Below, in pieces: positions 1-29,184 of a stretch of DNA of 29,184 nucleotides (the first letter of the stretch is position 1; every line of letters begins with the position of its first letter). The position numbers and the translations under genes are program-made. The stretch lies in the IMG/VR virus record IMGVR_UViG_3300031269_000068, positions 1 through 29,184 of that record. The stretch is one strand, 5' to 3'. The notes below the pieces were generated by a model. That model was not told where the DNA came from. It did no database searches and saw only the letters and a list, made by a program, of their open reading frames with translations. This DNA comes from a virus.

Positions 1-36
1 ACTTGGTTTTTCTTATTAAAAAAACTAAATAAATAT

Positions 37-126
37 ATGAAACAACATTTAATATTAAAGGACGAGTTTTGGAAAAAGGGAAGAGGTAAATCTGTCTGTG
101 GTCTCACAGAAGGTTCAAATGATTAA
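37..126 (+). CDS. Possible 29-aa small ORF, weak
   Basis: An ATG opens a 29-codon frame ending at TAA 124-126 (MKQHLILKDEFW..., ending TEGSND). It lies in the A-rich leader before the first large gene and follows an A-rich stretch as other starts here do. It contains a 6-bp hairpin (TCTGTG-GTCT-CACAGA, 95-110) that could equally be an RNA element. No homology is recognised. Nothing else is seen in 1-210 except the promoter listed separately. Confidence 0.2.
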   Translation: MKQHLILKDEFWKKGRGKSVCGLTEGSND

Positions 127-143
127 AAAAAGCTAAAATTCTA

Positions 144-173
144 TTGTATATCTAAAATATTTTCTTATCTTTG
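144..173 (+). promoter_or_regulatory. Bacteroidota-type promoter (TTG-N19-TATCTTTG)
   Basis: TTG at 144-146 and TATCTTTG at 166-173 are 19 bp apart. This matches the known Bacteroidota consensus of a -33 TTTG/TTG and a -7 TAnnTTTG. It sits about 38 bp upstream of the gene starting at 211. It is the cleanest such match in the window and suggests that this plus-strand gene is read by host RNA polymerase with the primary sigma factor. Confidence 0.55.
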
Positions 174-210
174 TTACAGAACTAAAAAATAACCAAAAAA
201 TATTTAATTA

Positions 211-1251
211 ATGAAATTACTAAAATTATCTGATAAATTTAAAAGTGGGAAGTATGAAGGTAAAACACCTTCTGTTGTCATTAATAAAGGTCAAAGTAGA
301 TACCTAAAGTTTTTTCTTTCAAGAAATAAAGATGTGAGATTACACAAAGATGTTATCAAACATGCACAAAGTAAAACTCAACTAAAGATGAACAAAACTA
401 TGGTTGAAACTTTGGAAGAAATTAACTCAAAGGTTTCTAAAAAACTTTTATACCTCAACAAACGAAAAAGAATTGTCTCGACATTCACAAATGTTAAAGC
501 TTACAAGACTAAAAAAGATACAATCACATTTGATATTCCATTTGGAAACAAGAAAAATCAAATTAAGGTTGGACGTTTTGTGAAAAAAGTATTTGAACTT
601 AATGGAATTGAAGAATTTTCTGAAAGAGATATCGAAGTTTTCGTAAATGATTACTATTCAAAAGTGGGAGAACCAAAATTGAAAGGAGCATATTTCGAAG
701 TTGTAACTGGTGAGAAAGTTAGAGAATGTTATCTTGAAGATAACTACCATAAAAGAACTGGTACTCTGATTAGGTCTTGTGCAAGGTATGATCACTACCA
801 AGGTCGAATTGACTTTTATGTTTATAACCCAAATGAAATTTCTATGTTAGTTCTCTTTGATAAAGAAACTAAAAAAGTTAGAGGTAGAGCACTTATTTGG
901 AACGATTCTAAAATTTTATTTAACGATGGAACTGTTTTTGAGGGTTCTTTTATGGATAGAATCTATACCAATAATGACAAAGATATCGCTTTATTTAAGT
1001 CATGGGCAAAAAAGAAAGGAATGGTTCATAAGTTCAGACAATCATATGATTGTAAAGAAGAATTTGTTACTCCAAATGAAAATAGAAAAACAGGACTATT
1101 GATCTCAAAAATTGATGAATCAAATTACCAAAGACCATATTTCGATACTATGATCGATGGAGCATTTCTACGGAATAATAATGGTGACTTGTTTATATCA
1201 AATAGTTACGAATATGATCGACCAAGAGCTACAGAACTAGCAAATAGATAA
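211..1251 (+). CDS. Uncharacterised phage protein, paralog of 24127-25281
   Basis: This 346-aa basic protein has no function I recognise. It is clearly related to the 384-aa protein at 24127-25281. Shared blocks, in order, are V-G-R/K-F-V-K near residue 120, GTLxRSC near 190, a YxxNPxxISML block near 210, KxxGRALxW near 226, and FMDRIY/YMDRIY near 248. From memory, similar proteins with a 'RSC ... NP ... ML ... GRALxW ... MDRIY' signature occur in other large phages as hypothetical proteins. The N-terminal ~115 residues are lysine-rich and diverge between the copies. The start is an ATG after ATTTAATTA, with no Shine-Dalgarno, as is usual in Bacteroidota. A host-type promoter lies upstream and an intrinsic terminator follows, so it is probably a single-gene unit. 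Confidence 0.85.
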   Translation: MKLLKLSDKFKSGKYEGKTPSVVINKGQSRYLKFFLSRNKDVRLHKDVIKHAQSKTQLKMNKTMVETLEEINSKVSKKLLYLNKRKRIVSTFTNVKAYKTKKDTITFDIPFGNKKNQIKVGRFVKKVFELNGIEEFSERDIEVFVNDYYSKVGEPKLKGAYFEVVTGEKVRECYLEDNYHKRTGTLIRSCARYDHYQGRIDFYVYNPNEISMLVLFDKETKKVRGRALIWNDSKILFNDGTVFEGSFMDRIYTNNDKDIALFKSWAKKKGMVHKFRQSYDCKEEFVTPNENRKTGLLISKIDESNYQRPYFDTMIDGAFLRNNNGDLFISNSYEYDRPRATELANR

Positions 1252-1269
1252 AATATATAAAAACGGTAC

Positions 1270-1301
1270 AAAAAGGTGAGTATTTCTACTCACCTTTTTT
1301 A
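1270..1301 (+). terminator. Intrinsic terminator after gene 211-1251
   Basis: A perfect stem (AAAAAGGTGAGTA with TACTCACCTTTTT, loop TTTC) ends in a run of six T. It lies 18 bp after the stop codon at 1251. The A-run on the 5' side would also let it work in the other direction. Confidence 0.85.
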
Positions 1302-1356
1302 TTTTAAACAAAGAAACTCAGTTATGATATAAAGAAAAAATAACTCTTATATTATA

Positions 1357-2118
1357 ATGAAAATAGATGTCTTAAAAATTAATGATTTATACTTGAAAGC
1401 ATTTAAGTATATTTCCCTTAACTCAAAATCAAATACTCTACCATATCACAATATGGAACATTTAATGTTAGTATTTAATAGTGCATATTCTGCATCAAAC
1501 TACTACCAATTAAATGAAGTCTTACATAGTAAAGCAGAAGAAGAATTATGTATCGCTTCCTTATTCCATGATGTTAACCATTCAGGTGGTAAGTTGACTG
1601 ATAGTGAGAATGTCGCAAATAGTATTGAAAGCTTTAAATCTTTTTGGGTAGAATATAATGATGGTGAAGTTGGTAAAGAAGAAACAGAATTTCAAGAAAA
1701 TGTTATATCTATAATTGAATCAACTCAATTTCCTCACAAAGATGTAGAACTTAATATACAACAAAAAATAATTAGAGATTGTGACATGATGTCCTTTAAC
1801 ACTGACAATCACATTTATCATTATTTATTTGGTATGAAAGAAGAATTTGGAGTAGATGATTTTAAAGATCAAATACTTAACCAAACTAAGTTTATCATGA
1901 ATATAAAACTATACACTGAATGGGGTAGAGATAGATTTAGTAATAAATATGGTAAAATTTTAAATGATTTAAATTTCCTCCGTAATGTATTTAATGATGG
2001 CTCACTTAAAAAGGAAACTCCAGAGGATTTAGAAATACAAACTATAAAAAACGAAAATGGTGATAGGGTACATCCATATACAAAAGAAATTATTAAAGAT
2101 GGACTCAGACAAGATTAA
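1357..2118 (+). CDS. HD-domain phosphohydrolase, cyclic-nucleotide PDE-like
   Basis: This 253-aa protein carries the metal-binding pattern of the HD/PDE superfamily. YHNMEH is at residues 30-35 (H31 position region, H35), LFHDVNHSGG at 69-78 (HD pair at 71-72, H75), and a distal Asp in RDCDMMSF around 140-143. YHNxxH followed by HDxxH is the signature of class I cyclic-nucleotide phosphodiesterases and of related small HD hydrolases, so a nucleotide phosphodiester or monoester substrate is likely. The exact substrate cannot be read from the sequence. A class III nucleotidyl cyclase is encoded at 21143-21847, so turnover of a cyclic nucleotide, made either by the phage or by a host defence cyclase, is a reasonable hypothesis. 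The gene overlaps the next one by 20 nt, which suggests coupled translation. Confidence 0.75.
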   Translation: MKIDVLKINDLYLKAFKYISLNSKSNTLPYHNMEHLMLVFNSAYSASNYYQLNEVLHSKAEEELCIASLFHDVNHSGGKLTDSENVANSIESFKSFWVEYNDGEVGKEETEFQENVISIIESTQFPHKDVELNIQQKIIRDCDMMSFNTDNHIYHYLFGMKEEFGVDDFKDQILNQTKFIMNIKLYTEWGRDRFSNKYGKILNDLNFLRNVFNDGSLKKETPEDLEIQTIKNENGDRVHPYTKEIIKDGLRQD

Positions 2119-2416
2119 AAGAATAGGTATTAAAGAATTTAGAGAAAAAGGTTACCTACAAGAAGTTAATAGAAGATTTTTTCACCCTCTAGGATTAGCT
2201 CTTGAAATAGTATCCGAACATGGGTATGAAAAACTCGGTGGTATATGGGATTTTAGAAATGACGAGGAGGGGATCTACTATGATATTAAAAATTCTGACT
2301 CTGAAAGAATTGATAGGTTTAATAAAAACAAAGATTTTATTGATTCAGAAATAACCAAAAACTTTAAAATAAGAGAGGAAAAATTAGGTTTTAACATAGA
2401 ACCGATAAGAGGATAA
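2099..2416 (+). CDS. Small conserved phage protein (FREKGYLQEVNRRFFHPLG)
   Basis: This is a 105-aa protein. I place the start at the ATG at 2099 (MDSDKIKRIG...), inside the end of the HD gene (20-nt overlap); an in-frame ATG at 2057 would give a 14-residue extension that lies wholly in the other gene. The block FREKGYLQEVNRRFFHPLG near residues 11-29, then EKLGGIWDFR and EGIYYD, belongs to a small family that I remember from phages and bacteria as uncharacterised. Its high conservation around RRFFHPLGLALE suggests a compact enzymatic or binding core. It is in one operon with the HD hydrolase and is followed 5 bp later by the zinc-ribbon gene. Confidence 0.8.
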   Translation: MDSDKIKRIGIKEFREKGYLQEVNRRFFHPLGLALEIVSEHGYEKLGGIWDFRNDEEGIYYDIKNSDSERIDRFNKNKDFIDSEITKNFKIREEKLGFNIEPIRG

Positions 2417-2421
2417 TAAAG

Positions 2422-2639
2422 ATGGGTAATATATCTGTGTGTCCTAATTGTAAAAATGAGTTTGATTATACATCTATTCCTGAATCGGGTCTTCCTCTAC
2501 CTCGACTGCTCCAGGAGAGCCGAAATACATACCTGCATACTCATTACTGAAAGCAGCGATATAATCTCCTAACGATGAGGTGGGCTATGTTAAATGTCCT
2601 AAATGTGATAAACCAGTCACACAAAAAGATATTAAATAA
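2422..2639 (+). pseudogene. Zinc-ribbon protein gene split by a 95-bp insert
   Basis: The first part starts at ATG 2422 and encodes MGNISVCPNCKNEFDYTSIPES. The frame then enters foreign-looking sequence and stops at TGA 2548-2550 (42 codons). The second part, in another frame, reads GYVKCPKCDKPVTQKDIK and stops at TAA 2637-2639. Removing exactly 2488-2582 joins them in frame to a 40-residue protein with two CPxC knuckles, a typical minimal zinc ribbon. The insert length (95, remainder 2 modulo 3) is what the frame change requires. As it stands only the first CPNC knuckle is made, so the zinc site is lost. It lies 5 bp after the previous gene and before a bidirectional terminator. Confidence 0.8.
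2488..2582 (-). other. 95-bp inserted fragment of foreign coding sequence
   Basis: The segment has about 47% G+C (45 of 95 bases), against roughly 30% for the surroundings. It is flanked by a GGG microrepeat (2487-2489 and 2582-2584). On the minus strand one frame is open from end to end and looks like real protein (GDYIAAFSNEYAG then MYFGSPGAVEVEED). All three plus-strand frames contain stops. I do not recognise the source protein. It may be a captured gene fragment in antisense orientation, or an assembly artefact. Confidence 0.6.
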
Positions 2640-2683
2640 ATTTTATTTTTAAATTTATAAAAAATGGGAGATTATTTAATTAG

Positions 2684-2717
2684 AAAAGAGAGATAGACTA
2701 ATTCTATCTCTCTTTTT
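2684..2717. terminator. Bidirectional intrinsic terminator
   Basis: AAAAGAGAGATAGA pairs perfectly with TCTATCTCTCTTTT across a 5-nt loop (CTAAT). There are A and T runs on opposite flanks, so it can serve the plus-strand operon ending at 2639 and the minus-strand baseplate operon ending at 2766. Confidence 0.85.
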
Positions 2718-2765
2718 ATTTTGTATTTATCTATCCTTAACAGGTTGCCTAGTATTTCGTTATTG

Positions 2766-2975
2766 TTACTTAAACTTATTTGCCATACTACTCATGGACT
2801 TCATATAAGAAGATGGGTTAAGGTTACCCATACCAGAAGATTGTTCTTCTTTTTGCTTCTTTTGTTGTTTATCTTCCTCTTCTACAATCTCATTTATGAT
2901 CTTCACAACCTCTTCAAACATCCAAAATGCCCAATTGTCTATTGTTGAATCTTGTAGATTATAGTGTTTATACAT
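2766..2975 (-). CDS. Small protein downstream of baseplate hub gene
   Basis: This is a 69-aa protein. I choose the ATG at 2975 (MYKHYNLQDSTIDNWAFWMF...), which starts 7 nt after the stop of the hub gene; an upstream in-frame ATG pair would lie inside that gene. It has an amphipathic acidic helix (FEEVVKIINEIVEEEDKQQKK) followed by a Ser/Met/Asn-rich tail. No catalytic motif is seen. Its position directly after a gp26-like gene suggests a baseplate hub accessory or chaperone (in T4 this role is split among gp51, gp27, gp28 and gp29), but this is inferred from location only. Confidence 0.7.
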   Translation of the reverse strand: MYKHYNLQDSTIDNWAFWMFEEVVKIINEIVEEEDKQQKKQKEEQSSGMGNLNPSSYMKSMSSMANKFK

Positions 2976-2982
2976 TAAAACC

Positions 2983-3948
2983 TTATTTTTTAATAAACTT
3001 GTCAAAGGAATTGTCATCAACGAAAATACCTGAGGCTCCTCTGGGAAACACCATGTCTGTATAAACTTCAGTGTTACATGAAGAACATACTGTTTTTAGT
3101 TGTTTGATACCAAACCTCATTTTATCTACTGCCGCATTTAAGAATTGGAAAGATTCCATATTGTAATTTTGATAATCTCTTAATTTCTTTTTAATACCTT
3201 CACTAGATATGTTATTTCTGTCAGTAAGTGTAAATGGTATTACTTTCAAGAAGCTCATATTTGGTGGATTTTTCTCTTTATAATCTTCAATAATGTGAGT
3301 TGTAAAGCTCTTCTGAATTCCAATATTTGGTGGAGCTAATGTGAACACATCATCATTTCGTGTTTCAAAGTAAAATACTTTTTCACCTTGATCAAAATAA
3401 GGTTCTAAATCACCATCCATTTCATGAAAAACAAATGATTTTCTGCCTAATTCAATTTCATTAGTTTCACCACATGAACATTTAGCTTTTACAAAAAGTC
3501 CATTTCCTTTTTGGAAAGTTAACTCTCTAATTAAAAATATCAAATAGAATCTATCTCCATCTTTGATATCTAAATAAGATCCCATAGATCCATCAGCATA
3601 TTTAACTCTTACACATGATGCAATCATATCATTCATTTTTTCTACAATGTCGTAAAAGTTATCATCATCAACCATTGAATAAGATTGGATCTCTTTAACT
3701 TTAGCTGGTCTTACCATTACCTTTGTACCATTAGGGTAAAATGCTCCTAGTGGTAAATCTTTTGTATCAAAATGGAAGTATTCTAGTTCCGAAGCTCTTT
3801 CAGTACTATCTGATTTAATATTGTCTTTGAAAGCTTTTTCATTTTCAGACTTATTGTTCACATCAGTTTCTTCAATATAACTTCTAAGAAAGTCATCTTT
3901 CTTACTGTTACTCTTGTCTTGTTTATTATTTTTATTATCGTCGCCCAT
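2983..3948 (-). CDS. Baseplate hub protein, T4 gp26-like with zinc site
   Basis: This 321-aa protein resembles the T4-type baseplate family that includes gp26. Residues 1-55 are hydrophilic and probably disordered. The core starts at LPLGAFYPNGTKVMVRPAKVKE (65-86), the typical opening of this family, followed by FYLIFLIRELTF (134-145). Two cysteine pairs, CSC at 157-159 and CSSC at 288-291, could form one zinc site, as seen in enlarged gp26 homologs of large phages. At 321 aa it is longer than T4 gp26 (about 208 aa). It would act in the cytoplasm during hub assembly and end up in the virion. It leads a two-gene minus-strand unit; an AT-rich ACTATATATAATAAT motif lies 23-44 bp upstream of the start. 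Confidence 0.75.
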   Translation of the reverse strand: MGDDNKNNKQDKSNSKKDDFLRSYIEETDVNNKSENEKAFKDNIKSDSTERASELEYFHFDTKDLPLGAFYPNGTKVMVRPAKVKEIQSYSMVDDDNFYDIVEKMNDMIASCVRVKYADGSMGSYLDIKDGDRFYLIFLIRELTFQKGNGLFVKAKCSCGETNEIELGRKSFVFHEMDGDLEPYFDQGEKVFYFETRNDDVFTLAPPNIGIQKSFTTHIIEDYKEKNPPNMSFLKVIPFTLTDRNNISSEGIKKKLRDYQNYNMESFQFLNAAVDKMRFGIKQLKTVCSSCNTEVYTDMVFPRGASGIFVDDNSFDKFIKK

Positions 3949-4053
3949 AATTTTTAAGGATATTTTTTTAATATTATTATATATAGTATTTAACCCTCTT
4001 CCTCTATTAAAATAAATAAATAAACAAATATAATTCCATTTTATATAATTCCT

Positions 4054-4515
4054 ATGAAAGTACCTGAGAAATTATACGTAGTTAAAAGCGGAAGTAAATT
4101 ATCAAAACCATATAAAGCTCTTCATTTTGCTAAAATGAAAATGAGAAGTGAAAAGGATACCCTCATAACATACACATTGGAAAGTGAGGATACATTAAAA
4201 TCAATTAAAAGAGAGAAAAGATTATCACAAATACTAGATGGTAAAGAAAATAAAATAGATTCTAATGTAATTTCTTTATTTAAAAAACATTCTATTAGTT
4301 TAAATAAACTCCCTAAGATATTAGATAAAAAAGATTTGAAAAATTTAGTTGTTACAAATAAAAGAAAGTTATTTATCAATATCGACAATATAAAAGATTA
4401 TGAAACATTACTTAATTTCCATAACTTCCAAAAGTGTCCAATTGGAATGTCAGATAAAAAGGTTACAATGTTTCATATAGCTAAAGAGAATATTAAAAAT
4501 AAGAATAAGGATTAA
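4054..4515 (+). CDS. Uncharacterised basic protein, 153 aa
   Basis: This lysine-rich protein (MKVPEKLYVVKSGSKLSKPYKALHFAKMK...) has no motif I recognise. Charged helical stretches dominate and there is no signal peptide or membrane segment. The first 40 residues alternate short beta-like and basic segments, which would suit nucleic-acid or nucleoprotein binding, but that is only a guess. It is a single plus-strand gene between divergent baseplate genes and the convergent XRE/tail tube unit. It is preceded by TTTTATATAATT about 6 bp from the ATG. Confidence 0.7.
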   Translation: MKVPEKLYVVKSGSKLSKPYKALHFAKMKMRSEKDTLITYTLESEDTLKSIKREKRLSQILDGKENKIDSNVISLFKKHSISLNKLPKILDKKDLKNLVVTNKRKLFINIDNIKDYETLLNFHNFQKCPIGMSDKKVTMFHIAKENIKNKNKD

Positions 4516-4544
4516 AAAAACCCCATAGAACGTATCCTATGGGG
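4513..4544 (-). terminator. Intrinsic terminator of the tail tube/XRE unit
   Basis: CCCCATAG (4521-4528) pairs with CTATGGGG (4537-4544). Read on the minus strand the stem is followed by seven T. It lies 12 bp beyond the XRE stop codon and abuts the stop of the converging plus-strand gene. Confidence 0.8.
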
Positions 4545-4556
4545 AACTTATAATTA

Positions 4557-4856
4557 TTATTTAATATTATAGTATTCAAATTCTTTAATTGGTTCACAAT
4601 GGATAAGTTCTGTTTCCAAAGCTCGCTCCATTTTTATGATGCTTTTTAAGGTGAGATTATGCATACCCGAAAGCCATTTGGACACTTCTGAAGGAGATTT
4701 ACCCATTGCTTTGGCTAAGTCTCCATTGTTCCATCCTTTTAAAATAAGTTTATTCCTCACTTTTTCGGTAATGGCAAGGTTTTTTTCTACAAATTGGTCT
4801 ATTTCTGGGTCACCGTTCTGGGCTAACCAATCTGATATAATGCTGTTTTTTTTCAT
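4557..4856 (-). CDS. XRE-family HTH regulator, HigA-like
   Basis: This 99-aa protein has a helix-turn-helix of the Cro/C1 (HTH_3) type at about residues 40-83: LAKAMGKSPSEVSKWLSGMHNLTLKSIIKMERAL. The pre-domain, with NGDPEIDQFVEKNLAI then VRNKLILKGW, is the form common in chromosomal Bacteroidota regulators and in HigA-like antitoxins. No partner toxin gene is adjacent. It lies 18 nt after the tail tube gene on the same strand and before a terminator, so it is probably co-transcribed with late tail genes. That is an odd place for a repressor and suggests an acquired cargo gene. It would bind DNA as a dimer; the operator is not identifiable here. Confidence 0.85.
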   Translation of the reverse strand: MKKNSIISDWLAQNGDPEIDQFVEKNLAITEKVRNKLILKGWNNGDLAKAMGKSPSEVSKWLSGMHNLTLKSIIKMERALETELIHCEPIKEFEYYNIK

Positions 4857-4874
4857 TTTGTTACCAGTTTAATT

Positions 4875-5468
4875 CTAAAGTATGTTATCAGGTGTGATTT
4901 CAAAGTCATTATCAATGTACTCATCTGTCCAGTAATCAGCTGTAAAGTTAACTTGAACTGGCTCAACAATACTTGTATTATTTGTCCAATCTAGAGCTAT
5001 TTCACCAATACCCATTAACTGAGCATTTTGATATGTTACTCGTCTTATAACAAAACCTTTTTTATCGTGTTGGTTAACTACTACTGTACCAACAAGGTCT
5101 CTTTTGTACATTGTTGATCCGTTCTGAGAGTTCCATACTTTATCATACCAACTCTTTAATGTGTTCCAAATAAAAACAGCACCATCTTCATTAACATTTA
5201 AATTAAAGTTAATATCAAAGTCCATGTGTGTGCTCTCAGGAAGTGTTAAATATCTTCTTGTAGAGAACTTGAATCTTTGTTCTGTAGGTGTAATGTCTGG
5301 AGTAAGTGGTAAAGTTACATTAGTAGCATTTTCCAACATCACTAAAGGATCTCTTCCTTCTTCTTGAAGTAAAGTTGGTAAAACAAATGTTATTTCAAAC
5401 AACGAAGGATAAACTGGTTCAAAGTTTACATTAGTTGATTGAAGTTGGGTGAAATGTGGTAAAGGCAT
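4875..5468 (-). CDS. Tail tube protein, T4 gp19-like
   Basis: This is a 197-aa protein, close to the usual size of contractile tail tube subunits (T4 gp19 is about 163 aa). It has the tube pattern: an N-terminal PSLFEITFVLP strand, a TPDITPTEQRFKFSTRRYLTLPEST loop region, the helix VFIWNTLKSWYDKVWN, and a C-terminal beta segment with EPVQVNFTADYWTDEY. These subunits form the hexameric tube through which DNA is ejected. The start is an ATG preceded by an A-rich leader and the AT motif at 5501-5520. The XRE gene follows. The sheath gene lies 3.5 kb away rather than adjacent, as it would be in T4. Confidence 0.85.
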   Translation of the reverse strand: MPLPHFTQLQSTNVNFEPVYPSLFEITFVLPTLLQEEGRDPLVMLENATNVTLPLTPDITPTEQRFKFSTRRYLTLPESTHMDFDINFNLNVNEDGAVFIWNTLKSWYDKVWNSQNGSTMYKRDLVGTVVVNQHDKKGFVIRRVTYQNAQLMGIGEIALDWTNNTSIVEPVQVNFTADYWTDEYIDNDFEITPDNIL

Positions 5469-5500
5469 ATCTTTTTAATTATTTTTTCTTTCTTAATTTT

Positions 5501-5520
5501 ATATATTATATATTAAAACT
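5501..5520 (-). promoter_or_regulatory. Putative late promoter motif of tail tube gene
   Basis: Read on the minus strand this is AGTTTTAATATATAATATAT, 33-52 bp upstream of the tube ATG. Very similar AT-rich blocks precede the sheath gene and the gene starting at 6415. The shared core is AATATATAA. A role as a late promoter is inferred from this recurrence, not from a known consensus. Confidence 0.4.
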
Positions 5521-5568
5521 CATTATTCCCCTATTATCAGGGATTTAAGTTACATTTTGTTAAACTTT

Positions 5569-5898
5569 TCAAATATATTTCTCTATATAGTTTTCAATTC
5601 TTTGTCTATATTTATCAATATCTTTAATATTTAAACCCATTCTAATACGACTTGTAACTTCTTCTATTAAGTCATCTTCTGTAAAATGGGTATGTGATTC
5701 ATAGTAGTCTAATTCATCTTCAAAATCATCATCATCTTCATCATAATAAGACGAACCGATTTCATACTTTAACATATCATAATCAATATCATCCATAACT
5801 GATTTCATCTTTGACCATAATTTTGGATCTAAGAAATCGTGATCATTTCCCTCATTAAATTGAATAAATGTTTTGATATTGTTATTATTTTTTTTCAT
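5569..5898 (-). CDS. Small acidic protein with capsid-leader-like N-terminus
   Basis: This 109-aa, very acidic protein has a run of Asp/Glu around residues 50-65 (YYDEDDDDFEDELDYYE) and a helical C-terminus. No enzyme motif is seen. The N-terminus MKKNNNNIKTFIQFNEG resembles the aromatic-xx-aromatic-x-Glu leader of T4 internal head proteins (for example IPIII MKTYQEFIAE), which the prohead protease cuts after Glu. That would make it a candidate virion-internal protein. It follows the 6415-5936 gene; its ATG overlaps a TAA in the neighbouring frame (TAATG at 5896-5900), the likely original end of that upstream gene. Confidence 0.7.
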   Translation of the reverse strand: MKKNNNNIKTFIQFNEGNDHDFLDPKLWSKMKSVMDDIDYDMLKYEIGSSYYDEDDDDFEDELDYYESHTHFTEDDLIEEVTSRIRMGLNIKDIDKYRQRIENYIEKYI

Positions 5899-5935
5899 TA
5901 TAATTCTTCTGGATTCTCATCTTTCATAGAAAGAT

Positions 5936-6415
5936 CTAAACTTCTTTAGTCATATCAGCTGGTGAATCAGCTCCAAATTCTTCCATTTTATTTCTGAAAA
6001 AAGTATGATAATTTCCTTCATCTTCTGAAGTCCATCCTCTGTTGATTTCTTCCCATTGATCTTTAGTAAGGTCAGCTGGAGAATCAGCTTCGAATTCTTC
6101 TAATTTACCCATGAAATAGTCTCTATAATCTGGCTCATTACTTTCGTTTACATTCTCTTTTTGTTCCATACCCTTATCATTAGATTCATTTGTTTTTTCG
6201 AAATCACTAATAACACCTTTCACCCAATTAAGAATACTGATTTTAGATTCACCGATACCAATTCCCATAGTCCTAGAATTTTCATCTTCGATTTCATCTA
6301 TCTTTTCATCTATTTTAAGATTTAGTATGTGTAATATTGTTTCAGAATCGAGTTCAGATGAAACATTTTCATTTAATGATTCTAAAAAATTACCTATTTT
6401 TTTATGAATTTTCAT
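5936..6415 (-). CDS. Acidic repeat protein with leader-like N-terminus, C-terminus likely truncated
   Basis: This 159-aa acidic protein has an N-terminus (MKIHKKIGNFLESLNENV) that fits the leader pattern described for its neighbour. The C-terminal third holds two copies of a helical module: FMGKLEEFEADSPADLTKDQ (followed by WEEINRGW) and FFRNKMEEFGADSPADMTK. This DSPADLT-type module is common in phage and bacterial proteins of unknown function. The second copy ends abruptly at KEV-stop. In the -1 frame the DNA continues DLSMKDENPEEL and stops exactly at TAATG with the next gene, so a 1-nt deletion near 5937-5942 has probably shortened the protein by about 12 residues. An AT-rich promoter-like motif lies 23-43 bp upstream. 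Confidence 0.7.
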   Translation of the reverse strand: MKIHKKIGNFLESLNENVSSELDSETILHILNLKIDEKIDEIEDENSRTMGIGIGESKISILNWVKGVISDFEKTNESNDKGMEQKENVNESNEPDYRDYFMGKLEEFEADSPADLTKDQWEEINRGWTSEDEGNYHTFFRNKMEEFGADSPADMTKEV

Positions 6416-6437
6416 ATCGTTAATTATTTTTCTTAAA

Positions 6438-6458
6438 GTATATATTATATTATAAAGT
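6438..6458 (-). promoter_or_regulatory. Putative late promoter motif
   Basis: On the minus strand it reads CTTTATAATATAATATATAC, nearly identical to the sheath upstream block (TTTTATAATATAATATATAA). It lies 23-43 bp before the ATG at 6415. It is the best pairwise match supporting a shared late promoter element. Confidence 0.4.
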
Positions 6459-6514
6459 TAGATTTTAATTTTCGTTTTGGTAAATGGTGTAAAATATCTA
6501 TTTTAGATTAAAAA

Positions 6515-7231
6515 ATGAGACTACAAGATATATCTGAACATATCGAAAACATATTATTAGATGATTACCATATCACAAGAGATCAACTTCTCGATACTGA
6601 TATAGGTTCATTCATGGATGATTACTTTTTTCGTGAATTTACTTATAAGATAGAAAAGTGTATTGGTGTTGATTTAAGTGTTCTTTTTGATAGAATGGGA
6701 ATACTAATTGATAAGGATTTATTTAATTTTGATAGATTATGTCAAGTTATTCATATAATAAAAAATAGAACCGGGCTTTGCTTATATAGTACTAAGGTTA
6801 AAGGAATCTTTGAAGATAAAATTGAATTGATTTACACTAGTTTTTCACACAACTTACAAAGTAAATTTTATCAGAATGTGGGTGGGTTTTATTTTAAAAA
6901 TAAACAAATACAGAATGTGGGATTTGTCATCACTTCTGATATGGAGGAACAATACAACAGAAGAAAGAGGTTAAGAAAAAAATTACCACATAATAAAAAA
7001 ATTAAGTTTATTTCAAGTGAAAACTTATTTAAAAGTAATAACATACTTTTCATTAAAACAACATATGGTGAGTATTTCACATTAAATATGGATTCTGAAT
7101 CTAATGATGTTAATAATGTAATTCAACAAATCAATAAAAAAGAATTTTTAGAATTCTATCAACGAAGGGAAAGATGTGATGTTATACTAAAAAATAAAAA
7201 ACCTGAAAAAGTGGAAGTTTCTTTAACTTAA
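6515..7231 (+). CDS. Uncharacterised protein, 238 aa
   Basis: No family is recognised. The N-terminal 90 residues are acidic and helical (LQDISEHIENILLDDYHITRDQLLDTD...). The middle has beta-like segments (KVKGIFEDKIELIYTSF, VGGFYFKNKQIQNVGFVITSD), followed by a basic patch NRRKRLRKKLPHNKK near residues 149-163 and a charged C-terminus. No signal peptide or membrane helix is present. Its stop codon region overlaps that of the converging gene 7223-7726 by 9 nt, with no terminator between them, so the two transcripts can pair at their 3' ends. Confidence 0.75.
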   Translation: MRLQDISEHIENILLDDYHITRDQLLDTDIGSFMDDYFFREFTYKIEKCIGVDLSVLFDRMGILIDKDLFNFDRLCQVIHIIKNRTGLCLYSTKVKGIFEDKIELIYTSFSHNLQSKFYQNVGGFYFKNKQIQNVGFVITSDMEEQYNRRKRLRKKLPHNKKIKFISSENLFKSNNILFIKTTYGEYFTLNMDSESNDVNNVIQQINKKEFLEFYQRRERCDVILKNKKPEKVEVSLT

Positions 7232-7726
7232 CATTATAGTCATATCATGTGGAGATTCTCTATTACCACCAAAATAAGGATTTAGATAATAACCCCATAA
7301 TTTTAAATTACCATGTTTTATCTTTGTTGTATAAGTAGAATATGGATTTAATTTTTTAACAGTAAATACGAAATTATCATCTTTAACATCAATTGACATT
7401 TCAGCACTTTCGAATGGTTTTAAGTTACATATTTTTATATTCTCATCCCATTCCTTAACTCTTTCACCATTCCTATAAACATAAGCTAATATTTCCATTG
7501 ATTGATTTTCTTCCGACCACCTCCATCCAAACCTTGCTGAATTTTTATGGTGAAATCCAAATGACATACCAAATAATTTATTAATATCAAATTGATCGAT
7601 GCCATCTAAATTATATTCACAGTTATTATTAAAGAAAACATTATGTGATATTTTCTTTTTAAAAAGGAACAATCTGAATTTTCTATTATCAGATTTGTGG
7701 GTATTTTTACGTATTATATGAACCAT
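7223..7726 (-). CDS. Beta-rich protein with PYFGGN..PHD motif
   Basis: This 167-aa protein alternates short beta strands with conserved aromatic and glycine positions: GMSFGFHHKNSARFGWRW near residues 53-70, MEILAYVYRNGERVKEW, and a C-terminal WGYYLNPYFGGNRESPHDMTI. I recall proteins with the GWR...EILAYxYxNG...PYFGGNxxxPHD pattern in phages and Bacteroidota as uncharacterised, probably beta-sandwich, proteins. That fold often binds carbohydrate or forms virion decorations; no direct evidence favours either. An AAAATAATATATAATCT motif lies 28-46 bp upstream, as for other minus-strand late genes. The gene converges with 6515-7231. Confidence 0.65.
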   Translation of the reverse strand: MVHIIRKNTHKSDNRKFRLFLFKKKISHNVFFNNNCEYNLDGIDQFDINKLFGMSFGFHHKNSARFGWRWSEENQSMEILAYVYRNGERVKEWDENIKICNLKPFESAEMSIDVKDDNFVFTVKKLNPYSTYTTKIKHGNLKLWGYYLNPYFGGNRESPHDMTIMLS

Positions 7727-7794
7727 AGATCACAATCATAATATTATTTTTCAGATTATATATTATTTTGATAAGATGGTTTTTATATTATAGT

Positions 7795-7819
7795 ATTATT
7801 AGTTTCCTTTGTCTATAAT
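7795..7819. repeat. Direct repeat copy 1 (partial terminator)
   Basis: This 25-bp stretch matches 8955-8979 at 23 of 25 positions (core CCTTTGTCTATAAT). The other copy contains half of the sheath terminator stem plus its flank; this copy lacks the second half and cannot fold. The two copies bracket the homing-endonuclease-like pseudogene. Confidence 0.6.
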
Positions 7820-7893
7820 AAAATAATCTTATATAATATTAGTACAAATGTTTCGATCATACTCGAAAATTTCATATTTCCACTATATTAATA

Positions 7894-8904
7894 CTAAAGT
7901 TTATTAACATATAACCATTTTTTATTACCACAACCCCATACCCTATAAGCTCCTACATCTTCATACATTATATCTTTTTCAGATTTATTAGAATCATATC
8001 CCATTTTAACAAGAACCGACTTTCTATATTTATATCGGTGTTCCCTTTTCTTATTAATAACCCAATGGTAATTTAAGTGAACCTTACTTTCACTAATATC
8101 AAATCCTAATGTCTTATATAATCTACCATCTGAATAACTATTATCAGAGTATGATATGACTTTATTGGGTTTATAATTTCTTAAAAAATTCTTAAATAAT
8201 CTTGATGCTCCTCCAATAACATTTACCCCTTTTTCATTACAGAATCTTATAAGTTCATAATTGTTTTTTTCTTGGTCTTTACTTCCCATAAAAATTCTAA
8301 TATCACCAAAAGTCATCAGAGAAACTAATTCATCTTCATAAAATAATCCCATCTTTATTTTACTTTTTGAGTACCCCTGAATATGATTATTATTCAAAAA
8401 ATCTATTACCACTTGGTTATCCTTAACTTCTCTAACATCACACTCTTTTATATCTTTATTTAAGGAAGCGTGTTTTGTTCCATATTTTTTAATATTAGAC
8501 TCTTCCTTTTTTTAATAACTTTTGGATCGAGTCCTATACACTTATTACTACAATATTTATGCATTCTATCATTCTGCGTTCTCGGCGACCACATCGCTGG
8601 ACCTTTACTCTTATTCAACATTCTAAACTGAATAGCACTGATCGGCGGATCATCAAAGGTAACCCAATTTTGAATTCTTAAACTTAACTTTATTTTCACA
8701 CTGTGGGTTTTCACATAATAAGTAACTTTTTATTTTATTAACTGTATGATAAACTTTCTGTTTAAATGGAATATCTAAATTTTCACAAAAATTAATAATA
8801 TGATCATAGTCTTTATTATAATTTTTAATGATATATTTTTCCTTGGTCATTTTTCCAGACTTATTATTATTCTCAAATTCATATATAAATTCACTACTTA
8901 ACAT
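7894..8904 (-). pseudogene. Decayed homing-endonuclease-like gene
   Basis: Three fragments read in order on the minus strand. The first (8904-8653) is an N-terminal piece ending in CENPQCENKVKFKNSKLGY. The second has YCSNKCIGLDPKVIKK. The third (about 8506 to 7894) reads SNIKKYGTKHASLNKD, then DFLNNNHIQG, LVSLMTFG, ELIRFCNEKG, GGASRLFKNF, ISYSDNSYSDGRLYKTLGF. These blocks are typical of phage Vsr/EDxHD-type homing endonucleases: a cysteine recognition module with KYG repeats plus the C-terminal NHIQG...GGASxLF domain. The Vsr-like catalytic domain normally between them is missing. The frame is broken twice, by a 97-bp MnmG-derived insert (8562-8658) and by a 1-nt deletion in an A7 run (8507-8513). 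The part from ATG 8412 could still be made as a 172-aa protein. Confidence 0.75.
8562..8658 (-). other. 97-bp inserted fragment of a MnmG (GidA) gene
   Basis: On the minus strand it encodes FDDPPISAIQFRMLNKSK and on to GPAMWSPRTQNDRM. The IQFRMLNKSKGPAMWSPR block is the hallmark of the FAD-binding region of MnmG/GidA, the tRNA uridine-34 modification enzyme, in its Bacteroidota-like form. G+C is about 44% (43 of 97), well above its surroundings. It separates KLGY from HKYCSNKC of the disrupted protein, and its length (97, remainder 1 modulo 3) accounts for the frame break. Its edges share at most one base of homology. Confidence 0.75.
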
Positions 8905-8941
8905 TACTATATATAGTAAAATAAATTAATTGTGTTTAAAC

Positions 8942-8970
8942 AAAAAAGGGAACTATTAATAGTTCCCTTT
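8942..8970 (-). terminator. Intrinsic terminator of the sheath gene
   Basis: AAAGGGAACTATTAATAGTTCCCTTT is a self-complementary stem at 8945-8970, with a T-run on the minus strand. It lies 37 bp beyond the sheath stop codon. Confidence 0.85.
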
Positions 8971-8979
8971 GTCTATAAT
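8955..8979. repeat. Direct repeat copy 2 (within the sheath terminator)
   Basis: This is the partner of 7795-7819 (23 of 25 identical). It includes the promoter-distal arm of the terminator stem and CTTTGTCTATAAT beyond it. The repeat pair may mark the ends of an insertion of the homing-endonuclease-like gene. Confidence 0.6.
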
Positions 8980-9006
8980 GATAAAACATTATAGGTTGGT
9001 TTAATT

Positions 9007-12000
9007 TTATGCAAATCCACTAGATTCAATACCACCAGTCCTTGTGATTGTAATGTTATTAACAATTATTCCCATAGCCTTAACTGGTTCAAGATATGTA
9101 TCTAATACCCCAATTTGATTATCTATCAACTCATCAGTATTATTTTCTGAATCTATCTTGTTAAAGAAGTTGAATAAACCATTTTGGTTAACGTATTTTT
9201 CACAAATAGCATCTGCTCTTAACTTAATCTCAGCTCTAACTTCTGGAGTGTTAAACTTCCATTGGAAGTTGAGTAACATTGCTGCTAATTCTTCCTCGAT
9301 CTCGATAAGAACCTCTCTTACGTGAATAAATGATAGTGCTGATCTAACGAACGTTTGAGCTGTATTTTCAGTCTCTATTACAAATCCTCTATTTCTCTTA
9401 GAAACTATTGGATTTACTTTCATTTCATTTAGATTTTCAATATCTTCACCGTTAAATTCTTTCTCAAGACCAGCGATACCTGTTATCTGACCATTAGTTA
9501 CACCTGCTGAAACAGTCCAAGGTCTTATATTAGTTTGTGTTGTATTAAACTTTCTAAGGTATGTACTTGCAACGTATGCTGCTGGTGGGAAACTCAATGG
9601 TCTACCGTTATCATTCACTGTTAAGTAAGGTGCGAAATAACCAACTGTTGTAACACCCGTTCCCTCTGCTAATGAGTATAGGAAAGCTGGGTTACTTTCT
9701 GGGTCACCACCTTGTTTAATGAATTCTGTTTGTAGAACTCCTTCATCATCAACGAATGATGGTGAAGTTGAATTCTTAAATTGTTTCATACTTGGCATGT
9801 TAATGAAACCAAAACAATCTAATCTTTCTCCACAAATATCTACAAGTTGTTGTTTAGAATTTTCTGTTAAACCATTACCAAATGAATCGACTAAATATCT
9901 GAAATCAATCACATTTTTATCAGTAATAGCTTTAAACATATTTGATCCTTTTTCAACAATGTTTAAGATATCATCTTGTCTTTCTTCTGTACCATCTGGA
10001 ATAGATGCTTCTCTAACTTTGAATCCATTCATTCTGAATCCTTTATAAACTGTTATATAGTCATCTATTCTTGTAAATCTTGTTGTTTGAAGATCACCAT
10101 TAAAATCATATTTCTTAATAGACGCATCTGTTGTTATTTCAACAAGATCAGTATTAGCTGGGTAAACTTTCTTAGAAAGAATTCTTGTCATTCTTTTAGC
10201 TACCTCATCAGCTTCTAATTGACTCTCATCTACATCAGCTAGTAAGAAATCACCTATCTTAACTTCTGTAAATCTTTGTCCATTTACAAGTATCTTATTT
10301 GGTACTTGAACGTATCCCGCAGGAACTTCAATCTCAACTGTTTGTTGGAAATTAGTCTTTTGTGATACTACTGTTATTTCAATATTATTGTTTATATCAA
10401 TAGGACTTGTTGATTGTAGTAATTGGTCTTGGAATTCAACACTCAATATACCACTGTTATCAAAGTACATCTTCAAATAAGCTAAGTCATTTGCGTCCCA
10501 TACTCTATCAACATTACTAATTGATTCTTTAATATCATTACTTGATCCACTTACGTTTTCAGTAACTCTAAATGCGTATCTATCAGTAGGAGATGTATAA
10601 ACACCACCTGTTACTAGACCATTTATAAAGTTTGAATTATTTGTAATTGTGAATACATCTGAATTAAACTCTGAATCTGGTATAATAACTCTATCATTTG
10701 TATTAAATCCGATAGGGTTTATTCCAGTTGTATCTTCAAATACGATATAATCTTGTCCATTAAAGTCTACAAAGTCAACATCATATTCTGTTGCTATCAT
10801 ATTCTTATAGAAAAAGTCTTTCGTATTAATAATACCATCTCTATACTTATCATAAAAATCTGAATATTTAGCTACGATACCTTGAGTTGTTGTTGGTAAT
10901 TGATTAGTTGTAATTAACGAATCTGTACCTAATATGAACTCGTCATCCTTTACATACACTAATAAGTTATATGTACCTGATGTATTACCTCCAAGGTCTG
11001 TCATATCAGTTTCAACAAGTCCTGTTACAAGAGTAAACTCTTTATTTACAGAAGTTAGAGTTTCAATATCCGTAACGCTCATAGTATCTAAAGAAGCTTT
11101 AATATTACCATCTATGATTAGTGTCGCTTCACCTTTATTTGGACCACCTAATAAATTAAGTAAGTTATTAAATAATTTAAATATTCTATATATCTCATAT
11201 TCATTAGGGTCTGCTGCTTGAGCAGTACCTAAAAATTCCCATGTTATTTCACCACCATTAAAGGTTACAGTAAAGTCAACACTTTCTTGAAGTTCAACAA
11301 AACCAGAAGAATCAACACTAACATTTGTAAGTTTTGTTCTTTCATCTACAATAGAATTAGTAAGACCGATTTTTATAACCGAAAAATCTACATATCCTAA
11401 AACAATATCTGTTGTAGCAACTGTTGGGTTATCATCATTTGTCATGTTGTTGATCATCTTAATAGTTCCTGTGTTATCCACAACTACTGTTGATTTATAT
11501 GGAGTTGCATCTTCAATATTAGCTCCATCATCAGCGTCAACATAATCTGATGGGTCAATTGAGAATGTTGCCGTAGTTTCCAATTCAAGTACTTGACCAC
11601 CTATAACAGCGTAAGCATCAGGACCAACTTGATATTCAAGTGTGATATCTGTTGATAAGGTTGGAACACCACTTGTTGCACCAAAACCGGTTGTTAAACC
11701 AGAGTTTTCTGTAACATCATATACATGATTTTCAGCATAAAATGCTGACCTATCAAGTGATGGGTTTGAAGGTGTACCACCTTTATATAAACTACCATAA
11801 GAAATTACATTCCCTGGAGTATCTAAAAGTTTTGTTTCAAATGTAACATTATCTGTTACAACATCTTTATAAGATAAGAAATTAACTTCCTCTGGCATAT
11901 CTCTTTGGGTTGTTGCGATCAAGTTGTTACCAATAAGGTCAATTAAACCTGTTGGGTAATCTGTATCTTGAACAGCATCAATATCATATCCACAAAATAA

Positions 12001-12864
12001 TCCATTCTTATCTGTATCTCTATTTATAACATTTTCTATAAATATATCTCTACCATTTGCATCTCTAAAATAAGGTATTAAACTAAGTCCTTGGTAATAA
12101 GATAACACACTTGATGCTGGATCATTTATGAAATTTAAAACTTCCGATTTAATTAAACCTGATGAGTTAAAGTAATTACCCCATCTAGAATCAACAGCTA
12201 ATTGTTGATAGTCTGTCCAGTCACCTGATAAAACTACAACATCAACCATATAATCTGAAACATAATCTGTTGGATATACAAATAAAGGAATATCATCTGG
12301 ACTTCCGTACCAAGAAATCATATCTACATCAAATCCCGTTTGAGTTGATTTAAATACGAATACTGAAATAGGTTTCTCACCCATATTAGTAAAGTTTAAT
12401 ATTCTTTCATCAGCATTTGGATCTTCATTTGCTAATGTATTGAATGAATCTGTATCTTTTTTCCAAAAACCTGATCTATCAAAGAACCTTGAATATGGTC
12501 CATCTTTTTTAACATAATTGAAATTCTTCGTTGAAGTTGAAAAACTTTGATATTCTAATGTATCTAAGTTATCATCTGTTAAAAGTAAATTTATTGCTAC
12601 TACTGGGTTTGATTCTAGTAGTTTAGATATAGTTCTATGGAAGAAAGATCCTTTTCTCTCTAACCTTCTATCAATTGGACCAAATATAGATTCTAAATCT
12701 GTTTGGTTATTTATCACAACTGGTGTATTGAAAGGTCCTTTCTTAGCAAAACCAAGAACCGCATTTTGGATTCCCTCAACAATAGGTGTTTCGATAACAC
12801 TGTCACCGAATTCTCTAATGTAGATACCTGGTCTTCCAAAGCTTCCTATTTGTACTTCTGGCAT
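9007..12864 (-). CDS. Tail sheath protein, T4 gp18-like, enlarged
   Basis: This 1285-aa protein is about twice the length of T4 gp18 (659 aa). The N-terminus has the sheath opening, SFGRPGIYIREFGDSVIETPIVEGIQ then VLGFAKKGPFNTPVVINN. The C-terminal ~330 residues carry the conserved sheath core: YLVDSFGNGLTENSKQQLVDI, FGFINMPSMKQFKNS, PPAAYVASTYLRKFN, RPWTVSAGVTNGQITGI, and FQWKFNTPEVRAEI. These two parts form the handshake-linked contractile ring in known tails. The middle (about residues 200-900) is Asp/Asn/Thr-rich, beta-type sequence absent from T4 and probably forms surface domains. The gene is a monocistronic minus-strand unit with its own AT-rich promoter motif and terminator. Antisense frames inside it are not genes. 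Confidence 0.93.
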   Translation of the reverse strand: MPEVQIGSFGRPGIYIREFGDSVIETPIVEGIQNAVLGFAKKGPFNTPVVINNQTDLESIFGPIDRRLERKGSFFHRTISKLLESNPVVAINLLLTDDNLDTLEYQSFSTSTKNFNYVKKDGPYSRFFDRSGFWKKDTDSFNTLANEDPNADERILNFTNMGEKPISVFVFKSTQTGFDVDMISWYGSPDDIPLFVYPTDYVSDYMVDVVVLSGDWTDYQQLAVDSRWGNYFNSSGLIKSEVLNFINDPASSVLSYYQGLSLIPYFRDANGRDIFIENVINRDTDKNGLFCGYDIDAVQDTDYPTGLIDLIGNNLIATTQRDMPEEVNFLSYKDVVTDNVTFETKLLDTPGNVISYGSLYKGGTPSNPSLDRSAFYAENHVYDVTENSGLTTGFGATSGVPTLSTDITLEYQVGPDAYAVIGGQVLELETTATFSIDPSDYVDADDGANIEDATPYKSTVVVDNTGTIKMINNMTNDDNPTVATTDIVLGYVDFSVIKIGLTNSIVDERTKLTNVSVDSSGFVELQESVDFTVTFNGGEITWEFLGTAQAADPNEYEIYRIFKLFNNLLNLLGGPNKGEATLIIDGNIKASLDTMSVTDIETLTSVNKEFTLVTGLVETDMTDLGGNTSGTYNLLVYVKDDEFILGTDSLITTNQLPTTTQGIVAKYSDFYDKYRDGIINTKDFFYKNMIATEYDVDFVDFNGQDYIVFEDTTGINPIGFNTNDRVIIPDSEFNSDVFTITNNSNFINGLVTGGVYTSPTDRYAFRVTENVSGSSNDIKESISNVDRVWDANDLAYLKMYFDNSGILSVEFQDQLLQSTSPIDINNNIEITVVSQKTNFQQTVEIEVPAGYVQVPNKILVNGQRFTEVKIGDFLLADVDESQLEADEVAKRMTRILSKKVYPANTDLVEITTDASIKKYDFNGDLQTTRFTRIDDYITVYKGFRMNGFKVREASIPDGTEERQDDILNIVEKGSNMFKAITDKNVIDFRYLVDSFGNGLTENSKQQLVDICGERLDCFGFINMPSMKQFKNSTSPSFVDDEGVLQTEFIKQGGDPESNPAFLYSLAEGTGVTTVGYFAPYLTVNDNGRPLSFPPAAYVASTYLRKFNTTQTNIRPWTVSAGVTNGQITGIAGLEKEFNGEDIENLNEMKVNPIVSKRNRGFVIETENTAQTFVRSALSFIHVREVLIEIEEELAAMLLNFQWKFNTPEVRAEIKLRADAICEKYVNQNGLFNFFNKIDSENNTDELIDNQIGVLDTYLEPVKAMGIIVNNITITRTGGIESSGFA

Positions 12865-12889
12865 ATCTATAGTTTTCTTTTTTTATATA

Positions 12890-12910
12890 CTTATATATTA
12901 TATTATAAAA
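12890..12910 (-). promoter_or_regulatory. Putative late promoter motif of sheath gene
   Basis: Read on the minus strand it is TTTTATAATATAATATATAA, 27-46 bp upstream of the sheath ATG. It matches the block at 6438-6458 almost base for base. The rest of the divergent gap 12911-13047 is AT-rich with no other clear site. Confidence 0.45.
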
Positions 12911-13047
12911 CCAATAAATATCGGTTTTGGTTAGTATTTCTTATAGTATATATAAATATAAAAGTATGGATTTAGGATATTTGGTTTTAAAAAGTTTTTT
13001 ATTTTGATTTTATAAAAAAGATAACTATTATTACTTTAAAATAACTA

Positions 13048-13191
13048 ATGATGAGACTCTTTGATTTGATAAATAAAATAGTAGATACACTTTTTGTATT
13101 TTTATTTTTAATATCATTAAATTATGTTCTTGGAGCTATATTCACTATATTTATCACTGTGGACTCATCTAGCAAAATTACATTAAACTAA
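13048..13191 (+). CDS. Small single-pass membrane protein, 47 aa
   Basis: An ATG-ATG pair starts a 47-residue frame ending at TAA 13189-13191. After MMRLFDLINKIVDT comes a hydrophobic stretch (LFVFLFLISLNYVLGAIFTIFITV, split here by no charged residue) of about 24 residues, then a short polar tail DSSSKITLN. It would span the inner membrane once with a short basic/acidic N-terminal helix inside. It begins the plus-strand run after the divergent promoter region of the sheath gene and is 6 bp upstream of the next gene, so it is probably its operon partner. Its function is unknown; size and topology would fit an early membrane-acting peptide or a holin-like protein, but nothing decides. Confidence 0.6.
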   Translation: MMRLFDLINKIVDTLFVFLFLISLNYVLGAIFTIFITVDSSSKITLN

Positions 13192-13197
13192 AAAAAT

Positions 13198-13962
13198 ATG
13201 GGAAAATCTGGATTATCACCTGGTTCTAAAACTAATATAGGTTCTCGGTTAGATAGAATATTATCTAAAAAAGGGAATGACCTTATCGCTCACTTAGATG
13301 ACAAATATATGAAACTAGCTATGTCTGAATTCTTAAAGGATCTAGGGTTCAAAGAAAAAGAATCTGATGGAGACTTTATAATGGTATCTACTAAAATAGG
13401 GGTTTATAAATTCTATAAAGAAAAACCAATTGAAACAAGAGTCCATGATATACCTTCTGAATGGGATTTATTCAAAGGTAAAATAGAAAATATTATATCA
13501 AAAAACCCTCTGATCAAAGAAGAAAAGGTTGACCTTGAAAAAATTGATAAATCAGCAGACACTAAAGAGGAAGAATCTAGGATTTACTTTATCGATGAAG
13601 ATAATAAAAGATACTACACTGCTACCTTTGAGTATAATGGTGGAAAACATAAAGTTGATTCATATTTAAACAAATTGACTATATGGGAAGATTTAGAAGG
13701 TAATGAAGATTTTAATGGAGATATTGGTCCAATTATTGACAAAATGAATAACCACGAAATAGATCTTTATCATGGTGATGTTAAAGTTAAGGTTTATGAT
13801 TCTAAAAAAGATGGTGAGTTAAAAACTAAAAAAGAGGTAGAGATAGAAGAAAGGTTAGATGAATTGAAAGATAAGGGTTTTATCATACTCTCGGATAACA
13901 CAGTTATTATTTCTGATGAGAAGAAATATATTGATCATAAAAAGAATAATAAAGATGTCTGA
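13198..13962 (+). CDS. Uncharacterised acidic/basic mixed protein, 254 aa
   Basis: No domain is recognised. The first 100 residues (SKTNIGSRLDRILSKKGNDLIAHLDDKYM..., FLKDLGFKEKESDGDFIMVSTKIGVYKFYKEKP) look like a compact alpha/beta domain. A charged linker follows (EEKVDLEKIDKSADTKEEE, 114-132), then a second segment with RIYFIDEDNKRYYTATFEYNGGK, and a glutamate/lysine-rich helical C-terminus. There is no signal peptide. Its stop overlaps the next gene by 8 nt, so the two are translationally coupled. Confidence 0.75.
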   Translation: MGKSGLSPGSKTNIGSRLDRILSKKGNDLIAHLDDKYMKLAMSEFLKDLGFKEKESDGDFIMVSTKIGVYKFYKEKPIETRVHDIPSEWDLFKGKIENIISKNPLIKEEKVDLEKIDKSADTKEEESRIYFIDEDNKRYYTATFEYNGGKHKVDSYLNKLTIWEDLEGNEDFNGDIGPIIDKMNNHEIDLYHGDVKVKVYDSKKDGELKTKKEVEIEERLDELKDKGFIILSDNTVIISDEKKYIDHKKNNKDV

Positions 13963-14437
13963 TAAGGAAATAAGGATAAAAATTTTAAAGAAAAAATATC
14001 CTTTCTTTAAATATTCATTTAAGAAGAATGTGATATTCTTTAACCTTTTTTTATCATTTATATTCTTTGTCCCCTTACTTAGTTTAAGTGTAGAAGTTAA
14101 TCCTCTGACAATTTCAACCTCAGTATTTTTATCTATATGTTATTCTTTCATAATATTTACCTCTGATGGTTTACTTATTTTTAAGTTAGAAAAAATCAAA
14201 GAAAACTTTATTGAAATATCTTCTATGATTGTAATTTATTCTATCTTTATAGCTATTAGCATCATTTTTAAGTATTTATTTTTACCTTATATTTATTTCT
14301 TAATAATTTTCATATATATAACCATTACAAATTATAGGTATGATTATTTAGAAGGTAACACTCATGAAGTTGAAAAATATGAAATAAGGGATTGGAAATT
14401 AAATAAGATACGAAAGAAAAATAAGAAGAAATGGTGA
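13955..14437 (+). CDS. Polytopic membrane protein, 160 aa
   Basis: I choose the ATG at 13955 (MSDKEIRIKILKKKYPFF...), which overlaps the stop of the preceding gene by 8 nt; a longer in-frame start at 13916 would be buried in it. A basic N-terminus is followed by about four hydrophobic segments (roughly residues 25-46, 49-70, 86-104 and 108-128), and the C-terminus is a charged, lysine-rich cytoplasmic tail. No transporter or enzyme motif is visible. It is the last gene of the 13048-14437 unit, whose other small member is also a membrane protein. Confidence 0.75.
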   Translation: MSDKEIRIKILKKKYPFFKYSFKKNVIFFNLFLSFIFFVPLLSLSVEVNPLTISTSVFLSICYSFIIFTSDGLLIFKLEKIKENFIEISSMIVIYSIFIAISIIFKYLFLPYIYFLIIFIYITITNYRYDYLEGNTHEVEKYEIRDWKLNKIRKKNKKKW

Positions 14438-14439
14438 AA

Positions 14440-14485
14440 AATAAATCGAAGAAAAATATAAATTTGTTTGGTCAATCGATTTATT
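14440..14485 (+). promoter_or_regulatory. Inverted repeat around TAAATTTG upstream of GluRS
   Basis: AATAAATCGA (14440-14449) and TCGATTTATT (14476-14485) are perfect complements 26 bp apart. TAAATTTG (14459-14466), a match to the Bacteroidota -7 element TAnnTTTG, lies between them, but no good -33 TTG is present at the right distance. The site could be an operator overlapping a promoter, or a leader RNA hairpin, 47 bp before the GluRS start. Confidence 0.4.
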
Positions 14486-14532
14486 ATCTCTATATTTACA
14501 CATATAACCAAAAATTAAAAACTAAATAATAT

Positions 14533-16074
14533 ATGTCAAAAACAAATCAAACTTTAAAAACTGATAAAAAAGTAAGAACTCGTTTTGCACCTTCTCCTAC
14601 TGGAAATTTACATTTAGGGGGACTGAGGACGGCTCTAATCTGTTACTTATTCGCAAAACAAAACAACGGTGATTTTCTTCTAAGGATTGAAGACACTGAC
14701 CAAAAACGTTTTGTAGAAGGAGCAGAAGATTACATCCAAAGATCTATGGAATGGGTTGGTATAAGTGTTGATGAATCTCCTTGGAATCCAAATGAAGATA
14801 TTGGTCTTTATAGACAATCAGAAAGATCTGAAGCAGGTATCTATGATAAATATATCAAACAACTAATTGACTCGGGAGATGCATATTACGCATTTGATAC
14901 ACCCGAAGAATTGGACGCTTATCGAGCTGAGTTGAAAGAAAACGGTGTTAAGAACTTTGCCTACAACCGAAAAAGTAGAATGAATATGAAAAATTCATTC
15001 ACACTATCAGAAGATGAAGTAAACGAATTGTTAGAAAATGGGACTCCATATGTTATTCGATTTAACTGTCCAAAGGATGAAATCATTGAAGTTGATGATA
15101 TGATTCGTGGAAGAGTTAAACTTCAATCAAATGTTATGGATGATAAAGTTCTTTTGAAAAAGAATGGGATTCCTACATACCATATGGCTAACATTGTTGA
15201 TGATTATGAAATGGGTATCACTCATGTAATTAGAGGTGAAGAATGGTTACCTAGTGTAAGCCTACACTGTATGTTATATGACGCTCTTGGACTTGATCGA
15301 CCAACATTTGCTCACCTACCATTAATTTTAAACCCAAATGGTAAAGGTAAACTTTCCAAACGAAGTGGTATTACTAACGGTTTCTCTGTATTTCCTTTGA
15401 CATGTGATGTTGAAGATAAGAAAGGTAACCTCGTGAATATGTTAGGTTATGACGAACAAGGTTATGAGTCTGACGCATTTGTTAACTTCCTTGCTTTACT
15501 TGGCTGGACACCAACTAACGATAAAGAAATCCTTTCAATGGATGAAATGATTGAAGATTTTGATATGAATAGAGTATCAAAAGCAGGATGTCGATTTGAT
15601 ATTAAGAAATTAAATTGGTTTAACTCACAATATGTGAATAAACTAAGTATCTCTGATGTATTTACATCTGAAGAAGTTTCAGAATGGGGTACTGAAAAGT
15701 TAGAAATGGTTCTAGATTTAGCTAAAGAAAGAGCTGTTTTTAGAAAAGATCTCTCAACTATTATTGATATCTTCTTAAAACCAATTGAAAATTATACTGA
15801 TGTTTCTAAGTTTAATGATGAGTTTAGAAATGTATTCTCAAACTTTGATTTTCACCTTGAAAACGAAGGGTTAAACTTTAAAGAAGGTCAACCAATTAAA
15901 GATCTCATTTACAAATTAACTGTAAAAGAGAAAGGTTATCGATTTGGAAAGGTAATGCCGGGTCTTAGACAAGCTCTAACTGGTGGAGTATCAGGTCCAG
16001 ATCTTATGACTACAATGGTTATTCTTGGAAAGGATGAAAGTATCAACCGAATTAAGAACTCACTATTGTCATAG
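14533..16074 (+). CDS. gltX: Glutamyl-tRNA synthetase, Bacteroidota type
   Basis: This 513-aa class I aminoacyl-tRNA synthetase attaches glutamate to tRNA-Glu in the cytoplasm, using ATP. The HIGH-type motif is PSPTGNLHLGG (20-30) and the KMSKS-type motif is GKLSKR (272-277). RIEDTDQKR (51-59) and HVIRGEEWLPS (231-241) are also typical of GluRS. Right after KLSKR, residues 281-312 (GFSVFPL..., then GYESDAFVNFLALLGW) follow the insertion pattern known from Bacteroidota GluRS. Length and motifs indicate an intact, active enzyme. Synthetase genes are rare in phages; likely uses are to sustain charging of host or phage tRNA-Glu or to resist host tRNA-directed defence. It stands alone between an inverted-repeat leader and a strong terminator. 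Confidence 0.95.
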   Translation: MSKTNQTLKTDKKVRTRFAPSPTGNLHLGGLRTALICYLFAKQNNGDFLLRIEDTDQKRFVEGAEDYIQRSMEWVGISVDESPWNPNEDIGLYRQSERSEAGIYDKYIKQLIDSGDAYYAFDTPEELDAYRAELKENGVKNFAYNRKSRMNMKNSFTLSEDEVNELLENGTPYVIRFNCPKDEIIEVDDMIRGRVKLQSNVMDDKVLLKKNGIPTYHMANIVDDYEMGITHVIRGEEWLPSVSLHCMLYDALGLDRPTFAHLPLILNPNGKGKLSKRSGITNGFSVFPLTCDVEDKKGNLVNMLGYDEQGYESDAFVNFLALLGWTPTNDKEILSMDEMIEDFDMNRVSKAGCRFDIKKLNWFNSQYVNKLSISDVFTSEEVSEWGTEKLEMVLDLAKERAVFRKDLSTIIDIFLKPIENYTDVSKFNDEFRNVFSNFDFHLENEGLNFKEGQPIKDLIYKLTVKEKGYRFGKVMPGLRQALTGGVSGPDLMTTMVILGKDESINRIKNSLLS

Positions 16075-16090
16075 TAGGTCAATAAGATAA

Positions 16091-16122
16091 ATGGGAGGGT
16101 TATTATAATCCTCCCATTTTTT
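16091..16122 (+). terminator. Intrinsic terminator of gltX
   Basis: ATGGGAGG pairs with CCTCCCAT, with a loop of about 10 nt, followed by six T. It starts 17 bp after the GluRS stop codon. Confidence 0.9.
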
Positions 16123-16144
16123 ATAAATTAATTAAAATTAACAC

Positions 16145-16333
16145 ATGAACGGAAAACAATTTTTAGATGGAAAATATGGTAAAGATCGAGTTAACGGAAA
16201 AGGACTAGGTTCTATTCTTGATGAGTTTGCTAAAGTTAAACTCGAAGAATATAAAGAATCCCAAAAGGTAAAGGATGTTAAAAAAAGGGTTATCCCTTCT
16301 ATTCCTAAAGAAGATAGAGTTCAAGGTAAGTGA
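16145..16333 (+). CDS. Small basic protein, 62 aa
   Basis: MNGKQFLDGKYGKDRVNGKGLGSILDEFAK... is a lysine-rich, hydrophilic protein with one predicted helix (SILDEFAKVKLEEYKESQKVKDVKKR) and no recognised family. It is the first gene of a densely packed plus-strand run of small genes that extends to 19192. Its stop overlaps a GTG of the next gene (GTGA at 16330-16333). Confidence 0.6.
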   Translation: MNGKQFLDGKYGKDRVNGKGLGSILDEFAKVKLEEYKESQKVKDVKKRVIPSIPKEDRVQGK

Positions 16334-16662
16334 AAATAAATAACCAACAATTAAGTATAAAAATGACAAGACAAGAAAAGATTAAAAGGGTTCAAGAAAT
16401 AGAAAATGATATAAAAGACCTAAAAGAGTTTCTTAAATTTCTTGAATATAATGATACTCAACACCCTAAAGTAAGAAGTAGCTCCACTATGATTGAAAGA
16501 AAAATAACAACTTCTTTTCTAGGTTTATGGAAAAATGAACGTAGATCCGAAATAAAAATACCTAAAAAATTAAGTATTGATATTTCTGTATTATGTTTAA
16601 AGTGGGTCGAAGAGTTAGAACAAGAATGTGAGAAAATAATAAAATCAGATGAAAAAGTATAA
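16330..16662 (+). CDS. Uncharacterised small protein, 110 aa
   Basis: The start is taken as the GTG at 16330 because it overlaps the previous stop as GTGA; an internal ATG at 16363 (MTRQEKIKRVQEIENDIKD...) is a plausible alternative giving 99 aa. The N-terminal half is a charged coiled-coil-like helix (IKRVQEIENDIKDLKEFLKFLEY), followed by a basic segment and a second helix ending in WVEELEQECEKIIKSDEK. No family is recognised. It overlaps the next gene by 14 nt. Confidence 0.6.
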   Translation: MKINNQQLSIKMTRQEKIKRVQEIENDIKDLKEFLKFLEYNDTQHPKVRSSSTMIERKITTSFLGLWKNERRSEIKIPKKLSIDISVLCLKWVEELEQECEKIIKSDEKV

Positions 16663-16840
16663 GAATAAATTATCAGAAGGTTTAAAAGATCATAGGGAAA
16701 AAAAGTATAAGAATAAGTCAATAGAAGATTTAAAAGCTTATAGGAGAACATATTCCCTTTTTTCTATGGTTTTTTATGTAATCTCTTTTATATTTTTTAG
16801 TATTGGTATTGTTCTTTTATCATTAAAATTGATGATGTGA
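16649..16840 (+). CDS. Small membrane protein with internal 48-bp repeat
   Basis: This 63-aa protein begins with two copies of a 16-residue unit, KYKNKLSEGLKDHREK and KYKNKSIEDLKAYRR, encoded by a tandem 48-nt duplication in which AAGTATAAGAATAA is preserved exactly. A C-terminal hydrophobic segment follows (FSMVFYVISFIFFSIGIVLLSLKLMM). The topology is a basic cytoplasmic head with one or two short membrane passes. The repeat suggests recent duplication. It overlaps both neighbours (14 nt upstream, 4 nt downstream). Confidence 0.6.
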   Translation: MKKYKNKLSEGLKDHREKKYKNKSIEDLKAYRRTYSLFSMVFYVISFIFFSIGIVLLSLKLMM

Positions 16841-17184
16841 AAGGATATAAAATATATCGATCAAAAATTTCTGGTAAGATCATAGTAGGGACTGAGGATG
16901 ATTTTGGTAATGTATCGGGGTTTGTAATCTCATCACCAGGTCAAATAGGTAGGTTTTCTCATTGTTGGATTCTTGATATTTTTGTAAAAGTTAAAAGTGG
17001 GTTTTCTATTACTGTGAAAGAAGGTATGTTTGTATATAAAAATAAACTTTTTGTTCCTAGATCACGTATGTCATTTAATTTAAAAAATGGTGGACGTTAT
17101 AATATTTCAGAAAGGGAAATCAAAGAAGTTAAATCATCTCCTGATTTTAAACATGATCAAACATTAATATTTAAAAATAAATAA
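16837..17184 (+). CDS. Uncharacterised beta-rich protein, 115 aa
   Basis: The start is a GTG (16837-16839) overlapping the previous stop as ATGTGA; no in-frame ATG lies near. The protein (MKGYKIYRSKISGKIIVGTEDDFGNVSGFVISS...) alternates short beta strands with Gly/Ser turns and has a basic C-terminus. No family is recognised, and there is no signal peptide or membrane helix. It is 1 bp upstream of the next gene. Confidence 0.6.
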   Translation: MKGYKIYRSKISGKIIVGTEDDFGNVSGFVISSPGQIGRFSHCWILDIFVKVKSGFSITVKEGMFVYKNKLFVPRSRMSFNLKNGGRYNISEREIKEVKSSPDFKHDQTLIFKNK

Positions 17185-17185
17185 G

Positions 17186-17566
17186 ATGAATATTATTATA
17201 GGAAATAAAGTTAGGTATAAGAAACCTCAAAACGTGTATGTTCTATTAATAGAAACAGATGGTGAATTTGGTTCTCATAATATTAAACTTTCATTTAATA
17301 ATAATGAAAATGATATATCTTCTCTTAGGAATTATATAATACTCTTGGAAAAAATATCTAAAGAATATTTAGATGGTAAACCTTCCAATAAGGGTTATAG
17401 TCATATAGATAATTTTGATAACCTTCTTTCCGATAAATGGTTTGTATATAATAATATGATAGATTACCTTAGATCATACTCTATACGGTATTATAATGAA
17501 AATAGTGAATGTTATAAAGTAAATATAACTAACGATGAAGAAATGATTAAAGAGATTTTAAAATAA
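17186..17566 (+). CDS. Uncharacterised protein, 126 aa
   Basis: MNIIIGNKVRYKKPQNVYVLLIETDGEFGSHN... is an Asn/Tyr-rich, soluble protein with a beta-type N-terminal third and helical remainder (NYIILLEKISKEYLDG, NNMIDYLRSYSIRYYNE). No motif is recognised. It is part of the tightly spaced small-gene run; the gap before the following broken gene is 7 bp. Confidence 0.65.
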   Translation: MNIIIGNKVRYKKPQNVYVLLIETDGEFGSHNIKLSFNNNENDISSLRNYIILLEKISKEYLDGKPSNKGYSHIDNFDNLLSDKWFVYNNMIDYLRSYSIRYYNENSECYKVNITNDEEMIKEILK

Positions 17567-17573
17567 ACAAATT

Positions 17574-17807
17574 ATGGATAACAAACTAAACAATAAACCC
17601 AGTGATGAACAAAAAGAAATAATCGAATCTATATCTTTTATTGTTTCTTGTTGGGGAACTTCTAATGATTTGGGATCTCCCACTCATGGTAGTGATATGA
17701 CTTAAGAGTTAAATAAATATTTCGATGATCCTTTATCAAAAGATGATATCAAAGAAATAGAAGGGAAATTAAGTGATATTTTAAATTTGATAAGATCTAA
17801 AGGTTAA
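17574..17807 (+). pseudogene. Small gene interrupted by an in-frame TAA
   Basis: From ATG 17574 the frame reads 43 codons (MDNKLNNKPSDEQKEIIES... SDMT), meets TAA at 17703-17705, and continues in the same frame as ELNKYFDDPLSKDDIKEIEGK... to TAA 17805-17807. The total would be 77 residues. Both halves have the same charged, helical composition as neighbouring genes. A single GAA-to-TAA change would explain the stop. It is therefore probably a nonsense-mutated gene; stop readthrough is possible but nothing supports it. No family is recognised. Confidence 0.6.
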
Positions 17808-17825
17808 TATAAAATTAAAGATAAA

Positions 17826-17893
17826 CCCACGCTTTCTAGTGAATAGCACAGAATAAAAATAGAGGATTGTTGTATTTAATCCTTTTGCGTGGT
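17826..17893 (+). ncRNA. Candidate structured small RNA, three-way junction
   Basis: CCACGC (17827-17832) pairs with GCGTGG (17887-17892) around two inner elements: a short GTG-AATAG-CAC hairpin (about 17839-17849) and AGGATT (17863-17868) pairing with AATCCT (17878-17883). No long reading frame covers it and a strong terminator follows 6 bp later. The length of about 68 nt is tRNA-like, but there is no T-arm or recognisable anticodon arm, so it is not called a tRNA. Structure is judged by eye. Confidence 0.4.
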
Positions 17894-17898
17894 ACATT

Positions 17899-17929
17899 GA
17901 ACCCTCTAATTAATTAGGGGGTTCTTTTT
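17899..17929 (+). terminator. Intrinsic terminator after the candidate RNA
   Basis: GAACCCTCTAATT pairs with AATTAGGGGGTTC (one G-T pair), followed by TTTTT. It is a 13-bp stem, one of the strongest in the window. Confidence 0.9.
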
Positions 17930-17970
17930 GGTTTCTTAAATTTTAATCCTATTTTAAATAAAAAGTAAAA

Positions 17971-18162
17971 GTGAACAAAAGGGAAAAGATTATTATACAG
18001 TTTATAAATGATACATCAGTTTCAAATCTTGATTTCAAATGGAAATTACGTACATTTTTAAAATCAGGGGATCTTTCTTTTCTAGGAAAAAAGATGGAAG
18101 ATCTTAATGAGAAATTAGAAAAAAAAGTATCAGGTAAAATTTCTAAAAATGTAACATCATGA
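17971..18162 (+). CDS. Small charged protein, 63 aa
   Basis: It starts at GTG 17971 (no in-frame ATG near) and encodes MNKREKIIIQFINDTSVSNLDFKWKLRTFLKSG..., ending in a lysine-rich helix (FLGKKMEDLNEKLEKKVSGK). Soluble, no recognised family. It begins a second block of small genes after the terminator at 17899-17929. Confidence 0.5.
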   Translation: MNKREKIIIQFINDTSVSNLDFKWKLRTFLKSGDLSFLGKKMEDLNEKLEKKVSGKISKNVTS

Positions 18163-18206
18163 TATATACTTATTAATATAATAATTTGATCAATAATAAA
18201 AATAAT

Positions 18207-18368
18207 ATGGACACAATAACAGATTATAACCTTTTAACTATTTTTGCAACTATAATAGTTGTTTTTATTATAGTAACTATTGTAAAAATTAAGAAATTAC
18301 GCGATAAAATTAAAAATCGTTTTAAGGATTATGAAGATGATACTTTTAAAGATCCTAGAGACGAATAA
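18207..18368 (+). CDS. Small single-pass membrane protein, 53 aa
   Basis: I use the ATG at 18207 (MDTITDYNLLTIFAT...); a TTG 21 bp upstream is possible but unneeded. One membrane helix (LLTIFATIIVVFIIVTIVKI, about residues 9-28) is followed by a basic stop-transfer segment and an acidic tail (KLRDKIKNRFKDYEDDTFKDPRDE). The topology is N-out, C-in. Function unknown. It is 16 bp upstream of the next gene. Confidence 0.65.
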   Translation: MDTITDYNLLTIFATIIVVFIIVTIVKIKKLRDKIKNRFKDYEDDTFKDPRDE

Positions 18369-18384
18369 GATAATATATAAAGAT

Positions 18385-18762
18385 ATGGGAATAAATTGGA
18401 AAAATAAAAAAGATGAACTTTCATCAGAAGAGATAACTATATTATCTATCCTCACAATGGATAGTGATCCGCGTAATTTTTGGATTAAATATAAAGATTT
18501 ACTATCTTTATCATCTCTCACAGAGGGTGATTTTAAAGGTTCATTAGACTCCTTAATTAGAATGGGGTTAATAAGACTTGGGAATCAAGGACAAGGTCTC
18601 ACAGTAGCTTTAGAAGATCATATTTCTGAGTTTAAAAGAATTAGACTTCTAGAGGTTATTGATGAATTAGAAATTGAATTAAAGAAAGCAGTTAAAGAAC
18701 GAGATAATGATATGGTAAGGGAACTGAAAAACCTTATCGAAGAAAAAAGGAATGAGGTATGA
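18385..18762 (+). CDS. Possible winged-helix protein with C-terminal coiled coil
   Basis: This is a 125-aa protein with the start at ATG 18385 (MGINWKNKKDELSSEE...); upstream in-frame ATGs lie inside the preceding gene. Residues 10-75 have the rhythm of a winged helix: SSEEITILSILTMDSD, then LSLSSLTEGDFKGSLDSLIRMGLIRLG (recognition helix and the wing start). The rest is a charged coiled coil (RLLEVIDELEIELKKAVKERDNDMVRELKNLIEEKR) suited to dimerisation. A DNA-binding regulator is plausible; specificity is unknown. Its stop overlaps the next start (ATGA). Confidence 0.65.
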   Translation: MGINWKNKKDELSSEEITILSILTMDSDPRNFWIKYKDLLSLSSLTEGDFKGSLDSLIRMGLIRLGNQGQGLTVALEDHISEFKRIRLLEVIDELEIELKKAVKERDNDMVRELKNLIEEKRNEV

Positions 18763-19022
18763 GTAAAACAAGATATTTTAGTAAAAGTAGAATAAAAATT
18801 AAACCTAATGGGAAGTATGAAATAAGTCTCAATAGGAGAGATTATAGTTATTATGGGGAAATAATTAAATATGCGGATAAAGCTTCTAGATTATTAGATA
18901 TAAGTCATAGTATATCTATTAAATTTTCTATTGATAGACACACTGGTAAAATAAAAAGATATAAACCTTCATGTCTATTTTTGGAAATGTCTAAAAATTC
19001 TCAACATTATGTTTATAAGTAA
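18759..19022 (+). CDS. Small basic protein, 87 aa
   Basis: MSKTRYFSKSRIKIKPNGKYEISLNRRDYSYYGE... is strongly basic and rich in Tyr and Ser, with no recognised family. It overlaps the preceding gene by 4 nt (ATGA), implying coupled translation, and is followed 2 bp later by a small membrane protein gene. No signal peptide or membrane segment is present. Confidence 0.6.
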   Translation: MSKTRYFSKSRIKIKPNGKYEISLNRRDYSYYGEIIKYADKASRLLDISHSISIKFSIDRHTGKIKRYKPSCLFLEMSKNSQHYVYK

Positions 19023-19024
19023 TA

Positions 19025-19192
19025 ATGAAGATATTTAAAATATTCTCATTTTTATCTGTATCGTGTTTTTTTACTTCTATTTTATTAGCAATTAATCGTA
19101 TCGAACCTCATCCTATTTTATATGTCGGTGGTATAGGATTTATAATGATTTCAGTATGGGGTTTAAATAAAGATAAAAAGAAAAAGGAATAA
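19025..19192 (+). CDS. Two-pass small membrane protein, 55 aa
   Basis: The ATG at 19025 follows the previous stop by 2 bp, and the frame ends at TAA 19190-19192. It has two hydrophobic segments (IFKIFSFLSVSCFFTSILLAI and ILYVGGIGFIMISVWGL) joined by a short NRIEPHP loop, and ends in a lysine-rich tail (NKDKKKKE). This is a helical hairpin with both ends in the cytoplasm. It sits next to the convergent lipoprotein/spanin-like gene, and size and topology would allow a holin or antiholin, though none of this is proven. Confidence 0.65.
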   Translation: MKIFKIFSFLSVSCFFTSILLAINRIEPHPILYVGGIGFIMISVWGLNKDKKKKE

Positions 19193-19214
19193 TAGTATTA
19201 TTGTTCCTTTTTTT
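19181..19214. terminator. Bidirectional terminator between convergent genes
   Basis: AAAAAGGAATAATA pairs with TATTGTTCCTTTTT (one T-G pair) across a short loop. The stem overlaps the 3' ends of both converging genes, so each stop codon lies in the hairpin. Confidence 0.8.
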
Positions 19215-20091
19215 TATCCTTTCTTTTCTTATATAAAAAGATAACTAATGGAATTATAATAGAAGAAAGCAACCATTGCCAATAGCTAGAAAACCAACTC
19301 TTAATACCATATTTCAAGTTTGATTTAACTTCTATATTTTTATCAAATACGACTATATCTTTATAACTTGATTCCCCTTCTATCTCAATTTTAATTTTGA
19401 TTATCAGTTTTAAATAATGTTTACCACTTTCAAGTGGAGAAACGATCCATCCCCATTCAGTATAACTTTCATCTTCTAATATTTGATTCTCAGTATTCAG
19501 TGGTGTGATATTAAATGATTCATCTTCTGATATGAGTGATGCTTTCATTGACCTTTCCACCCTAATATGTTCAATTGTTACTTTAGATTGTATGTCTGAG
19601 TCAGCTATAGGTATCTCTCTTTCCCCTATTATAAGAGTTTTATTGATCTCCTTACCCTTTTCCTTTGTTATTCTTAACTTTACTTGATATGATTCACCTA
19701 CTTGCATTTCTTTTGGTACAGAATAAGCGATAGTTCCTTTCGATGAATTATTAGAAGTATCAGAAGTATTATCAGTTATATTTAAATTTTCAGTATTAAC
19801 ATATACATTTGAAGTTGGTTCAACATCAACATCAACATCTATTCCCTCAACATCTCTGAAAGGAGCTCCATCTTTTGGAACGTTTCTACTACTAACAACT
19901 GATATCTCTCTTTTAATAAAGGATATTTCTTTTTCATCCTTAGCTTCATTTCCACTGCTAAATCCGTTCGGTGATGATATATCACTAAAACCTTTACCAA
20001 GATCTTCATCAATTTCACTATCTTTAAATACTCCACATGATGAGGTAAATAAAATAGAAATTATTAATAATATGTTTAAAATCCTTTTCAA
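19198..20091 (-). CDS. Lipoprotein with C-terminal membrane anchor, u-spanin-like topology
   Basis: This is a 297-aa protein starting at TTG (20089-20091); no ATG fits. The N-terminus MKRILNILLIISILFTSSC is a lipoprotein signal with the modified Cys at 19. An acidic, flexible region follows (about 25-120). Residues ~125-255 form a beta-rich domain (YSVPKEMQVGESYQVKLRITKE, then EWGWIVSPLESGKHYLKLIIKIKIE, DIVVFDKNIEVKS), which resembles a domain I recall from Bacteroidota proteins. The C-terminus has a membrane helix (WQWLLSSIIIPLVIFLY, about 271-287) and a basic tail. An outer-membrane lipid anchor plus an inner-membrane helix is the layout of unimolecular spanins, which fuse the membranes at lysis, but it is longer than T1 gp11 (131 aa). 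A TTAATATATAA motif lies upstream, as in late genes. Confidence 0.75.
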   Translation of the reverse strand: MKRILNILLIISILFTSSCGVFKDSEIDEDLGKGFSDISSPNGFSSGNEAKDEKEISFIKREISVVSSRNVPKDGAPFRDVEGIDVDVDVEPTSNVYVNTENLNITDNTSDTSNNSSKGTIAYSVPKEMQVGESYQVKLRITKEKGKEINKTLIIGEREIPIADSDIQSKVTIEHIRVERSMKASLISEDESFNITPLNTENQILEDESYTEWGWIVSPLESGKHYLKLIIKIKIEIEGESSYKDIVVFDKNIEVKSNLKYGIKSWFSSYWQWLLSSIIIPLVIFLYKKRKDKKKEQ

Positions 20092-20109
20092 GTTAAATAG
20101 GTCGATTTT

Positions 20110-20125
20110 AGTTATATATTAACTA
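20110..20125 (-). promoter_or_regulatory. Putative late promoter motif of lipoprotein gene
   Basis: The minus strand reads AGTTAATATATAAC, about 19-34 bp upstream of the TTG start. It shares the core TTAATATATAA with the motifs before the cyclase gene (21851-21862) and the 27741 gene. Confidence 0.35.
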
Positions 20126-20187
20126 TGTAATATAATAAACAAATCCCTTATTTAACCCTAAAAGTACTATAAAATAAAGATTAAATT

Positions 20188-20913
20188 ATGGAAATAACCG
20201 TTGAGTTATTAAAATTTAATATAAAGAATTTAAATAATAGAAAATACACACAATCATCATTCGAAAATGTTGATTTAGACCAAGAATTTTATGGTCAAAT
20301 AGGACAAGATAGAGTTTTTTGCTTAAGTAATTCTACACATATTGTTAAGAATATAAGGGTAGTTAACGATTCTTTAATGGGTGATGTTGAGATAATAGAT
20401 AATTCCCTCTCTAAATTAATATCTGAAAATATTAATGAATATGTTTTCAGACCAAGAATACTTGGTTATCTTGAAGAAGATGTTGTGAAAGTAAGGCAAA
20501 TAATATCTTTTGATGCTGTTCCACGTATGGAAGATTCATGGTTTGGTTTAGATGAAAAAGTAGATCACGAACCACATAATTCAATATCATTGATCACTAA
20601 TAACTTTAAAGACTTCTTAAAGTCTGAAGATAACTTAGAAATATTAAGTGATTTTATGAATTATAACCTTACTCGTATGAACCCAGACTTTTATAGTGAC
20701 ACTGAAAATAATATAGAAATTATGATGTCACATAAAGAAGTATATGATAATTGTATGATGGTTATGGTTTCAAATACAATAGAACCATCAACATTAGTTA
20801 ACTTAGTAAATGATATGATCTCTCATTATGAAGAAATAGAAGAGTATGAGAGTTGTTTAGTTTTAAGTAATTATATTAAAGATTTCAAAAAAGAAGTAGA
20901 TTATAATGAGTAA
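20188..20913 (+). CDS. Prohead-protease-fold-like protein lacking catalytic residues
   Basis: This 241-aa protein follows the layout of T4 gp21-type prohead proteases. It has an N-terminal NLNNRKYTQSSFE (like NRNKRLYP), then EFYGQIGQD, HIVKNIRVVNDSLMGDVEIID (like the IIEDMWW...VYGRARVIE block), VFRPRILGYL, and ISFDAVP. In gp21 the catalytic His lies in GELNHP and the Ser in GVSSRG. Here the corresponding positions read GQIGQD and FRPRILG, so both catalytic side chains appear to be lost. It could be a scaffold or regulatory relative. The C-terminal ~110 residues are acidic and helical. This is remote similarity judged by eye. It is translationally coupled to the next gene (8-nt overlap). Confidence 0.6.
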   Translation: MEITVELLKFNIKNLNNRKYTQSSFENVDLDQEFYGQIGQDRVFCLSNSTHIVKNIRVVNDSLMGDVEIIDNSLSKLISENINEYVFRPRILGYLEEDVVKVRQIISFDAVPRMEDSWFGLDEKVDHEPHNSISLITNNFKDFLKSEDNLEILSDFMNYNLTRMNPDFYSDTENNIEIMMSHKEVYDNCMMVMVSNTIEPSTLVNLVNDMISHYEEIEEYESCLVLSNYIKDFKKEVDYNE

Positions 20914-21139
20914 AGTTTCATATGATTTAGAAGATATTTTCAGTTTATTAATTTGTGCTGAAGTTTATGGTTTTGGTAATGATTTATTATACAAATCACT
21001 TATACAACCTATCGAAGTAAGTAAATCTCACATAGATAAATATGTTTCGGAAAATTACCCAGGTAGTGATTTTTCTAAAGAAGAGGTTGAGGATTATAAA
21101 AAGTTATTAGTGGAGTTATTTAAAATGTATAAAGATTAA
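20906..21139 (+). CDS. Small acidic protein, 77 aa
   Basis: MSKVSYDLEDIFSLLICAEVYGFGNDLLYKSL... is acidic and helical with no recognised family. It overlaps the preceding gene by 8 nt and so probably acts with it or is made at a fixed ratio to it. It ends 3 bp before the converging cyclase gene, with no clear terminator between. Confidence 0.65.
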   Translation: MSKVSYDLEDIFSLLICAEVYGFGNDLLYKSLIQPIEVSKSHIDKYVSENYPGSDFSKEEVEDYKKLLVELFKMYKD

Positions 21140-21142
21140 GGA

Positions 21143-21847
21143 TTAAACCTTACACTTGTAAGCTATTAGGGGTTTAACCCCTTTAAGTTTTTCGATATCT
21201 TTACAAGAGCTTATTTGTAAATCAGTTAATAATCGACCAGATCTTTTTCGGTTTTTACTTCTATCGCAATCTTTATCATATTCGATCACTTCTATATCTA
21301 TATCATTATCCTTTAAAAAATCTAATATTTCTTTTTCGGATTCATCTCCAATATCAGATAGAAAAGAAAAAACAAACCCATCAACATCGGATACTTTAGA
21401 TTCTAACCTTGAAGCACTACCAACAGTATTCCCAAAGTAATCTTTTAACTCTACACCTTGTATTTCTGATTTCTTTATATAAACATCACCATAACATATA
21501 CCTATTCTAATTTTAACTTCATTATCACCAACTTTTATAGGATCTTCATTCAATGATTTCTGTATATTAATTGCCATTTTAATAGCATCAAATAGGGAAT
21601 CTTCTTCCTCATATGAACACATATATGAATCTCCTATTGTTTTAACAATAAGACCATTGTGATCCTTTATTAATTTACCCATTAATTTTTCTAATTTGTC
21701 TAACGCTTCGAACATTTCTTCTTCATTATCTGACCATAACATAGATGATCCTTTTATATCATTAAATAATATGGTTGATTTTTTAGTAGGAAGTGATGTT
21801 ACATTTCCCCTTTTAGACTCGTTTATATATGTTGTAAATCTTTTCAT
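21143..21847 (-). CDS. Class III nucleotidyl cyclase with capsid-leader-like N-terminus
   Basis: This 234-aa protein makes a 3',5'-cyclic nucleotide. The catalytic domain runs from STILFNDIKGSSMLW (metal Asp30) through HNGLIVKTIGDSYMCSY (Lys69, metal Asp73) and IRIGICYGDVY to LKDYFGNTVGSASRLES. Asp136 and Lys69 are the pair that selects adenine in class III adenylyl cyclases, and Arg147 stabilises the transition state. The usual Asn of GNTVN is Gly143 here. One domain alone implies a homodimer. Before the domain is MKRFTTYINESKRG, which closely resembles the T4 internal-protein leader (MKTYQEFIAE). The protein could thus be packaged in the head, cut after Glu10 and injected. TTAATATATAA lies just upstream. 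Substrate (ATP or other NTP) is not proven. Confidence 0.85.
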   Translation of the reverse strand: MKRFTTYINESKRGNVTSLPTKKSTILFNDIKGSSMLWSDNEEEMFEALDKLEKLMGKLIKDHNGLIVKTIGDSYMCSYEEEDSLFDAIKMAINIQKSLNEDPIKVGDNEVKIRIGICYGDVYIKKSEIQGVELKDYFGNTVGSASRLESKVSDVDGFVFSFLSDIGDESEKEILDFLKDNDIDIEVIEYDKDCDRSKNRKRSGRLLTDLQISSCKDIEKLKGVKPLIAYKCKV

Positions 21848-21931
21848 AAATTATATATTAAGTATTCGTTCTAAATAATTATTTTAAACTTTTTTTCTAA
21901 AACTCACTACTACTAAGTAAAATAAACAATT

Positions 21932-22642
21932 ATGAAAATAACATTTTTTACAGGTGCTGGTATATCACAAGAAAGTGGTATATCAACATTCAGAGACAAA
22001 GACGATGGGCTTTGGGAAAACATTGATTTAGAAAAAGTTGCTACTACTAAAGGTTGGAATACTAACCGTGAGCAATTACTTGAATTTTACAATCAAAGAC
22101 GAAGAGAGTTAGAAAAATCAGAACCCAATGATGCACACAAAATTATAAAATCATTGGAAGATAATCATGATATATCTATTATAACACAAAATGTTGATGA
22201 TCTACATGAAAGAGCTGGCTCTTCAAATATATTACATTTACATGGTGAATTAACTAAATCTAGAGGATACTTTTACGAACATAAAACTTCTCCATTAGAT
22301 CCAATTTATGATATTGGGTATGAAGATATAAAAGAGGGTGACTTTTGTGAAGAATCAGGTTCTCAATTAAGACCACATGTAGTTTGGTTTGGTGAAATGC
22401 CATATAATGTAGATGAATCATATAAAGAATTATCAACCACAGATATATTTGTGATTGTGGGTACATCTTTAAATATAACATACACCTTAGATATGTTAGA
22501 ATATGTTGCGGATAGAGATATTCCAATTTATTATATTGATCCAAGTCCAAGTGAATACCTAGATGGTATAACCGAAGTTAACTATATTAAAGAAAAAGCA
22601 ACCAATGGATTGAAAAAGTTAGTTGTGGATTTAGGTTTGTAA
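21932..22642 (+). CDS. NAD-dependent protein deacylase (sirtuin), CobB/SIRT5 type
   Basis: This 236-aa sirtuin uses NAD+ to remove acyl groups from lysines. Motifs are FTGAGISQESGISTFRD (6-22), ITQNVDDLHERAGS (84-97), catalytic His104 in HLHGE, RPHVVWFGEMP (147-157), and VGTSLN further on. Tyr53 and Arg56 in FYNQRRREL form the YxxR pair that marks class III enzymes (CobB, SIRT5) with desuccinylase activity. The small zinc module is reduced: one Cys (139) remains where CobB has four, as in many Bacteroidota sirtuins as I recall them. All active-site residues are present, so it should be active. It may reprogram host protein acylation or NAD metabolism during infection. It is divergent from the cyclase gene. 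Confidence 0.92.
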   Translation: MKITFFTGAGISQESGISTFRDKDDGLWENIDLEKVATTKGWNTNREQLLEFYNQRRRELEKSEPNDAHKIIKSLEDNHDISIITQNVDDLHERAGSSNILHLHGELTKSRGYFYEHKTSPLDPIYDIGYEDIKEGDFCEESGSQLRPHVVWFGEMPYNVDESYKELSTTDIFVIVGTSLNITYTLDMLEYVADRDIPIYYIDPSPSEYLDGITEVNYIKEKATNGLKKLVVDLGL

Positions 22643-22732
22643 TTTTGGTTATCCATTATCTTTTGATATTTTAGGTATAGATGTAATTTATCACATTTTG
22701 GATTTTTAATAACTTTTAATATATTCACAATT

Positions 22733-23314
22733 ATGAACGTTACATTTAAAAAAACATGTCAAATAAGAAATAATATGGTAAAATCTAGCATTATAAAAGG
22801 AAGTCCAACTTATAAAAGGGCAAAATTCATGTGTATGTTAAACATTAAGGGAAGACAATATTTCAATTTGCCCTTTAGACAACACATAGAAGATATCGAA
22901 CAAACCTTAATTGATTATGATATTAAAGATGAGGATATTTTTTCTTCGGTTTGGGTTGCTAACACTAATATACCATTTAATCGAAGAATTGAAATATTTG
23001 GTAGAGATATTGTTAGATTATCTTATGGTTTCTCTAGAACTAATGTTATTTACAATACTGTAAAATCTAAAGGAGATGATAATTTCAAGAAAAAATCAAG
23101 TAAGATATTAACCTTACATTTAGCTCAAAGAATCGCTAATGTTAATTTCGCTATCAATAATTATGATCATAAGGTATTTGATATGTATGTTCAATCATAT
23201 CCAGATTTCAAAAAAATGAAAAACGGGTGTAAAGAACATGAAAAAATGTGGAAATATTTAGACTTATGTTTAGAAGAAGCAGGGTCAATAAACAATTTAT
23301 TCTTCTATCATTAA
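22733..23314 (+). CDS. Uncharacterised protein, 193 aa
   Basis: MNVTFKKTCQIRNNMVKSSIIKGSPTYKRAKF... is a basic soluble protein. The centre has FSSVWVANTNIPFNRRIEIFGRD and VRLSYGFSRTNVIYN, beta-type segments; the C-terminal 70 residues are helical and lysine-rich (KILTLHLAQRIANVNFAINN, HEKMWKYLDLCLEEAGS). No family or catalytic motif is recognised. The 90-bp gap before it holds no clear promoter, and it ends before a 44-bp AT-rich gap. Confidence 0.7.
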   Translation: MNVTFKKTCQIRNNMVKSSIIKGSPTYKRAKFMCMLNIKGRQYFNLPFRQHIEDIEQTLIDYDIKDEDIFSSVWVANTNIPFNRRIEIFGRDIVRLSYGFSRTNVIYNTVKSKGDDNFKKKSSKILTLHLAQRIANVNFAINNYDHKVFDMYVQSYPDFKKMKNGCKEHEKMWKYLDLCLEEAGSINNLFFYH

Positions 23315-23358
23315 TCGAAATAAATATAAATAATTAAATTAAACTAAATTATATTAAA

Positions 23359-23820
23359 ATGTCAAAACAAAAACAAAAACTTGTATTTATACAAGTTATT
23401 CAATGGTTATTCTTGTCTATTTTAATATCTATTCCGTGGATATTATCTTTAGACTATTCAATTTTGTATAATATCGTAACGTGTGTTGCTCTTATACCGT
23501 TCTTAAAACTATTTAGATCTCCCGTACCAATCACAATTTCGGGTGATTATAAAGAAGTGGTTTTTTATGATATTAAAAGAAATCATTTCAACCCAGGACC
23601 AAAAAGAACTATTGTATTTTATAAATGGTTTCTTGTTTGGATTCCAGTCTTTAAACGAGAATATACTTTTTCAACTAATGAAGGATTCTCAAATGTTATT
23701 CGTGACTGTTATGATGATTTCCGAAAAGGAGTATCTTTACCAAACAGAATTGAAAGAGATAGAAGTCTTGAGAGAAGAGTTAGGGAATTTAAGAAAATTA
23801 AAGAAAGAATTTACATATAA
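23359..23820 (+). CDS. Membrane-anchored protein, 153 aa
   Basis: Two hydrophobic segments near the N-terminus (FIQVIQWLFLSILISIPWIL and ILYNIVTCVALIPFLKLF) form a hairpin. The remaining ~100 residues would be cytoplasmic, starting with a beta-type part (VPITISGDYKEVVFYDIKR, TIVFYKWFLVWIPVF) and ending in an Arg-rich helix (RIERDRSLERRVREFKKIKER). No family is recognised. Another frame inside this gene is open but looks like a shadow. Confidence 0.7.
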   Translation: MSKQKQKLVFIQVIQWLFLSILISIPWILSLDYSILYNIVTCVALIPFLKLFRSPVPITISGDYKEVVFYDIKRNHFNPGPKRTIVFYKWFLVWIPVFKREYTFSTNEGFSNVIRDCYDDFRKGVSLPNRIERDRSLERRVREFKKIKERIYI

Positions 23821-23876
23821 TAAAAAATACTTTTAATTTCCCCTTGTATATCTAAATATTATTACTATATTGTGGT

Positions 23877-24116
23877 ATGGATATACAATTAGAAAATAAT
23901 CAAAAAGGAACTTTATGGTCGATCATGGAAAAGTATGAAGATATTTTACCATCTTTTTCAGACTCAATTTGTAAAGTTATCTCTAACAAATATAGTGAAG
24001 GTGATCTTATGAAGATATCTTCTGTTATGGATAAAAATCAGATAGATACATCTGATAATGAAGTATTAGATAGAATGTTAGGAGTGAATTTATCACTAAT
24101 GTTTTTTGAATTTTAA
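23877..24116 (+). CDS. Small acidic protein, 79 aa
   Basis: MDIQLENNQKGTLWSIMEKYEDILPSFSDSIC... is a helical acidic protein with no recognised motif. It lies 10 bp upstream of the following gene and is probably co-transcribed with it. An odd point is the hydrophobic C-terminal end (LGVNLSLMFFEF), which could dock onto a partner. Confidence 0.6.
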   Translation: MDIQLENNQKGTLWSIMEKYEDILPSFSDSICKVISNKYSEGDLMKISSVMDKNQIDTSDNEVLDRMLGVNLSLMFFEF

Positions 24117-24126
24117 TTTATAAAAA

Positions 24127-25281
24127 ATGGATAAAACTAAAAATAAGCCAAAATCAGACAACTCAAAGTTAGATTCTTTGAGCCTTGAACATATGAGAGT
24201 TATTTGTACTGATAGGTTTAGTAAAGTTATAAATGATATTAAAAACCACTATCAATCAGATAGAAGAAATAAAGTTAGATACATTTGTTATGTTATTGAT
24301 GGTATAGTTAATAAAGATCTAAGGTCTAAATCACAAGACACATCTCGCGGTTTTAATGGTAGAGTGGTGACCTTTGAATATAGAATGGAAAAAATAATAA
24401 AATCTTTGTTTTTAGAGAATGATATTCATAGTTTAAGGGATTTATGTAGTATAACAAAAAACATAGGTTATAATTATATATCTATTTCAAAAGATGGTGA
24501 GTATATAACTTATATTCCATATAATAAGAAATATAAACTTGATTGGATTTCAGGTAATTCATCACTTAAGAATAAGAAAAAACAAAAAGTTAAAATTGGT
24601 AAATTTGTAAAGTCTATATTTAGCAATTTAAACCTTAAACCTTTATCGAATACTGAAATTGAAAAATTTGTCTCTATGTTCAAATCTTATTCCACTATTG
24701 GTGGTGAATTTAAAGAAGTTAATGGTGAAGAAATCAAGTTAACATTTGAACATCAAAAGTTAGTTAGATCTTCTACTTTAGGTAGATCGTGTATGAATGG
24801 TAAAATAAGTTCTATGTTTTATCTATATTCTAAAAACCCAGAGAAAATTAGTATGTTGACTTTTAAAAATGGAAACCTTATTAAAGGTAGAGCTCTTCTT
24901 TGGAAATTAGATAATGGTGGAACATACATGGATAGAATTTATTACTCAGATGAACATATTAAACACAAATTTGAAGAGTATGGTATTCGTAAAGGATATT
25001 CATTATATAGAGATAGGGGATATGAACCTATAAAGGTTACATTAAAAAATTATACCTTTGATAAATATCCATATTTGGATACTGTTCAATTTTTTAGTAT
25101 ATTATCAGGAGTGTTTACAGATGATTTGCAAATACTAGAGGAAGAGAAAATACCAAAAAAGACTTTTAGTAAGTTATATTCGAAAGTATTTAATCGTAAA
25201 GAATATAAAAGACTAAAAAGTATTGAAAAATCATACATAAAAAAAAGTCGCTCGACAGGTGGTTTTGTAATAGATATGTAA
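24127..25281 (+). CDS. Uncharacterised phage protein, paralog of 211-1251
   Basis: This 384-aa basic protein shares an ordered set of blocks with the 346-aa protein at 211-1251: KIGKFVKSIF, GGEFKEVNGEEIKL, STLGRSCMNGK, FYLYSKNPEKISML, IKGRALLWKL, TYMDRIYYSD, and a C-terminal YPYLDT. Spacing between blocks is similar, so the whole central and C-terminal domain is homologous. The N-terminal ~150 residues and the extreme lysine/arginine-rich C-terminus (KLYSKVFNRKEYKRLKSIEKSYIKKSRS) differ. The conserved Arg-Ser-Cys and Gly-Arg-Ala-Leu-x-Trp positions look like an active or binding site, but no function is known to me. Confidence 0.85.
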   Translation: MDKTKNKPKSDNSKLDSLSLEHMRVICTDRFSKVINDIKNHYQSDRRNKVRYICYVIDGIVNKDLRSKSQDTSRGFNGRVVTFEYRMEKIIKSLFLENDIHSLRDLCSITKNIGYNYISISKDGEYITYIPYNKKYKLDWISGNSSLKNKKKQKVKIGKFVKSIFSNLNLKPLSNTEIEKFVSMFKSYSTIGGEFKEVNGEEIKLTFEHQKLVRSSTLGRSCMNGKISSMFYLYSKNPEKISMLTFKNGNLIKGRALLWKLDNGGTYMDRIYYSDEHIKHKFEEYGIRKGYSLYRDRGYEPIKVTLKNYTFDKYPYLDTVQFFSILSGVFTDDLQILEEEKIPKKTFSKLYSKVFNRKEYKRLKSIEKSYIKKSRSTGGFVIDM

Positions 25282-25328
25282 AACGAAAATAAAACAAACA
25301 ATAAACAAATAATAATAAAAAATAAATA

Positions 25329-26420
25329 ATGGAGGAATTAAAAAAATTAGAAACTTATACTGATCAATCGAAAGAGTTCTTAATTAAGTACTTGAATAAC
25401 CCATCCCCGTCTGGATTCGAAAGAGAAGGACAAAAGATGTGGAGAGATTATATAAAACAATATGTCGATGATATAATTGTTGATAATTACGGAACGGTTG
25501 TTGGAGTTATTAACCCTGACGCTGAACGTAAAGTTGTTATCGAAGCTCACGCAGATGAAATTGGGTGGACTGTTAAATATATCTCAAAAGCAGGTTTAGT
25601 TTATGTAGAAAAACTAGGTGGTTCAGATGTACAATTAGCACCAGGAAGTCGAGTGAATATTCATACTCGTGAGGGTGACGTTGAGGGTGTATTTGGTTTT
25701 CCAGCAGTTCATGTTAGGAATAAAGATCATAAACCAGCAATTAATAACTTATTCATAGATGTTGGTGTAATAACAGCTAAGAAAGTTAAAGAATTAGGAA
25801 TTGAAGTGGGTGACCCAATCACTTTCGCTACAGGTTCGAATATTATGAATGGTCAAAGAGTAGTAGGTAGAGGTTTAGATAACCGTATCGGTGGGTTTAT
25901 GATTGCACAAGTCGCTAGACTCTTACAAGAGAATGATGTAGAATTACCATTCGGATTGTATATTGTAAATGCTGTTCAAGAGGAAGTTGGTAAGAATGGT
26001 GCTAAAATGATAGCCGAGAATATCAAACCCGACATTGCAATTGTTACAGATGTAACACACGATACATCAACACCAGGAATCAATGCTACAAGTAAGGGAG
26101 ACTTTAAGATCTCAAGAGGTCCAGTACTTACATCAGCTCCCCCAATTCAAAAGAAACTTCTAGAATTTATTACTTCTATTGCAGAAGATAATAAGATTAA
26201 GTTCCAAAAGAAAACAGCATCAAAAGTAACTGGTACAGATGCCGATTCTTTCGCATACGCTAACGGTGGAATTCCAACAGCACTTATCTCACTACCAATG
26301 AGATATATGCACACAGCGGTTGAAACCGTATCAACATTTGATGTTGAGAAATGTGTCAAATTATTCTATAAGACTCTTGTAGAATTAGATCCTAATATGA
26401 AATTCAATACGTTGGATTAA
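25329..26420 (+). CDS. M42-family metallo-aminopeptidase
   Basis: This 363-aa dinuclear zinc aminopeptidase is of the family that includes glutamyl aminopeptidase PepA of Lactococcus, FrvX and TET peptidases. Metal and catalytic residues are visible: His74 and Asp76 in IEAHADEIGW, Asp184 in GRGLDNRIGG, Glu218-Glu219 in VQEEVGKNGA, Asp241 in VTDVTHD, and His328 in RYMHTAVET. Length is normal for the family, so it is probably an active cytoplasmic enzyme forming a dodecameric cage that trims short peptides. In a phage it could recycle host protein for amino acids. The sequence and composition suggest capture from a host. It has an A-rich start region (AATGGAGGA lies within the first codons) and a strong terminator. 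Confidence 0.93.
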   Translation: MEELKKLETYTDQSKEFLIKYLNNPSPSGFEREGQKMWRDYIKQYVDDIIVDNYGTVVGVINPDAERKVVIEAHADEIGWTVKYISKAGLVYVEKLGGSDVQLAPGSRVNIHTREGDVEGVFGFPAVHVRNKDHKPAINNLFIDVGVITAKKVKELGIEVGDPITFATGSNIMNGQRVVGRGLDNRIGGFMIAQVARLLQENDVELPFGLYIVNAVQEEVGKNGAKMIAENIKPDIAIVTDVTHDTSTPGINATSKGDFKISRGPVLTSAPPIQKKLLEFITSIAEDNKIKFQKKTASKVTGTDADSFAYANGGIPTALISLPMRYMHTAVETVSTFDVEKCVKLFYKTLVELDPNMKFNTLD

Positions 26421-26437
26421 TAGTATAAGGATTAAAA

Positions 26438-26470
26438 AAAAGGGGTTATGAATTTCATAACCCCTTTTTA
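26438..26470. terminator. Bidirectional intrinsic terminator
   Basis: AAAAGGGGTTATGA pairs with TCATAACCCCTTTT across ATT, with A- and T-runs on the two sides. It serves the M42 gene on the plus strand and the gene remnant and its operon on the minus strand. Confidence 0.9.
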
Positions 26471-26484
26471 TTTTTAGTATTTTC

Positions 26485-26990
26485 TTAAAAATAAATACTT
26501 GCTCCCCCAATATCGGGTAATATATTTTCAATAAAATCAAGAATAGAATCTTTATCATAACTTTTAACCTCTCTAAGATATTCAGTTGTTTCTTCATCTG
26601 TTTCATTATTAACCCATTTAAATACAAAATTATCGTCTTTGATATCATATCCAACTATTATTTGGTGTGTACCTGTACTTTCATTATAACCTACTGAAAA
26701 GTCATAATCTTCTATGTGACCTAAAAAACTTTCTGACATTCCATGTATAAATTCTAGTAACCCCTCACCATTATATTCACTATATTCCTTATTGAATGCT
26801 TTAATATTATTATTTGGTTCAAGGTATCCTAAGTAAAAGTAATATGATCATCAGACCTTTGTTCTATTGTAATAAAAATCTCATAATCATTTAAATTTAA
26901 TGATATCACACCATATTCTATAATTCCTTGTGAAAAAGCATCCATGTCAGTAAAGTTATTAATGATTGGTTCTTTATTAGATTCATTAAG
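26485..26990 (-). pseudogene. 5'-truncated and frameshifted gene remnant
   Basis: Directly after the TAA of the upstream gene (26991-26993), and in the same frame, the minus strand reads LNESNKEPIINNFTDMDAF..., continuing to DDHITFT and a TAG at 26829-26831. Coding then resumes in the -1 frame (YLGYLEPNNNIKAFNKEYSEY... FLGHIEDYDFSVGY...) to the stop at 26485. One extra T in the T4 run (26835-26838) would restore a single frame of about 168 residues. LNES is what the end of a capsid-leader-like N-terminus looks like, so the gene has lost its ATG and first residues. The part from the ATG at 26739 could still yield 84 residues. No family is recognised. Confidence 0.65.
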
Positions 26991-27410
26991 TTAATGTTCA
27001 TCATCATATATCTTTCCTAACCCTTCAATATTTTCCCATCCATAATCTTCAATTTCATCTTCCGAATCTTCTTCATTTCCTGTGATATCAATGTTACCTA
27101 CCACTTGGTGTTCACTTAAATGATCCACTTCAATAAGGTGTAGTATAAGTTTGTCTAGAGTATCTTCAAAATCACTTTCTAAAAGGTCAGTCAAATCTTC
27201 CATATCCGAAACTTCACCATCGAAAAGATCATCAATTTTAAGTTCGGAAATACTATCATCCATTATATCTAAAGTTTCATCTAATAAACCATTTTGAATA
27301 GCATCTCTTAGGTAAAACCATGTAGTTTCTTTACCATCTACATTTAAAATAACTTCACCTGTTTCGGAATTACTTTCTTTTATAAATTCATTGTATCTTT
27401 TTAAGTTCAT
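26991..27410 (-). CDS. Acidic protein with capsid-leader-like N-terminus, 139 aa
   Basis: I choose the ATG at 27410 (MNLKRYNEFIKESNSETGEV...), one base after the stop of the preceding gene; an ATG 15 bp upstream overlaps that gene. The leader KRYNEFIKES matches the T4 internal-protein pattern (aromatic, two residues, Phe-Ile, x-Glu). The rest is highly acidic (repeated ED/DD, for example SDMEDLTDLLESDFEDTLDK and EEDSEDEIEDYGWE). Such acidic proteins could counterbalance DNA-binding proteins or mimic DNA. No enzyme motif is present. It is the middle of a three-gene minus-strand unit. Confidence 0.75.
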   Translation of the reverse strand: MNLKRYNEFIKESNSETGEVILNVDGKETTWFYLRDAIQNGLLDETLDIMDDSISELKIDDLFDGEVSDMEDLTDLLESDFEDTLDKLILHLIEVDHLSEHQVVGNIDITGNEEDSEDEIEDYGWENIEGLGKIYDDEH

Positions 27411-27411
27411 A

Positions 27412-27741
27412 TTATATTGTTTCATTTTCTAACCAAAAGTTTTCATGTTTACTGTCATCATAAGTTTGTATTGTTGACTTGATAAAAGAAACAAACTCTT
27501 CATTTATATCTCCGTTAAAATCTAAAATTCTGAGTTCCCAATAAGGATCATCATGCATTATAGATTCTTGTCCTTCGGATTTGTAATTATCTGGGTTGTT
27601 TATTATATCAATAACCTTAGTTACTTCAAATGTATCTTTGAATTGTAAGGATGCATAATCACCACCTGATACATAAATAATTCTAGATTTGTTTTCAGAA
27701 TTTTCATTAATTGAATACTCGTTATATTTCTTTAAAATCAT
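27412..27741 (-). CDS. Small protein with capsid-leader-like N-terminus, 109 aa
   Basis: MILKKYNEYSINENSENKSRIIYVSGGDYASLQF... has a leader like those of its operon partners (KKYNEYSINE, then a Ser/Asn linker). The body alternates beta segments (RIIYVSGGDYASLQF, WELRILDFNGDI) and acidic helices. No family is recognised. It is the first gene of the minus-strand unit; TTAATATTAATATATAG lies about 24-40 bp upstream. The next gene starts right after its stop (TAATATG). Confidence 0.7.
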   Translation of the reverse strand: MILKKYNEYSINENSENKSRIIYVSGGDYASLQFKDTFEVTKVIDIINNPDNYKSEGQESIMHDDPYWELRILDFNGDINEEFVSFIKSTIQTYDDSKHENFWLENETI

Positions 27742-27837
27742 GTTACTTTATTATTTAGTTCTTTTCTATATATTAATATTAATAACCAATTATTCTAAAC
27801 TTTTAGACTTTAAAGGGTATAAAAGGAGTAAATAATA

Positions 27838-28167
27838 ATGTTAACTAAAATTTTAATAATGAAAAGTGTTAAATTAAATTTTGAAAATCAAGAAGAACTA
27901 GACTCAGTAATTCAAGAAGTTTATTTTTCTAATCATAATAACGGTAGGTTATTAGATATTTTCCCACAAAAAATAAAATTATCAGATACTATACAAATGG
28001 TATTAGATGGAATGGAAGATCACATTGTGAAATTAAAGTCATCTATAATAGATGGTACTATTTCATGTGAGATTATACATGATAGTGATAGTGATAATAT
28101 GTATTTAAAACCAATATCAAGATATTGTGTCATTAATGAATATACTGATAAGTATAGTTTTTATTAA
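27838..28167 (+). CDS. Uncharacterised protein with a rare Shine-Dalgarno, 109 aa
   Basis: AGGAG at 27824-27828 lies 9 nt before the ATG at 27838, one of very few Shine-Dalgarno-like sites in the window, and supports this start over the in-frame ATG 21 bp later (MKSVKLNFENQEEL...). The protein is acidic, beginning with a beta strand (KSVKLNF) and containing helices (QEELDSVIQEVYFSNHN, TIQMVLDGMEDHIVKLK). No family is recognised. It lies 29 bp upstream of the GMP reductase gene, probably in the same operon. Confidence 0.7.
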   Translation: MLTKILIMKSVKLNFENQEELDSVIQEVYFSNHNNGRLLDIFPQKIKLSDTIQMVLDGMEDHIVKLKSSIIDGTISCEIIHDSDSDNMYLKPISRYCVINEYTDKYSFY

Positions 28168-28196
28168 TATTATTACAACAAAATAAAAATGAAAAT

Positions 28197-29184
28197 ATGA
28201 AGTTTGATTTTAATGATATTCTAATAGAACCAAAAGATCTAAGTGATATTGATAGTCGAAAAGAAATAACGTGTCAATATGAGGGTAGGTTACCTATATT
28301 TGCTGCTCCAATGGATACAGTAATAGATGAAAAAAATGTATCTGATTTTACTGATAGAGGGATAAACGTTTGTTTACCAAGAGGAATTAAATCACAAGAA
28401 ATTTCTCAACCTGAGTTCAGTTTGATGTTTGAATCCTATGGGTTATCTGATGTGGAAAAATTCGTAGAAGAAGAAGTTGATGGTGATAAATTTTCTGATT
28501 ATGTATTAATAGATATTGCTAACGGTCACATGAAAAAATTGTATGATCTAACTAAAAACTTTAAGGAAAAGTATCCTGAGAAAACTTTAATGGTTGGTAA
28601 TGTCGCTAATCCAAAAACATATGAATTATTATCTTTAGCGGGAGCTGATTATATTCGAGTTGGTATTGGTAATGGTGCAGGATGTTTAACATCTAAAAAT
28701 ACTGGAGTTGGTTATCCTATGGCTTCCTTGATTAAGGAATGTTATGAGATAAAATTAACAATGGCTAAAAGTGCTAAGATAGTTGCTGATGGTGGGTTTA
28801 AAGAATATGCTGATATAATTAAAGCTTTATTATTAGGAGCTGATTATGTTATGTTAGGAAGTGTTTTAAATAAATCAATTGAATCATCAGGAGATAACTA
28901 TTTCCATAGAATCAAAATATCTAAAAAATTCGCTAGTTTTTTATTCAGTAAATCATTCAAAGTTACCAAGAAGTTCAGAGGTATGAGTACTAAAGAAGTT
29001 CAACGTAAATGGGGTAAGTCTAAGTTAACCACTTCTGAGGGTGTTGTTAGATATAGACCTGTTGAATATTATCTACATTCATGGGTCGAAAATTTCGAAG
29101 ATTATTTAAAGTCCTCAATGTCATATACTGGGTGTTATAACTTAGATGAATTTATCGGATGTTCTCGATATAATATGATTACCA
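28197..29184 (+). CDS. guaC: GMP reductase (IMPDH/GMPR family), 3' end outside window
   Basis: The open frame from ATG 28197 runs to the window edge (329 codons and continuing). MKFDFNDILIEP is the usual family opening, and IFAAPMDTVID forms part of the barrel. VGNVANPKTYELLSLAGADYIRVGIG is the substrate-binding region, with NGAGCLTSKNTGVGYP holding the catalytic Cys, IVADGGF the phosphate loop, FRGMSTKEVQ then SEGVVRYRPV the flap, and SSMSYTGCYN the end. TGVGYP after the Cys and the absence of CBS domains favour GMP reductase (GMP + NADPH to IMP + NH3) over IMP dehydrogenase. A phage enzyme could shift purine pools toward adenine nucleotides, in keeping with the AT-rich genome. The call of GMPR over IMPDH is probable, not certain. 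Confidence 0.8.
   Translation, partial: MKFDFNDILIEPKDLSDIDSRKEITCQYEGRLPIFAAPMDTVIDEKNVSDFTDRGINVCLPRGIKSQEISQPEFSLMFESYGLSDVEKFVEEEVDGDKFSDYVLIDIANGHMKKLYDLTKNFKEKYPEKTLMVGNVANPKTYELLSLAGADYIRVGIGNGAGCLTSKNTGVGYPMASLIKECYEIKLTMAKSAKIVADGGFKEYADIIKALLLGADYVMLGSVLNKSIESSGDNYFHRIKISKKFASFLFSKSFKVTKKFRGMSTKEVQRKWGKSKLTTSEGVVRYRPVEYYLHSWVENFEDYLKSSMSYTGCYNLDEFIGCSRYNMIT

Follow-up and report, generated by a model that had tools for sequence, protein, structure and literature searches.

A virus record of 29,184 bases (the window, an incomplete genome) carries a sirtuin gene, and the locus raises three questions: whether the protein retains the chemistry of an NAD+-dependent deacylase, whether it belongs to the phage or was recently taken from a host, and what it would do in infection. 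We found that the window carries an intact sirtuin of the SIRT5/CobB class, zinc-poor and of the Bacteroidota type. The gene and its diagnostic codons are the following.

21932-22642, plus strand: sirtuin gene, 236 amino acids from ATG to stop; Bacteroidota-type, zinc-poor, SIRT5/CobB-like, predicted NAD-dependent protein deacylase.
21953-21967, plus strand: codons of GAGIS, residues 8-12, the NAD+-binding motif; G8, G10 and S12 invariant and A9 nearly so in 39 rows.
22088-22099, plus strand: codons of Tyr53-x-x-Arg56, the acidic-acyl pocket pair, judged from residue counts in the virus clade and in bacteria.
22184-22210, plus strand: codons of TQNVDDLHE, residues 85-93, invariant in 39 rows.
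22241-22243, plus strand: codon of His104, the catalytic His, invariant in 39 rows.
22346-22348, plus strand: codon of Cys139, by residue inspection the sole Cys of the zinc module.

The original prediction of a complete SIRT5/CobB-type sirtuin was borne out. The reading frame was intact, and the protein matched PF02146 (SIR2) far above chance (Pfam; E 2.7e-42, 145.2 bits against a cut-off of 24), as it did phrog_2162 'Sir2' (PHROG; E 1.6e-42). E. coli CobB (1s5p) was matched in a PDB sequence search (E 7.8e-42). An AlphaFold2 model was obtained with pLDDT 91.9 and pTM 0.90; its top VIA-align matches were CobB entries 6rxj and 6rxm (Z 28.3, 225 residues, rmsd 2.0), and SIRT5 entries among the matches listed scored Z 23.3-26.9. 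With the CobB equivalog model NF040867 (NCBIfam) the protein reached 159.3 bits, under the 320-bit cut-off. GC3 of the gene was 0.160, which is 1.7 s.d. under the mean of 0.198 (s.d. 0.022) for window ORFs of at least 400 bases. The NAD-binding and catalytic residues attributed to the protein beforehand were all present (GAGIS, TQNVDDLHE, His104, and VGTS at 176-179), and both the Tyr53/Arg56 pair and the single zinc-site Cys had been called correctly.

The phylogeny once proposed as a check for grouping with host sirtuins was run, and it placed the protein in a virus-only clade nested among Bacteroidota sirtuins. Bacterial rows were drawn from at least 592 candidate stretches, the best 80 of at least 582 relatives being retained; Bacteroidota made up most of these best 80 loci, the remainder being five from Marinobacter and single loci of other groups. 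In the main tree of 158 rows, from which the partial sequences L050 and L076 and identical sequences had been removed, the window's sirtuin fell in a virus-only set of 28 rows (SH-aLRT 95). This set is nested in a larger one of 43 rows, again virus-only (90), and the latter was enclosed by a 139-row Bacteroidota-type set (96), among whose Bacteroidota rows other phage sirtuins were scattered. Nine sampled rows of the T5/V5/KVP40 type formed a separate clade (SH-aLRT 99) that includes the long-branch L171, and six phage sirtuins with four or five Cys grouped with E. coli CobB (SH-aLRT 94). Long branches in this tree were L077, L180, L171, L179, L079, L052, and L058, of which L171 and L079 are possibly misjoined. 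In a reduced tree of 46 hand-picked rows, whose omissions included L055 and the L056-L062 group, the window's virus set (22 of the 28 rows) was supported at UFBoot/SH-aLRT 100/96, and the set of Mahaphage-type sirtuins was separate (100/99). Recent capture from a host was ruled out by the virus-only clade and by identity, the nearest virus relative being at 59% and the best bacterial matches (best 80 of at least 582) at 44-51%.

A dN/dS near 1, expected of a very recent unselected acquisition, was looked for among the window's relatives, and purifying selection was found instead. Using 37 of the 43 rows and 35 pairs with at least 70% identity and at least 180 codons, pairs that are not independent of each other, NG86 dN/dS was 0.03-0.25 in 32 of the 35. 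The other three were L020/L022 (0.77; 98.8% identical, with almost no synonymous change), L032/L033 (dS 0), and L042/L016 (dS undefined). These values describe the relatives, the window's sirtuin itself having no sufficiently close one. The tree and these ratios indicate that the window's sirtuin belongs to an established phage lineage.

In SIRT5 the residues of the acidic-acyl pocket are Ala86, Tyr102, and Arg105; in CobB they are Tyr92 and Arg95. Across the window's 28-row virus clade, His104, Gln86, Asn87, and Asp89 were each found in 28/28 rows, and Tyr53 and Arg56 each in 26/28, both being absent from the same two rows (L055 and L072), which nevertheless have NAD+ genes. The nine T5/V5/KVP40-type sirtuins sampled had Tyr in 9/9, Arg in 7/9, and Gln86 in 0/9. 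By these counts, deacylase chemistry is retained more strictly in the window's clade than in the better-known T5/V5/KVP40 phage clade. The Tyr/Arg pair, which all 80 bacterial rows also have (best 80 of at least 582 relatives), shows a predicted capacity for acidic acyl groups and says nothing of the substrate. The zinc module held 0-2 Cys in 28/28 rows of the virus clade; since it did so too in 80/80 bacterial rows (best 80 of at least 582), the low Cys count is common to phage and bacterial members. A reduced zinc site is therefore a trait of the Bacteroidota-type family as a whole and no erosion in the phage.

Phage sirtuins of this specificity had been called unusual, and this part of the original prediction did not stand. 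By tblastn at 1e-5, sirtuin matches were found in 973 of 50,697 phage records (~1.9%, a count that takes in redundant isolates and some host DNA), 72 of which cover at least 80% of the query, and most of the T5/V5/KVP40-type sample counted above has the pocket pair. Searching IMG/VR for close relatives gave 79 loci, many near-identical. One "phage" record, L167 (ON470612.1, H10), carries E. coli cobB with its chromosomal neighbours at 3878-4717 and is host DNA at this place; H9 scores equal to H10, and both are within the 973. Passages of PMC5107563 discussed in 2016 a KVP40 Sir2/CobB without zinc ligands, with a homology model of a relative, and profiled transcripts of the Sir2 gene; viral sirtuins are surveyed in PMC9503650. 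Because of these precedents and the 973 matching records, phage sirtuins are not unusual. Within the available text of the open-licence literature searched there was no biochemical test of any phage sirtuin, the nearest being the transcripts and homology model of PMC5107563, nor was an NAD+ island built around a sirtuin described.

That the sirtuin is on a phage was confirmed by a tail gene in the window.

9007-12864, minus strand: tail sheath gene, 50.8% identical over its whole length to sheaths of LR745206 and LR756502.

LR745206 (634,780 bases) and LR756502 (642,428 bases) both contain sirtuins and putatively correspond to the Mahaphage genomes of 634 and 642 kb in PMC7162821, where, in the parts available, Bacteroidetes hosts are predicted for the largest Mahaphage members. 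The sheath would thus place the window's phage close to huge Mahaphage genomes. The sirtuins of Mahaphage-type records, with which the window groups by sheath, form a sister set with other neighbours. In six records the sheath matched over its full length, and their sirtuins fell in this sister set, apart from the window's. Forcing the window into the nine-row Mahaphage-type set was disfavoured and not rejected (p-AU 0.106). Vertical inheritance of the sirtuin together with the sheath is therefore disfavoured, and exchange of sirtuins among phages seems likely. Among 21 sheath-relative records, mostly fragments, no sirtuin was found (0/21). At the Mahaphage-type loci L023, L024, L026, L039, L044, L164, and L165 a very large protein is encoded 0.1-0.7 kb upstream of the sirtuin on the opposite strand (7/7), and an M16 peptidase, a D12 methyltransferase, and an HD-like protein each occur in 6/7. 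Another IMG/VR contig matches window positions 108-21177 at 99.991%; it stops 755 bases short of the sirtuin, so the gene itself is spanned by one assembly.

Other features of the window are the following.

21143-21847, minus strand: class III nucleotide cyclase gene (PF00211 E 9e-21; PADLOC PycC E 3.8e-8); no link to the sirtuin was seen.
21848-21931, no strand: 84-bp gap from which the cyclase and sirtuin genes diverge, a putative promoter region.
14533-16074, plus strand: glutamate-tRNA ligase, above the NCBIfam cut-off.
25329-26420, plus strand: M42 aminopeptidase.
28197-29183, plus strand: GMP reductase/IMPDH-like gene, truncated by the window end.

At 1e-5 a relative of the cyclase was found in only 1 of 50,697 phage records, LR745206 (34.6%), and a Pycsar-like, defence-type cyclase on a huge phage merits separate study. 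An ORF at 1357-2118 (plus strand) has a weak match to cyclic-nucleotide phosphodiesterases (PF00233, E 0.00086, under the cut-off) and might counter the cyclase. With this cyclase adjoining it, and with the Sir2 domain in common, the sirtuin could be an NADase or signalling enzyme akin to the defence Sir2 proteins ThsA and DSR2, serving superinfection exclusion. However, PADLOC defence models gave for the sirtuin only PDC-S65 (E 0.004), none falling below E 0.001, and the protein has the standalone 236-residue architecture of a deacylase with the complete deacylase residue set. We give this explanation very little credence, and a defence-type NADase role is unlikely.

Conserved neighbours for the window's own sirtuin were sought at 79 viral loci (1e-4) and rejected, there being few ORF matches, one of them close: the immediate neighbours did not recur beside the sirtuins of these loci. 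Matching ORFs were 211-1251 and 24127-25281 (L023), 4557-4856 (L004 and L012), and 7894-8412 (L063 and L064), together with the glutamate-tRNA ligase (L068 and L055); of these, 24127-25281 alone is close to the window's sirtuin (1.5 kb). The ORFs 211-1251 and 24127-25281 (both plus strand) are paralogues of each other without assigned function (~33% identity), and the Mahaphage-type contig L023 encodes relatives of each. Family profiles found no Nampt, Namat, NMNAT, or Macro in the 29-kb window fragment.

The picture was different around related sirtuins. We compared 58 non-redundant loci, the window included, as 23 clade loci (many of them truncated) against 34 others. With queries taken from clade loci or nearby phages, which biases the comparison towards the clade, 12 of 23 clade loci had a Nampt-like gene at most 10 kb from the sirtuin, versus 2 of 34 others; among loci with at least 8 kb upstream the counts were 12 of 17 versus 2 of 28. 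The 11 clade loci lacking Nampt within 10 kb include several short ones. Over the same distance and the same loci (23 versus 34), the counts were 10 versus 1 for NMNAT, 8 versus 1 for NADAR, 8 versus 1 for Macro, 13 versus 1 for PRPS, 12 versus 1 for Thg1, 6 versus 0 for HAD_SAK, and 14 versus 0 for the phosphoesterase. Recurrent neighbours in the 58 loci, named by Pfam of one representative each, were Nampt, NADAR, Macro, HAD_SAK_2, dCMP deaminase, PRPP synthetase, Thg1, calcineurin-like phosphoesterase, Nudix, DUF3127, and unknowns, and an NMNAT-Nudix protein was found farther upstream. In six loci NMNAT, Nampt, NADAR, Macro, and PRPS occurred together, all co-directional with the sirtuin; three of the six (L010, L016, and L028) add HAD_SAK and Thg1, co-directional too. 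The L010 NADAR gene (6216-6710), the L019 Macro gene (6940-7395), and their kin sit between Nampt and the sirtuin. The L019 Macro protein resembles DarG (E 6.5e-14) and the L010 NADAR protein a PADLOC candidate; such genes could undo ADP-ribosylation by host DarT-type toxins.

Some of these neighbours invite another explanation, RNA repair, in which the sirtuin removes 2'-phosphates from healed RNA ends by a KptA-like NAD+ reaction. This role was proposed in passages of PMC9503650 for proteobacterial-phage sirtuins adjoining RNA ligase, 2H, Nudix, and HAD genes, and the sister loci do hold HAD_SAK_2 ('Swiss Army Knife RNA repair'; 6/23), Thg1 (12/23), and the calcineurin-like phosphoesterase (14/23). 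However, the window's sirtuin lies outside the T5/V5/KVP40 clade (SH-aLRT 99), and Gln86, lost in the rows of that clade (0/9), is present throughout the window's (28/28). RNA repair would moreover have no need for an acyl pocket pair, and no RNA ligase, 2H, or KptA was found among the 20 window ORFs scanned with Pfam. We consider it quite improbable for the window's protein.

The association with NAD+ genes was also seen at the level of whole records. Family profiles were counted in 47 records (25 clade, 19 other sirtuin, 2 sirtuin-less sheath relatives, and the window), which are not independent trials because they are partly near-copies and fragments. Nampt or Namat occurred in 18/25 clade records versus 3/19 other sirtuin records, 0/2 sirtuin-less sheath relatives, and 0/1 for the window; NMNAT in 16/25 versus 5/19; and Macro in 14/25 (two under the Pfam cut-off) versus 4/19. 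Of nine Mahaphage-type records tested, only two (LR745206 and LR756502) encode Nampt, and there 200-220 kb separate it from the sirtuin. As a control through another marker, sheath relatives of an island phage were taken (best 80 of 192), 17 of them with a contig of at least 30 kb, the record of L028 excluded. Sirtuin was found in 0/17 of these, a comparison with little power, and Nampt in 1/17, so near the contig start (first 1.3 kb) that a sirtuin linked to it would have been lost. The fragments counted are in part redundant, so that much of the clustering could come from descent within a single phage group.

The Nampt genes of the clade are, by their identities, distant homologues. Those of L005 and L055 are 58% identical to each other and 26-31% to Nampt of the seven other loci compared. 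L005 Nampt is 27-31% identical to these, yet its sirtuin is 51-63% identical to theirs; the L055 sirtuin is 44-52% identical to the sirtuins of the seven loci. The clade phages behind L012 and L045 encode enzymes with GSFTYQYNTRD and GSYTYQYNTRD, which fit the Namat signature GSX-phi-X-phi-X-phi-TRD given in the available text of PMC12774641, making them candidate Namats. Each of these genes adjoins a short PRPP-synthetase-like gene, as Adps would predict. Gene pairs of this kind on two large clade phages are the following.

L217 13215-15813, minus strand: Adps-like/Namat-like gene pair, NARP1 type, with the Namat helix motif.
L219 3996-6429, plus strand: Adps-like/Namat-like gene pair, NARP1 type, with the Namat helix motif.

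With distant Nampts and Namat-type/Adps-like pairs both found, one and the same sirtuin clade occurs with NARP1-type genes and with two kinds of Nampt. The new finding here is this association between the window's sirtuin clade and enzymes that regenerate NAD+. It can be read as a sign that NAD+ regeneration was selected together with the sirtuin, with the caveats of phage relatedness and of the NAD+ genes known from several jumbo phages (passages of PMC7824862). The link to NAD+ metabolism that had been suggested for the gene thus gains plausibility from its sister phages.

These genes also bear on the explanation of the sirtuin as plain metabolic cargo: a deacylase derived from a host, whose main task would be to activate AMP-forming acyl-CoA synthetases or enzymes of central carbon metabolism, raising ATP and precursors with no counter-defence or NAD+-cycle role. 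Family and pocket are as in 80/80 bacterial rows (best 80 of at least 582), activation of acetyl-CoA synthetase is an idea raised in passages of PMC5107563, and the window has the glutamate-tRNA ligase, M42 peptidase, and GMP reductase-like genes. Metabolic cargo would not, however, predict the clade's NAD+ and ADP-ribose enzymes, distant Nampt versions included, and we regard it as doubtful.

Sirtuin deacylation spends one NAD+ per acyl group and yields nicotinamide and O-acyl-ADP-ribose. Nicotinamide re-enters the NAD+ pool via Nampt and PRPP, or via Namat and ADP-ribose pyrophosphate. O-acyl-ADP-ribose is named as product in the available parts of PMC9503650, with Macro domains acting on it. 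The neighbour genes of the sister phages therefore match the two products of the sirtuin, Macro acting on the one and Nampt or Namat recycling the other. A related supply is described in passages of PMC13232231, in which the gene of a phage RyR-domain protein is inserted in a NARP1 operon and the protein supplies ADP-ribose to the operon.

The best joint explanation, to which we assign a probability of about 0.6, is a zinc-poor sirtuin of a phage lineage, likely a deacylase, that more weakly would feed phage NAD+ recycling. The protein is likely to act as an NAD+-dependent lysine deacylase, moving the acyl group to ADP-ribose through His104, with Tyr53/Arg56 likely admitting acidic as well as small acyl groups, as the sirtuins of Bacteroidota hosts probably do. 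As a phage-owned copy under phage control it would likely deacylate host (or phage) proteins in infection. With less weight, nicotinamide and O-acyl-ADP-ribose may feed NAD+ regeneration by the phage, through Nampt/NMNAT with PRPP synthetase or through NARP1, and Macro/NADAR enzymes may assist this route. The phage might thus spend NAD+ on deacylation and still maintain its supply against drainage by host NADase defences. A stronger form is tentative: in a group of large Bacteroidota phages the sirtuin would be the NAD+-spending side of an NAD+ cycle that the phages replenish themselves, with the other genes elsewhere in the genome of the window's phage. If true, the sirtuin would remove acyl groups from proteins, Macro/NADAR enzymes would dispose of the ADP-ribose products, and an adjacent Nampt/PRPP-synthetase/NMNAT set (or NARP1) would rebuild NAD+, making phage deacylation resist NAD+-depleting defences; replacement of Nampt by distant versions beside a retained sirtuin would then signal selection on the pair. 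A clade with full deacylase chemistry, many of whose members lie amid genes that rebuild NAD+ and process ADP-ribose, makes testable a rewriting of the host acylome paid from phage NAD+.

Among known systems, the NARP1 and Nampt/NMNAT routes are like the present case in that phages of the window's clade encode Nampt and NMNAT or Adps-like and Namat-type genes; unlike it, neither pathway is in the 29-kb window, and the available text of PMC12774641 makes no mention of sirtuins. The Sir2/CobB of KVP40-like Vibrio phages is likewise phage-borne and has an FYNQRR motif in common with the window's protein, and the combination in these phages of a sirtuin without zinc ligands and NAD+ salvage genes is a precedent (passages of PMC5107563). 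The KVP40-type sirtuin differs in falling in a separate clade with Gln86 replaced, and KVP40 has no annotated NAD+ gene within 5 kb of its sirtuin, where many neighbours are hypothetical. E. coli CobB and SIRT5 share with the window's protein the fold, the His, the TQN, and the Tyr/Arg pair, whereas identity to CobB is ~37%, the zinc module has one Cys against four, and the score lies below the CobB equivalog cut-off. The zinc-poor sirtuins of Bacteroidota such as Winogradskyella and Marinilabilia share the catalytic set, the Tyr/Arg pair, and 0-2 Cys at 44-51% identity (best 80 of at least 582); unlike them, the window's protein sits in a virus-only clade nested among them.
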